From positions 20,991,406 to 21,055,405 of the forward strand of contig OZ020514.1 in NCBI GenBank assembly GCA_963971425.1: 64,000 nucleotides of DNA, read 5' to 3'. Under the pieces are notes generated by a model. It was not told the origin of the DNA, did not search any database, and saw only the letters and a list, made by a program, of their open reading frames with translations. A program made the translations under genes and the position numbers. Shown piece after piece: positions 1-64,000 of the stretch. Origin of the DNA: Bryoerythrophyllum caledonicum (Eukaryota > Streptophyta > Bryopsida > Pottiales > Pottiaceae). The first letter of the stretch is position 1; every line of letters begins with the position of its first letter.

Positions 1-38
1 GCAGCCGACAATATAGTGTTTTCATCCGTCCTTAATAT

Positions 39-536
39 TTGGCATCACGAAGATTGTCTTCTTTTTTATTTCCCAAGGGTCATCCTTTTATTTCAAATGC
101 ATATATGGAATCCCTTCACCGTATCGAAAGTGTATTGTCCTCTGTGTCAATGGGCTCCTTTGCTTTGTATAGGCTATCATTTGTCTATAGCAGACGTGAC
201 TTAGCTCATAGCTTATATTTTCCTTGGAGTTACAAAACGATGTCTATTCTTTCTAAGAAGAATCATTCTCGTGTTGTCTACCTGCCTCATCAAGTTCTAT
301 TCGTGGATGTGAACCCAAGGTCTCTTTGGATAAACCCCAACAACATTTGTTATATTCCCTGGCCGTTTAAGGGTCATTTCAGCCTTCAAGACGATGACCA
401 AGTTATCCCAAACATGGCGACCGACATCCTTCCCTTCATCTACCCGTTCTACAGATTTTCAAGCTTCCTTGAATATTTGAAGCAAGCACATCGACCTGGT
501 CAAGCGCATTGGGCGATTATAAAGGCGCGTGAGTAG
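39..536 (+). CDS. unrecognised open reading frame, 165 codons
   Basis: An uninterrupted frame of 165 codons that stops at a TAG. The C-terminal half has an organised look (a run reading YIPWPFKGHF, then DDDQVIPNMA), but I do not recognise a family. No membrane segment or signal peptide is evident. In DNA of this composition a frame of this length is uncommon but not impossible by chance, and no intron signals or neighbouring gene support it. It could be the tail of a gene whose start lies to the left of the window. Confidence 0.25.
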   Translation: MASRRLSSFLFPKGHPFISNAYMESLHRIESVLSSVSMGSFALYRLSFVYSRRDLAHSLYFPWSYKTMSILSKKNHSRVVYLPHQVLFVDVNPRSLWINPNNICYIPWPFKGHFSLQDDDQVIPNMATDILPFIYPFYRFSSFLEYLKQAHRPGQAHWAIIKARE

Positions 537-1011
537 GGGCGCACAGTTGTCCGATGGGACGAAATCAAATAGTACTAGGTCTTCTTCTTCGGCAACTAGC
601 CGATGGTCTTCAAATTAGTATTTGTTCATTATTTAAAGGATACATTTTGTAAAGTACATGAAAGTGAACATTTGTGTTGTATAATTTGTTTTAGAGTGCC
701 CATGTACGTTTCATTAGTTTATGATTACTCAACTTTATTCTAGGATGTTTTTCTTTTTAGCTAGTCGTATTTATCAATTTTCGGGATCTCAACTTTATGA
801 TTGGCTGCCAGCCGACACTGTCATTTACTTCAATCAATATTCGTCTGTTTTTTTAAACTGGTATTTCTTCTTTTTGAACATCGAGTTTGTCCATTGAGTT
901 CTCAGCGCTCACTTTATTTAAGGCTCTGTTGCTCGCTGACTGTGTATTTTGTTCTCAGTGACTTGTTTGTGACCCGCTTTCATTTTTGGACTTTGTTTTG
1001 TCCATATTTAA
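537..1011. other. no gene seen
   Basis: AT-rich stretch with only short frames on either strand. A 73-codon frame at 801-1022 shows no recognisable motif and runs into the MITE at 1012. Confidence 0.5.
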
Positions 1012-1827
1012 TTAACCCCTAAAGGACCAAAGTCCCCTCGAGGGACATTTTGAGTTTGGGTAAGGTACCACATTCTCAATTCTAGGCATTTTTTTTTGAG
1101 ATTTCAGAATAAATGGACAACTTTTGATTAGCTTTGTGTAGACACAAATTTTGTAGAATTCCAACTTACGGTTCAAAAGCTACAACTTATTTTCACTTAC
1201 ATATGCAAATAGTGCAGCAATTTAGTGTGACATTTCACAAATATTGTCACTAAACTTTAATAACTTCTAAATTCGATAGAAATTCGAGTTTTTGTCCATT
1301 TGAAAGAAATAAGATGTCCTCTTGGAAACAAAATTGAGATCTTTGCATCTACCGTACGGATTCGTGAATTTCAAAAATTTGAGAAGGATATGATATTTGC
1401 AAAATATTAAGTGTATTGTTGATTCTTAGCACATAGTTGCATTGCATGATTTTTTAGGACATCTTCTACACCTCTTCTACTTCAAAAATTTGGTGCCCAT
1501 GTGCCTAACATGATCCTTTTCAAGTTAACATAATAAACTGACGGCTCATAGTGCAAAAAGTTGCCATAGAAGGTGGTCGAAGATTGTTGAAGGTGTTTAG
1601 TATGACCTCAAAAAGAGACTATGTCTCACTTCAAAGGCTGATATCTTTCAATTCGTGTGGTCAAACTTACCACAATTTTCACCACACACTCTAATACAAC
1701 ACTAGTACAAGATCTCATGGTTAAGTTTTCAGAATAATTATTTTGTATCATTTCAAATTGAATGCGCTGAAAATGACGGTTTTAGAGTGATTTTGAGGGG
1801 AAAATGTCTTGGTCCTTTAGGGGTTAA
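1012..1827 (-). mobile_element. TTAA-flanked MITE, copy 1 (808 bp plus target sites)
   Basis: The element runs 1016-1823 and is bracketed by TTAA at 1012-1015 and 1824-1827. Its ends are inverted repeats beginning CCCCTAAAGGACCAA. It has no coding capacity. The TTAA target and CCC(C)TA-type ends are what the piggyBac superfamily (and Kolobok, also TTAA) leave behind; which one applies is not decided here. It is inverted relative to the copies at 25.2 and 27.5 kb: its right end, reversed, matches their left ends. Confidence 0.85.
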
Positions 1828-2760
1828 ATATCCGTTTAGAGCTCACTCCATCTTTACTTGTAGTGACGACAAATAATTCATAAATAACCAGCTATTAATA
1901 CTACCTATTTTTTGATGGTTGCACCTCTTAGCAAGAGGTTTTCTTTATTCTAACCAATAGGGTTCTTCTAATTAAATTCCTACACCTCTTCATGAAAAGG
2001 TGTGTCCATCCCAAAAAATGTGAATTAAACCCTTTCCCCACTATTATATAATTCTTTAGATATGAACTACGAGTTTGCGCTTGCTTTGCAACGCATTAGT
2101 TCAACCATTTTAATGTAGTTGTTATATCACAAAATATAAAAATAGAAAGATAACAATAATTTACATAAAATTTAAATATGTCTTTGAAACCTATGGATGA
2201 ATTTTAATAATGTAATAGAATAGAATAGAAAAAAATAAATTAGGTTTTAGATTTTTTGCATTTTAACATGGAATTTCAAAAATGTTATGAAAGTCAAATT
2301 TGTAATCAAATGTTTCAAATTTATTTTGGATAAGCACAAATTGCAACACACAAATGCAAATTTCACACACCCACAAACTTTACTTGCAATTACAATCTCA
2401 ATTTCACACACCCACAAACTCAATTTGCAATTTCAATCTCAAAACTTGCACTCTCAACTCAAAACTTGTAATTTCAATCTCCACAACTCAAATATGCAAT
2501 TTTGCAACTCCAACTTTGTATGCCAACCTCCAAGATCACAACTCCAACTTCACAACTTTTTCATTCCAAGTTTACAACTCATAATTTACAATTCAATATT
2601 TTAGTGCTTAACTCAAAAAATATTTTGAACGTCAAATTTGTAATCAAGAGAACAAATTGCAACATACAATTGCAAATTTGTCACACCCAAAAACTCAAGC
2701 TAATGCTTTGCAATGCACTAGTCCAACCATTTGAATTGTAGTTTTTATATTACGAACTAT
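1828..2760. repeat. AT-rich DNA with low-complexity CA/CT-rich tract
   Basis: No gene. From about 2335 to 2620 the sequence is a degenerate tandem tract built from phrases such as TTTCACACACCCACAAACT (2360 and 2402, 42 bp apart) and CAATTTCAATCTC. The three overlapping open frames here are by-products of the repeat. Confidence 0.6.
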
Positions 2761-2805
2761 ATTAAAAAAAGGTAACATGATTCACTACACAAGTGGGTGT
2801 GCAAT

Positions 2806-2885
2806 TAACTGCGCGGTTGATTGCATCGTTCCTATAGTTCACTGCACGGTTGATTGCGCGATTGATTGCTGCGTGGTTCAGTGCA
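2806..2885. repeat. short degenerate tandem of GCGCGGTTGATTG-like units
   Basis: The phrase GCGCGGTTGATTG recurs with small changes three or four times (GCACGGTTGATTG, GCGCGATTGATTG) in a locally GC-richer patch inside AT-rich DNA. It holds no recognisable gene. Confidence 0.5.
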
Positions 2886-3227
2886 TGGATTATGATTTGA
2901 GTAGTATGATAGGTACATTTAGTTTATCATTAGATAAATGTGAAATTAATCACTACTTAACTAATTTCTATCATATCTTTAATCTTATTTATACTATAAA
3001 AGTTGGAAAAATCTATTTTATAATTACTTGGCTCTATTTAGCCTTCCTCTTTGCTTAGAGACGCCCTCGTCATCTCCAACCTTTATTCTTGAATGTTGAT
3101 CTCTTTGCTTGCCATCTCGTACTTTATTTGCTAATGTTTCAAAATTCGTTAATTTGCTTACTTTCTTAAATTCTTAGGGGTTGTTATCTTCATGTTTGTT
3201 GTCCATAGTTTATATCTTTCATAAGTA

Positions 3228-3275
3228 TGATGCCATATTTAAGTAAATCTGGACTTTAGGGTTAAATCTAGACTC
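3228..3275. other. left flank motif matching 19.0 kb; candidate boundary of region A
   Basis: The string ATGCCATATTTAAGTAAATC followed by TGGACTTT recurs in near-identical form at 19006-19036. The two copies flank the whole zone that contains the GGATCC-centred palindromes (4.3-18.9 kb). The right copy is part of a longer inverted repeat; the left copy is followed by a weaker inverted half, AAATCTAGACTCTGGCAC. It could be the terminus of a large element, or simply two copies of a small unrelated repeat. Confidence 0.35.
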
Positions 3276-3719
3276 TGGCACAAAAACATGTGTTAGAAGA
3301 TAAATGGGAAATCCCCCAATCCTAGAGGTAAACAAGGAAATATAAAGAAGAATTGTGAATTTCTAAAGTAACCGTGGTGCTTTCAAAGGAAATTATTTGA
3401 GAATCGATTTTAAATTATAGTTTGATGAGAACTAATGTCTAAAGACTAGAGGATCACCCGATCTATGTCAAAGAGACGGATCAAGCAATTCAACAACGGT
3501 AACACAGAGGGATCCAACAACAAATATAGTCTGCATGAAACAAGTAGGTAGTCACTTAGATACAACGTATGAGAAATATATTGAGAAGTCGTAACTTTAT
3601 ACATAGGAATTAGCACCTCTAAATAAATAATGATCCTATGTAGGAACCATCTACAAAGTCCGTAGTACTCGGTCAATGTGCCATGGTTCAAGCAGTCTAC
3701 GTCTAAACTTTCCATCCGT

Positions 3720-4292
3720 CTCATGCTGACAAAGATATTTCTTCACCGAGCGATAAAATCAAAGAGGAATAATGAACGGACGCAACGCTATTGCAATGTC
3801 TGGTATAACATTGGATGCATTGGGTAATTCCATTTCACCAAGCCAGGACTTTGAAAAGTAACAAGCATCGTTTTAGTTGAAAACATGCCGCATTGGGTGG
3901 TCATCAACCATTTATACTGTGTCGGGAAGGCAGAGCTTCATAGTCTTTGGATCTGTTGAGAGTCTCTGGAGAACCTTGTCGCATAGAGGATAATCTCCAG
4001 GCCTAGAACACTTATTCCGCCCAATGACAAAAAGAGGTCAAGTCTTTATTTCTTTGGGGAGGATGACTTCAAGAACCTATTGCAGCCGCGATTGTACCAT
4101 GCAAGACCAAATGCCGACATGGAAAGATCTCATAAAGATTCTAAAGAACTCTAGGAGCGGAGGCCAAACTAAGATATTCTTTGCATTGAAGCGTCGAGGG
4201 GTGGAATGATTGTATTGCTCGAAACAAAGCACTCCGTTTATGGAGAAGACGATAACATTTTTTGGCACGCCAAGTCGTTGTAAACATAACAA
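3720..4292 (-). pseudogene. FCP1/NLI-like HAD-fold domain, second copy in cassette A, broken
   Basis: The first exon (4292-4077) reads VPKNVIVFSINGVLC, then a conserved block ending EFFRIFMRSFHVGIWSCM. That is the IWSSM region of FCP1-homology (NLI-interacting factor) proteins. Further on come NKCSRPGDYPLCDKVLQRL and MVDDHPMRHVFN, matching the family's VDDSP motif region, and CYFSKSW. The nucleophile motif DxDx(T/V) is degenerate (SINGV lacks the first Asp and has Asn for the second), so catalysis is unlikely even if expressed. Two in-frame TAA codons interrupt the VDD region. It follows the first HAD domain at 4.5-5.2 kb and is separated from it by a palindrome-bearing gap. FCP1-like proteins dephosphorylate RNA polymerase II tails or act as adaptors; the role here is unknown. 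Confidence 0.6.
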
Positions 4293-4310
4293 AAGAGAGA
4301 GGTTATGAAG

Positions 4311-4334
4311 ACGACCGGAGGATCCTCTGGTCGT
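4311..4334. repeat. region-A palindrome
   Basis: GACCGGAGGATCCTCTGGTC with outer AC/GT pairing, one base off the perfect palindrome. It sits in the gap between the two HAD-like domains. Confidence 0.8.
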
Positions 4335-4475
4335 AAAAAATCAATAGACAAGAACACAAATGAAGGTAATAATTTTGCGTAAAAAGTTGAAAAGAATGCA
4401 CCATGCAACCTTCAAGTTTACTACATGGAAACCAATGTACAAATATGACACGAATTGTCTCCGAGAAACAAATAA

Positions 4476-5172
4476 TTATTTGGATCGATTGTTTTTGAGA
4501 TCCGAGGACCGAGAACACTTGGTAATTATACTTTTAGCTTCCTTGGTAGAACTAAAGCGACTACCACGCACACATCCAGGAGGGTCATTTTTCTGAACAA
4601 ACTTTGCTATAGGGAGGTTAGAAGAAAACATCCTCATCAACCAGGGCTTTAGGTCGGAAATGAGGAACTTGTCCGTCATTACTCAAGTCCAAGGGAGAGG
4701 ATGAATAGCATCAAACTCGCCATTGAGCAGGTTTTTCTCAGGACTGTCCTTAATCAACAACGTCAATTCACGAGCCACGTGATCATACCGTTTTACGAGT
4801 ACGGAGAGATCCTTCAGCATGTATGCTTTGCCTCTATTTGCGGCACTAGGAAATGATGACTTCGTAACCTGTGCTTGGTAAGAACTATGAGTTCTGATTC
4901 TGCAACCAAAGAAGAACCTCGCAAAGCATCCTGTAACATGGTTTCGACATTCTTCTTCGTGGGGCAACTCCATATCACAACATTAGCCTAAGGTAAACCA
5001 CGCCATAAAGAGGGGACAGTCGAGTCTAACAATATTTTCTCTCACCGAGCGAGCGGTCCTATGAATAAGAAATCCATCCAAATCGAGGACAAAAGTGTAT
5101 CTTGGCATCCTTACCTTTGACACAGTGGGTACAAGTGGGACAGCGGCGTCAAGTACATTTCCTATAGAAACG
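4476..5172 (-). pseudogene. FCP1/NLI-like HAD-fold domain, first copy in cassette A
   Basis: An upstream exon near 5172-4983, after a plausible acceptor (TTTCTATAG), reads PRYTFVLDLDGFLIHR. This is the FCP1-homology nucleophile motif with Phe in place of the usual Thr/Val. The next exon (4973-4476) includes GKAYMLKDLSVLVKRYDH, LIKDSPEKNLLNGEF, and a C-terminal block around DLKPWLMRMFSSNLPIAKFV. These match the KDL, DDSP and terminal helix regions of plant NLI-interacting-factor-like proteins. A TGA-type break separates HPLPWT from VMTDKF in the same frame. It is transcribed in line with the ParB-like gene upstream and with a second HAD domain downstream; cassette B has one HAD domain in the same relative position. 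I call it a decayed or divergent paralogue. Confidence 0.6.
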
Positions 5173-5202
5173 CAAGGTATAAAAGATGAGTGCGCTGCTG
5201 GG

Positions 5203-5224
5203 TGACTGGAGGATTCTCCGGTCA
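5203..5224. repeat. region-A palindrome, variant
   Basis: TGACTGGAGGATTCTCCGGTCA, with T replacing C at one central position. It lies just upstream (minus strand) of the exon carrying the HAD nucleophile motif, inside what is probably an intron. Confidence 0.75.
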
Positions 5225-5305
5225 GACAACAAAGTGGACAATGATGGAGAAAGAAGTGAAGTCGAATTGACCTTGCGAAGAAGTTGCCAGACCAGCATGA
5301 GGACC

Positions 5306-5477
5306 TCATGATTCACCCTTTTCGCAAACACTGGCGTCAGAAAACCTCGGCACTTTCCTAGGAGGGCTAAATGGCATTAGATTGGCACCGGCGTCCTCAA
5401 AAATGCCTTGCAACACAGGCTCTTTCGTGCCCTCGAGACCTGTGGAATTTGTTCCTCGTACATGAAGTTTAGGAGGA
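5306..5477 (-). pseudogene. coding-like fragment truncated by the 611-bp element
   Basis: A minus-strand frame reading PPPKLHVRGTNS, then LQGIFEDAGANLMPFSPPRK. It is probably an exon of cassette A lying between the acidic segment (6.3 kb) and the HAD domain. It is cut at its 5' side by the transposable element at 5478-6088. No domain is recognised. Confidence 0.35.
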
Positions 5478-6088
5478 GGGTGAAAGTCCACTAAGATGGT
5501 ATATTTATAGTGTCACAAATGGTTTTGGAAAGAATCACGAACTTTCTTTTGCTGCATAGTGCAAATGTGGGATCGATCTTGGAATTCTATTAATGGAATG
5601 TGATAATTGCCTTGATTTAAAGTCTAGGAATCCCAAAAATATTGTGTTTTGACTTATGGTTTGGCCAATATAGGTATATCTCTCATCAGTATATACTTGT
5701 CACAAGTATATGACATTTACCAAATATACTTATTTTGAGAGTTCTAGGAAGTTAAATACTTCAAAAGTTTTGGAACACATTCACGCCATAATGTGTTCAT
5801 ATATTATAATTGAAATTCTAGATCGGAAACTTATTTTCACTTTTATTGCTAAAAATCAATATATTTTTTCAAGGCTTCTAAAATAGGACTCAATGTTGAT
5901 TTTTGCTTTAATTTTTTATCCAATCAGATACATCATGTATAGATCCATCTTGTAACATATTTTTTTCTGAAGAAAAAACTTTTTTTTTCCATTAAATTGG
6001 GCCAAATCAAGTTTTTTTGTCCAAAAAAATATACTTTTGGGTATATTTTTTTTGCCCAAAATTGAGTAGCTCTAGCTGACTTCTACCT
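5478..6088 (+). mobile_element. 611-bp non-autonomous element, copy 1
   Basis: It is nearly identical over its full length to 49407-50017 in the same orientation. It starts GGGTGAAAGTCCAC and ends GCTGACTTCTACCT, giving imperfect inverted ends (GGGTGAAAGTC against GGGTAGAAGTC in reverse). A 4-bp duplication AGGA flanks it at 5474-5477 and 6089-6092. It has no coding capacity. Sola1, Ginger and some Academ elements make 4-bp duplications; the superfamily is not settled. It is inserted inside cassette A. Confidence 0.85.
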
Positions 6089-6280
6089 AGGAACAGTAAT
6101 AGGTTGCAACGTCTGCAAATTTGCTAGTGTGGCGGTTGCTGCTAATGTTGCCGTGCCAACAATCTGTTGCGGAGCCTCCACTGGCAGGCTAGTGGAGGGC
6201 AGAGAAGAGGAATCAACTTCCAATGCCGTAGGTTGATTGTCATTTGGTGGTCTAACCCTTGATGCAAACCTACGGGATTT

Positions 6281-6517
6281 CTAAGTTCTAGGCCCAGTGG
6301 GTACATTAGGTACACCGGTTGATGGCGGTGAATGGACAAAATCTTTGTTTTGTTGCATCTCGTCATCCTCGGCCAAAAGGACTGCCTCCCTTATCAACCC
6401 TGGGTCTATAGCATCAAGGATAGGCTCAACTACATCGCTCTCAATTACATTTGTAGAAGCCTTTACGAAAAACGGGTGAATTTCTTCCGCCGTAAAATTC
6501 AAAAGAGACTGCATCAA
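6281..6517 (-). CDS. acidic, hydrophobic-rich exon of cassette A
   Basis: A 78-codon frame with MMQSLLNFTAEEIHPFFVKA, then SDVVEPILDAIDPGLIREAV and LLAEDDEMQ. It has no named domain, but its composition (runs of V, E, D, I and L) resembles the minus-strand exon at 53636-53345, which occupies the same place in cassette B, just before the HAD domain. The left part (6142-6280) and flanks contain candidate continuation with no clear splice sites. It may be the N-terminal leader of the HAD protein. Confidence 0.4.
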   Translation of the reverse strand: MMQSLLNFTAEEIHPFFVKASTNVIESDVVEPILDAIDPGLIREAVLLAEDDEMQQNKDFVHSPPSTGVPNVPTGPRT

Positions 6518-6777
6518 TGAAGGGTCGAGGTAACCGGCGTCCGGAAGCTGCGACCAAGAATAACAATCGGTGAGTTCAACGTCTCAGTCGGGATTTTCAA
6601 ATTTGAATTCGGCGTTCCGCATTGTAGGTGGACGGAGGAGAAGATCAAGCCTAAACCGCTTCGGATCGGGATGCACATAAAGATTATTTACCTGGGTCCG
6701 TCAGAGAATGAGGATTATTTACGCGGCTGAAAATGTGATGACTCTATGGCAGAATTGGGAAAAACAAAAGGAAGGCA

Positions 6778-6827
6778 ACTAGAGGATCCTCCGGTCCATG
6801 CAAGGAAGACGGGAGGATTCCCTAGTC
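6778..6827. repeat. two region-A palindromes 30 bp apart
   Basis: ACTAGAGGATCCTCCGGTCC at 6778-6797 and GACGGGAGGATTCCCTAGTCC minus one base at 6808-6827, joined by CATGCAAGGAA. They lie in the gap between the exons at 6.5 and 6.85 kb. Confidence 0.75.
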
Positions 6828-6852
6828 CATGCAAGGGAAGAGAGAACACCTC

Positions 6853-7440
6853 CTACTCTACAAAGTCGTCATTATCCCGCAAGTGTGACGATTCCACGGC
6901 CCCAAGTTCTACAAGGTCAACTTCCATGTCTCCTTCTACGTGACGCTCCTTCATGAGGTACATCTCTCGCACTTCAATCTGAATTGCAACATCTTTCTTT
7001 GAAGGTGGAGAATCCAAATGTTCAGATCCCTTTGGTATTTCCTTATAATCTGAATCCCCACCTGACCCCGAATCCGAATGATCAGAATCTGAGTCCAAGT
7101 CACGTCTTCCACCTGGTGGGGGGCATTAAAATCCTGATTTTGCTTAGTCCACAAGTTTTCCTGGCGCGTTAAAGCCTTGCCATCAGACTGCTGACCACCC
7201 GTTCGATGTGCTATAGCTGGCTCCTTCTTTTGCGGTGTCTTTTGTTTAGTCTTTTACGATGTCTTCTGATTTTTTGGTGTCATTTGAGGAGGTGCCGTCA
7301 GGGTAAGGACAACTCGAGATTCCTAGATAGCAGAAGCTTTGGAAAGAACTCCAGCCTCATCAAGCTTGTCGTAGACAATCTCGAAGACTTGTGCGTCCTT
7401 AGTCTCCAATCAAAGAAACAACACTTTGGTTGAGATCACG
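6853..7440 (-). pseudogene. Ser/Asp-rich acidic and Lys-rich segment of cassette A
   Basis: The distal part (7098-6853) reads MDSDSDHSDSGSGGDSDYKE, then HLDSPPSKKDVAIQIEVREM and ERHVEGDMEVDLVELGAVES. The proximal part (about 7405-7190) reads LETKDAQVFEIVYDKLDEAG, then a TAG, VVLTLTAPPQMTPKNQKTS, a TAA, and KTKQKTPQKKEP. This is a low-complexity, probably disordered, charged region after the methyltransferase-like tail. Cassette B has a coiled-coil, charged protein in the same slot. Two in-frame stops and a frame change near 7100 mark it as broken. No enzymatic domain is visible. Confidence 0.45.
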
Positions 7441-7500
7441 ATTATAATGTAAAGAATGATGTCAGAACTAAGCAATGCAAAACAAGTAGCCGGATGTAAG

Positions 7501-7520
7501 ACCGGAAGATCATTTGGTCA
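7501..7520. repeat. region-A palindrome, degenerate
   Basis: GACCGGAAGATCATTTGGTC. It keeps the outer GACCGG/GGTC arms and a GATC core. It lies directly after the exon ending SAISWIGL, in an apparent intron. Confidence 0.6.
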
Positions 7521-7524
7521 CTTA

Positions 7525-8728
7525 CTAAGCCAATCCATGATATAGCAGAACCCCCGCCAACGTTCACAATGACATCAATCTTCTTCCTGAGGGAGCCAAT
7601 CAGTGTGTTAACCGCTTTGATGTTGTAATTGTCACAGCCGTCTTCAGCCCACTGAGTGCTTGCATCCTTAAACTCCGCTATGTCTATCACGTGCTAGTAA
7701 ATCAATTCGTTACCGAAGAATCTACAGAAGCTATTTTCCACGTTGATATTAGGATCATGACCGTAGAGGAAGTTAAAGTACAAGGGTAGGGTAGGCTCAG
7801 GAGTTGAAGGTTTGGTGAAGCCATCTGTCCCAGACCTAATTTACAACGTCGAAGTACACTGCCACACTTGTTGTTGTTGAATAGCCTTAGCCAGCTCCAA
7901 GACGACATTCTTTACTTCCACCATCCCATCTTGATCGGTGGTGAACACCCCAGCGAGCACTGGCCTCCTGAATTTCTGTTTGTCCTTATACTCCATTGCA
8001 CCCAAAGTACGGTTGACCTGATCCTTGATATTCCAACAGGTACCTCGCAACTCCCGATTAATAAAGCTGTAGACAACCACGGCCGTCGAACCTTCAATGT
8101 ACCAGCTCATTAGAGACTCCTGCTTGAGAATCTTCTCGAGGTCTCCTGATTTCCGGTTCATCATCCAAATACGATACTGGCTGAAAAACGTAGAAACTGA
8201 AGTCGACGTGGTAACCTTGTTCTCTGATTGACGGGTGCTGATAGATCGGTGTTGCTCAAAGATTGCCTTCAGCAATGGCGCAATGTCGTTGGAGTTGCTC
8301 AATAGATTCAAGTTCTGGCCATGCTTCCGGAAAAACGTCTTCCTGCCATCATCCTTAAGAAGTCTGTCATACCACGTCTACATAACCGCTTCGGATACCT
8401 TCAGCTCCGAGGCAACCTCAAGATACTCATCCTCGCCATAATTCTCCTTGACTTTCCTGGCGGATGGAGCTCTTAAACAGAACGATCTCCAACCATAGAG
8501 TGATTGGAGATCGTTCTGTTTAAGAGCTTTGGGATGAAACCTCTTCGCTTGAATCCTCTTCTTCTTCGACGGAAGCCCAAGATCCTCCTCTTCCTCCGTG
8601 TCATCATCATCAATGCCAGGTAAGTTGCATGTCTTCCCGAAGGAGTTTGGAAGCAAGCCTTGAATCCAAGCATCTTGGATTCCTAGCCATTTTCCAAATA
8701 GGTGGTCGAAAACAAATAGGAGCGGCAA
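7525..8728 (-). pseudogene. C-terminal portion of the ParB-like gene A, possibly methyltransferase-like
   Basis: Minus-strand coding blocks follow the ParB-like exon. Block 8728-8378 has an acidic patch (DDDDTEEEEDLG) followed by a basic one (KKKRIQAKRFHPK). Block 8311-7841 includes FFSQYRIWMMNRKSGD and GSTAVVVYSFINRE. A short block reads LYGHDPNINVENSF, and 7690-7525 ends KKIDVIVNVGGGSAISWIGL. That last segment aligns with FCKRGEAVVQLFGGTKLLIA in cassette B, where it looks like the FxGxG motif I of a beta-class DNA methyltransferase; here it is more degenerate. A stop separates the first two blocks in one frame. A perfect 25-bp inverted repeat lies inside 8468-8528. Function is uncertain; homology to the cassette B gene rests on order and on this tail motif. 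Confidence 0.4.
8468..8528. repeat. perfect 25-bp inverted repeat inside coding sequence
   Basis: The arms are 8468-8492 and 8504-8528 with an 11-base loop (CCATAGAGTGA). Arm 1 begins AGCTCTTAAACAGAACGATC, and arm 2 is its exact reverse complement. On the minus strand it is translated as LKQNDLQSLYGWRSFCLRA, within the frame at 8728-8378. Confidence 0.95.
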
Positions 8729-8870
8729 TTTAGGTTAGCCCCATGCTTCTGTGTCCTTGACGAGCTTTGTTTTCTCAGTCACTATTGCCCTTAGTGTCTC
8801 AATCCATGCTTGCAATAAAAAGTTGTCAATATTGAGACTAGAGGAAAATGAATGTGATTAAAGTAGAGCA

Positions 8871-8890
8871 ACCGGAGGATCCTCCGGTCC
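8871..8890. repeat. region-A palindrome, perfect core
   Basis: ACCGGAGGATCCTCCGGT is a perfect 18-bp palindrome. It lies in the gap between the ParB-like exon (9025 and up) and the following exon (8728 and down), an apparent intron. Confidence 0.9.
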
Positions 8891-9024
8891 AATCTAAGGG
8901 AAGAGAGTTGGAAGAATATCAATCAAGACTACTCTAAACTCAGACGTGTTAGGATTACCCCGGACCGACGGCCTTGGGCAGCCAACATCTTTCCAACTCT
9001 CCCGCGCGGTTGCTAGCTGGGTAT

Positions 9025-10406
9025 TTAATTATCCTCAGTTTGACTGCAGACAAGGTCTTGGTTGAGTACTCTCAAATAATATAGGTGACTTCCAAAATCC
9101 AATGATTTTGCCCATGCGATGGTGACTACAAAGTTTCGCGCATCTTTGGCGTCTCTAGGACTGAGACTTCCCTCATTAATGAAAACCTTGTGCGCAGGAA
9201 CACAATGTTGGCCTCCAATGATGTAGTAGTCGGTCCGATCGTTGATGTCATTCTTCATTGGTTTTTGCTCGAAGTACACTACGGGTCCATATGTTGGGTT
9301 ATCGTTGTCCACCTCATGAGCAGGTCTCTTAATCGGCATGACGTACAAATGCTGCAATGATGCCTGGAAGGAAGGCATGGTCCTCTTCTGATAAACAAGT
9401 TGAGCAACCCAAAGCTGATCGAGTGGACGATACACTACTTTTCTGGCAGGAGCTCTGTGCAGGCAATCAATGTCGACAGTCATAACTATCTTATCATCCG
9501 CGTCCTTCATTGGACGCCTACCAAAGATGTGCAGTTCCGCAAACGCCTTTTCATATAACGCCTTCACTTGTTGTAGATCTTTCGGAGAGTACTTTGTCAC
9601 TGTTGTGTGCGACAAGGCTACAACCTTTGCTAATGTCATGCCATCCTCCTTCGGATTCCACGTCTTCCTCTGAGGCTTCTTCTTTGAAGGCTCGCCCTCA
9701 CTAGCAATAGCAATTATCGATGGCCTCTTTTGTGTCTTTGTAGGTGTTGGAGGATTGTTCTTCCTCTGGTTTGAGATGGAACTATCCCGCTCGGCCCGTA
9801 GTTCGGCCCAATTTGAAGCAACGATGCAAGGATTTGGTCCCATACACAAGACTTAGAAGCCAAAGTCCATAACAGTCGAGCAGTGTTTGGGGCTCAAAAT
9901 AGAAGATTGTATAACAAGGCCGTAGACCCTACAACATCCAGTACTGAGCACAAACTCGCTGATGAGAAGAAGAAACAAGTTGGACTCCTCAATTCGCTTC
10001 AGATCCAGCACCTCCAGGTGCTTTGTTGATAGCACGAATGGATTGCCACGGTCCTTTCTTTGTATCGCAATAACAGGAGCAATTCGGACCAAATCCTTTC
10101 TGTAGTCCTTCTCCCAAGCTAACCCCACTCAAAGACATTTTCCGCTAGAAAACAAGTAAGGGATTCAAATTCATCGTGTTGATAATCAAACTTCTTCAAC
10201 CCCACTGTGATCGTAGGGTCAAGCTTCACTGGACACCAATGAAGGTTCATATTTTGTTTCTTGATATAGTATTGGCTGCGGAAAGCAACAACTGCATAAG
10301 TAATTTGGGGAACCATAATACAATGAACTCGAAATAATTTCCTACACCAAGTGGAAGTTGACATGAAGAGATTTAAATATGTAAATGCAGTCAGCCAATT
10401 GTTCAA
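9025..10406 (-). pseudogene. ParB/sulfiredoxin-like (GQH motif) protein, cassette A
   Basis: The best block is an open frame of 274 codons (9849-9025). A Pro/Lys-rich N-terminal part (NPPTPTKTQKRPS, GEPSKKKPQRKTW) is followed at about residues 105-260 by a globular region. It contains YRPLDQLWVAQLVYQKRTM and DYYIIGGQHCVPAHKVFINE, then FVVTIAWAKSLDFGSHLYYL. GQH-x3-A resembles the substrate-binding motif of the ParB/Srx nuclease fold or the related DGQHR fold. Cassette B carries the homologous DYYIINGQHNVAASKAM. The frame continues upstream to 10128 across a TAA at 9853-9855, and a further block (10406-10119) reads NLHWCPVKLDPTITVGLKKF with a frame change near 10120. A role in DNA binding or nucleotide binding is suggested by the family only. 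Inactivation seems likely. Confidence 0.55.
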
Positions 10407-10458
10407 CCCATGTCCACAGGGTCAACGACATTCCAGAGAGACAAATGATGATTGGAAA

Positions 10459-11208
10459 GGACTAGAGGATCCTCCGGTCCCTACAAAGTCTAGAACACAA
10501 AGAAATAAAAAGCAAAAAGGGAAGGGATTGGTGGATCCTTTGGTCACCACGGAGTCAAGAATACACAGATATAGAAAGCTGAAATGGAAGGGACTGGAGG
10601 ATCCTTCGGTCACCACAGAATCAAGAACACTCAAATACAAAAAGTTGTAATGGAAGGGACTCAGGGATCCTTTGGTCTCAACAGAGTCTAGAACACAAAA
10701 AACAAAGAGCAAAAATGGAAGGGACCGAAGGATCCTTTGGTCACCACATAGTCAAGACCACACAAATATAGAAAGCTAGAATGGAAGGGACCAACGGATC
10801 CTCCGGTCTCAACAAAGTCTAGAACACAAAGAAACTGAAAGTTGAAATGGAAGGGACCGGTGGATCCTCCGGTCAGCACAGACTCTGGAACACAAAGATA
10901 CAAAACACTGAAATGGAAGGGAGACCGGAGGATCCTTCGCTCTCCATAGATTCCAGAATACAAAATTAAAAAAAACTAAAATGGAAGGGACCGGAGGATC
11001 CTCCGGTCTTGACAGACTCTAGAACACAATGATATAGAACGCTCAAATGGAAGAGACGGGAGGATCCTTCGGTCTGAAGTGCGGATCCAGTTCGTAGAAA
11101 TTGGTCCAACAGTTAGCAGTGACCGGAGGATCCTCTCGTCTCTATAGTATCACTATAGTATATGTCCTAGAATATACTATTGGCAAGGACCATAGGATCC
11201 TCCGGTCT
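10459..11208. repeat. array of 12 palindromes, 66-bp period
   Basis: Twelve copies of a GACCGGAGGATCCTCCGGTC-type palindrome start near 10459, 10526, 10591, 10657, 10721, 10788, 10855, 10921, 10988, 11053, 11121 and 11187, a spacing of 64-68 bp. GGATCC is kept in every unit while the arms vary (for example GTGGATCCTTTGGTC). Most spacers share AGTCTAGAACACAAAGA and AATGGAAGGGA. The array lies between the 5' exon at 11.4-11.5 kb and the next coding block at 10.4 kb, so probably in the first long intron of the ParB-like gene. Confidence 0.95.
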
Positions 11209-11435
11209 CCTAAGAGTCTTCTTGCATGCGATTATTTGCCCTAACAACCTACTCTGAAGACTAGATTGATCTCGTTGTCCGTACAGTACTTCTAAGTATC
11301 GAAGAAAATATTATCAATCAAATTACTAGCATTCTTCTTGCTTCACTGGAAATCAGTAAGTAAAAGAAACCAATCCTGTGTCCAAAACTTTGTAGCAAAC
11401 ATCAATGTCAGTTTGTATATGAAATAGAAAGGTAC

Positions 11436-11500
11436 CTCTGGAGGAACTCCGGCACTCGCATGATCGCTCTTGAAGAAGCGCCTGCCATGATACCGCCAAT
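11436..11500 (-). CDS. candidate 5' coding exon of the ParB-like gene A
   Basis: On the minus strand an acceptor-like TGCAG precedes the exon and GAG followed by GTACCT serves as donor. One frame gives MAGASSRAIMRVPEFLQR from an ATG at 11488-11486. Another is open as WRYHGRRFFKSDHASAGVPP, whose SAGVPPE tail resembles GLVPAEKYW in the small exon of cassette B (59645-59702). Which frame is used is unclear. It lies 5' of the palindrome array. Confidence 0.4.
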
Positions 11501-11634
11501 CTGCATTTCACAGTATTATATCAGCGGCGAATGTTTGAAGTCAATTTGATCGGGAACACCAACTGGTTTGTATTTTGAGAACCTGGGAAAAAACCTAGAC
11601 GCAAATCAAAAGTTCTAAATCAAGAAACATATTT

Positions 11635-12240
11635 TTGCGTAATTGTCTTCAATGTTGCGCGTTTGGGATCGCCACGCCCGTTCGTAACGACCCGCCCCTC
11701 AAAGTTGCACACAAATCCTTGGAAATCTCACCCCTATACGGCTTTCAAAGTAGTTCCTCGAGACCTTTCTGCTTCTTGGCCGACAGCTTAGTATTCTCGC
11801 AACTGTCACATGATGCGCAACTATTGCACAATACTCACAACGCAACTCTCGCCTTCAGGTGTGCAGATTCCTCACACCTAGTCGCAGCTCAACTCTCAGA
11901 CATTAGCACTGAGAAATTAGACTTGCACGAGTCCTTCCTCACACCTCCTCACCGCTCTTCATTGCTCCTCATTGCTCCTCACTGCTCCTTACCGCTCCTC
12001 ATTGCTCCTCACCGCTTCTCAAAGCTCCAAAATACCTCCTTTACACTCCGAAAAGCGGCTGACAGCTCCTCGCAACGCAACGCAATCCACCGCAACGCAG
12101 AAACAGGTCGAGCAGAAGTAACGATGACTTGGAGATGGCTGAAGCAAGAAACTGAAAATGGCGACAGTGGGAAGGGAGAATGGCAATGGCAAGGGGGAGA
12201 GACGGGCAACCGTGTGTGGAGTTCGGCCTAGAGTTCTCAT
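11635..12240 (-). promoter_or_regulatory. probable 5' flank of cassette A with CT-rich tandem repeat
   Basis: A plus-strand frame of 198 codons exists here, but its protein is low in complexity and derives from a tandem CATTGCTCCTCAC-type repeat at about 11940-12020 and CGCAACGCAA repeats at 12070-12100. The stretch lies immediately upstream of the minus-strand 5' exon at 11.5 kb. The comparable position in cassette B (60.3-60.7 kb) is also a simple-sequence flank, so I read it as promoter or 5' UTR DNA. No TATA box or other site can be assigned with confidence. Confidence 0.35.
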
Positions 12241-13270
12241 GATTAGGATCTATTAGCCATCCTACGTCACGTCTAATTAGACATTTTACTCTCTCATAAT
12301 GTTGTTTACATCAGTGCATTGGAGATCAAATGATGTACTTTTCCATCAAGTGGAAGCTTCTTATCCACTAAGAAATTTCTTTTTAAACTTTGAAATCTTT
12401 CCAAAGTTAGTACTGTATACTAGTTCAAATTTACACTATTTATTCCTTTTAAAAGAAAAATTCCTCTGTTTAGTAAAGAATCATAGGTTTAGGATTTAGG
12501 TTTAAGGATATATGATTAGGAACATATCACTTATGTAGAGTCCCTTTAAGCCATAATTATGGTCAAATAATCGGTACTATACCACCAAACTATGTAAAGA
12601 TTTATATTTCAATGCTAAATGAATCAAAGGTCATAATAAAAAATTTGACAATCTATACGAAAGATTTAGGGTGATGACTTCTTAGAAAAACTTAGTTAGT
12701 ATTTGTATTTATCTTCAATGAATATCATGTTATCTTTTAGGCAATGTGAAAATACAAAAATGTACAAACTAATAATTTATATAATATCTCAATATGTAAT
12801 TAACTAATGAAGGCTACTAAGAATTTAAGATATTATTCCTTTTTAGTGGTAGTAAGTAACATATTCATTGTATAATAAAATGAATTCACTTATTTTAATT
12901 GATCAAAATCCAATAATAATATTATCATTCATATTGCTTATACAATGTTGAATAATATTTCGAGTAATATATCTTTTGTTATGAAATATTAGTCGGTATA
13001 CATGTTAATGTACATTTAATTGTGAATGACATGAACAAACCTTTCAATTGACCTTATAGTAAATTAAAATTAAAATGAAAACATATATCTCTCACAAAAC
13101 AGAGTTCATAGTGGCAATGTCCACATTACTTTCAAATGTCATAAACAATCATGCTTTAAACCTAGCCAAATTAAATCTTTGTGAACATGGATGTAATTTA
13201 TTCCTTGTTCTATAACCTAGATTACTAGAACGCTTGCATATAATTTTGAAACCCAATCTTTTTTAATAAT
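12241..13270. other. AT-rich intergenic DNA
   Basis: No gene, repeat or regulatory site that I can support. The longest open frame is 66 codons, with no family resemblance. Confidence 0.6.
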
Positions 13271-13274
13271 CCTT

Positions 13275-13665
13275 GCATTCTAGACCCTCATACCTTAGAA
13301 CCCTAAATCCTAAATCCTAGCCCTAAACCCTCAACCATAAATTTGACACCCCGAATCAATTGATGTACCCTTAACCCTCAACCCTAAATTCTAAACCCTG
13401 AATCCTTGAATTGATGTACCCTAATCCCTACACTGAACCCTGAACCCTAAAATTAATAGCTAAAACCTTGAACCCTAATATTGATTGCTGAAACCCTGAA
13501 TTCAAAGGATCTGCAACCCTGAACCCTAAAATGCTAAATCCTAAACCTTGAAACTCTAAACCTTAAATCCAAAATCCTTTACTTGGAATACCTTGAAAGC
13601 TTTAACCTTAAATCTAGAAATTTATTTACTTTTAATCTATCACTGAACCCTAAACCTTGAACCGT
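13275..13665. repeat. degenerate interstitial telomere-like repeats
   Basis: Many scattered copies of ACCCTAAA, CCCTGAACCCTAAA and AACCCTCAACCCTAAAT, mostly CCCTAAA with single-base changes and broken periodicity. This matches the plant-type telomere unit (TTTAGGG in reverse). It may be a relict of end-joining or of telomerase repair, and it supports a green-lineage source. Confidence 0.7.
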
Positions 13666-13669
13666 GGAA

Positions 13670-14520
13670 TTCATGATTATTCCACGTTCTCATTTTCCAA
13701 TTACCAACTAAATGGCATATTTTACTACTATGTACTGATCTTTCGTACTTCGTACATGGATCAATGCATCACCTCATTGCATGGGTTGCATAGGTTCTGT
13801 CAGAGTTGGTTGTGAGAATGGTTGTGTATACTACGCCAAATTGAAAGGTGCAGATTCTTTGGTGCGGATTCTTTGGTTCAGTGCGGGACGATCAGTGCAG
13901 AGCGGGGCGTTTACTGCACATCCATGCGGTTACTTCAGAGCATTTTTAGCATAGAGAATTTCTTGCATCGCGCTTATTGCTTGGCCAATCATGGGAGGGA
14001 AATTTTGTTGCAAGGCGTAATCAATCTGTGAAGTGATTTTGTTACATGTCTGTTAATTGCTAAAGAATATTTTCCGGATGGCTGATTTGATCTAGGCATT
14101 ATCCTTACATTGTTTAGTGGAGCGCAATTTTGTTTGAGGCTCATCAAGTTTGCAAGGCCCTTTGTTTCAGTGAGATATTCCTCCATAGATCGTGTTGGCC
14201 CGCGGTCATCATGCATCGGTAACAAGTAAGCCAAAATCTTCCGTATCAAATAACTTTCTGTCTGTGAACTTCGGAATTCATATTCATTTTAGACATTGTT
14301 GTGTTGATTTGCAATCTTCCACATTCACTCATTAACTTCAATATTGATTCAATAGCATCAAAAATTGATTAAGTATTTTGATTTGTATTGTTTTGGTTTC
14401 CTTTTTCTCAGTTTCGTAGGTCTGTTTTGTACCACTTGTTTGTACAAATCTGACGTGTACCAATGATGACCCCAGAAGGAGTTGGACATCGGGAACTTTC
14501 ATCATTCATCCACTTTCTAG
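13670..14520. other. intergenic region between cassette A and the DUF7869-type gene
   Basis: It contains short frames only (69 codons plus-strand at 13822, 86 codons minus-strand at 14249). Neither resembles a family. The divergent promoter of the plus-strand gene would be expected here, but no element is identifiable. Confidence 0.45.
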
Positions 14521-14522
14521 GC

Positions 14523-14677
14523 AGAGACCGTAGGAAACTTCGGTCCCATTGACAAGGGAAGAGTTCATCACATTTCCAGAATTCAGTACGAGACCGAAGG
14601 ATCCTGCAGTTCCTTCAACGAGGGAAGAGTTCATCACATATCCAGATTTAGTACGAGACCGGATGATCCTCCGGTCC
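14523..14677. repeat. three region-A palindromes, 65-67 bp apart
   Basis: GAGACCGTAGGAAACTTCGG (14523), GAGACCGAAGGATCCTGCAG (14590) and GAGACCGGATGATCCTCCGG (14655). The spacers share GAAGAGTTCATCACAT and CCAGA-TT-AGTAC. The period is the same as in the array at 10.5-11.2 kb although the spacer sequence differs. They lie immediately upstream of the first coding block of the DUF7869-type gene. Confidence 0.85.
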
Positions 14678-15030
14678 TTTGATGTCTTCTTTACTCTGTA
14701 TGCGCGATGATTTTACCAAGCCATCATGCGGTGGGGCTGACGTTGGGGCGTGTGATTGCCCTGGAGACTTTTTTCGAGGCATGGAAGTTCAACTAACTTA
14801 CTCTGCGCATGGCGTTGTTGGACAAGCCACCGTCATTGAAGCTACTCCAATAGGAAGTTGGCTTGGCGTCGACATCAGTCTCATCATGGGTGATATGACT
14901 CTGCTTACACCTTCTGAGATTGGACATGAGGCGAGGAGTCTTCTTATGCAACCATTGCAAGGGGGTATCTTTATACTCTCTGATGCGATTGGTAGGACTG
15001 TTCTTTGGGATGCCGAGCGGGTAGTCCTAC

Positions 15031-15050
15031 GACCAGAGGATCCTCCGGTC
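15031..15050. repeat. region-A palindrome inside or beside coding frame
   Basis: GACCAGAGGATCCTCCGGTC. In the reading frame of the surrounding gene it would be translated as RPEDPPV. A GT at 15020 and an AG at about 15073 could make a 54-base intron, which is short for plants. Confidence 0.85.
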
Positions 15051-16090
15051 TCTCCCAAAGGTTAGGATTTATGAGAGATTCCAAATGGCATTCGTTACAT
15101 CCCACAGGCGGAATGGGTGGGGCATGTGGTTAAGCTCTATACCAGCGATGGGGATCTCATGGCCTCTGGACGTGTCAACTACTCTCTCTCAAGCGAGCTG
15201 GTCCAGAATAGTACATTAGGGGAGGAGAACATTGGAGTCACTATATTCGATGTCTTCATCAGTGATCGTAATGACATTATGAGTCATCAGAGGTGGCCCA
15301 TATCCGAATATAGATTTGATGGTGGGCGAAGTCTAAGTGAGACGGTTGAGCATTTTTTTTGTGTTTTGGAAGCAGCTAAGCCTTACTCGCACCTTGGTGC
15401 TCGACCAAAAGCACCATACTAATTTATTCGTCGCAAGAAGCGTACTAAGGAGAAGCTTGATTCTTACGCAATGAAAACTAGTGCGTTGGAGATTCAAGAG
15501 GTCAGTTTCCAGTCGTGTTGCACTGACAAATGCACTCAAAAACTCCGTCCTAGTGATACCTTCTCCATCCAACAGCGGTATTACTTGAAGGGATTTGACA
15601 ATAGGCAGGAATATGGAATTGTTGTGGGAGGGCAACTGCAAAACCTAGGAAATAATCGTAAAAGGAAGTATGTCACTTTGCCTGGCGTGGATGTCTGCGC
15701 TATAGCATGGTATAAAACTCATGGCATACCCAAGTCAACTTTTCACACCTATGTCAACCTATATCAAGCAGGCATGTTCTCATCTACTTACGGGAACAAA
15801 GGCGTTAAACAACCCCGTCTCGGAACCCTGCAAGCAATGGGTACCATCACGACAATTATCAACGAGAACGCGGATAACATGCCTCATCAGATTTGGGCTA
15901 TTGTATCAGGTGGCATGGACACACTCAAGTTTCTACTACCAGGTCACAGCTGGAAGAGGATCCAAGCTGATGCCACGGAGGTAAGACACTTCACGGAATA
16001 TCTCAATGCCCTTCTTTTTTGCTTTGATCAAGTGAATCGAGAGCAAAAGTCATTTGAAGTTTCACAAGTGTGTTGGTATGAACAATGTCA

Positions 16091-16112
16091 ACCGTGTGAG
16101 GATCCTCCGGTC
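16091..16112. repeat. region-A palindrome in the intron of the DUF7869-type gene
   Basis: ACCGTGTGAGGATCCTCCGGTC. The right arm is intact and the left arm degenerate. It lies inside the 99-base intron that begins GTATGAAC and ends TTTTTCGCAG. Confidence 0.8.
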
Positions 16113-17879
16113 TTCGACTCAATGTGTGGACATTCTAATCTGATTTTTGTTGATAAACTTTTTTTCGCAGACAAATCTTGAGTACAGGTTGCCCAAGGTT
16201 TTGCGGATCGCTGTGAGTAGAATCAAGAAGGAGCTCTTCAACAATGTTGCAGTTAAACCCGTGGGGAGTACATTTGCAAAGTGCACTACCTATGACACTC
16301 TACAGCAGTTCATTGGAAAATCCATGAAGGGCTTTGCCGAGTATGTGTCGTTTGTAAAACAACAAAATGCGCACTTGAACCACCAAGCCTTGTGTCGGCA
16401 TGTGTACCATTCTTGGAGAGAAGAGTCCAAACGCAACAAGGGGGATATTATTTGCATTATCCATGATAAAATGGATACGGCCAAGACTGCTATTCCTCGT
16501 ATGCGAGTTACCACGAAGCTCACTTCAACTCTTGGTGAGCTATCAATGAACGTCACCGGAATGGTCAAGCATGGACATGGTGATGGTGCATACGCCCACT
16601 ACTCTACAAACCTGTGGCTAGGAGATTTGAATTACACGATTTCATCGATTGCCAGATTACTACGTCGTCTCGAGGAACCACCCATTTGTGTTACAGGTAG
16701 GCTTTTCTCTTACGAGCGGGCGAACTCGTTCTTTAAGGCAATGCTACGTGGGAAGTCCAGATATCTTGGCGTTTTACCTAAGGTGATAGCGAGCCCTAAA
16801 ACTGCTCGCGTCCCCCTACCAAAGTAGTTTTACTTGCAACTGGACAACTCTGCAAAGGACAGTAAGAACTAGTTTCTCATGGCGTTCCTATATATGTTGA
16901 CTTATTGAAAGGTGTTCAAGGAAATCCAAGTTGGGTTCTTATTAGTCGAGCACACACATGAGGATATCGATGCTTACTTCAGCCACTTTTCCAAGACCTT
17001 GAAGAATCGCAATACATTTGTAGTCGCTAACTTGATGAAGTCTTTCATGGAATCGGAGGAGATGAGTCCTATGCCGGAGTTTGTTCAAGAGGTTGCAGAT
17101 TTCAAATCTTTTGTCGATGGCTATATATGCGCACAAAAACTTGTAGGCCTAGGAGAGATGCACCTCTTCAAATTCTACGTTGATGAAGAAGGTTGGCCCG
17201 TCATGTGCTATAAAGTTTCCGCAGTTGATCCGCACTGGCTATCTCGAAACAAGCCTGCTATACGCCTTTGGAAGGTGGATACCAACAGTCATCCCATGAT
17301 TCCTTCAGGCATTCCAAACCTTGTACCTTTCAAACGATTGTGGAGAGACGATGATCCATCTAAAGCCGGTGATCAAGTAAAGGCAAGGGAGAAGGCTTCC
17401 AAAGCGCTTGAGAAGAGGTCGTTCATGAAGTCTAGAATTCGAGGATATATTGGTTTTTGGGAACAAGGAATGAAAAAATTCAAGGGCTTTCAAAGAGATT
17501 TTCCACCTTATGTTGCCTACTGGAATGCAATACTGGCAAAACTTGATAAACCTCTTCCTCCCACTGCTTCGGCCTTGGTAGAAGGCTTTTGGCCAAATCA
17601 TGATTGGAGTGCAATAGTTCCAGATCCCTTATACCTCATTACTAGAGGAGATGTTACACCTGAAGATGAGGAGCCTGAACACTACTGCGGCCCACGGGTG
17701 TCCAAACCAAAGGAGTCTTTGAATCTGTGGCGAGATGTGATATTGGGATTATGGATACTACTCCGTCCTTTACACCCTGAAATATATCATGTCTGGTTAG
17801 GGAGGGCGCATTTTGCAGCCAATAGAGAAGTTGGACATGACGACTATGGAAAGTTTGTAATCCAATTCTAGGAGCCAAG

Positions 17880-18300
17880 AAATGCGTTCAAAGACCATTC
17901 GAAGAAGTACGAGGATTGTTGGACAGCGACGTGGGTTCTGAAAAATCGTCATCTGTAGCAAATGCATGTGGATGCCGTCTTGTTTTCCTCCTGGTTAAAG
18001 AAAATGAATCTAAAGACTCAAACGATTCTAGAGAGGGACCAAAGAGCAGCCACGACTAACCTTGCAATTGCAAACGACGTAGACCTTTGACCATAGTCTT
18101 ATAGAAGGTTTCCAGTTCGACCGGATGATCTGTCGTTATTCTTCCTAGCAATTTGTTCGATCCGAGGATCCGCCGGTCTTTTTCTTGCATATCAGTTTGA
18201 TCGAAGAATTCGCCGGTCTTCATCAGGCCTGTGTACAAATCCACATGTCTCCTCAACTTGATGCACACACAAAAGTAATTCCGACTTCCGCACTAGGTGT
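17880..18300. repeat. 3' flank of the DUF7869-type gene with degenerate palindromes
   Basis: Degenerate region-A palindromes CGACCGGATGATCTGTCG (18118), GATCCGAGGATCCGCCGGTC (18158) and GATCGAAGAATTCGCCGGTC (18199). No further coding block is recognisable downstream of 17871. Confidence 0.6.
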
Positions 18301-18374
18301 CTACATTGTATCATCGCTCTTGAGATTCTTTTGTTTCGACTAGAACCGCATGTATGCTATAAATTTTGTTTCTA

Positions 18375-18770
18375 AACCTTAATGTGAAGAATTTGGCGTT
18401 ATTCTACTCACTTCCACTACTTGCATGTTTTTCCGTTGCATCATCATTGAACATCAACAAAAATTTTGTATGTTGTCATGTCCACGTTGCTTTGGAGTAT
18501 GTGCCGGTCCTTGATTATCATTCTTGTTCTCTTAATGACGTTTTGTTGTTGTGATCTATTCCTATCTCCGTAATATGAAGAATTCAGCGTTATTCTACTC
18601 ACTTCCACTACTTGCATGTTTTTTTGTCGCATCATCTTTGATATCAATAAAAAATTTGTATGTTGTCATGTCCACGTTGCTTTGGAGTATCCGCCGGTCC
18701 TTGATCATAATTCTTGTTCTCCTAATGACGTTTCTGTTGTTGTGATCTATTTCGATCTAGTAGTTCAAAG
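18375..18770. repeat. tandem duplication, two units of about 200 bp
   Basis: Both units contain TTATTCTACTCACTTCCACT, then GTATGTTGTCATGTCCACGT, and a CGGTCCTTGAT segment that looks like half of the region-A palindrome. Unit 1 runs from about 18375 to 18570 and unit 2 from about 18575 to 18770. No coding potential is convincing. Confidence 0.8.
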
Positions 18771-18865
18771 GAATTAACTTCCATCACGTTTCTGCACTTC
18801 AACATTTACAAGGAGCCAAATATCATTTTGGGACTCAAACTCTTTCTTCTCTAACTAGCTTGAGT

Positions 18866-18890
18866 CGGACCGGAGAATCTTCCTCTCGGT
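18866..18890. repeat. last region-A palindrome, degenerate
   Basis: GGACCGGAGAATCTTCCTCT followed by CGGT, with interrupted arms. It is the rightmost recognisable member of this family in the window. Confidence 0.6.
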
Positions 18891-19005
18891 TGACCCCACA
18901 TCATGACGTCCTTCTAGTTCCTGCAATTTCATTTTAATTCATCTTCTAACACTTAAAGTTTATACTACATCTTTGATAATTCTGTTGGAACAATCGAAGG
19001 ATTTT

Positions 19006-19069
19006 TATGCCATAATTTGTTTAAATCTGGACTTTTGAATGTCCAGATTTGATTGTATATGGCATTATG
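19006..19069. repeat. inverted repeat; right candidate boundary of region A
   Basis: The left half, ATGCCATAATTTGTTTAAAT followed by CTGGAC, is mirrored by GTCCAGATTTGATTGTATAT followed by GGCAT. An 8-base spacer separates them. The left half also matches 3228-3257 in direct orientation. It may be the end of a large element, or a small hairpin repeat that happens to occur on both sides. Confidence 0.5.
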
Positions 19070-21560
19070 TCTTATACATACTTAGTTTTTCACATTTTTC
19101 TTTTTATATTTCTATAACTTTGATTTTCTTTTTATCTTTCTTTAAGTCTTCATTTCAATTACTTTCTCTTTCAACTTCATGTCTTTTCCGGAACTTTCAC
19201 TTCTTTAAAGTCTATATACTTTTTTTTTCTTTTTTTTTCTTTTTTTTTCTTTTTTTCTCTTCAACTCTTCTAGTTTGTCTCTTTTACTTCTTTTACTCAA
19301 CAAGTTTTTTTTCAAATTCAACTTGAATTTCCTTAAAGTCCCCATTTCAATCTTTTTCACTTTTTTCTTTAAGTTTTTTTCTTCTTCTTCTTCATGAATA
19401 TCTTATACATGTTTTCATCTTCATTATTATTATTATTGTTATTTTGTTTTGATTCATTTTTTATTTTTTATTTAAATTTGGAATATTAGCATTCATTAGT
19501 CCTGACATCACTAAATAAGTATATTGGTAGTGTGTTTCTTTTACTGTTTACTAATTCCATGTTACTAACCTTTTTTCACTTTATTTTTCTCTCTTTCACT
19601 TTTTACTTCAACTTCAATTGAAATATCCTATTGCATACAATTAAATAGTGTATATATCACCTCGCTACTAATTGTCCTAACTATCTTATATTATTCTATT
19701 CTATTCTCTTTTAATATAAATTTCTCTCATTAAGTTACCATGTTCTCTCTTATTGTTTTTCTTTCTTTCTATACCCAATGATCTCTCATTAGATTTATCA
19801 TGTTCTCTCTTATTATTTTTTTTCCCTTTCTTCTAACTCTACACTATGTGCCTTATCATTCATTTATTTTTATTTCCATTTTTCATTTTCTATTTTTCGA
19901 CATCGATTCAATGTTTAGAAGTTTAGGTACTTCCCTATTTACCTTGACTTACAAAGTCCTTAAATTTTATAGATTTTAACATAAACTCAATTATATCCTC
20001 GTTATTTTCAATTAGGCTTCTTTGAGATTTATATATCCTAAACTAAATGTAACCTCTCAAGTTTATTTTGATGTTCTTTCTATCTCACTACTAGTCCTTG
20101 TTTTGTTCTATCATTCCTCGAGTTACTCTTTGGAGTATACATGTGTATTTTCTATTCTAATTTTTCTTCTTGATTATCTATTCTTCACTTAATTTTTCTC
20201 GAACTTCTAAGCCTCTCAAGTTTCTTATTCAAATTGATTAAGCTAATATTAGTATTATACCTTGACCAACTTAATAGGCTTTGATCTCATGAACTATAGC
20301 TTCAAAAAAAACTTCCGATTCACTCCTTTTAAACAATAAAATCAACACTTACTGATGTGTGTTAATTACATAGGATTTTAGACAGTGTCATTTCCCAAGT
20401 GGTTGTTGTCATATTAGGCTTTCTCTGCTTGCTACAAGGAGTTACTATTCTTCTTTACAACTTTACTGATTGTACTTCCTTTCCAATGAATCTTATTCAT
20501 GGATGTGATTGAACTGACTTTACTTCTCAAGTTCACCATCTCGTGTGTCAATTTTAATTACATAGCTCCTTTTCATATACCATGATCACATTAACTAGTA
20601 TAGCTTTAGACTATCACCTAAGATGACTGATTATCTATTGTATCATGGTAATTCTCTTTTTTGACATATGTCAAGAATTATTGTTGTTGATCACATCTTG
20701 CAGTCTTGACTGTATGCTTCAATGGAATCTGCTTGTTTTGAATGGAATCTGCTTGTTTTCAATGGAATCTGCTTCCTAAATTCTTTGAACGGCTTACATC
20801 ATTCTCTAGTCATTGTTAGCCAAATTGTAGTAAGTCAATGAACCACACATTCTTATGCAATTGCCAGGACTGCCATATCTCATAGTTTATCATACATACA
20901 CAATTCTGTTCATATGTATGAATTCATTCTAGAACTCTTACCTGGTTCTTTTCATCAATCACTCTCCTGTCAATACAAACGTCGTAGATTCTATATGTGT
21001 TGATCACCTTGGCTACCTTAATCCCACTTACTATGGTGTTTCTTTTTATGTTCATCACATACATTCACACTATTTATCTTGTCTCTAACTTTTCACCACA
21101 TGTCTATCATCTTGATACTCATGTAAGATCCAACTATTTGTATCCCAAAAAAGCTGTAATGCCTTATGTTCATTACATATAACGTCTTCTTTCATCCTTA
21201 TTACTGTAATCTATATTGTATATCAATCTATCTTCTTCAACAACATCTGATCATAGAATTCACACTTGTTGAAACAAGAGAGTGTCTACTCATAGTAACG
21301 TCAACTTGGATTCATTGCAAGCAATATTAGTTAGCCCAAGGTTCTATGTATTCCACTGCTATTAAATAAAATTGTAACTTCTAGTAATAGCTCCCTATTG
21401 TGATCGATACCAACATACTACAACAGTGACTCCATACTAGTCTTCTCCTCTTCCTCATGCTTCTGCTACAGAAATCCATCTTCATCTCAAGCTGAACTTA
21501 TTATTCCAATTCCATGAGGTGTTCATCATCACTTCAGCTCCTACCGTCACTTCTTGTGCT
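19070..21560. other. long T-rich, pyrimidine-biased intergenic DNA
   Basis: No gene is supported. Contents include a TTTTTTTTTC microsatellite at about 19218-19262 and three tandem copies of AATGGAATCTGCTTGTTTT-like units at 20722-20772. Frames are short and made of Phe/Ser/Leu runs typical of biased composition. Confidence 0.6.
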
Positions 21561-21576
21561 TGTTCTTATCATCTAT

Positions 21577-23900
21577 TCAAAGTTCCTGTATGGAGGTTTG
21601 CACCTGCATTTTCCTCAGATTCCGCTTCACATCTTTGTCATAAATAATATAAGTCTCGTGAGTCCGTTGGTAATTCAAGCAGCATGCTAGGTACCAGTGG
21701 CATTTTTGCAAGAACTCTAGAGCAGCTATTGAACTTAAAGCTCGCAAAAAATGAGTGATTACCATAGACTCCAGCATTTGAATACACCTCGGACGATATC
21801 GTTGCAACTTCATCCACAAGTAGAACTCCACCTGTGTCATCATAACGATTGACATTTATCGCCACTTTGTACCGCGTACAGACATACATTAGGAAGTTGC
21901 AGAATAGTGCGGCTTTGAAGGATACTGAATCAATATGGTGGTAATGCGCGTCAAAAAATACTTGTAAGCAAGCGCGCATTCCTAATAAGTGGTGAGGTAT
22001 CTAGATATCTGTGGCCAATTATATTGCACATGAGCTGATTTGGTCCATGGCGCCCATCTGTATTGTCGAGGCCCGCTCAATGAACACAGATGAAAATCGG
22101 TGGCTATATAGACAGGTACTGTGGTTGGCCAACTCTGCAAGATTTGAGGATATTGCTTATCCCACTGTCGCCAATTCTTGCTAGGTAGACTAAAATCCTC
22201 CATATGCCATTCATTTGCCTGCCATGGCGGAAAGGATTTTCACCTTTGTCATTGAACATCTGGTTGTATTGACCAAGATAACGTTGCTTGAATATCGAGC
22301 CACTTACTGGAATAGTAGACTTTAACCACATTGGTGGTTTAAACTCCACTATCGATTGTGGAATTGGCACCTGTAGATGATAGTCAAAGTCACTTGGATA
22401 AGGCTGATCGTGTATCAACCGCTTCAATCGTTGACACACCCGTGCTCTCTCGAAGATGTAGTGTCCCAACGTGAGCTCTCCCCTCTTGTGAACATCTTTG
22501 CGCTCTTGCACTTATGTCAATGTTCTAAGTAGGACAGCCTCATCACTAATCAAGTGAAGCAGGTGTTGTAGCAGTTGTTTCTAGTATCCATCTCGTGGGT
22601 GAAATATTGTAGTTGGCGACATCCTAATGAACCGATATGGTTCAACTGCTTGATTTCTTGCACGTCTTTGTGCCACCTGTTCTTCCAGGTTAAGGTAGTA
22701 CAATAACGTTCAAGCTCCCAGATCTCCTATTGGTACTACCAGCTTGTTCTTGGTGGTCAAGTTAAGGTCGCCTCTTGCCAACATCTCACACATGAGATTG
22801 TCCATATTGATGTAGCGTCCTGTACTCAACCAAATGTAATCAAACTCCTCATCTACAAGGGTTGTTCCACAAAGTAAATTATGAATTTTCAAGAAAACTT
22901 CTCATTAAGTCTTATAGCTGCGGAACAAAGAAAAAGAAGGAGGAGCAATACTATCCTGCCACCAAAGCAACTCCTGTAACTTTTGTTTCAAGCCTTGCTC
23001 TTTACGTATCTACAGCTCGAGTTGAGCATTGACCTCAACCAATCTTTTTACCTTCCCTTCCAAGTTAATTGCTACTATTGCTGTTGTTTCATACTCATCA
23101 ATCCTCTTAGTAAGTTCTTTGGCGAGTCTAACACCATTTTCTCTCTCGAGTTGGAATAACTTCCTCTGGTTGCTTGGTGCCCCATCAAGTCACGTAAATT
23201 CTTCTTGAGCTGGACTACCTCAACTTGCAACTCCTCATAGTCTTGTTTCTTTGACTGGAACTCCAAATGGCACTACTTCAAATGTTCCATTTCTTTATTT
23301 TTACCAGGTACTTCCTTCTGATCTTTTGAGAAAATTCCTTCTTTGTAGACTCTTAGCACAGAAAATAGCTGCACTATCACCCTAAGATTGGGAGAGCAAA
23401 TCATCTTTGTTAATCACCATCATTTTTAAATCTTCATTTTCCTTCTGCAGTGTTCCGCAATTATGGCAAATAGGGGCCTTAGATAGGGGTGTTCAAAGTA
23501 GTGATGAACGCTCCACCCCGACCTTGTTCCTTGTTGAAGCATCAATGTTTATTTGTACTACCATTTTGACTATTCCGCTTTGGTTGGCACGTGTCCTCGA
23601 AATACTTGTTTGCCTAGATGAAGCGGTCCTTTTTTTGAATGAGAGGTATCTTTGGTGATGAAGGTGTGTCTTTCGCATCCATCAAAGTGGGCTGCGGTGT
23701 TATTATAACATGATTATTTGTTGTACTAGACAGAGATTGTGGCTCTTCGGTTCCTTCATTGGATTCATCCTCCGCTACAAACTTCTCTTGAGGTTGTTCC
23801 AAGCGTTGTCTCTTTGGTCAACAGACAGTAGCCCTCTCTTTAGATGCTCTAGTCAATTCTTGGTTGTGTAGAATAGGGCAAAGTTCTTAAATATATATAG
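21577..23900 (-). pseudogene. degenerate minus-strand gene of unknown function with coiled coil
   Basis: From about 23800 downwards there is an acidic N-terminal block (EDESNEGTEEPQSLSS), then a coiled-coil-like stretch (YEELQVEVVQLKKNLRDL at 23266-23075, QLELQIRKEQGLKQKLQELL). Downstream come TTLVDEEFDYIWLSTGRYIN, YIFERARVCQRLKRLIHDQP, PQSIVEFKPPMWLKSTIPVS and PTTVPVYIATDFHLCSL. Several blocks share one frame, interrupted by stops (for example before VQERKDVHKR). I do not recognise the family. The charged coiled-coil start and repeat-rich setting suggest another element-borne gene. Confidence 0.4.
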
Positions 23901-23980
23901 TGGTGTGGATGAAAATCTTATTTCTTGTTGGTTTCCGAGCAAACTCCAGTCAAATCTGGGTGTACAAGATCTTGGTCCAG

Positions 23981-24640
23981 TTAACCCCTAAAGTTCCTTG
24001 ACTATGTTTCACCAAAAAATGGCCCAAAACTGCCATTTCTTTAGTGTGCTACAAAACTAGCCTTAAAATAGCATTTGGCCAAATTTAACCGTAAGATCTT
24101 CAAAAATAGCACTAAAAGACAATGTTCAATTTTTTTCAAAATTATTGACCGTGTGGATCAAAAGATTATAACATTTATAGCTTGGAAAAAATATTTTTTT
24201 GGTCTTTGCCCGGATAATCAAATGCGCTTTGACTACAATTTGAATGATATTTTTGCAAAATAGTTGGTTGATATTTTTTGAAAATCCAATGCGCATTTTT
24301 GTTACTTATATGTCCGCTTACTCATTTTTTGCTTGAAATGGTTGAGAATAATGCTAAAAATCTTGCAATAGAAAGAGGTTGAATTCTCCCCAAAAACAAG
24401 TAGAAAATGGAGGGCCATGGTTTCTACTAAAAATATTTCAATTTTTTTTAATCCCAACGGTTGATATAAAGATAGTATTATGGTTACAAATTTAGTCATG
24501 TTAGTTTTTAATTTTAAATGATTAAATTCAAATTTTGGGGCACAATGCCCTAAATATGGGATTTTTGATGAGGGCAGGAGTTGGGACGGGTCCTCTGGAC
24601 CAACCCGTCCCCTGAAGACCCCCTGGGAAGACCCCCAAGC
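23981..24640 (+). mobile_element. TTAA-flanked MITE, copy 4, left end only
   Basis: TTAA at 23981-23984 is followed by CCCCTAAAGTTCCTTGAC and then AAAACTGCCATTTCTTTAG, matching the left part of the copies at 25.2 and 27.5 kb. No right end is seen before the assembly gap at 24641. The last 60 bases before the gap are GC-rich and unlike the element. Confidence 0.7.
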
Positions 24641-24840
24641 NNNNNNNNNNNNNNNNNNNNNNNNNNNNNNNNNNNNNNNNNNNNNNNNNNNNNNNNNNNN
24701 NNNNNNNNNNNNNNNNNNNNNNNNNNNNNNNNNNNNNNNNNNNNNNNNNNNNNNNNNNNNNNNNNNNNNNNNNNNNNNNNNNNNNNNNNNNNNNNNNNNN
24801 NNNNNNNNNNNNNNNNNNNNNNNNNNNNNNNNNNNNNNNN
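24641..24840. other. assembly gap of 200 N
   Basis: A run of exactly 200 undetermined bases, the conventional scaffold-gap length, so the true distance may differ. Order across it depends on the assembly. Confidence 1.
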
Positions 24841-24862
24841 ATAAGTACTTTACTAGGTTTAT

Positions 24863-24954
24863 GACTAATTATATCACTATGTTTTGACTAATTATATCAC
24901 TATGTTTTGACTAATTATATCACTATGTTTTAACTAATTATATCACTATATTTT
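24863..24954. repeat. 23-bp tandem repeat, four copies
   Basis: Four copies of the 23-base unit GACTAATTATATCACTATG plus TTTT, the last two with single changes. It lies just inside the right side of the gap, which suggests the gap is a longer repeat tract. Confidence 0.9.
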
Positions 24955-25210
24955 GTCGTAACATTATTATTGTAGCTAGTGGTTGCTTTCAACATCTCTA
25001 TGTCAAAAGAATTATTTTTCTTTGACACCATGATTTGGACACTTTAAACATCACCTATGCATTAAAGTGGCAACATTTTGACATTATATAGGTAATCTCC
25101 TAGACAAAAACTTTATATTTTTCAAATTTTGAACAACTTTCCATCTTGAATTAATTATAAACAAAAGTGATCACCACATAAGGTACTTGTGTTGTGACAA
25201 CTTTTCCTTT

Positions 25211-26161
25211 ATAACCCCTAAATTTCTTTGACACCAAAAACACTTCAAAATTGCTCCGTTTTAGTGTGATGAGTAAGGACAAAACAAAAAACTCTTACTT
25301 CTAGATTGAATCGTAGGATCTCAAATAAGACTTCTTATGTAACTTGCATAAAAAAAATTCATAACATTTCACTGTACGGATTGTAATATTATAATGTATG
25401 AAGTAGTGAGAAGGGCTAATTTTCTTCCCTGCATTTAGTGGATCAACAGACTTTGACTTCACTTGGTGTCAAATTTTTGCACTACTCAAGGTCTAAAGTC
25501 ATTACCATCATGTTAAGCATGATATTATCTCCTTTAAATCCAATCTTTAGAGGTAGAAAGAGGATGTAGCATATTCAAAAAATCTGTGGAAAGAGTGGAG
25601 GTTCAAAAATTGTCAATTTGCGTAATAATTTTTTGTGAACGTAGTATGTTTTAGAATAAGAATCCAAATGATCAATAAGAAGATTTACACCACATATTGT
25701 TGCAAAAAAAAATTTTAAAAAAAAAATATGATGACTTCCAAGTTTTATGTAAAAAAGAAGAATATTTTTTGGTACCGTGCCCAACAATGTGCGATAAAGT
25801 GTGAAAATGTTTGACTTGGATTTATATGCCTATTTTCACTAAAGACAAGAGTTTTTTTTGACAACTTGAAAGGAAATAATATCAGTAGCTAGTATTGAAA
25901 ATCTCACATTCAAGAGAGTGTTGTAACAAAAGTTTTTGGAGTTGCCCAACTAAGTTGCTCGCTCTCCCCATTTGAACTTGAAAAGCCTATAACTTTTTCA
26001 TTAAATGTTGGATTTATGAAAAAATTGGACTCGCATGAAGCTTTTAGTGATTTCCATCTATATTTAAAATTTTAAAGAAAAATATTATGAAATGGCACTA
26101 TAGGAACCTCCCCGAATCTTCTAGAGTCCCCCAAGGGGACTCTTGGAAATTTAGGGGTTAA
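25211..26161 (+). mobile_element. TTAA-flanked MITE, copy 3 (943 bp)
   Basis: The element runs 25215-26157 with ends CCCCTAAATTTC and GAAATTTAGGGG. TTAA is intact on the right (26158-26161) and changed to ATAA on the left. It has no coding capacity. Its internal sequence resembles the copy at 27510-28472, for example GTGGATCAACAGACTTTGAC against GTAGATCAGCTGACTTTGAC. Confidence 0.85.
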
Positions 26162-26822
26162 CTTTCTAACTTATTTGATGTCACTTCCTAATCATGTATT
26201 TTATGAACTCATCATTATTTTTAAAATTGAATTTTCCTTTCTGGTAATTACTTTGATTTGCATTACTACTTCCTACATGGTGTAATTTTTCAAGTACAAA
26301 GACTAATTGATTTGGGAATATTTAATGCTTAACATCTTTTTCATGACTTAGTTAATTGGATCAATCTTAAAAATAATTTTTTTTAGTTTGAATTTATTTT
26401 ACCAAATTAATAATTGCTACTTTACTTAAGTACATGTTTATACCATCATATCCCAAAGTTTTCAATTTACTACCGCTCATCAATTTAAAAGTTTTTCTCA
26501 AAAGTTTATTTTTTAAGTTTTATACACAAACAACTATTTCAGCAATTTGTGGTAAAATCTGGTCAAGTGAGAGAAGATTGTTAATGTGATGTTATGAATC
26601 TAATTTCTAATTATTCCCAACTTTTAGATACTTTTCCACTTTCATCTAGGTACTTAAAGGTCATTCCAGGCATAATCGCATCAAGTGAGGAATTTTTCTT
26701 TTGCGGAGTTATGAAATCACCATATATTAAATTCACAACTGTGCCATTCTTTCTCACATTCACTTGGATAATTTAGGGCCATTGCTGACCACTCGAAAGG
26801 AGGTTTCTGCCCCCCTTATTTA
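26162..26822. other. AT-rich DNA, possible retroelement 3' flank
   Basis: No gene. On the minus strand, AAATAAGGGGGGCAGAAA (about 26805-26822) is a purine-rich run directly downstream of the integrase fragment, as expected of a polypurine tract. No LTR was identified beyond it. Confidence 0.35.
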
Positions 26823-27048
26823 GAGGTGACGTGTCCTCAAGTTACATACTCTTTTAATCTATAACCATTATATTTTGTAATGTGTACATTTTCTGCAAAG
26901 TCTTGCAATTCAACAAATTCAATAAGAGAAGACTTGCGATATCTCCACTTCAATAGGTAACATGGCCTCCAAGCTATATACTGATTGCCATAGTGTTGTT
27001 TTGATTGTGATTTTAATAGTGCATCTATAAAGCCATAATGCATTGTTT
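26823..27048 (-). pseudogene. Ty3/gypsy integrase C-terminal fragment, duplicate
   Basis: It is nearly identical to 28626-28806. One minus-strand frame reads VYSLEAMLPIEVEI, matching the conserved YG-x-EAVLPIEVEIPS segment of plant Ty3/gypsy integrases. The fragment is followed on the minus strand by NGYRLKEYVT and a stop. The 47-bp edge GAGGTGACGTGTCCTCAAGT and onward recurs at 27049-27095, so this is a tandem duplication that was later split by an insertion. Confidence 0.7.
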
Positions 27049-27095
27049 AGAGGTGACGTGTCCTCAAGTTACATACTCTTTTAATCTATAACCAT

Positions 27096-28625
27096 TACTA
27101 GGGTTGGTACCGGTCGTCCCGACGGGGAGAGCGGAGGGTGGTGTGTTAAATTTACGTTTGTATGTTTTGTATTTTAAAACCTATAAGCTCAAATCGACTC
27201 TAAATCGGATCAAGTACATCCCCGTTGTCATTGAGTGGCCGGGGCAATCCCAAGTTAAATAAACGTATGTAAATGCAAAAATCAAATTTACCCATTATAT
27301 ACGCATTATGTACTATATATACCTATTATTCACTTTAAATACCCATTATTTATGACATATACGTGTTATTGTCTTTAGATAACTATCATTTATTTTATGT
27401 ACCCGAGGTAGTATATTGTGTAGTTTCAATATGTTGGAAATTACGGTTTTATTTTTTTGTTTTTGATGCATAATACAATTTTAAAACTCAATAAGCCAAA
27501 TTTGATTAACCCCTAAAGGACCACGACCTATTTCGCTCTAAAACCAGTCCAAAACTGCCACTGTCAAAAAGAGACATGAAAATCACATTTTAAAGTGAAT
27601 TTTGGATTTTCAACTGTAAGATTTTTAAATGGAACTTCCACATAAACATGCCATCAAATTTTGGTTGCAATCCACCGCACGGATTGATAGATTTTAGTGT
27701 TTAAAGTCAAAACAATGGTTCATTTTCATCCCTACATTGAGTAGATCAGCTGACTTTGACTTCATTTTGTATCAAATTTTTGCATTGTACAAGGTCTAAA
27801 TCTTTTACCATTGTCTTAAGCATGATGTTGTTTCCCTACACACTAATTTTTAGAGGTAAAAAAGGTTTGTAGCATATTCAAAACAAGTGTGCAAGTGTGG
27901 AGGTTCAAAAAATGCCATTTCGCGTTTTATTTTTTTGTGAACTACGTATGTATTCAAATTATAATCCAAACAGTCAATAAGAAGGTTTTCACCATATATT
28001 GTTGTTGAAAAAAAAAAAAGTGAAAAATATGAAGATCTCTAGGTTTTATGTAGAAAAGTTGAAGTTTTTTTCCCCCGTTGCCCGACAATGTGTGAAAATG
28101 TTTGACTTGGAATAAAATGCCTTTTTACACTAAAGACAAGGAATTTAGTGTAAAAAGGCATTCTATTTCCTTATTTATAAATTATTTGAAAATTTATAAA
28201 TAAGGAAATATTCTTTATATGTGTGAAAAATCTCAATGTCAATAGAAACTTTTGTCAAAATTTTTGGAGGTGCCCGAAGTCCCACTTTTGGCTTTAAGTG
28301 GTACTAACTTTCAAACCACAAATCCAAAAAATATATAAAAAAATATCTCCACGAAGCTCTTATCAGGTCCTATCTTGAAAAAAAAATCCAATTAAAAAGG
28401 ATTTTTTTTTGAATTGTAGGTACATGCCCAAAATCCAAAATGACCCCGGGGGGACGTTTGGTCCTTTAGGGGTTAAAAGGGCACTATAAAGGATTCCTCC
28501 AAAGGGCACATATGGAGGAATCTTTCAAAGTTCACATTCAATTCAAAGGGCACATTTGATTCAAATGGCAATTCCAAAGGTCACGTGACGGGAGCGGCGG
28601 ACCGACAGTCGCTTATTATATAGGT
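27096..28625. mobile_element. insertion with GC-rich ends, itself carrying a nested MITE
   Basis: It interrupts the second copy of the duplicated gypsy fragment. The host sequence CTATAACCATTATATTTTG is intact at 26.86 kb but split here. The ends are GC-rich (CTAGGGTTGGTACCGGTCGT on the left, GCGGACCGACAGTCGC near the right), unlike the AT-rich interior. Superfamily and target duplication (at most 1-2 bp) are unclear. Confidence 0.5.
27506..28476 (+). mobile_element. TTAA-flanked MITE, copy 2 (963 bp), nested
   Basis: The element runs 27510-28472 with TTAA on both sides (27506-27509, 28473-28476). Inverted ends are CCCCTAAAGGACCA and GGTCCTTTAGGGG with a T between GG and TCC preserved. Inside are two perfect hairpins: arms 28117-28134/28144-28161 and 28165-28183/28191-28209. 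It has no coding capacity. Confidence 0.9.
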
Positions 28626-29110
28626 AGATATTTTGTAATGTGTACATTTTTGGCAAAGTCTTGCAATTCAACAAATTCAATAAGAGAAGACTTGCGATAT
28701 CTCCACTTCAATAGGTAACATGGCCTCCAAGCTATATACTGATTGCCATAGTGTTGTTTTGATTGTGATTTTAATAGTGCATCTATAAAGCCATAATGCA
28801 TTGTTTAATTCATGGTCCTAGTTGGATGCATTACCTTCTAATGTTTTTATTATGATCTTACAAAAAAATGCCATTAGACTTCTTGGTTTGCTCATTAGCT
28901 CTAGGATGGTACAATGATGAATTACAATGCTTAATGAAATATTGTTGTAACATTATTTCAATAGTATCATCAATAAAGTGAGTCCCCCAATCACTTACAA
29001 TTTTTTTTGGACAACCAAATCTAGTAGAAATGCTTCACGAATAAATTGGCCTAATTTTATAGCTTTTTCACCTTGGTTGGTGCAATTGCTTATATCAAAT
29101 ATGAATAATT
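28626..29110 (-). pseudogene. Ty3/gypsy integrase fragment
   Basis: On the minus strand the frame reads FGCPKKIVSDWGTHFIDD, then HCNSSLYHPRANEQTKKSNG, the catalytic-core signature of Ty3/gypsy integrases (SDxGTHF; SSxYHPxAN). VYSLEAMLPIEVEI follows in another frame. Upstream LGQFIREAFL is joined by a frameshift at a run of eight A. Frameshifts and stops show a dead copy. No gag, protease or reverse transcriptase is seen nearby, so it is a fragment. Confidence 0.8.
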
Positions 29111-29214
29111 GCATTGTCATGGAGTATGTGGGTGAATGTACTCATCTTAAGATTATGAAATTGAGTTGTGCATCTACAAACAAATTTTTAGAGATGTGTG
29201 AAAAAAAATCTTAA

Positions 29215-31640
29215 AATAAAAATCAAATTTTTATGCAATTTGTGGTTTGTCAAGAATAAAACCAATTCACGGCAAAAATATAAATATTATTAAAAACACA
29301 TCAACTGATATATAATCATGAAAAATATTACATGTTTTAAAATTAAATGCAATTGGCCGTCCACCAAGTAAGCACAATAGTTCCTTTGATAATGACTTAA
29401 TACTTTATAACTTTGTAAGGAAATAATTGAAATCCCTAATGATTGTGGATTGTAACCTCTTATGCAATATCTATAAAATCAACATAACGTTCCTACACTA
29501 AAAAAGAGCATGATACATGGCAATTTTATATTTGTACTAAAGATAACTTCTGAATAGCTATGAGTAATTGCACCATCGGCAGGCTGCCAATGGCATTGAA
29601 CATTACATTGGCATATAGAATTATAGAGTATTTGTGTCATTGGCGAGCTATCAAAAATGACGGGTCACTAACATCTCGTCAAGAGACAATCGTCGGCAAC
29701 AAACCATAATTTCTGATAGACTTTCATTTTTATCTATAACATTAAGGCACTACAACTCAATATTGTTGAGGGGAACCAACGGAACACTACAACCTGCTTT
29801 AATTGAAGAAAATATATGATTTATTTTGTGTAGAATTTTATTATTGGCGGGCAGCCGACGAAGTACCTTAATTGCCCTTTACTTAGAAGATGACCTTTGT
29901 TCATATTTTCTTTGACGAGTTACCAACAACGACAAAAGTTGCATAAGTCTTGAGAGCCATTTTGTAGGCAAGTCGGTAGTCTTCCTTGGCAAATGATTTT
30001 GAAGGCTCAAAGAGTAAGCACATGAATCAACGACCATGAAACGTCCATCTACGGGCGTACAACACTACCTTGGAAGATTGCATGAATGTGGGCGCTTCGA
30101 CCATCTCTTAGCAATATCCTAAACGCAATTAATAAATCATGAGCAATTACCTCTTACAAGCGTTAACACAAAAAAATGGTAGAATTCAACTTATTGTAGT
30201 TTATATGCTTAGGTTAGACAAATTATTGCAGCCATCCAATCATCAGCACAAAATGCCACCGGTCGTGACTTTTGTAGAGTACTTAATTGTTTACTAGGAA
30301 ATAAACAATGTGCTATCTAATGTGACATGTCAAGATGATATATCATATCAAATGATTATATCAATTTTTCACATTAGCCGGACATGGTATTTATGATTAT
30401 CTGATGCTTGAATGATTGGACGTCATATCCTCTAATTTCACATGTCAAAAAATTATGTCAAGGTAATTGGACAAGTATTATATGAGTGTCAAGTTGTCTC
30501 GTCAATGATAGGATCAACTCAATCTTTGGGTGGACAAAGTAGGATTCTAGAGTACAAAATCAAAATTGAACTTCGCCCTTCCTTTTTATTACCATGTAAG
30601 TATAATTTCATCCATTACAATAACTTTGTCATTTGATCCTTTAACACCACGCAATCTGCAAAGCAATGTTGTAGATGCTTGTTTTGAGCCTCTTTTGGCT
30701 TTAAAGGGTTAAGACTTTCATTTCTCCTTCTAGATGCTCAAAGTTACAATTGCTTGCTTCTTGTACCAATTCTATAGAAAAACCATGAGTCGCAACTAGA
30801 GCTCCACACTTCGTGATGAAGATAGGCAACAGGACTTAGTATGTGTAACATAGTTTATGTGGAGCAACGATCTAGCTCTGAGCCCTCGTAATGTGTGTAT
30901 TTAGATTTAAAGTGGTAAGGGGTAGCAGCTTGAGTGAGTTGGTCAGGGCTCAACGCCAAATCTGAGATTAGTGAGTTGTAAGAGACGTTTCGGTGGTAGA
31001 TTGAAGCAAGTAGATTTGAAGCTTGGATCTGATATTGGTGTGGAGATTAGGATAGATTGATGCAACCGCATTCTGAGGCAAGTGAGCTAGTATTGGTGCA
31101 TTGAGCTTAATCCACTAATTTGCTCAAACTAGAACTCATCGAGTTCACGTGCTAGGAGAGTTGGAACATAGGATGTTTGGACGGACAAAACGGGGCAGGA
31201 CGTCCGTCGAAGAGCTTCGCAGGACGTTTGTAACTTAGAGGAGATTTTTAAAATACTTTTTTAACTTTTTTACAGCCGATTGCCACCACCAAACTCGGTC
31301 ATTGCCCGCTTGCCCTGCCCGATCGCCCTAGCCGTTCCCATGTGAAAGTTCTTTGATTTCTCCCACCTCTCTACATGGGCACGTGGTACTCATGCTAGGT
31401 TTGGGATATCCCATACCACATATTCTTTGCGTCTGAGAGAGAATAGTGCTACTTAATGGGATTATGTAGTCCTTTTTGACCACTCCTTTGGTTTCCTTTG
31501 GCTTTAAAAGGTTCAATTTGCCTCTTCGGAAGCTCTTTCTGAAGTTGCGTTGAGGGGGTTAATGTGGTGGCGTACTTCAATGCTGCTGCATTTTTCTTGC
31601 TGGTGTTTGGGGTACGTCAAAGGTGTACTCTAATTTAGCT
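29215..31640. other. intergenic DNA, no gene recognised
   Basis: AT-rich with scattered short frames. Two short related phrases, TTTTGGCTTTAAAGGGTTAA (30694) and TTTGGCTTTAAAAGGTTCAA (31497), suggest old repeat fragments. No coding block, hairpin or motif can be supported. Confidence 0.5.
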
Positions 31641-31648
31641 GCAAGCTC

Positions 31649-31966
31649 GTGTCCCCCCCTTGCAACGTGTACATGACTCTTGAGATATTCAAAAAAATGA
31701 GGCTGAAGTCGAAGGCATGGTACAATGAGCTGGACCGATCAAGAGTTTGTTGCAAGCTTTTTGACCATGATTTTGCAGACAAGCCAACGACGATGTTTGG
31801 TAATCTTGTATATATCTCCAACGGCACGACAATTAATGTTGCCACCTACAAAATATTGGTCGCAAATGTATACATCCAGAACCCATTCATCAACTGCCGA
31901 GGGAAGGTGCTACATCCACCTACTCTTTTGTCGGTGGTTTACCAACTAGAAAGTGCCGGAAAATAA
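31649..31966 (+). CDS. unrecognised frame upstream of the hAT pseudogene
   Basis: A 105-codon frame with IFKKMRLKSKAWYNELDRSR and FADKPTTMFGNLVYISNGTT. It has no zinc-finger (BED) motif of the kind that usually opens hAT transposases and no family is recognised. It may be a degraded 5' part of the hAT gene or an unrelated element gene. Confidence 0.3.
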   Translation: MSPPCNVYMTLEIFKKMRLKSKAWYNELDRSRVCCKLFDHDFADKPTTMFGNLVYISNGTTINVATYKILVANVYIQNPFINCRGKVLHPPTLLSVVYQLESAGK

Positions 31967-32150
31967 TGCCCCCTTATCAAATCCCACTTGCTTTGACACG
32001 TCATCCTCTACTAAAGTGGATTTTTTGTAGAGCTTCTCTTTGTCAATCTATGAAAGCAACCTCGGCCCTTTCCAAATTGGTCCCTCTATGTAGCAAACCC
32101 TCAAGTGTTGGAAACTGGGCCTTATAGGAAGCCACACTGGAACACGGCTT

Positions 32151-34040
32151 TGTTAATGCCAAGAAAAAGAAGGTGGATCACGCATGGGCCTTGTTCTTCT
32201 ACGAGCAAAACATTCCGTTCGGCCAAAGGTTTATGCCGTTGCTTAACAAAGTCGTGGCCCGGTTTGCAAGTTTTATAAAGGCGGTCAAAGAAATTGGTGA
32301 CCTACGTTGCCCCTACCTACCTCTGTTGTACAGCGATCTTCAAAAACAACTATTGGATGAGGAGAAGAAGGAGCTCTCTATTGACATGAAGTTGAAATTG
32401 GGATCTTTTATCTACAACTTTGGTTGTACCATCTCTGTAGATGGATGAAGCTTTGTGATCAACCGGCCGTTGATGAATATCATGTAAATTTGCCTTGATG
32501 GAGTGGAGTTTTTTTCGTCCATAATCACCTGTGGGAATTTAAGGACCACAAGTATGTGGCAAGCATCATCACAAAGTACGTTGAGGTTGTGGGTTCTACT
32601 AACGTTGTACAAATTTGCTCCAACAACGCTACGGTGATGAAATAGGCGGTCAAGAAGGTACATGAGAAGTACGCCTACATGCACCTCTAGGGATATGAAG
32701 TACACATTATAAACCTACTTTTACGTGATTCAGAAAAACAAGTCAGGGTCAAGAAGATAGCGAGTGAAACAGAGACCATTGTGGACTTTGTTAAGCAACG
32801 GCATAAACCTTTGGCCGTCTTCCGCTTCCACCAAAAGAACCTCTCTCTCATTAAACCAAGTGCTACGCGCTTTGCCACAAAGTATCTCATGATTGACCGC
32901 TTATTGAAGGTCAAGAAGGCGTTGGAGCTCACGATTATTGGCTCAAAGTGGGACGAGTATGTTAGGACATTCGGAAGCAAAAAGAAATTCAACCACTTTA
33001 AAAAGGCAAGGAACACAAAGAAAGCCGTGCAATGCAAGCAATTTTGGGGAGCATGCGACAACTTTTGTGAGCTCGTCAAACCGGCCGTCCTTGCACTTAG
33101 AAAATTTGACATGAAGAGCCCTTGCATGACTAAGGTGCACGTCATCATGACAAAACTTGAGAAGCACGTGCGGTCACTTCAAAACAAATCGGTGTTGTTG
33201 CCTCCCTCTATTGCAAACTAGGTGGAAGAGCGTCTTCAAATACAATGGTTTTAGCTACACATCGACGTCCACTACGTAGGGGCTCTGTTGAATCCATACC
33301 TCATCAATCACACCATGCTCTACAACAACTGCGATGCGAAGAGTGGGATGCATAGAGTGTTTGAGAGTCATGCGGCCAGCAACACTTATGTGCTCCATGG
33401 GTTGCTTCGTAAGTTCCATGCGTATCAATACAAGGTTGATCCGTACGATGCCGGGTTGGATGTAAATAGCCTAGAAGATGCCCCACATCTGTGGTGGGAC
33501 CAACAAGGCTACCATAGAGAGCATTTACCGAACCTAGCTTGTTGCGTGCTGGCACAAGTGGTGTCTTCTTCCTTGTGCGAGCGTTATTGGAACCACTATT
33601 CTTTTGTGCACAATAAGAGTACGATTTAGTTGCACGCTACACAAGTAGAGTACCTCGTCTATATGTACTTAAACTCCAAGTTGAAGAGAGATAGGCTTCC
33701 GCTCAAGGACAAAGGAGTAATAGAATGGTACAGAATGAACAATAATCAGGAGGCCTTGGACTCGTATGGTGATGGTAATTCAACCGATGACAAGAATGGG
33801 GCGGGGTTGGATGATGCACCTACTCATGGTAGACTTCTTCAAGAAGACAGCGGTGACATGAGTCTTTATAATAAAAAAGATGACAACAATGACCTAGAAG
33901 ATTGGCACTTCCGTAACAAAAGCCAAATCAATGCTACATTGGTGCTTGTTGCAGTGTTTGACAACATGGAAAGACGAGAGGCTAAAGCGAAAGACGACGA
34001 GATAACAACGTCATTACTAGCGGCCCTGCCTACAAAATAA
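32151..34040 (+). pseudogene. hAT-superfamily transposase (DUF659 plus hAT dimerisation region), decayed
   Basis: Collinear plus-strand blocks match plant hAT transposases. The DUF659-like N-terminal block reads ALFFYEQNIPFGQRFMPLLN and YLPLLYSDLQKQLL, then SVDG followed by TGA at 32446-32448 where the family has DGW. NRPLMNIM, NVVQICSNNATVMK, GYEVHIINLL and SATRFATKYLMIDRLLKVKK follow. The C-terminal dimerisation region is NLACCVLAQVVSSSLCERYW, then HYSFVHNKS, with an acidic tail to 34040. A frameshift near 32535 and at least six stops (TGA, TAA, TAG) break it. hAT enzymes cut and paste DNA with 8-bp duplications; no terminal repeats were found here. BED zinc finger not seen. Confidence 0.85.
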
Positions 34041-34043
34041 TCA

Positions 34044-34960
34044 ATGATCAATTGTAATGAAGATGACATCACTGCATTGCAAACTCCTCCGCGTTTCTCA
34101 CGGCAAGGTCTCCAGCTAAAGTTCTTTCACGCCAATTGGTTCCAAGGAGAAAAAGCCGCCTCCATTGTGTGGTGGGGAATGCATATAGAGAGGGCAAGTG
34201 GAAAGCTTCACCTCATCAACAACATGAACATCGAGTGGCTACTCGGTCCAACGATTACAATCGCATGTTGGAGCACCATTTGAGGCTTCCCAAGTAGGAT
34301 GCAAGACCTCCATGTGCGAGCTTGGGAGGGGCTGTTGGGAACAAGCCTTCATCCTTGCTTACTGTTGATTCAGGAGCAAGACTCTCTGCCAAGCAAGGGA
34401 GTATAGTAGACGCAAAGATGTAGGCTGCTGATCAACGCGGAAAACTTTGTTGTGCATTGCAGAAAGGAATTTGGAATGCGGACCGCGCGTCGATTTTTTG
34501 CTCATCAAATGAGTGTCAATAAGGGCCTGTTGATGAATGAGTTTGGCACCCTTGATGCAAATGGACAGCAGGGACACAACTACTAGCTATAAGGGGGCCG
34601 AAGCCTCTCAAGTATTAGCAAAGTGTAGCAAGGTGGATGCCTTGAAGGATAAAAAAACAATGTTTGCAACGAAGGCCGGACTCTAGGGTCAAAGATGGCC
34701 TACACCGAAAGAAGACAAAATAAAAAATATTGCACTTCAACAAAAGCAAAGGAAGTAGCCATTAATGCGTGGAGGAAGATGCTAACAACGCAATAAGTAG
34801 AGTGGAGGTCAAAGGAGACACAACATGGATGCAAAAAGGGGTAGAGAATGACTTGCAACTATGCAACAATCAAGAATCTGTCATAGCTTGTACTGTAGAG
34901 GACATATTTTGTAGAGTCATGGTGCTCCACATTTAGATAAGATGAGGATCATTTTAGCAA
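34044..34960. other. region 3' of the hAT pseudogene
   Basis: A 79-codon plus-strand frame (34044-34283) includes LKFFHANWFQGEKAASIVWW but no known domain. The rest shows no coding block or repeat that I can support. Confidence 0.35.
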
Positions 34961-34967
34961 GGTCTTG

Positions 34968-35180
34968 TTATCTCAATGCAATTCCACAATTATGAAATGC
35001 AATGTTGTACCAATCGACATAAGTATGCTTCCATTCATCATTGTAATGTACGTTTTCAACGAGATTGACATATTTGGGTCCATTGAAATTTGTGGTATAT
35101 AATTGTGCACTTTGTTCCAACTCAAACTTTACCTTTTGTGGATAGAGAGGATTCATTTGCAAAAATTCATAACTTCTCAC
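34968..35180 (-). CDS. unrecognised short coding-like frame
   Basis: A 70-codon frame reading NFNGPKYVNLVENVHYNDEW, then KHTYVDWYNIAFHNCGIALR and a stop. The ordered aromatic-rich sequence looks like the tail of a real protein, perhaps an element-encoded one, but I cannot name the family. Confidence 0.3.
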   Translation of the reverse strand: MRSYEFLQMNPLYPQKVKFELEQSAQLYTTNFNGPKYVNLVENVHYNDEWKHTYVDWYNIAFHNCGIALR

Positions 35181-35189
35181 ACATCATCT

Positions 35190-35860
35190 CTAAGTTCTAA
35201 CCACCTAGAATGCACGGCAATTAAAAATACACAATCCAATGACTCTTTTAGAATTGACATCAATAATCTTTGTTGTTTCGGGTTCAACATTGGCTTTAAC
35301 TATCATCCGATGTCTTGGAGCTTGCTCGAGAAGCCACGTGCAATGCGTCCTCAGCAACAGTGGTTGCCGGTCTAAAAAGCCGGTTCCGAGAGCTGCAACA
35401 AGGGCCCGCCTCCACTTTGTTGGCCGCTTTGTTGTCTATGGGTGAAAGTACGCTAAGGGGGGTACAAAATGGGCAAAAAAAATATACTGTGTATTATAAT
35501 TGAGTTGGGGTCCTTTGCAAAAATGGGAATCAATGACAGCCGTCTATTTGAATCTAGGAGTTCAATCGCGGCTGTAGAATACATTCTTTGATTTGACACC
35601 AAAGACACGACGGCACATTGAATACAACAAGTGGCGCGTAGCCACGTGGGTCAACCTTTAATTCCATGCCGCCGCTCGTTTTCAGGGGTTCGTTCAGCTG
35701 GCCAATTTTGCAACTCTAACTTCAGTCTGTACACAAAAATTTACGGAGTTTGCGCTGCTGTATGCTACGCAATCTATGAGCTTCACGACGTGCGTGAGTA
35801 GAGAGGTTGAAGTTAGAGACGTGTAGCTTTCAGGGTTTAGGGTGAACGTAGATTCTCAGC
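35190..35860. other. intergenic region with a possible repeat end
   Basis: GGGTGAAAGTACGCTAAGGG (35440) resembles the start of the 611-bp element, and GGGCAAAAAAAATATACT (35468) resembles its other end in reverse. It may be a collapsed or related remnant. No gene. Confidence 0.35.
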
Positions 35861-35879
35861 GCGTTGGATTGGTCGCCTC

Positions 35880-36535
35880 GCCACACATACGTGGGTTATT
35901 TCGTGGCCGGAGGCTGTTTGCGCACGCGATTGGGAGAAGAGTACCCCCTTCTGCATTCAACCGCACAACAGGGGTTTGTGCTTGATGACGACCAGACTTC
36001 ACGGTGATGAGGTCGCGGAGGAAGCGGGGGGTTGAACGGTAGCTGCCGCGACAGATCACATCGGGGAGCCAACTCTTGCTCCCTGCTGAGTACACCACCG
36101 CTGTAAGTATACTTGCCCAAGCTACTTGTTTTTTTTTTGTACCACATGTTAGTTGTGGGATCGAATGTTTATGTGATGTTTGTAGAGCGCCAAGTAGTAA
36201 TTACCTGTTAATAGGAACTCACTCGATGGAGCTGTTTGCTAGCACGATTGGAAGCCACGAACCCCCTTCTGTATTCAACCGCACAACAGGGGTCTGTGCT
36301 CGATGATCATAGACTTCACGGTGATGAGGTCGCCGCTGAAGCCGGAGGTTGAACTGTAGCTGCCGCCTGAGATCACATCGGACAACGAACTCTTGTTCAC
36401 TGCTGAAGACACCACCGCTGTAAGTGTTGATGCCCAAATTTTTTTATTTTTTTTTAATAGCACATCTTAGGTGTGATCTAAATGTATATGTGAGAGTTGG
36501 TCCAGTGCCCAGTAGCGAATACCTGTTAATAGATT
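35880..36535 (+). repeat. tandem duplication, two units of about 319 bp, possible 5' exons
   Basis: TTCAACCGCACAACAGGGG recurs 319 bp apart (about 35955 and 36274), with ACTTCACGGTGATGAGGTCG and ACACCACCGCTGTAAGT in each unit. ACCGCT followed by GTAAGT is a good 5' splice site in both units. The duplicated segment may be an untranslated first exon of the gene starting at 36742. Confidence 0.75.
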
Positions 36536-36741
36536 TAGTGTTCCCTGTGAGTAGGCGTAGCGCCGGATTCTGCTTTTTTGGTGAACGAAATATTGGTTCA
36601 AACATGCTTGGACAGTTTCACATGGAAAAAACATGTGTATGGAGGTGCTGTATATGTGTGCGTCGTGAGTAAACGTTTTCACTTTACTAAGAGCTAACAT
36701 ATTTAGAAGATGGTCATGTTTCAGGGTGTTACAAGGACAAC

Positions 36742-38318
36742 ATGGGAAGGCAAGAGAAGAGGGTCCTTCGGGGGGCTACCAAGAGAGAGGCCTCCATCAC
36801 GAGGAATGAAGACCGGATTTCGGAGGATGACTCTGACGGCGAGGATGATGCTATGAACAACGCGGTGAAGGACGCGAAGTCGTCGAATTTGTCACTCCTG
36901 TAGAGGAGAGGCAAGCCGCACTCATGGACATCGATGCCAAGATAGGGATGATGCTCAAGGGTGCCCCTCCTCGTGCGATTAACTACGAAGTTTTTTGGGA
37001 CCATTACAATCTCCATGCCCGTGGGCTGAATCTACACAAGCACCATGAAAAGCATGATGTCAGTGAGTTAGATCTTGCTCAGATCTTTGGTCCTCATCGG
37101 GCGGGCAAATCCGGGTACTCTTTTAGGAAGGTCTCCGATGCTAGGATTACGAAGGCAATAGAAAAATACCATTGTATTTGTTATCAAAAAATTGTGGTGC
37201 CTAGCACAAAGCTGATAGGCAAGGACTTTGCTGTCGTGGTCGTAGCAGAGGTTGTGATGGATTTTGAGGTTGACTGGGCAGGTTTTGCCACTATAACCAA
37301 CACTAATCAGCGCTCAGCCTGGCGGAAGGAAATGGTAGGTTTTGTGAAAGAGATGGCTCGGATTCTTGGGAAGACATTCGCTGAAGTCGTTGCAGAGGAC
37401 GAGCTCGGGAGCTATTTAGACGGGGAAGTGGCGGTGAAGATGGAGGGCACTAATCCATCTACGGGCATGGACATGAAGGCCCCGCACAGCTCTTTGTGGA
37501 CGGAGAAGAAGAAGGGGGAAGTGCAAGATGTTTTAGCGCTTGTGAGGTTGGAGATCGAGGCGGGTAAGAAAGAGCTGGAGTTCGTGAAGAAGGAGCACCT
37601 TTAACATGTGCATCAGATGGGTACTCAGAGGCAGCTAGTTTACACTATGGAGGCGTCTTGGGTTGTTGCAAGGAAGCGAGTGGAGGAATGCACAGATGAC
37701 AGTCGGATTTCAAGCCTACAAGTTCACCTAGACTTTTATGATGACATGCATCGGAAGTCTGTAGACAAGCTTGGCATACTACAGGCTGATTACGAATGCA
37801 AGGGAGTCCAAATAGGAAGGTTGACTTGGCGTGGAGATATGTTGGAGAGGCATGCCGAAGTCTTGGTGAAGTGCGTTGCGGCGTTAAAGGCAGGTTACAA
37901 CGGACTATCAGCTTTCCCTCATCCCATGGTATACCTCGAGGAGGCTGAGGGTGAGGGATGGACTACACTTCGGTCTCGCACATGCGCGGTTTGTGAGTTG
38001 TCGTTTCCTCACAATGACATGCATGTCTGTAGTTGCCTACATGTCTATCATCCATGGTGCGCTCAGGATTGGTTTAGGTCAAATTCCTGGTGTGCGTCAC
38101 AAGATTGCGGTATGGTACACCCGGATTGGTACAAGAGCAACGGATATGGAGAGTTGCGTGATGACCTTCAGCTGCAGTCAGAAAGCTTGGATTGTGGCAT
38201 GAGCCGAGTGTTGGCGATTTCAACAAGGATCATAGCATCAAAGAAGAACAGCCATACAGTTGGTAACTCTTTCTTTCATGTCACCCTTCTCTTGTTTCCT
38301 TTCATTTGTATTTGGTAG
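36742..38318 (+). pseudogene. protein with C-terminal RING/PHD-like zinc finger, broken
   Basis: The ATG at 36742 opens a charged N-terminus (RNEDRISEDDSDGEDD). A one-base frameshift near 36880 moves to the frame reading EFVTPVEERQAALMDIDAKI, which continues to 38318 apart from one TAA at 37602-37604. The middle is helical and charged (LVRLEIEAGKKELEFVKKEH, a predicted coiled coil). The C-terminus has a Cys/His-rich finger: CAVCELSFPHNDMHVCSC, then HVYHPWCAQDWF, CASQDCG and VHPDWYKSNGYGE. RING-H2 fingers act in ubiquitin ligation and PHD fingers in histone binding; which applies is not decided. A similar finger occurs in the minus-strand gene at 50.5 kb. It lies upstream of the SUVR-type gene but appears separate. 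Confidence 0.55.
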
Positions 38319-38329
38319 TTAATGCCCAA

Positions 38330-39550
38330 GGTACTCTTGTTCACTTATATTTTTTGTTTGTGTCGCGTATAATGTGTTGTAGATGACACAATATATCAGT
38401 TTCTGGTGTGAAGTTTGTGGTAGCCCAAGGTATAGTACATAACAGGGTCATAGTCCACTAGGATTACTCACTTTTGGGCAAAAACTGAGAATTTAATTAA
38501 AAATTCAAAAAAAAGTTTTAATATTTTGGTTAATTGGTGATAGAAGCTAACTTGATCCTACATGTAGGCCTGGTTTTTTTGTTATTTTATTCCTTCTACA
38601 AGGAATTGTTTAGGAATGCTAAACTTGAGACAAGGGACATTGTGACGCTAAAAATTCCTAATTTTAAGTTTACAATTATTTTTAAAATGAAATAATTATT
38701 AAAAAATTAGATATACTTGTTCAATCTTGTTTATTTCATTTTCCAATTAACAAAAGTGTAAAAAATATTATTTTCAATTTTTTATGGAATTTCTCATTTA
38801 TTAGTGAATTAGTGAATAAAACCACATAATGATTACAAAATGGTGAATTGCCCTTGGACCCTAGGATCCATTAGTAATGTCAATCATTCCACCAAGTTCA
38901 ATTATGTCATTTTCTTGATTTACATATCCCTAAAATAAATAAGTAGTGCTTTTTTTTACTTTTGTGACACTGTGACACCAAAAATGGGATACCTTAAGGG
39001 TGTTGGGTCACTGTAACACACACAAGGGTGTTGGGACAAGGGTGTTATCCTATTCGTATGCAGGGCGTGTGAGTCTTACCTGTGTCTCAAGTGTGTTTCA
39101 TATCCTTCATTCACTCCCTCTTTAGTTCGTGGTTTTGTTTATACTTCTGCTTAGGTTCCTTAAGTATATTGCGTAGTATGCACTTGTCTATTTGTGAGGT
39201 ATTTTATCCCCTTCTGTAGACTTAGTGTACTGTCTTAAAACACCACATAGTAGTGCATCATTGTATCTTAATTTTTATTGAATGAAACTTTGTAGGGTCA
39301 CCTATACTATGATATATTGCGTGGTATATAGTTGATACTATGTGTAGTTTCAAGGACTAGTTGACCAGGTGTTTGTTTTTGGGTATGGGTATTCAAAATT
39401 GTTTCAATGTGTATGAAGTAGCCTCTTATTCTTCACCAGACACTTCCATATACTCAAATAAAAAATAATGAATACTCTGTAGTATTCAATTTAGTGTCTC
39501 TTACTCTACTACAGTACTAGTTGGTTGGGTAGTAGTACATTCTGCGGGAA
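38330..39550. other. AT-rich intergenic DNA with AGTATACT-like motifs
   Basis: No gene. Several short self-complementary phrases (GTATATTGCGTAGTATGC, ACTATGATATATTGCGTGGT) occur. TGTGACACTGTGACACC at 38965 and ACAAGGGTGTTGGG at 39020 are short direct repeats. Confidence 0.4.
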
Positions 39551-39559
39551 AAGATGGTA

Positions 39560-40330
39560 TTCAGGCTGAGTGCATTGTAACTAGCCCTGAGAAGTTCCCC
39601 AAGAATTTAGACCTTGGCATAGAGAAGAGTGACTTTGCTACCCCACCAAGGAGAGTCTTATACTCAGCAGCCCTAGAGAAGCCCTTGAGCATGCCAAAGA
39701 ACGCATTGGAAGCTTGCGCAGAACCACTAGTTTCACGGCCCAACGTGGTGGGACTTTCACCGGCCAAGGACCTAGTCTCACCCTTAGAGGCACTTCCATC
39801 ACATGTGAAGGAGGCGTCAAACTCTCAACCTCTGCTGATGTGCACGCTACCTATGCATCCTCCAACCGAGCAAGCATGCAACAAATAAGGTACGATGTGC
39901 CTCTCATTCGGGTAGTATTCAGTCTTGGAGTGGTATCCACATGTATTGACAAACCTCGTGGGTTGTAACATTGGGAGCTTCAGGTCCTGAGAGTGACATA
40001 GAGGGGAAGGACGGAGATGACGGTGTTTTGGAGGAGGCAGCTTTGCTTGCTGAGTATCAGCTGAGAATTGCAGAGTTGAAGTCAAAGAAGGTGAAGAAAG
40101 GTATTGTTAGAGGGAAGGTTGCTTCCCCTGCCATGATCGACACTAGCAATGCTGGAGCACAAACGAGGGGTAAGGGGAAGGACAAAATCAAAACACGACG
40201 CGAAGGACCTCCCGAAGAAATAGGTGAGATGTCTACAGGAAAGATGAAGGCGGCAAAGAGGAAGAAGGTCGACTAGGTAGGTTCTGCAAATATAGTGGAC
40301 AATGAGGTTGGCGACCCGAAAGGTGGGAAG
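39560..40330 (+). CDS. possible upstream exons of the SUVR-type gene
   Basis: The frame 39971-40276 is Lys/Glu-rich (LLAEYQLRIAELKSKKVKKG, then TGKMKAAKRKKVD). It looks like a disordered nuclear-protein linker and ends at a TAG before the SET-gene exons. A preceding frame (39685-39888) reads MPKNALEACAEPLVSRPNVV. SUVR proteins have a long N-terminal part before the catalytic region, so these could be its exons, but no WIYLD domain is visible and linkage is inferred from position only. Confidence 0.35.
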
Positions 40331-40905
40331 GTAAAGAGATCATGTAGGAAGTAGTAGTGAATTTGAAGTTTCAAGATTTACCTGTTGTAGGTACTTCATG
40401 AATCATGCGGGATGTACATATCTCCATTCTTGTGGCCGGTGGATTGCACGGGTACGTTTGTATACACGCTAGTAGTGGGGCGACTTTTGAATTTTTTGTA
40501 TGGTGTTATGCATGGAGACGTTGAGTCACCATACATAGAACTTCGTGTATGTTAGTTTTCTGCAACTGTAGTCCTCTAGAATGGGCCACATCGAGCCAAG
40601 CTTTTATATATGTTATTATACACTACAAATATTCTAATGGAGCTAAGGTTGACAAACCTGAGTGGGCTACAGTATTCTAATGAAATGCAGTAGTACCTTA
40701 AGTGGTGCAATATACTCTATCTCAGTATATTTTACACTATACATTTTGTCGTAATATACAATATTGTATTATAGGAAGTACTCACCTTCATTGTCGGCTT
40801 TACGTATAGATGTGGCTTGGTAATTTCATTATTATTGATCATGTATGTATAGAAGGCAAGTCATGTTTTTGCCATTGTGATGCAGATTTGTCTTTTTGGT
40901 TGTAG

Positions 40906-42332
40906 GATGCTCGGCTACCACGAAAGTTGTATGATTTATCCAAAGGAGCTGAAAGGACTCCCATAAGCGTGGTTGTCATGGAAGACCCATGCTTGGGATC
41001 GGACAGTTTAGACTACATTTTACAGAACTCACTCGTTGGAGTTGTGTGTGTAGATCTGGACCTAACAGTGGCAGAAGGGAAAGGTTGTTGTGGCTGCAAA
41101 TCTGTGTGTGGAGTATCCAGGAGAAATGTATGCAACTGTGCTTTCTATGCTGCAGACTGTGCCCCTTATACTGGAGGGAGCGTACTTCACGAGCACTACA
41201 TTGAAATGGTATGGCTCTTATTTCCAGCATCAACATTAGTATTAGAATGTCAAAAATTAAAGTTTAGCTCTCTACTTGTAAAACGAAGTGTCATATCTTT
41301 CATGATGTGGATTCTTTGCAAGCTCTTAGGGAGACATTGGGACGTGATACGGACTTATACGAATATTGCCAGAGTGCAGGTTGTTCAAATGTCGTGAAGG
41401 GGAGATGTATGGGCCACAAAACCAGGACTTTTTTAAAGGAATGTGGGCCTGGGTGTCATTGCAATTTCCTTTGTGTTAACCGTGTTGTGCAGAACGGAGT
41501 AACACGACAACTCCAGGTATGTGTTCTTTGCTACATTTTTTGTTCTTTGCTGGTTTTTTGTATAAGTTTTTTTTCTAATTTCCCTTTTTGGCTTTTGCTC
41601 GTTTCATGCAATAGAAGGTTTCTCGTTAAAGTTGTACGTTTTCACAGGTTTATTGGGTCAACAACGACAAGGAGTGGGGCATACGGACATTGGAACATTT
41701 ACCAATAGGGGCGTTTGTCTTCAAATTTCTAGGAGAGGTTTTATCTAGCGAGAACTTGGATACGTGCATGCGCTCCCATGGTAAGTATGCCCTTAATTTA
41801 GATGCAAATTGGAGATTAGAAGATGAGCTCAGCGATGTTGAGTGTCTCACAATTGATGCGACCAGAGAAGGAAACGTCTCAAGATTTCTGAATCATAGGT
41901 TAGTCAAATTTTATATTTTGATTTAGGCAACATTGTCTAGAAGATGTTTCTTGGAGAAGATGTATTCAAATCCAATCTAACTGGTCTGAATGTGGATCGC
42001 AGATGCCATGATGCAAATCTGTTATAGATTCCAGTCGTTATTGAGACGCATTTGATAGGATACTATCACATAAGTATCTTCCACAATATGAATGGTCCAG
42101 TATTCCTCCTTCTATAAGAATGTTGAATGTGTATTTGAAATAAACAGACTCAACTGTGGTTTAAAACCAGGTCGCATTCTTCACCAGTATGAATGTGGTG
42201 GCCGGGGAGGAGCTCACTTGGGACTATGGTATCAATTTTAAAGACACTACTAACGAAGTTCCAAGCTTTCGTTGCATCTATGGAAGCAAGGACTGTCATG
42301 ACCGAAGAAGTTGCCAGCAGAAGAAAAAGTGA
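40906..42332 (+). pseudogene. SUVR1/2/4-type SET-domain histone H3K9 methyltransferase, interrupted
   Basis: Exon 40906-41208 reads DLSKGAERTPISVVV and a Cys-rich pre-SET start (CCGCKSVCGV, CNCAFYAADCAPY). The next exon, about 41307-41516, has KGRCMGHKTRTFLKECGPGC and NRVVQNGVTRQLQ. Exon 41648-41898 has VYWVNNDKEWGIRTLEHLPI, FVFKFLGEVLSS, LTIDATREGNVSRFLNHR. After a GT-AG intron, 42003 onward reads CHDANLL, a TAG at 42025-42027, then IPVVIETHLIGYYHI. The last exon (42171-42332) has AFFTSMNVVAGEELTWDYGI and a post-SET RCIYGSKDC. This matches the plant SUVR subclass block by block; such enzymes methylate H3K9 in silent chromatin and transposons. The donor after YYHI lacks GT (ATAAGTATC). Either this copy is dead or there are sequence errors at these two points. 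Confidence 0.85.
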
Positions 42333-42399
42333 CCAATTTAATGCAACTCAATGTTGTTTGAAAGCTACTGCCATTGCATATAGCTTTTTCCCCTGTATT

Positions 42400-43200
42400 T
42401 GTATGACGTGACTATATGCTATGGTGTAGTGTGTGCTTAGGGATGTTTTGGGTTGCCATAGAAGTACTTGTTCATTTTTTGCTTGCATAGCCAACGAGTA
42501 ATGAATCGTACGAGATAGAACATGGTGGTGTACATGCACAAAATGTTAATATAGTAAATACGACGCCCTTTCCATTTCCACGACTTCCTATGCACAATAT
42601 CTTCTTCACCTACTGATATCAAATTTTGGAAATGTAGTTAACATGTAAAGCAAGGACAAATGTCTTACCAAGTAGAAAGGACTTTGTTATCTCTCATGGG
42701 AAAGAACAATTACCTTCAATTATACATTTTATGTCTATAGTATACCAGAGCTGTGGAATGATCGATAAGTATATCAAATATACTATCAAGTATACTCACT
42801 AAATAATAGAGGTAGTACCTATACTATCAATCTATCAAAACAAACTATAAGTGTATGAATCTTATCTAAAGAATAAACATATAGCACATACATGGGGCGA
42901 ACATATGAAACACAGGATATAAAGTATTGGTGCACAGTCTAGAATATACTAGAATGAGCCACACTTGGATTCGCTAATTGCATAACTGACATAACTTGTG
43001 GTTCCTACACGTACAGAAACCAGAGCAGATAAAAAGAACTAACCCAAACATGTGTTTGGAATAATCAAAAACCTTCCAAAGCCGTTCTTATCACATCTAT
43101 GGATTCGTCTAGAAGTTGGTAGACAGGGTCACCTCCCTTGACCCTGTGTCTTGCCGGCAACATTGAGAACTTACAAGCAAGAACTAAATCTGCATCAATG
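42400..43200. other. AT-rich intergenic DNA
   Basis: No gene. AAGTATATCAAATATACT and AAGTATACTCAC (42768-42802) are short palindromic phrases. The strand of neighbouring genes converges here (plus-strand SET gene, minus-strand transposase-like gene). Confidence 0.5.
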
Positions 43201-43212
43201 TGAGCAACTACA

Positions 43213-46200
43213 CTATTTGAAGGAAAACATAAGAGTTAGGACTATTGCCTCATTTCTGATAATAAGTCCCCACAAGTATGTCGTCCCCCACGTCAAACTC
43301 ACTTCCCCACCTGCAAGTGACTTTTCACGAACGACTACTTTTTGACTTTGGCACTGAAGCACATAGAAATCGACGCCCTCCTCGTTTCCGTCATTCGCCG
43401 GAATTGCAAAATTGTCCCGGATTTCCACCAAATCTCCCAGACTTTTGTCAATAGCATAGTCCCATGGATCTTCATCTCCTTCGTCCACCTGCCCTTGTTG
43501 CATAACGTCTCGTGCAAACGTCACATCTGTGGGAGCAAGCTTGATGACTGTCCATGCCTTCACATGCGACATCTTTTCACAAGATGGCCAATCTCCATCC
43601 AAACAGTGGCAGCAATAACATGAGAGGTTTCGCACCATTAGCAATGTCGGATCGGTTGCAGAAATTCCTCAAATTGAATGTAGCTTTCTAGACCCTTGAA
43701 TTGTGTGGCATCCGTTCGGTTGTCGCAGGTCTACGGTGTCCACGCCAATGTAGTGGAAGTATCTATGAGATACTATCATGTCGTTGACAACCCAGCTTTC
43801 CACCAAACCGGCCATCTTTTCTTCCAAGAAATTCACCGCGTCTCTTGCATCCTGCAGCTTCCAGCACGGATTGTGGAGTTGTTCAGTCCGCAAAGCTCTT
43901 TTGATAATAGCGCCTGCGCCATCCCACTCCCCCTTCCCATGTCCCGTTCCAAAGTAATTTCATTCCATAAGACAGCCTTCTGTAAGCCCTGCATACCTAC
44001 TAACAAAGTACATAGACCTTGCACCTTTGAATTGTCCGGCTCACCCGTCGCTCCACACCCAATGTTGGTTCACCTGTATACCACAAGACTTCAGCCAATT
44101 CGAGTGCCTCAAGAAACAATGCTGCACGAACAAGGTATCATGGGTTCTATCATCTGAAATATAGAAATGGGTCTCTTATACTACGCCATCAATATTAGGC
44201 ACATGTCGGTAAGTAATGTGCACTAAAATTGTAATTTGCGTAGATTGCCAATGCATGGATTGTATCTCATTCTGGATCTCAAAGGTATAATTTTCGGCAA
44301 AATCAACATGAGATAGTATGGCATCAGTAGGCAAATCATCCATGCTAAGTCGGCATTGTACATCCTGCCACCTAGCAACAAAATTATGGGTTATGAACTT
44401 GTGTAGCCGGGGTACAAGGTACTCAAAGAACTGAGCTGGAGATGTCTCCATGTAAACCTCTCCAAGGCATTTCCGTGGCTTCCCGTTCTCGTTCACTCCC
44501 ACCACCTCCGAGTCAAAACGCCGCCACTTCAATTGGACTATTGATGGCATTGACTCACGCGGATAGATAGGAAGCGTATGTCTTCCACAGTTAGTACATG
44601 TTCCCATCAAACACTCCAAGCGATGGAACTCCTTTGTGTTTGGTTTCGGGCACACCACTACCTCCCACAGTTTTGTAACCCCATCAAACTTATTCAAATG
44701 TGCTGAACATCCATCACAATCTACATTGTGACACACAATGCATGTGCAATCGCAAGAAATCTCGGCATAAAATCCTCGTGTGGCCTCTCTGACTGACGAT
44801 AAGGCCTGTCGAAGCATTTCTAGCTCAACGTGGTATTTATAGCAGCATACGTTGCGGTCATTGCATTTTTTTACGAAGTAAGGCCGCATTCTCTCAAACG
44901 CTCGCATGGAAATGGGCTCATTAGGATGTGCAGCCTTGAACCTCTCGTACAAGGACGCCTGCCAAAGACAGTGCCCAAATTGCATGTCAGCAATGTGTAA
45001 AATATACCTTATGAGTATGTACAACGACTATAGAAGTATAACATCAAACTACAAAGGTATGTCAATAAACTAAAAGAGTACATCCTGACTTAGACATGTG
45101 AGTATATACCTTGTTTTTTTATACTCAAAATGAGTAGATAAGTGTTACAAGTACTTGTACAGAGTATATTATAGTATATTAGCAACGTAAACTATGTTCT
45201 AGGATACCATGGTCTAGTGTCACAAGTATGATCATAGACTATGTGGGGACATTGAATAACTTGAATAGTATTCACAAAGTGTCTATAATTCTACATGAGG
45301 AGTGTGTTGTGGAATAACCGAAGCCTATTGCAGAGGACCACGTCGGTATAACAACATACTCCAGGTGATGAGATGTGACTTCACAAGTGTATCACATACT
45401 CTCAAGGAGTGTACACGGACAAGTTTAGCACATTCAAGTCTACACAAGTATCAACGAAGACCACCCATGTATTCCATTGAACTACTGCTGTTAATTACAC
45501 ACCAAAAAGTACTATATAATTATAACCTAGGGTACAGAAAGATACAAGGAATGTGTATCAAAGGACTACTGGAGTGTTTAACAACGACAAGAACCGGATG
45601 TTGATGATACTAACCAAGTTTGATACTATGATAGTGGTCGAATTACAAATGGGACCACACAAAGTTATTCACATACAACCAAAGAGGGTGCGGTGAAGTA
45701 CCTGACTTTCAAGCAGCAAGTGCATTGGATGACTTTCGTACACCCTCTTCTCTATCCGTTTTCTCTTGACATCCTTCTTATTGGGATTGACTTGAGTCTC
45801 CGTAGACCACCACTCCTTCACAAGCTCCCTTGTTTGAATCCACAATCCACCCTCTTTCTCCGCTCAACAAGCTTAAAAATCGACAATCCAGTGGATTGTA
45901 GACTTCACCTTCGATGCAGCGTTGCAACTATGTTCCGTGTTTTCGTACGAAGGACCCTCGATATTGCACATACTCCTGTGCCATCTGTATTAATAGCAGC
46001 ATCGAATAGTGCCTTCTTCCTCAATAATTTTTCTCTAGAGCATGGATTTCTGAGGAGCTGCAATTCGTTCCTATAGGATTGAATGATGGCATGGCTAGTT
46101 TTCGCATCATCTTGATCACGGTAGCATTTGGGTAAATGGGAAACTATAATTTTGGAGGACAAAACTGTCTCCAGTACAGCCTGTCGGAACCCTAAACCCT

Positions 46201-46450
46201 CGCCAACAACTTCGAATTCCTTCAAGATGAATTAAAAAATCCATGCAGAGACTCTATTTACATCCCTACGTCCAGAATTGTCCCCATGAAGGTCCTCACC
46301 GGCAAGAGCCAAACGCAGCGACCGCTCCGCCAAATCCCTCTTTCTCGCTCTACAATGTCTTTGACGTTCAGCTGCTTTCTCCTTAGCTAAAGCAACCTCT
46401 TCATTTGATGGTCCACTACATTCAAGCCTAGCTGCATGCCTCCTAACCAT
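43213..46450 (-). pseudogene. transposase-like pseudogene with VDFAENY / SDG-x-AGQFK / GTGHGKGE motifs
   Basis: Minus-strand blocks in order are a basic N-terminal block (46450-46232), IHWIVDF, RELVKEWWSTETQVNPNKKD, and SHPMHLLLESQ. The large block 45024-44176 holds ISMRAFERMRPYFVKKCNDR, a Cys-rich stretch (CDCTCIVCHNVDCDGC), then ILSHVDFAENYTFEIQNEIQ and ILVHITYRH. Next come ISDDRTHDTLFVQHCF, HWVWSDG, TGA, AGQFKGARSMYFVSRY, NYFGTGHGKGEWDGAGAIIK, and finally DNFAIPANDGNEEGVDFYVL. These are the signatures of a widespread uncharacterised RNase-H-like mobile-element protein family; VDFAENY supplies the likely first acidic residue. Stops include TGA at 44041-44043, 43960-43962 and 43669-43671, plus stops near 45.86 kb. 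It is certainly non-functional as read. Confidence 0.75.
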
Positions 46451-46706
46451 CCTATAAAGCTAACATAACAAAAGTATGTGAATACCATGTCCCTGAACGT
46501 GAACATGCAAAAACCACATTCTGTAAAGCTGGAAGCATTTACACACATGTAGTGAACGATATATATTTTTAGACATGCAGACTACTTAATGTTCGTACAG
46601 AGTCACATGAAGGTACTTGGGATTTCAAGAGCTTTCTCAGAAAATGCCCAACTTCTCAGTGGCCTAAAAACTCCATACATGGGCTTGAGAATGCATCTAT
46701 ACAATG

Positions 46707-48020
46707 TCAATGTCTCAAAACGTCATCATAAAAAGTACACGTATAGAAACCAAAGCAGATCAAAAGAAAAGGTATCATCAGATTGTCACATGAGAAGGGC
46801 ATGATTAGCACCTGAGTGACACTTACGGTGATCTCGTCGCTCTCCGGGTTGTCTGCTGAAGTGATATTCAGCTTCTTCAGCAAACTCATACTTGCGTCAA
46901 TGGAGGACATAATGATCTCCAATTTGTCACTGACTATGAACTTCAAATTTTCCTTCACAAAGCACCTTGATCGACAGTGTTGTAGTGTGCCTCCTCTCCT
47001 CGAATTGCATACGGGTCCTCGGCTCGCAAGTGCAGCCCACAACTGCAGGTCTTGATTGCACAAGATGGTCTTTGTCCACACGCAAGAAAGACGAATCCAA
47101 GCTCTCGAAAATGCAAGAGATTCCACCAGTAGAGTTCACCTGAATCCCTGATTGTTCCACACCAGACATAAATTCATCAGTTGCAAAGGAAAAGAGAGAC
47201 CCAACGATGAAGTAGGAACTTCCCAAACTGTAGAGCAACAAATATGCTACCCAGAACACTGTTCAATATGAGCTAAGGTCACTCACGACTGGCATGTCAT
47301 TGGTCAGGAATGTGGACTTTAATTTCTCACTGTCGTTCTCATAATGTTTTGGTAGAGTTACAATTACCAAGTGATTTAGAGCATGTTTATTGTAGAAACA
47401 CACGTCTCTATTTACTCATGAGCACTGCAAGCTGACTGCATGCCCGGTTATAGTTGACAATATTCAAAACAACGATAAATTTCGGAATGGAGATCTGCAA
47501 CTAAGTTCCACACACTCATTATATCTATCAAAACATGGCAGAATGCAATATAGAGTCATACCTTGAAGAACTGAGTTTGCATATGTCGACCAGATATCTG
47601 GAAAATCCTCTTTATTGTAGCCGTCAAGGTATGTTGTCGCCTGCGATTTTCTAGACTTCGATCAATTCCAAGTACTACATTGGCGGTTGGATCTAGATTT
47701 CCTTCGAAGATTCCCTAAACTGTTTAGATTGCAAAAAACCACGTTAGTGTGAAGGACTCGGTATATCTTATCAGCAATTATTTTATCACTAGGTAGGAGA
47801 AGAAGATGGTCTAAACCTGTACATGTTTGCACTGGAAGAAGACGTCGATATAGATCCCGGCAAAGTTGTAATCGACAGAGCTCGAAGGTCTGCAAAGTGG
47901 AAAAGACGACCCTGTACTAGTTACAGCGAGTAGATCTTTGAGCTACAGTCGCATTGATGACTTCTGATGCAGTAATGAACAAAGATTGGCAACTCAAGTT
48001 CTCAACGTTCATAGATCTAG
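46707..48020 (-). CDS. unrecognised upstream coding blocks on the minus strand
   Basis: Blocks include ELCRLQLCRDLYRRLLPVQT and DKIIADKIYRVLHTNVVF (47895-47662), then FATDEFMSGVEQSGIQVNST and ESLDSSFLRVDKDHLVQSRP (47259-46927), and SSIDASMSLLKKLNITSADN (47126-46707 frame). They may be 5' exons of the transposase-like gene that follows or a separate gene. No domain is recognised, and splice sites are not resolved. Confidence 0.35.
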
Positions 48021-48509
48021 GAACTTCAGGCCGGCGGCTGCACATCACCTTCATCCATTGGGAGTTGTGTTGTACAGATTCTGGGCAAAGGCGCCGATAA
48101 ATATGGAGTGATTGGAGGAGAACACGTGTCGAATGATTATTGGCACGATTCTAACACAACAGTCGTATATTGGGATACTATGGAGGCTGCGAAGATACCA
48201 AATATACTTTGCAGTATGTTCGTTTAGTCAGGACATTGTTTCCTTAATTTTAAAGTAAATGATGGAATTTCAAAGTTTTTAACAAATAACAAATGGGTCA
48301 ATATTAGAGTTCGTGTAGGGTATAGAGCCCCAATTTTTTTTTAAAAGCCTACATTAACCCCCATTCTAAGTGCTCTAAAAATCAGCCCTTTTTTGCTGTT
48401 ATAAAGAAATTAAAGTCTCCAATCATAATTTTTCAATTGGAATGATTGAATAGAACCAGTTTTGCATGTAAACTGAAAGTTTTGTAGAATTGTGAATTTT
48501 GGGTCTCCC

Positions 48510-48578
48510 ACAAGAAGTATATTTGTAACATTTTAAAAACTGTGACAAGTATGTAGTAATTACAAATATACTTCTTGT
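48510..48578. repeat. 19-bp inverted repeat (hairpin)
   Basis: ACAAGAAGTATATTTGTAA at 48510-48528 is exactly mirrored by TTACAAATATACTTCTTGT at 48560-48578, with a 31-base loop. It lies in non-coding DNA; the surrounding 48.0-48.8 kb has no gene. Confidence 0.9.
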
Positions 48579-48799
48579 CATTGAACTGTAGTCCGGTTTA
48601 GTTAAATTTTTTGATGTGTGTGATGGCATGGAAGTCAGGGATCACATTTTGCAGACCAACATCTGAAATTCAAGGCAAATTGGGCATGTGACGCAAAGGA
48701 GAAGTTGTGACATTGAAAAAACCGGTTTGTGACAGTATATTCGTACCACCTTAGTCGACTATCACCCCTATACGCTGCATTTGCTATCATCTTTCATGC

Positions 48800-49090
48800 G
48801 AAAACTTGTCCTCTTCCTCCCAGCGGCCCTTTCTATCTCGGATTGGAGATAGCTCGTCTACTTCATTAGATAGTGCCCTTGTTGCAGCTTCAACTCTTTG
48901 CACGTACTTTTCTATGACAAATTCATCCGTAAAGATGCCGACCATCGCACACTCAAGATCTTCTACTCAATCTGCTGTAATGAGATTCATGCAATTCATG
49001 AATGCCATCATGGCCACCTCTTAGGTTGCGGTTCCTTCCACGCTCTCCTTTGCAAAATGCAATGTTGCGGCCTCCTCTAGCTTTAAGAGG
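48800..49090 (-). pseudogene. helical coding fragment, probably the 3' part of the gene at 50.2-51.9 kb
   Basis: One minus-strand frame reads LKLEEAATLHFAKESVEGTA, TAA, EVAMMAFMNCMNLITAD, TGA, VEDLECAMVGIFTDEFVIEK, then VDELSPIRDRKGRWEEED and a stop. It is a charged helical protein with no family name. It lies on the other side of the foldback element from a similar minus-strand gene, so it may be its continuation split by insertion. Confidence 0.4.
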
Positions 49091-49175
49091 ACCTTAACGC
49101 GTCCAATAGAAGTGTTCTTGTACCTTCCCCATTGGACCCTTGATATTGTTGTCTTTTGGCATAGATGATTGTAGT

Positions 49176-50196
49176 AACACCATATTTGTTATAATGGGAA
49201 ATTTCCATGATTTTAAGAAAATACAGTTTAGGTCGAGTCGATTTGAATTGTACCCACAGATTGAGTACTTCAATGAAACTAGACAAAACAACCAATCGTC
49301 TAAATTTTTAACTCGCCATAACTTACTCAAAATTTGTTCAAATTGGACAAATGAGGTGTTCTTTGACATTGACAAAAAGTTAGATGTCAAAAAACACCTC
49401 ATATGCGGGTGAAAGTCCACTAAGGTGGTATATTTATAGTGTCACAAATGGTTTTGGAAAGAGTCACAAACCTTCTTTTGCTGCATAGTGCGAATGTGGG
49501 ATCGATCTTGGAATTCTATTAATGGAATGTGATAATTGCCTTGATTTAAAGTCTAGGAGCCTAAAAAATGTTGAGTTTTGAATTACGATTTGGCCAATGT
49601 AGATATATCATTCATTAGTATATACCTGTCACAAGTATATAACATTTGCCAAATATACTTATTTTGAGAGTTCTAGGAAGTTAAACACTCCAAAAGTTTT
49701 GGGACACATTCACACCATAATGTGTTCATATATTTTGATTGAAAATTCTAGATCGGAAACTTATTTTCACTTTTATTGCTGAAAAACGAGATATTTCTTC
49801 AAGGCTCCTAAAATAGGACTCAATGTTGACTTTTTCTTTGATTTCTTATCCAATCAGATACATCATGTATAGATCCATCTTGGAACATAATTTTTTCTGA
49901 AGAAAAACCTTTTTTTTCCATCAAATTGGGCAAAATTAAGTTATTTTGGCCAAAAAAATATTCTTTTGGGTATATTTTTTTTGCCCAAAAGTGAGAATCC
50001 CTAGCTGACTTCTACCCATGCCCAATTTGGACAAAATTTGAGTAAGTTATGGCCATTTGAATATTTTGACGATTGGTTGTTTTGTCCAGTTTTAGTGAAA
50101 TACTCAATGAGTGGGTACAGTTTAGGTCGACTTGACCTAAACTATCACTAAATTGGGGGATTGAAAATCTTCCAAAATAATGAATATGGTGTTTGG
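49176..50196. mobile_element. foldback element with arms of about 170 bp
   Basis: The left arm (49176-49346) is mirrored, with mismatches, by the right arm (50021-50196). For example, ACAAAACAACCAATCGTC on the left answers GACGATTGGTTGTTTTGT on the right, and the outer edges AACACCATATTTGTT and AATATGGTGTTT also pair. Each arm carries a TTTAGGTCGA phrase related to the region-B palindrome. The loop holds a further hairpin (GAGGTGTTCTTTGACAT against ATGTCAAAAAACACCTC) and the 611-bp element. Confidence 0.8.
49407..50017 (+). mobile_element. 611-bp non-autonomous element, copy 2
   Basis: It matches 5478-6088 end to end, has the same length, and is flanked by the 4-bp duplication ATGC (49403-49406 and 50018-50021). 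It is inserted in the loop of the foldback element, so it arrived later. It is non-coding. Confidence 0.9.
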
Positions 50197-51860
50197 TGCC
50201 AAAAACCTGAAGAACCGGTCACGCTCATTGTACCATTGGCCACCCAGGTTTTTACACAATAACTTTTGTTGTGTTATGTTGTCCAATGCTTGTGCTCGGG
50301 TCTCAACCTTGAGTCATAGGTCATCCAAAATTGCGGATCCACGTACTTTAATTGATACAACCCTTGCCTTTAGAGACTCGAGTCCCGATTCATCGAATCA
50401 CCTCAAAACTTGTAATTAAAAAATTTGTGGGTTGTTGGTCGAGTGAAAGATTCCATTGATCCTATTTGTATATTGTTGGCATGTCTTTTTTAATGCCTAG
50501 GAGCTCGTACAATGATCGCAGAGACTCAGTTCAACACGTGGGACAAAACCTATTCATGCGTGCCATGGTATCTAGGCATGTTGGGTAAAGACATGCATAC
50601 AAGAACCTAGCATATATGCTCCCTCCGAACCAATTCTCTCCAGACACAGCGAGCACATTGTTTGATCCTCTAGTCACTCCAGAAAGCTTTTGAACGCCTA
50701 CATTGTTGCCTTTGTGGGATCAATGGCACAATTCCCCACGACATATGGCACCCTCCTCTCTTCTAGCTCATTCGACCAATCAATTGAGCCATTGTTGGTC
50801 AAGGTTTCATTTGAATGGCGGAGCCTCTCAAACATGGTGTTGGAGTTGGACCAACACATTATGTGGGTTGTTGAGTTGATAACTTTGGAGTGAATCACGG
50901 CATCCAACAAGCGTTTCATATCCTTTGCGCTCGTGCTTTTAAGCAATGCTCAAAGGGCTAGCCTACGCCGAGCTTATTGATTCTACTCTTCTTTCAACTT
51001 TATAACCAGCGCCTAATTTAACACCGTGGCCAAAAGAGCCGACAAGGTTGAGGGTGAATCAACACATACCATCAGTGCGTCTAGTTCATTCATACGCTTG
51101 TGCACTCCTTGCGCAACTAGCTTGTTCACGGCCTCTTCTCTGCCCATTTCTGCCAAAGTTTTTGCCTTCTCTGAAATGATAATGGACTCTGCCTTCTCCA
51201 AGGCATATGCCACTACTTCCTCCCTACAAAGGTGGTGGTCAAGCGGGATGCTCTCTTTGCAAAGTCGTTGGACTTTTTTCTTTTAGTCGTACATCAAACC
51301 TTCTCGCTTCTGCACTCGTTTTTTAAGCAACAATCTTTGCCACCTTCTCCTACACGTTGAGTCAAATTCAGCCTCTAAACGTACATATTCTTCTGTTAAA
51401 CTATCTGACAACAAAGTCTATATGCCCTTTATCGCCATGATAGGGCTGACTTCAGATTGAGACTGCCAAGTGTTGAGGTTGCCGTTACGATCTATAGGCA
51501 ACAATAAAGATTCCACCGCCAACGGACCTAAGGGTTCAAATTTTGATAGAAGGCGTGCATGGCGTTTGCGCTTAGTTGCTACATGCTCGGCCTAGCACAC
51601 CGAAAGATCATTGTCATCAACAATAATGGCTCCAATGATCTCTGAGATCATGGTGTCTAATGCTTTCAAATCCAATTCCTCTTGTAATTCACAAATCTTG
51701 CGCATGAGGGCATCTAAGCATTTTCTCTCACTCACATGAATGTTCTCCTCCACAATAGCCCTTCTTCTATTTGACTCTTAGAGCTCTTCCCTCAACTTTA
51801 TGTTTTCGGCACGATAAAATGCTACTATAAAGTAAGGATGGATTAAATGGTCATCGCTTA
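50170..51860 (-). pseudogene. coiled-coil protein with C-terminal RING-like finger, broken
   Basis: Minus-strand blocks in order are KCLDALMRKICELQEELDLK, SEIIGAIIVDDNDLSV, LEKAESIIISEKAKTLAEMG (51213-51013), LKSTSAKDMKRLLDAVIHSK (50946-50698), then a Cys/His finger. The finger reads MCSLCLERIGSEGAYMLGSC, MHVFTQH, C (after one frame change) and FCPTC, a Cx2C-x12-CxH-x4-H-x-C-xn-Cx2C spacing like RING. Beyond it is LESLKARVVSIKVRGSAILD, then QALDNITQQKLLCKNL, running into the foldback element. Several stops and frame changes show decay. The architecture resembles the plus-strand gene at 36.7-38.3 kb. Confidence 0.45.
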
Positions 51861-51869
51861 TCTTATTTT

Positions 51870-52220
51870 ACTTGTGATTATGCGGCCACCGGTAGTCATT
51901 GAATACCTTATCAATGTGACACATCTTCACAAACTTCCTTGCCGTAGTTAAGGCCCACGACTTCCTCGCCTCCTTCCAACCTGGCTGCACCTTTCCCACG
52001 CAATAGGGCTTTCAACAACTCCGTCGTCCAGTGCCGTCGTCGAATAATCCATGGTTGATTGCGCGGTTGCAGCAGAGTGCAACAAAAGGCCTTTACTCCG
52101 AAGGGAAAGGGCGAGCTCCTTTGGGCCCAGCAAGGAATCCACGTACGCTCGACAATCACTGTCCTGTAGAATTTTCAACCAAAGTGACGCTCACATACCT
52201 CAGAACAATAGACAAAAATT
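51870..52220. other. region between cassette B and the RING-like pseudogene
   Basis: Overlapping short frames on both strands; none resembles a family. A helical minus-strand gene may start here but its first exon cannot be fixed. Confidence 0.35.
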
Positions 52221-52368
52221 CTAATCATTCCAAACATAACGATATTCCATCAGCAGGAGGTATCCAATCCCCACACAAACAAAGTGGCGAAACATCCCGG
52301 TTTCATTAATCAAAAAAAAAATATGCACAAAAAATGGTCCAACAAAATTAACAAATGGAGGTGCAGTC

Positions 52369-52397
52369 AATCGATACAGTTTAGCTCTATCCGACCT
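52369..52397. repeat. region-B palindrome, degenerate
   Basis: CAGTTTAGCTCTATCCGACC followed by TAAAGT. It lies at the 3' side of cassette B, after the last HAD block. Confidence 0.55.
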
Positions 52398-52432
52398 AAA
52401 GTATAATAAGGATCTAAAGGTTTCCAACGACA

Positions 52433-53245
52433 TTAAGAGCGGAGATTCTGAGACATTTGGATTGCGTTCCACATACTCGCAGACTGACCACACGTCTTCT
52501 GATCATTATAGAACATCTCCCGACCCGAGGGATGTTCGGCCCGGTACTGCACTAGGCCACCCGGAAACAGATGAAGGTCAGAGAGATATGGCAGCAATTC
52601 CTCCAGCAGTACAGAATCATCTCGCGCGCCATCATGTTTGTGCGACCATGATGGAAGAAGAAGGACGTTCTCCAACAAATTGAGCATATGGTTAATCGGG
52701 TTGTCGTCAATGACAAGCGTATTCGCCGCAGTATACTCACGACCCAACCTATTGAAGAGATGGTTTGATAAGGTCTTCAAGAAGATGTCATTATGAGTGC
52801 CAGGTTCCTTCATGTAGATTGTTCTGCTACCGACTCTACGCTCGGGAACCCTATCGCAACTCTCATGACCAAAGATCCTAAGTGGGTACGAAGAACTATG
52901 GTGAAAAATATATTTACATATCTAACGTGTTGTAGATTCCATCATCGAACTCCAGATTGTGATGGTGGCAATCTAAGAGAACTTCGTGAGGAATTTAGCA
53001 CAACCAGGGCGCACTCGGACTAGTTTAGGGCCTACTTCGGCCGGCTGAACGGACGAGTCGGAGTTCCTGGATCCCCTGGCCTGCCACGAAGGCTCACACG
53101 TGCATAGAATCCCATTGAGGTCCAGCACAACATTCAACCACCTGCCCTCGAAATCTGATAGGACTCTAGGTGTTTCTTCTAGATTACTGGCACCACTTAT
53201 TGATGCCTCACAGACCTGGTTCGGAAACGCCAGGAGAACGAACAA
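52433..53245 (-). pseudogene. FCP1/NLI-like HAD-fold domain, cassette B
   Basis: Block 53245-52900 reads WLNVVLDLNGILC, then LVRVRPGCAKFLTKFS, a TAG at 52973-52975, and IATITIWSSMMEST in the same frame. This is the FCP1-homology N-half, including IWSSM. Block 52813-52433 reads ANTLVIDDNPINHMLNLLEN, VLLLPSWSHKHDGARDDSVL and LEELLPYLSDLHL, the DD-x-P and pyL regions. Asn replaces the second Asp of the DxDx(T/V) nucleophile motif and Ile the Thr, so it may be a non-catalytic relative. It follows the coiled-coil and acidic exons, exactly as the HAD domains follow in cassette A. Confidence 0.7.
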
Positions 53246-53344
53246 TATTACTACAGATTTATTAACAACGACGGGTCAACAAAATGTCGAACGAAAGAGG
53301 CAAACGGGGGGGAGGCATCATGGGGGGGAGAGTGGAGTGCGAAA

Positions 53345-53636
53345 AGTGTTAGAAGAGTACCTCGAGAACTTCATCATCTTGCAGCATTTTGTCTCGGACC
53401 TCCATCGATTCCAACGAACCCTACATGGTGTCGAGGGGTTCCGACTGAGCCACAACCATTTGGGGGCACGGTTCCGAGACAAGAAGAGGTGGCTCCGGGA
53501 CAACATAATCATGATTGATTTCGTCTATGATCACGCCCGAAGCTTGGACGACCTCTTCTACAACTGGGAGTGCAGTTCGGAGGACCTCATCTATGACAAG
53601 GTGAGCGATTGCGTCATCACCGAAACTTAGATCTGA
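53345..53636 (-). pseudogene. acidic V/E/D-rich exon of cassette B
   Basis: On the minus strand: FGDDAIAHLVIDEVLRTALP, VVEEVVQASGVIIDEINHDY, VVPEPPLLVSEPCPQMVVAQ, a TAG, then SLESMEVRDKMLQDDEVLEV. The plus-strand frame of 176 codons over the same stretch is its shadow. It resembles the acidic exon at 6.3-6.5 kb in cassette A by position and composition. No domain is recognised. Confidence 0.45.
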
Positions 53637-53699
53637 AAAAATTCAACTTCAACCTATCAGCTGATGCGCACATAGGACACTGATTCAAGTCGAAGTCGT

Positions 53700-53730
53700 C
53701 AGATGTCAAGCAGTTTAGCTTGAGTCAAAC
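53700..53730. repeat. region-B palindrome, degenerate
   Basis: CAGTTTAGCTTGAGTCAAAC followed by TGAAGTGC, in the gap between the acidic exon and the coiled-coil exon. Confidence 0.5.
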
Positions 53731-53822
53731 TGAAGTGCTTGCTAAGCACTCTAATATTAACAAAAAATACTGGAGTACAAAATTGGACATTTACAAAATG
53801 TTCTGCCTCTATACACTCACAA

Positions 53823-54769
53823 CTATGTTACACTAACCTGACGATGAGCTCGGGACATCAACAATAGATACGTCCCGAGCAGGCGACTTTGGAGGGGAAG
53901 AGGGCGGGGTCGACGGGGATGGCGGAACAAGAAGCGATTGACCCCCGCCGGAGACGGCAGCAGCGAACCGCGGGACATACTTCCAGTCCCTTCTTCCTCT
54001 AAGGGGGAAGGCTGGAGGATTGCAGCTTTAACTCCGGATGGTGTTGTGGCAACAACAGGCAAATTAGCCGTCATGAACCTCTGCATCATGAGCATCATGT
54101 CGGCATGCCTCTGGTCTTGGTCCCTCTTCATCTCTTCGTCACGCCTCCGTTGCAGATCCCTGAGCTCCATGTCACGCTCCGCCAACTGCAACTCCATCAA
54201 CCTCTGTTGTGTGGCCTCCTCTTCGAGCTTCTTCTTGAGGGAGATCAACCTGCTGTCGTCCTGTGCACTGTTCGCAGAAGCCAACGGAGAGCAGCCGCTC
54301 GCGATGGCAACTTTCCTCTTCTTGGCCGCGGGTCGAGCGGATGACCCGTCCAAGATTGGAGCGGAATGAGGCCTCTCGGAGATCTCCAGCGACTCCAACT
54401 CCAAGAACTCAAGCCGTTGCCGCGAGGTAGCGATTGTGTCTTCGCTTCAAATTGGGAGCCACTCTGAAACTTTAGCGTAGTGGCGGTATAAAAATCATCA
54501 TGGGATTCATCCGGAGTGGCCGTGCTTGAGCTCGGGCACACAACGAGGGTGCTCGGGTCCACATCTTCATCCTCATCGACGAGCTCAATACTTGCTTTCC
54601 CCTTCCCCTTGGCAACGGCCTCTCCAAGCTCGGGGAAGATCTCCGCGTTGACGTCATATGCACCAACGACGAAATTGGTCCGATCCAACGTCAAGGCGAC
54701 CTCCAAGGCGTCGTCATAGTCCTGCTCATCAGTGTCGTGGGAGATGCAAAATGCCTCCAGATCCAACAT
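53823..54769 (-). pseudogene. charged coiled-coil protein of cassette B
   Basis: Minus-strand block 54769-54410 reads MLDLEAFCISHDTDEQDYDD, VVGAYDVNAEIFPELGEAVA and SIELVDEDEDVDPSTLVVCP. After a frame change near 54412 it reads LESLEISERPHSAPILDG, AKKRKVAIASG (a nuclear-localisation-like KKRK), LISLKKKLEEEATQQRLMEL and RDLQRRRDEEMKRDQDQRHA, a clear coiled coil, then MLMMQRFM. After a second frame change near 53990 it ends VPPSPSTPPSSPPKSPARDV, SIVDVPSSSSG before a donor-like GTTAGTG. It lies downstream of the methyltransferase-like block. No enzyme motif. Confidence 0.5.
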
Positions 54770-54794
54770 TTGGACAAAATGGATCGAACAAGTT

Positions 54795-55036
54795 ACACTT
54801 TAGGTCGAATCGAGCTAAAGTGAATACAAACAAGTACTGGTACAAAAACTCAGCTATTACAACTTCAAAGGATACGACGCGATTGATGACTGCTAGAAAA
54901 TCATACAAGTATAAGCCGGCACTTTAGCTCGACTCGAGCTAAAGTGTCACGCTACAAAAGCATAAGAAATGACCTCTCTAAAACCATGCACGAGTCAGAA
55001 AGAGTATCAACAATTTAGCTCGACTCGAGCTAAACT
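54795..55036. repeat. three region-B palindromes in one gap
   Basis: Copies at 54795-54823 (ACACTTTAGGTCGAATCGAG and on), 54920-54946 (perfect: CACTTTAGCTCGA, C, TCGAGCTAAAGTG) and 55011-55036. All lie between the coiled-coil exon and the methyltransferase-like exon. Confidence 0.95.
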
Positions 55037-55039
55037 GCA

Positions 55040-58000
55040 GGAAAGCTTACCACACTTGCAATCAGTAATTTCGTCCCTCCAAACAGCTGGACAACTGCCT
55101 CCCCTCTCTTGCAGAACAACTCCTGGACCTTGATGAAGAACTCCATCCTCAACTTGTTCATGTTCATGGAGTACGCCAGCTCGTTGTACTTGCAAAGCTT
55201 GGTGTGCAACACATGCTCCGGAGCTGCGTAGGTCTTCTTCACGGCCGGGATCTGCGTAAGCTCTTTTTTGAAGAGAAACATGAGACAAACAAGGTCGAGA
55301 GCGTTGTTGCTCTTTGGCGCAAATCTCCCCAAGTGCTCGTTCTTGAAGGGAAGATACTTCAATTGCAGCACACCGTATGCATGGCACAACGACAGGCCCT
55401 CAGCAAACGCTATCACTTGAAGGTGTGACTGTTCGTCGCCACAAATGAAGAGCCAAGCTGGAAGATCAGTAAGGGGGGGCTGCCCTTTTGATGCGAACAT
55501 CGCCATGAACTCGTCGAAGAAGGACTTCTCCAACGACGACATTGCCTTCCCTGAGAAACCAGGGATATTGCGGAAGTCGATGATGCCGAGCTTCACGTTG
55601 CAGCCCATGTTGCGCCAGGAATCGGAAGGCCACGTCCCGAGCGAATTCGTCGCCGCCTTGTACGAACGAAAGTGCAGGGCTCCCTAAGGTGGAATGAACC
55701 ACGATCGCACATCGAGGAAGACTCTGAAGAACTCCTTAGCATACGGAGAGAGATCTTCACATTTGCAGTTGCGAAACTGCGTTTGCCTCGAGTTGGCGTA
55801 GTACAAATCTGGTGGACCCCAATCCAAGAGGGCACGCTTTGAGGCCTTGCTGATGTTGTAGTCCTTGTTAAACTTCCGCCACTTGCCCCGACTGTATGCT
55901 CCATCATTGTTGAAGAGGCGCAGCTCCGGCCTGATCACTTGAAGCTTCATTCGAGCGACCTCCTTCCTCTTCCTTCGATTGACTCAGTCCCGGGCGCTGT
56001 AGCTATCCTCCAGCACAGATTGCGGCTCCTTCACAACCTCCTTAGGATAAGGTAGTTTTCGCGATGGCCCTGATTGATTTAGAATGTGCTAACACAATTT
56101 TGCGTGATCAGCCTCGGTTATGTTGCCGAAAAGTTTGAAGAACTCGCGAGTCAGAACTCCATCCTTCTCAGGCATCCAAGACTTGACGTCCTTGAACTTT
56201 GCCAAGGGCGACGATGTCGAATCGACATTGATGAGGTCGCCATGTGCCGCCGAAGAGATGACATCAGACCGGAGTTTGAAGGTCTCATTGGTCGAGGTGA
56301 TGATCTTCACCTCGTTTGTAATCGAGAGCTCCTTTGCCTTTCCGGCTTTCTTGAGCGTTGCCTGGCTCTTTGCAATGTCGATCATTGCGAAGCGCTCACG
56401 AACCGCGTTAAGAAATGGGTGCGTAGAATATAAATAGGGTCGATTTAGTTTACAAATACAGCAGAAAATAAACATGTCCAGTAGGGTCCGGAAACTGCAA
56501 GTTAGCTCGAGTCGAGCTAACTTGCAACCTGAGAGTATTCAATGTAAGCGATTTCAAGTTATATACAACACTATATAGATAGTCAGCAAACATGCCCTTT
56601 AACTCGAGTCGAGCTAACGTGCATGACCTTGGTTAAGATATATTACCTCAAACTTCTTGTCATTGGCAATCTCCACTGCCGTTCTCCGTCCTGACCTATG
56701 AGACCCGCGAATGCCCGCGCCGGAGTGCTTCGACATCGATCTCCCAGCTTGGATCCACAAAGCCCGAGAGCCGAGGATATTGGTTGCCCACGTCGGCTTG
56801 AATTGGACCAAGTGATTCACGCGATTGTAATACGCGGAAATCTTCCTCAGCTTCTCCGGATCCTTCGTCCACACAATGTAACACTGCCATGTTCGGAAGT
56901 GCCTTCTCATAACCTCCGGGACGTTGCTGTTAATCATCGCCTTCGATGCTGCAACGTTGTGCTGCCCGTTGATGATATAGTAGTCACAGCCGTTGAGCTC
57001 CTCAACTGTCGTTGGCATAGCATTGAGCTTCGGCATGACGCAGAGAGTCTGCTTCTGCGTCTTGTCGGGCATTTCGAGGTAATCATGCATCAACTCGTCC
57101 ATGCCCCGAGGTTCAAATGCACGGATCGTCCACTTCGGCGGTGCATTATGCAGCCTCATCACGTCAAGCTCGAACTTCTTCTCTCTCCTTCCCTCGAGAA
57201 AACAGCTCTGACACTCCATCCAAAATTTTTGGTAAATCTGTTGGACGTTGTTGTAGTCGATTGTCTTTCCAAACCCGAGCGCTTGAGGAAGCTCCGAGAG
57301 TGCAGAGGCCATTGAATTGGCCAACTCCTCTTCTAATACAAGCTTCGTCTTCTTTTTGGAAGAGGTCTCCGGCTTCTTGGCAGCTGAGCGCTTCTAGACG
57401 GGGGAAGCAGACAGCGTGTTGCGCAGGGTGCTTCGACTTGTTCTTGCACCTGGTGTTCTAACCGGTAGCGAAGCTTGACTCAACTCCTGGCTACCGGTTA
57501 TGGCCCCCAAAACTATCAAAATTTCTATCGGGCGCCTCCCCGCGATATTTTTTGCCTTCTCAAGAGCGGCAAAGGTATTCATTTTCGATAGAATGACGCG
57601 GAGTTTATTCGCTACAGCCTTTGCTTTCAGCGGCTGACCACTACTAGTCTCCCATTTCTTAAGCAAGATTTTGTGGTCCACCTGAGCCACTATATCATCA
57701 AATTTAGACCCCCTAAGAGAATTGACTAAATCGTGGATACAGAATGGAGATGAAACATTGTTCACTACAATAGTAAACAATAAGGCTCTACGGACTCAGT
57801 TGTTGTCTCACACGACAACTTAACGTGATCGTTATCTTCGTGGACAACATCAGTAATCCTGGTCGAGAAGTCGATGTGTTGGGGTTCAACGATATCACCA
57901 GCGAAGGTCTGACCAAACACAAGATTATCGGTATAGGTGGCCCACAGAAGCGTCCACTTCAATGTCATTGAAGGGTCCTTGAGCTTCCAGCAATCCAAGT

Positions 58001-58118
58001 GGTTGTTGTCGTCCCCATCGTCATCATCAAGGTCGACGGGCTTTGGCTGGAAGAAGTGCTGCAGCTGAGTCACCATCTTATCCCCCTCAGATCTGCACAC
58101 ACACGAAACAGAGCACAA
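55040..58118 (-). pseudogene. ParB-like plus possible DNA-methyltransferase-like protein, cassette B
   Basis: After an acceptor-like GTGTGCAG, the exon from about 58097 reads MVTQLQHFFQPKPVDLDDDD and DPSMTLKWTLLWATYTDNLV. A frame change at about 57770 leads to SLRGSKFDDIVAQVDHKILL. A TAG at 57394-57396 precedes KRSAAKKPETSSKKK. The ParB-like core (57324-56640) has WTIRAFEPRGMDELMHDYLE and DYYIINGQHNVAASKAM, then ISAYYNRVNHLVQFKPTW. After an intron, one frame (56475-55030) runs through three stops: GVLTREFFKLFGNITEADH, LLDWGPPDLYY, AWLFICGDEQSHLQVIAFAE, and FCKRGEAVVQLFGGTKLLIA. The last pieces suggest a beta-class N4/N6 methyltransferase (motif IV first, FxGG motif I last), but DPPY is not intact. 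Phage and bacterial proteins fuse ParB-like and methyltransferase domains in this order. Confidence 0.5.
56497..56622. repeat. two region-B palindromes in the intron after the ParB-like exon
   Basis: GCAAGTTAGCTCGA, G, TCGAGCTAACTTGC at 56497-56525 is a perfect palindrome with altered arms (GTTAG for TTTAG on both sides, a compensated change). The second, at 56594-56622, is TTTAACTCGAGTCGAGCTAA. Confidence 0.95.
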
Positions 58119-58160
58119 ATATTAAATTGCTTAAATGATCATCCAATTAGGACGGAGAGG

Positions 58161-58193
58161 TTACAATTTAGCTCGACTCGAGCTAAAGTGTAA
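58161..58193. repeat. region-B palindrome
   Basis: TTACAATTTAGCTCGA, C, TCGAGCTAAAGTGTAA, with one mismatch in the arms. It lies just upstream (minus strand) of the exon at 58.1 kb. Confidence 0.95.
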
Positions 58194-58272
58194 CCAAATA
58201 CATAGTATGTCAATTATACTCTGCAACAAAACATAGTCATTTGAAATTTTTCCCTAGACCCTTTCAATCAAT

Positions 58273-58954
58273 TCATGCCTACTTCTCGTTCAACTCCCTT
58301 AAACTTTGGAAAAGCTTACAAACCGATCCAATCACTCACGAACCTCACTCTTCAAGATTCTCAAGTGGTTGGAGCGGGGCTGAAGCTCTTGCAAGATTTA
58401 TGAGAGGTGAACGAAAAGTAGACATGAATTGAGATACTAGACATCAATTACACATCGGTTAACATTGCCATTAAATCAAATCATGCCTACTTCTTGTTCA
58501 ACTCCCCGAACCGTGGAAAAGCTTACGAACCAATCCAATCACTCACGAACCTTAGGCTTTGAGGTTCTCAAGTGGTTGGAACGGGACTGAAGCTCATTCA
58601 CGATTCGGGAAGCTGAACGAGAAGTAGACATGAGTTGAGATACTAGACTGCAATTACATGATGGTAACATTGTTGAATTCATACAAATGCTTCATCTTTA
58701 GCTCGATTTGAGTTAAAGTGTTATAACATTGAATGTATATCAGTATAGCTCTTAAACATTAAATATTCCTTTGGAGGCTCTGTTAGACTTTTTTATTCAA
58801 TTCATGCCTACTTCTTGTTCAACTCCCGAAACTGTGAAAAAGCTTACGAACCGATCCAATCACTCACGAACCTCAATCTTTGAGGTTCCCAAGTGGTTGG
58901 AGCGGGACTTAAGCTCATGCACACTTGTGAGAGGTGAACAAGAAGTAGACTTGA
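58273..58954. repeat. three copies of a 155-bp unit with inverted ends
   Basis: Units at about 58273-58428, 58481-58633 and 58802-58954. Each begins TCATGCCTACTTCTTGTTCA (or close) and ends with the approximate reverse complement TGAACAAGAAGTAGACTTGA. Interiors share CCAATCACTCACGAACCTCA and AAGTGGTTGGAGCGGGACT. They look like small MITEs multiplied within the same intron. Confidence 0.85.
58695..58720. repeat. region-B palindrome, variant
   Basis: CTTTAGCTCGATTTGAGTTA followed by AAGTG, between the second and third 155-bp units. Confidence 0.75.
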
Positions 58955-59049
58955 GTTGGCTCATCGATATCATCGGTAAAATTTACTTTTGGAATGTTTT
59001 TAGGTCTGAAAGTAGAGGTGTTTGAGATGTGGTTTAGGTCCTTTGTTTT

Positions 59050-59540
59050 ACACTTTAGCTCGATTCGAGGTAAAGTGTGATGGCTTTGATGATTAGAAAG
59101 TTTATTTTTTTTGAGTACTTTGGGTTTGAGAGTTGTTAATATTATCAACTTAACTTGAGCCGGGCTTTAGCGCGACTATAGATGCATTCAATGATACATT
59201 TTAGCTTGAGTCGAGCTAATGTGCGAAAAAAGATGCACTGGTCCTGTACATTTCAGCTCTACTGAAGCAGAAGTATACTAGTCTAGTGCATCTCTTTTCG
59301 CACATTAGCTCCACTCGAGCTAAAGTAGAGCCAATAGTGTGTACTGTAGGCTATACTTTAGCTCGAGTCTAGCTTAAGTGAGCCAGCAGTGCACACAGCT
59401 CGCCCCACTTTAGCTCGAGTCGAGCTAAAGTGCTGCCAATAGAGCACACTTTAGGCCCCACTTTAGCTCGACTCGAGCTAAAGTGGAGCCAACAGTGTGC
59501 TCTATTGGCCACACTTTAGCTCGGCTCGAGCTAAAATGTG
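59050..59540. repeat. array of region-B palindromes in the 5' intron
   Basis: Copies at 59050-59078, 59196-59225, about 59246-59280 (degenerate), 59301-59327, 59352-59380, 59405-59432, 59458-59485 and 59511-59540. The last six are spaced 51-55 bp apart with alternating short spacers such as GGAGCCAACAGTGTGCTCTA. Central bases vary between C and G. The array lies in the intron between the small exon at 59645-59702 and the exon at 58.1 kb, the same place as the 12-unit array in cassette A. Confidence 0.95.
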
Positions 59541-59644
59541 TTGAATGAATGCTGATTTTATTACAGTTTGTGCATAATTGTCTTCCGTCTTATGATATTT
59601 AAGGCGTAGGGTTTAGGGCTCCTAGGTGTGAATATAAATTTTAC

Positions 59645-59702
59645 CTTTCAGCCTTTGATGATGAAATGTAATCCCAGTACTTTTCTGCTGGAACTAGACC
59701 CC
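59645..59702 (-). CDS. candidate small 5' exon of the ParB-like gene B
   Basis: On the minus strand CTTGCAG precedes the exon and GTAAAATT follows it, giving 58 bases. One frame is open: GLVPAEKYWDYISSSKAE. It resembles the SAGVPPE segment of the first exon in cassette A. The other two frames have stops. It lies 5' of the palindrome array. Confidence 0.45.
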
Positions 59703-60260
59703 CTGCAAGAACAATAACAAACCCACATAGACAATGAATCAACAAATCACTCTATACCAAAACCAGAAAACAACAACATGCACACAGAAAATACAACCAC
59801 ACAGAAGCAATCAGTATGCAAAACCACAGAGAAAACTTAACATAAAGCAGTACATTGAACATTCAACACATTGAACGTTTCAACATATTGAACGATTCAA
59901 CACATTCAACAATGAACACATCGAATTCAGCACATTCAAGACAAAGCAGCACATTCAAAGCAACACATTGAAACCAAATTTTAAATAAAAAACCGAACTA
60001 GCATCAACACTATGACAAAAAATAGCACCAATTCCACAAAACAACAATCCACACACGCACTCACAGAGAGAAACTAAGAGCAATGCAGACATAACAAATG
60101 CCTGAAGAGAAAAAAATGAATCATACAATCAGAGCAAACAACAAACACCAAACAACATGATTTCACCAAACAGAAAACCAGAAAATACGAAACAACAAAC
60201 ATAAATTCACCAAACCAGAAAAACGAGAAAACAATTGTGGAAGCAAACAATCTGTACACA
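59703..60260. other. CA-rich simple-sequence intron or 5' region
   Basis: On the plus strand rich in ACA, CACA and AACA; phrases such as TTCAACACATTGAAC recur at 59860-59960. No coding block. It is likely an intron (minus strand, T/G-rich) between a 5' leader near 60.3 kb and the exon at 59.7 kb. Confidence 0.4.
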
Positions 60261-60860
60261 TACCTCTAAGTGTCGAAAATCTTCCTCTGCTTCTTGTTCT
60301 TCCTCCTCGTTCGAAATTCACGTCAATCCTTCACAGCTTCATGCGTTTCTATCTCTACGTGCTTGAAAACTCACACAATTCTAACCCTCACTTCCTACAA
60401 ACCCTATCAGCAGAAAACCTAAGCCTACACGTTTTGGAGAACGTGCGCAACAAACCCTAATAGAAACTCTATCAAAAGTGCTCCTACTCCAACAAACTCA
60501 ACAATACTCTACACGAACAGAAGCGCAACACCATCACGAGCGCAACATGAAAACGAGCGCAACACGAACACAAGCGCTGCACGAGCGCGAGCGCAAGACA
60601 AACACGAACACGAACACAAAGATGAACACAGACAGGAACACAAAGAGGAACACGCACAAGATTACATAAAGGAGAGAGAAAAAGAGAGGGCGCGGCCCAA
60701 TTCCAGACCCTACACATCTTCTCGCCCAAACCCTAAGCCGTGAGGACGGCTCCTATTGCCGCGAGGATACCCTCGGGATACCCTCGGGATCGCCGCAATA
60801 CCCTCGCGATGCTCCCTCTGATATCGAGGTAATACCCTCGGGTATTATGGTGGATGCACT
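60261..60860 (-). promoter_or_regulatory. probable 5' leader and promoter region of cassette B
   Basis: A donor-like CTTAGAG followed by GTATGTG at about 60266 marks the end of a minus-strand leader. Upstream is a microsatellite of CGAACAC, CGAGCGC and GAACACAAAGA phrases (60500-60665). Then comes a GC-rich patch (60735-60850) with four copies of ATACCCTCGGG, ending in the palindrome AATACCCTCGGGTATT (60830-60846). No TATA box is assigned. Confidence 0.35.
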
Positions 60861-60864
60861 AACT

Positions 60865-61525
60865 TTTTTAGAGATTTTTATACATTTTTTACTTTTCGAT
60901 GTTCAGTTTGATTTTGGCTTTTTGCACAATTTCCATTTCATTTTTAACAAAAGTTAAAGCTTCTCGTAATTTAGGTTTTATACACATTTACAATTTCTCT
61001 ACTTCTAAGTTTCCAAGACAATTATTTTTGAGCCTAAATTACTACAAATTTGTATATTCTGATGCAATGATTGGGAGTCAAAGAAAATATAATATTTCCA
61101 ATTTCAAACATATGATCTCATTTAAGACTTACATATTCACATATTCTTCATAATACACAAACTTTGATTGCACGGACGTGAACAACTCATGTGTTTAGTG
61201 TTGAAAATAGGATTAAAGTGCTTGGTTTTCTTTCATGCTCTGAGTGGATTAGCTCGCTTTCACTAGACACAATTCCAATGAGTGCATTACACAAGGTGTA
61301 AATTCATTACCATCGTTATACATAAGTTCCTCCTACACCAGTTATTAGATGTTGGAGAGGAGTGAAGCACATTTAAAATAGTTCTAACAATACGATTTAA
61401 GATTCTATTACTTTGAATTCCAATTTTCCTTTTTTGTGACTTTGATATTTTTTACTATGGGAATCAAACAGACTATTAGTATGTTAAGACCACATCTTTC
61501 AGTAGTATAATTTTAAAATAAATGC
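60865..61525. other. AT-rich intergenic DNA
   Basis: An 84-codon plus-strand frame (60899-61153) has no recognisable motif. Nothing else is supported. Confidence 0.5.
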
Positions 61526-61527
61526 CG

Positions 61528-61630
61528 GTGCACACTTTAGCTCTATTGGAGCTAAAGTGTGCATATTTTCTTTTTAGTTCCCTACATTTAGTGATGTTGC
61601 ACACTTTAGCTCTGATAGAGCTGAAGTGTG
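61528..61630. repeat. two region-B-type palindromes 69 bp apart
   Basis: GTGCACACTTTAGCTC-TATTG-GAGCTAAAGTGTGCA at 61528-61563, and GCACACTTTAGCTC-TGATA-GAGCTGAAGTGTG at 61597-61630. The arms are longer than in the array, and a five-base loop that differs between copies replaces the GACTC/GAGTC centre. Confidence 0.9.
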
Positions 61631-61720
61631 AATTTTTTCTTTTTATTTCACTTCATTTTGCTTTAGTATGTTAAACTTTAGTATATTTGCTTTAAGTGTA
61701 ACAATACAATTAGTGTAGTT

Positions 61721-61968
61721 AGAGCATCTCTACCCTTGACGGGGAATTTTCCACGCCAATAGGAGACGTGCCCAAGTTTGAGAGGACGGGAGAGGGGTTA
61801 CCCTTTCCCTCCCGCACTCGTCTTGGAATTGGCTACTCTAGGGAAACGCCAGTGCTCGACGATGTCGCCATCGTTGGCCTATTTTTCTTTATGTTTTTTT
61901 GATTCCCTCGTGTCATTACATGATTGGACACATTCTCCCGGACCCTCTACCCCGATGGAGATGCTCTT
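61721..61968. mobile_element. small MITE-like element, 248 bp
   Basis: The ends AGAGCATCTCTACCC and (reverse strand) AGAGCATCTCCATCGGG form a 14-16 bp imperfect inverted repeat. AGAGCATCTCCA-type ends are common in plant MITEs. No target duplication is clear. The 65-codon frame inside has no family resemblance. Confidence 0.65.
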
Positions 61969-61974
61969 TTTCTA

Positions 61975-63160
61975 GTACACTATTTGTCAACAAGTTGGCA
62001 ATTAGTTTTAGCCGCCATTGTCATTAATATTATCCTTCATTTGTCCACCTACTGCACTTCATTTTGTAATAGCCCTCAATCAAAACCCTACCATAGCACA
62101 CAAATTTGTTACTTCATAAATAGTGTCAGCTCAGAATCTTCTGCCAACCACTCGCCATGCATTTATTCTTCTTGTCTCATCTTCAACCTCAAATTCTTAT
62201 CGTCTTAATCACAACTATTTCCATTCTTTTGTCTTGCATTTCTTTTACATTATTTAGGAATATCTAATGAATATTTAATGTATAATCATATATTTAGCCT
62301 ATAACTAATGACTTCAAAATGATTTTTTATAGAATAGTTAATGTCTATTTGTATACCTGTAACTTTTATGAACAGTTAAAGAATATTTAAATATTATTTA
62401 ATGAATCTTTAGAGTTTTAAAAGTATATTATATGACAGTTTCATTAATATTTGTATATTTGTATATTTAAGGATTATTTATAGAATATTTAATGTATTGT
62501 TAATGAATACTTAATGAATACTTAATAAATTTCAAATGTTAAATCAACGTGTATCTGCATATTCAATGAGTATTTAATGAATATATACTGAATATGTAAT
62601 GCACATTGAATGCATATGTGATCAATATCTAATGAATGTTTTATTTGTATTTCAATATTTATTGTATGTTGAAGTATTTCCCTTCTCTAATATTCCTTTC
62701 TTTTCTCACTTTCGTTACCAAAAGAATGTTCTTATTTTTCCAATCTTCTACTTGTAATTTCATTTTCCCTTCATGTGTACATCATACTTTGTCCAATTTT
62801 TGAGATTTTCCTTTTCCTCCATACCTACGTCCTATTATTCTCAAGCTCCTTCTTGCAAATTCTTGTTTTCCTACATGCACTCAACCCTTCTTTACTTTGA
62901 TGCTCAAGATGTAATCAAATCATTATTAAGGTTTCAGACATTTTTTGTCCACAATTAAAAAACTTTATGTTCCACTATTTACTAGGATTGACATTTAGTG
63001 TAGTAGTTAACATTTAGTGTAATATAGATTTGTCACTACACTTATTGTAAATTCTACAATTAGTGTATGGATTCCCATTTAGTGTCCACTACACTAGAAG
63101 CCATCTTGTGTGTACTGGAGCTACATAGTGCAATTTTGCTTTATAATCCACTCCATTTAG
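61975..63160. other. AT-rich DNA with TTTAATGAATATT-like runs
   Basis: Between about 62260 and 62660 the sequence is a degenerate repeat of TAATGAATATTTAATG-like phrases. At 62995-63090, ATTTAGTGTA phrases recur. No gene. Confidence 0.5.
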
Positions 63161-63166
63161 TGATGG

Positions 63167-63270
63167 TGCACAATTTAGCTCTAGTAGAGCTAAACTGTGC
63201 GTGTTTTCTTTTTAGTGCACTGCACATAGTGATGGGGCACACGTTAGCACTACCAAAGCTAAAGTGTGTG
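63167..63270. repeat. two region-B-type palindromes 69 bp apart
   Basis: GCACAATTTAGCTC-TAGTA-GAGCTAAACTGTGC at 63167-63200 and GCACACGTTAGCAC-TACCA-AAGCTAAAGTGTGTGC at 63236-63270. The period and spacer style (TTTCTTTTTAGT, CATAGTGATGGGGC) match the pair at 61.5 kb. Confidence 0.9.
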
Positions 63271-63279
63271 CACACACTC

Positions 63280-64000
63280 CATTTAGTTCATTGCACGTAG
63301 TCATGGGGCACACCTCTACTAAAAACCGATCTGATGAATGTGCAATCTGTATTTCCATTTCTTCAAATAATCATTTTGAACTCCGTACTTCTCTCTATGG
63401 TTAAGTATTTCACAAGGTGAAATAGAAATCTTTTGAATTTTAAAAGGATTTTCAAAATATGTAGAACAAAAATCTCCAATAGTAATATTAAAAAGCCCAA
63501 AATTATGACTTCTCCTAGGCTTCAGTGGACATGAAGTCTAAGTATTCTTGGTACCCTAAATCAATAATATGTGACAATGTGTGAAAATGTATGAATTGGG
63601 ATATAATCTTATATTTCACTAGAAAAATAACATGTTTTTCCACAAAATCAAACGTTCTAATATTACTTTTATGTATTGAAATTATCACATTCCGTAGTGT
63701 GTCATAGCAAAAGGTTTTTAAGTTGCTCCACGTGTCGGCAATCGAGAAGTTCCTCTTCTGGATAGCATAACTTTTATTGAAGACGTTCAATGAGAAAATA
63801 AATTACTTAGAAATATGCCTCATGACTTCTATCATCCTTCTACAAAAGTTTTGAGAATTTAAAATATAATTTGCGACCACTGAAACGTGCTCAAAAACTA
63901 ATTATTCTTTTTTTGCATGTATAAATAAATTTAAAATTACTTACATTATGAACATTAAATTATGTATGATGCACTAAGTGATACACTTTGAATAAGTTAT
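63280..64000. other. AT-rich DNA to the window end
   Basis: Only a 91-codon minus-strand frame (63790-63515) without known motifs. GTGACAATGTGTGAAAATGT (63570) resembles a phrase inside the TTAA MITEs (25.79, 28.09 kb), so a diverged MITE fragment may lie at 63.4-63.9 kb. Confidence 0.4.

Follow-up and report, generated by a model that had tools for sequence, protein, structure and literature searches.

A family-specific palindrome marks the non-coding DNA of a transposon family in Bryoerythrophyllum caledonicum

A 20-bp palindrome, P1, is distributed through the non-coding DNA of a single transposon family in Bryoerythrophyllum caledonicum, including the array between its gene blocks and the near-terminal regions. 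The identity of these sites is family specific: exact P1 is confined to the family of element A, the sites track the class of the nearest ORF1, and within each family whole sets of sites have changed in concert on both arms. We lean towards the view that the palindromes are putative dyad-symmetric sites for a protein of the transposon itself, through which the whole element would be activated. The window, that is the whole stretch of DNA analyzed here, comprises 64,000 nt of contig OZ020514.1 (20,991,406 to 21,055,405, forward strand).

Element A is a DNA transposon of 15.8 kb (3230..19065, no strand assigned) that shares its ends with a second copy, E2 (C1:42566853-42586852), which has the same end points and is 76-88% identical to A in the larger aligned blocks. 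The terminal inverted repeats of A are ATGCCATATTTAAGTAAATCTGGAC on the left and, as reverse complement, ATGCCATATACAATCAAATCTGGAC on the right, and they are bordered by a 4-bp target site duplication, TATG, at 3226..3229 and 19066-19069 (no strand). The duplication of E2 is CAAT/CAAT, and a B-type element shows this site in its uninterrupted form. The right ends of A, E2, E3, E4 and E5 keep their similarity over the first 40 nt. A 610-bp repeat at 5478-6087 is a later arrival within element A.

On the plus strand, A carries a gene (14676..18084, blocks 14676-16013 and 16168-18084) with at least 125 genomic matches, whose DUF7869 domain (PF25273) lies at 16909-17868 (E 5.8e-21, 75.4 bits against a cut-off of 26); the domain was also found in E3 (E 7.3e-43) and in B2 (2.2e-42). 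We propose that the product is the transposase. DUF7869 is the only domain of this gene above the Pfam cut-off, a tnp2 transposase domain being absent; a profile search with DUF7869 gained nothing, and no open-access paper with this term was found. The minus-strand cassette includes ORF1 (9028..10155, at least 142 genomic matches), which has a conserved (G/N)GQH motif, ORF2 (7523..8815), without a recognized domain, and a phosphatase-like gene (NIF/FCP1, PF03031; 3828..5168) whose blocks, 4509-5168 and 3828-4265, come from alignment to the E3 protein. PF03031 was detected in that E3 protein (E 5.3e-16), and a 113-aa piece of A's own phosphatase-like block had no Pfam match. The ORF1 and ORF2 pieces of A, B, E3 and B2 gave nothing above the Pfam cut-off, and NIF and DUF7869 were the sole matches in the other element proteins scanned; no DNA-binding domain was recognized in ORF1 or ORF2 with Pfam, PDB sequence and profile searches, PHROGs or NCBIfam. 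With respect to E3, the DUF7869 blocks are 70-78% identical, and ORF1 and ORF2 39-51%; since one phosphatase-like block (65-75%) is conserved like DUF7869, the cassette is not fast-evolving throughout. Queries with the element genes gave at least 125-150 genomic matches each, and stops are present in many of the genomic copies. Rfam and tRNA scans of the window returned none.

Allowing up to 3 mismatches, P1 was found 17 times in the window, always within 4313-18178, and never in 100 shuffles; up to 6 mismatches gave 29 matches in positions 1-24000. De novo clustering of palindromes (at least 3 members) in this same interval returned P1 as the sole cluster, with 21 members, and nothing in 5 shuffles, and positions 19201-48000 gave no cluster of at least 3 members. 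Every copy that had been located in a previous sequence-only reading is present, offset by 3 bp at most, and its statement that the window holds no others was borne out at up to 3 mismatches. On the side of the minus-strand genes (palindromes are given without strand), there is a site near the left end at 3444 (up to 6 mismatches), one in the gap separating the two phosphatase-like coding blocks (4313..4332), one immediately upstream, on the minus strand, of a phosphatase-like block (5204..5223), a pair starting at 6777 and 6808 (6777..6827), a decayed copy adjoining the ORF2 block (7500..7519), and one in the gap from the ORF1 block to the ORF2 block (8870..8889). The two gene blocks are separated by an array of 12 units with a period of about 66 bp (10453..11207), whose unit starts span 10460-11188 at up to 6 mismatches. 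Three sites (14526, 14592 and 14657; 14526..14676) precede the plus-strand gene, one with a broken left arm (16093..16112) lies in the gap of its two coding blocks, where E2, E3, E4 and E5 also have sites, and three more, spaced by 40 bp (18119, 18159 and 18199; 18119..18218), follow it. A weak copy at 18680 (up to 6 mismatches) and one near the right end (18868..18887) complete the set, together with a site at 15031..15050 in a variable stretch that is open in E2 and E4. This last site is inside one unbroken protein alignment block and, from the translation by eye of the E2 and E4 stretch, is probably a coding linker rather than an intron. The claim that GGATCC is the most constant part of P1 holds for the central GATC, with half-site positions 2-3 also among the best matched, but positions 4 and 6-8 vary most. 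Of the 31 changes that the window copy shows at CpG positions, 23 are C>T or G>A, which fits decay.

P1 had been described as a mark of introns and inter-exon gaps on genes of both strands. It is indeed present in both the minus-strand cassette and the plus-strand DUF7869 gene, and 29 of the 30 gaps between coding blocks of six elements hold a site; however, several sites are outside introns, in A those of the array separating the gene blocks, those near the ends (3444 and 18868) and that at 15031. A tie to the introns of particular gene families as such is likewise not supported, in view of the array and the near-end sites and of sister families that differ in their palindrome. The array and the linker sites speak against a role in splicing; a mark for introns or for splicing was rejected on the strength of these together with the near-terminal sites and the nearly constant would-be loop. 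When coding DNA was masked with protein queries, 6 of 128 sites were inside protein-conserved blocks, against 54.3 expected by rotation, with only modest significance for B and E5 (256 and 102 of 5000 rotations). This mask replaced a first one made of tblastx blocks because those took in shared repeats; with the tblastx mask the exclusion was weaker (sites inside: A 10/24, E2 5/23, E3 6/34, E4 7/25, E5 8/22) and in B opposite, 16/34 against 11.1 expected.

The element's own word formed the largest cluster of palindromes in all six stretches of 20-26 kb that were analyzed (21 members in A, 20 in E2, 32 in E3, 20 in E4, 20 in E5 and 30 in B), and five shuffles of each stretch gave no cluster of at least 3 members. 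Smaller clusters comprise an 11-member B-type one in E2, which has a B-type element alongside, an AT-rich one with 17 members in E5, which lies outside the element, and others of 3-12 members. At the genomic level, P1 was not equally frequent in random intergenic DNA: each of the 39 exact copies falls within or next to A-family sequence. In relatives whose DUF7869 gene and ends are similar, the same gaps are occupied by other palindromes; E-type half-sites have GAnCG...GA|TC in common, and the differences among them fall at fixed positions in the two arms. Gaps were assigned by hand for 41 sites from five elements. Sites from different gaps of one family show 3.49 differences over 20 positions; for sites that occupy the same gap in different families the figure is 6.91, as large as for unrelated gaps (6.85), and 0 of 2000 label shuffles gave such a result. 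The half-site goes with the class of ORF1: GACCG accounts for 40 of 42 half-sites near an ORF1 at least 78% identical to that of A (three elements including A), GATCG for 21 of 24 where the identity is 52-59% (six elements), and GAYCGTAGGA for 10 of 10 where it is 42-51% (five elements). Given that the right ends and DUF7869 stay similar while ORF1 and ORF2 diverge, the palindromes do not go with the ends. Of 50 listed template sites, 8 have no listed DUF7869 or ORF1 match within 15 kb. The cassette of B2 has its own palindrome, with 9 sites, and the adjoining DUF7869 part carries a distinct one.

Element B, a distant relative of A in the same window with a similar gene plan, extends from 52300 (a rough bound) to 64000 and onward past the window to about 69433 (no strand). 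Over these approximately 52-69 kb it bears a different palindrome placed in the same manner, the 27-bp P2, CACTTTAGCTCGACTCGAGCTAAAGTG, unrelated to P1. Allowing 6 mismatches or fewer over its 27 positions, P2 is located at 52377, 53711, 54796, 54920, 55011, 56498, 56595, 58164, 58694 and 59051, in an array at 59197-59538 (whose unit at 59249 has 8 mismatches), and at 61533, 61602, 63171 and 63240. On the minus strand, B has an ORF1 homologue with an NGQH motif (56617..57393) and a NIF-like phosphatase (52436..52921, PF03031, E 5.2e-5). The spacing of the arrays also varies, with 66 bp in A, 28 bp in E3, and 53 and 47 bp in B.

It had been suggested that ordinary repeat insertion does not explain this distribution, and the surroundings of the sites agree. 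For sites more than 600 bp apart the cores are 0.76-0.84 identical, and the 60-nt flanks 0.28-0.34, compared with 0.28-0.30 at random positions, so spread of the palindromes with flanking DNA was discarded. We likewise rejected the idea that the palindrome inserts as a discrete unit: among 16 A sites set against E2, 13 match up with no insertion marks, one is missing at a small gap in E2 and two are outside the alignments. The sole absence (A 4313, E2 2040) apparently reflects loss of a short segment from E2, since the exact palindrome is present at this point in a further copy, L059. Within families, the conservation of sites and of the remaining sequence was 0.885 and 0.883 in the downstream stretch and 0.857 and 0.858 in the intron of 14 E4-type copies, 0.931 and 0.933 in 4 A-type copies, and 0.990 and 0.980 in 11 E3-type copies (a value reached by 580 of 5000 random sets). 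The sites are thus not clearly more conserved within families, and direct purifying selection is not shown.

According to the model that we favor, the sites scattered in the element's own non-coding DNA would allow its own protein to coat the entire element, and the coated element would be activated, either by countering silencing or by driving transcription. The putative binding protein, most likely ORF1 or ORF2 of the minus-strand cassette, would ignore host genes and other transposons, and every family would have a private pair of protein and palindrome, both altered together. A different word in each branch at the same places is what is expected if the protein of the element recognizes only itself. 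We infer each of the following: that a protein binds, which protein it is, and that its effect is to counter silencing or to activate the element. The sites of ParB-parS partition systems are palindromic, as they are here, and the ORF1 motif, (G/N)GQH..A.K, is by eye what we take to be reminiscent of ParB-like and DGQHR domains; in this case, the host is a eukaryotic-type transposon. ORF1 had no family or structure match in sequence and profile searches of Pfam, PHROGs, NCBIfam and PDB. A more elaborate version, which we consider very unlikely, is that a superfamily of eukaryotic transposons evolved ParB/parS-like self-recognition of its own, in which a ParB-like cassette protein loads at the family palindromes of the gaps, spreads along the full element, and recruits the CTD-phosphatase-like enzyme to keep the element genes transcribed, with protein and palindrome switching jointly to generate new, mutually blind families.

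The palindromes could instead be sites for an accessory, TNPA-like transposition protein with a role in excision and not in anti-silencing. The subterminal repeats of CACTA elements are bound by such proteins and vary by family, according to the available part of PMC2613891; P1 is near both ends of A (3444 and 18868), and a 1-kb non-autonomous piece has near-terminal P2-like copies (49224 and 50118, with 7 and 6 mismatches of 27). Nevertheless, 21 of 24 A sites start more than 1 kb from both ends, the central array lies about 7-8 kb from them, and the duplication of A is 4 bp long, against 3 bp for the CACTA element in that part of PMC2613891; we hold this explanation to be unlikely. It is distinctly doubtful that the palindromes are selfish or neutral sequences evened out by gene conversion, with no binding protein involved. 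Growth by tandem duplication would account for the arrays with 66-bp and 53-bp units, and constraint within families was not seen, but dispersed sites have little in common except the palindrome, a poor fit to longer conversion tracts, and both the confinement of exact P1 to the A family and the alignment of A sites with E2 speak against it. As for hairpins in the pre-mRNA that act in introns on splicing or RNA binding, consensus sites as RNA fold at -6.4 to -16.5 kcal/mol, nearly all gaps hold sites, and stem mispairs on the assumed sense strand are more often G-U (51) than A-C (34). A similar G-U excess (57 against 31), however, occurs in the sites that separate gene blocks, the would-be loop hardly varies (116 of 128 E-type sites have GATC), and other sites occupy arrays, near-terminal DNA and the apparent coding linker, which makes this idea highly improbable.

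By analogy, the system of element A, with its putative self-binding protein, may resemble the VANC/motif anti-silencing of VANDAL, where the protein of the element binds its motif and removes DNA methylation, in an unrelated transposon. In these Mutator-like elements of Arabidopsis, element-specific short motifs are present in introns, intergenic and terminal non-coding DNA, often in tandem, related families differ in their motif, and a conserved transposase adjoins a more variable protein (available part of PMC5735166). The A family likewise has a short family-specific motif concentrated in its non-coding parts, and tandem repeats occur in A, E3 and B in a family-dependent manner. In contrast, the motif here is a palindrome of 20 or 27 bp and not the 9-base directional word of VANDAL described in that part of the source, there are one to few single sites per gap besides the arrays, and the elements have DUF7869 and a 4-bp duplication, without a Mutator-type domain. 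The VANC domains named there, DUF1985 and DUF287, were not found in the Pfam-scanned element proteins, including the ORF1 and ORF2 pieces of A, B, E3 and B2. For CACTA (En/Spm) elements, coevolution of family-specific repeats with an element-encoded DNA-binding protein has been proposed (available part of PMC2613891), and here too family-specific repeats coincide with a putative binding protein of the element. Unlike those, the repeats here are distributed throughout the whole element and not only in subterminal regions, the ends are ATGCCATA... and not CACTA, and the duplications, TATG and CAAT, have 4 bp and not 3. In the open-access literature, no such system appeared in the titles and abstract starts among the matches listed. 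If correct, our proposal would represent an independent case of self-recognition through family-specific non-coding motifs, in a transposon group other than VANDAL, and would bear on how transposons escape silencing while the host is spared. A joint change in the specificity of a DNA-binding protein and dozens of sites would also become directly testable, given that the homologous gaps with switched half-sites constitute a natural series of protein/site pairs.

The P1 palindrome lies within A (window 3230-19065), a transposon of 15,836 bp that includes a later 610-bp repeat, given that it has the same endpoints as a second genomic copy, E2 (C1:42566853-42586852; 76-88% identity in the larger aligned blocks), that inverted repeats beginning ATGCCATA bound both copies, that both are flanked by 4-bp duplications (TATG in A, CAAT in E2), and that the uninterrupted form of the E2 insertion site is seen in an element of type B, a distant relative of A. 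The plus-strand gene carries a DUF7869 domain (at least 125 genomic matches), and we infer that its product is the transposase. The divergent minus-strand cassette includes ORF1, which has at least 142 genomic matches and in which a (G/N)GQH motif is conserved; ORF2, which has no known domain; and blocks resembling NIF/FCP1 phosphatases, for which PF03031 was matched in the copies E3, B and B2. Degenerate CCCTAAA-like (telomere-like) repeats are present at window 13300-13650, between the two gene blocks.

The positions named for the 20-bp P1 (GACCGGAGGATCCTCCGGTC) by the sequence-only reading were borne out within 3 bp. De novo clustering of window 1-24000 returned P1 (21 members) as the sole palindrome cluster with at least three members; no such cluster was found in any of 5 shuffles of this interval, nor in window 19201-48000. 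Genome-wide, 39 exact copies are present in 437 Mb, and the control pattern, P1 backwards, gave zero matches even allowing two mismatches. Every one of the 39 is in or adjoins A-family sequence: 30 are near DUF7869 or ORF1 matches of at least 79% identity (for the 21 on C1, a listed match is no more than 15 kb away; the 9 on C3 and C9 were taken from the match lists), and the remaining 9 are in fetched stretches whose alignment to E2 is 82-96% identical at the site. P1 is thus private to its family.

Related elements carry palindromes of their own: de novo clustering identified the GATCGTAGGATCCTACGATC type in E3 (32 members), the GATCGATGGATCCTTCGATC type in E4 (20), the GATCGAAAGATCTTTCGATC type in E5 (20), and TTTAGCTCGACTCGAGCTAAA in B (30). 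A 20-letter template, GANCGNNGGATCCNNCGNTC, has 212 sites genome-wide versus 0 for the control, and exact sites of the B core number 3562, also versus 0. Among the first 50 template sites listed, all on C1, 42 have a listed DUF7869 or ORF1 match no more than 15 kb away, compared with 7.5% of random points, and 8 are farther from any; the match lists are lower bounds. All 30 of the 4-kb stretches fetched from around the DUF7869 exon contained template-like palindromes, at places that recur inside each family.

The sites avoid coding sequence. When protein queries from E3 and B2 are used to delimit coding blocks, 6 of 128 sites fall within blocks versus 54.3 expected by rotation (A 1/24, E2 1/23, E4 2/25, E5 0/22, B 2/34), and rotations as low numbered, of 5000, 18, 13, 4, 102 and 256, respectively. 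This mask replaced an earlier one based on tblastx, whose blocks took in repeats common to the stretches; there, the sites inside were 10/24 in A, 5/23 in E2, 6/34 in E3, 7/25 in E4, 8/22 in E5 and 16/34 in B, the last exceeding expectation. At least one site occurs in 29 of 30 gaps between coding blocks of six elements, a count for which E3 blocks were open frames with hand-trimmed borders, adjacent E4 blocks were treated as one, and A was credited with its broken site 16093. The site-less gap, in E2, looks like the result of a small deletion through a site present in A and in another copy (L059). By eye, the sequence surrounding site 15031 (E2 13653, E4 13599) contains stops in A and is an open frame in both E2 and E4; this stretch therefore probably encodes a linker.

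Hand assignment to gaps covered 41 sites from five elements, with arrays and some other sites omitted. Among these, 3.49 positions differ between sites of the same family in different gaps (208 pairs), versus 6.91 for different families in the same gap (92 pairs) and 6.85 for different families in different gaps (492 pairs); none of 2000 label shuffles attained the observed family-versus-gap difference. Judging from these differences, the site positions are old and replacement of the words at them has extended through every family. The two arms change in step, as would be expected for a dyad-symmetric recogniser. In sites more than 600 bp apart similarity nearly ends at the palindrome edge, the cores being 0.76-0.84 identical and the 60-nt flanks 0.28-0.34 (random, 0.28-0.30); in B, identity across the 8 bases next to the core is 0.59, because its palindrome is 27 bp long. 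Within families, the sites were not clearly better conserved than the remainder.

The half-site type, that is, the type of one arm, tracks the class of the closest ORF1, in a test on 39 of 50 listed sites (11 without a nearby ORF1 match were dropped by eye) in which 38 sites had an ORF1 within 7 kb, 14 elements were represented, and only the free positions were informative, the template fixing 12 of 20 letters. Right ends are similar among A, E2, E3, E4 and E5, and identity to E3 is 70-78% in the DUF7869 blocks and 39-51% in ORF1 and ORF2; one phosphatase-like block is conserved like DUF7869 (65-75%). Since half-sites follow the ORF1 class while the ends and DUF7869 stay similar, the comparison points to the cassette rather than the transposase as encoding the putative recogniser. 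No DNA-binding fold was recognised in ORF1 or ORF2; a motif noticed by eye suggests a possible ParB-like reading of ORF1. As a probe for RNA hairpins, stem mispairing on the assumed sense strand showed more G-U than A-C (51 to 34), and the sites between gene blocks had a comparable excess (57 to 31), so this comparison did not decide for or against a hairpin.

Most economically, a dimeric element-encoded protein would bind its own palindrome throughout the non-coding DNA of the element. In Arabidopsis, VANC21 binds a 9-base motif located in introns and in the intergenic and terminal non-coding regions of VANDAL21, and causes this element to lose DNA methylation; VANDAL relatives have different motifs per family, often as tandem repeats (PMC5735166; PMC10398659). 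By analogy, the outcome of binding may be anti-silencing or activation of the element, and involvement in transcription would suit the phosphatase-like enzyme. The strongest rival is a TNPA-like role in transposition itself (PMC2613891).

In B2, the cassette adjoining the DUF7869 part carries another distinct palindrome, TTATCCTCGAGTCGAGGATAA (9 sites). In L050 and L051 (C2:27232500-27252499, joined 5257-13455), a plus-strand cassette with TTATCCTCGAGTCGAGGATAA lies directly against the DUF7869 part of a B-type element, and its end is a B-type terminus; this cassette may be an element in its own right that lacks DUF7869. Genomic matches to the B-type DUF7869 piece number at least 150, on many contigs; many of them lie in open frames of ~1000 codons and have near-identical scores, which suggests recent spread. 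Inside B, the upstream region contains, at window 58301-58958, repeats of 93-167 bp lying in either orientation. Window 49176-50193 is a non-autonomous piece of ~1 kb. Its ends are of B type (AACACCATATTTGTTA / TAATGAATATGGTGTT), its arms are inverted, and a B-like palindrome lies close to each end (49224, 50118). It shares, at 49407-50016, an inserted ~610-bp repeat with window 5478-6087 in A; this repeat contains no P1 match and is missing from E2.
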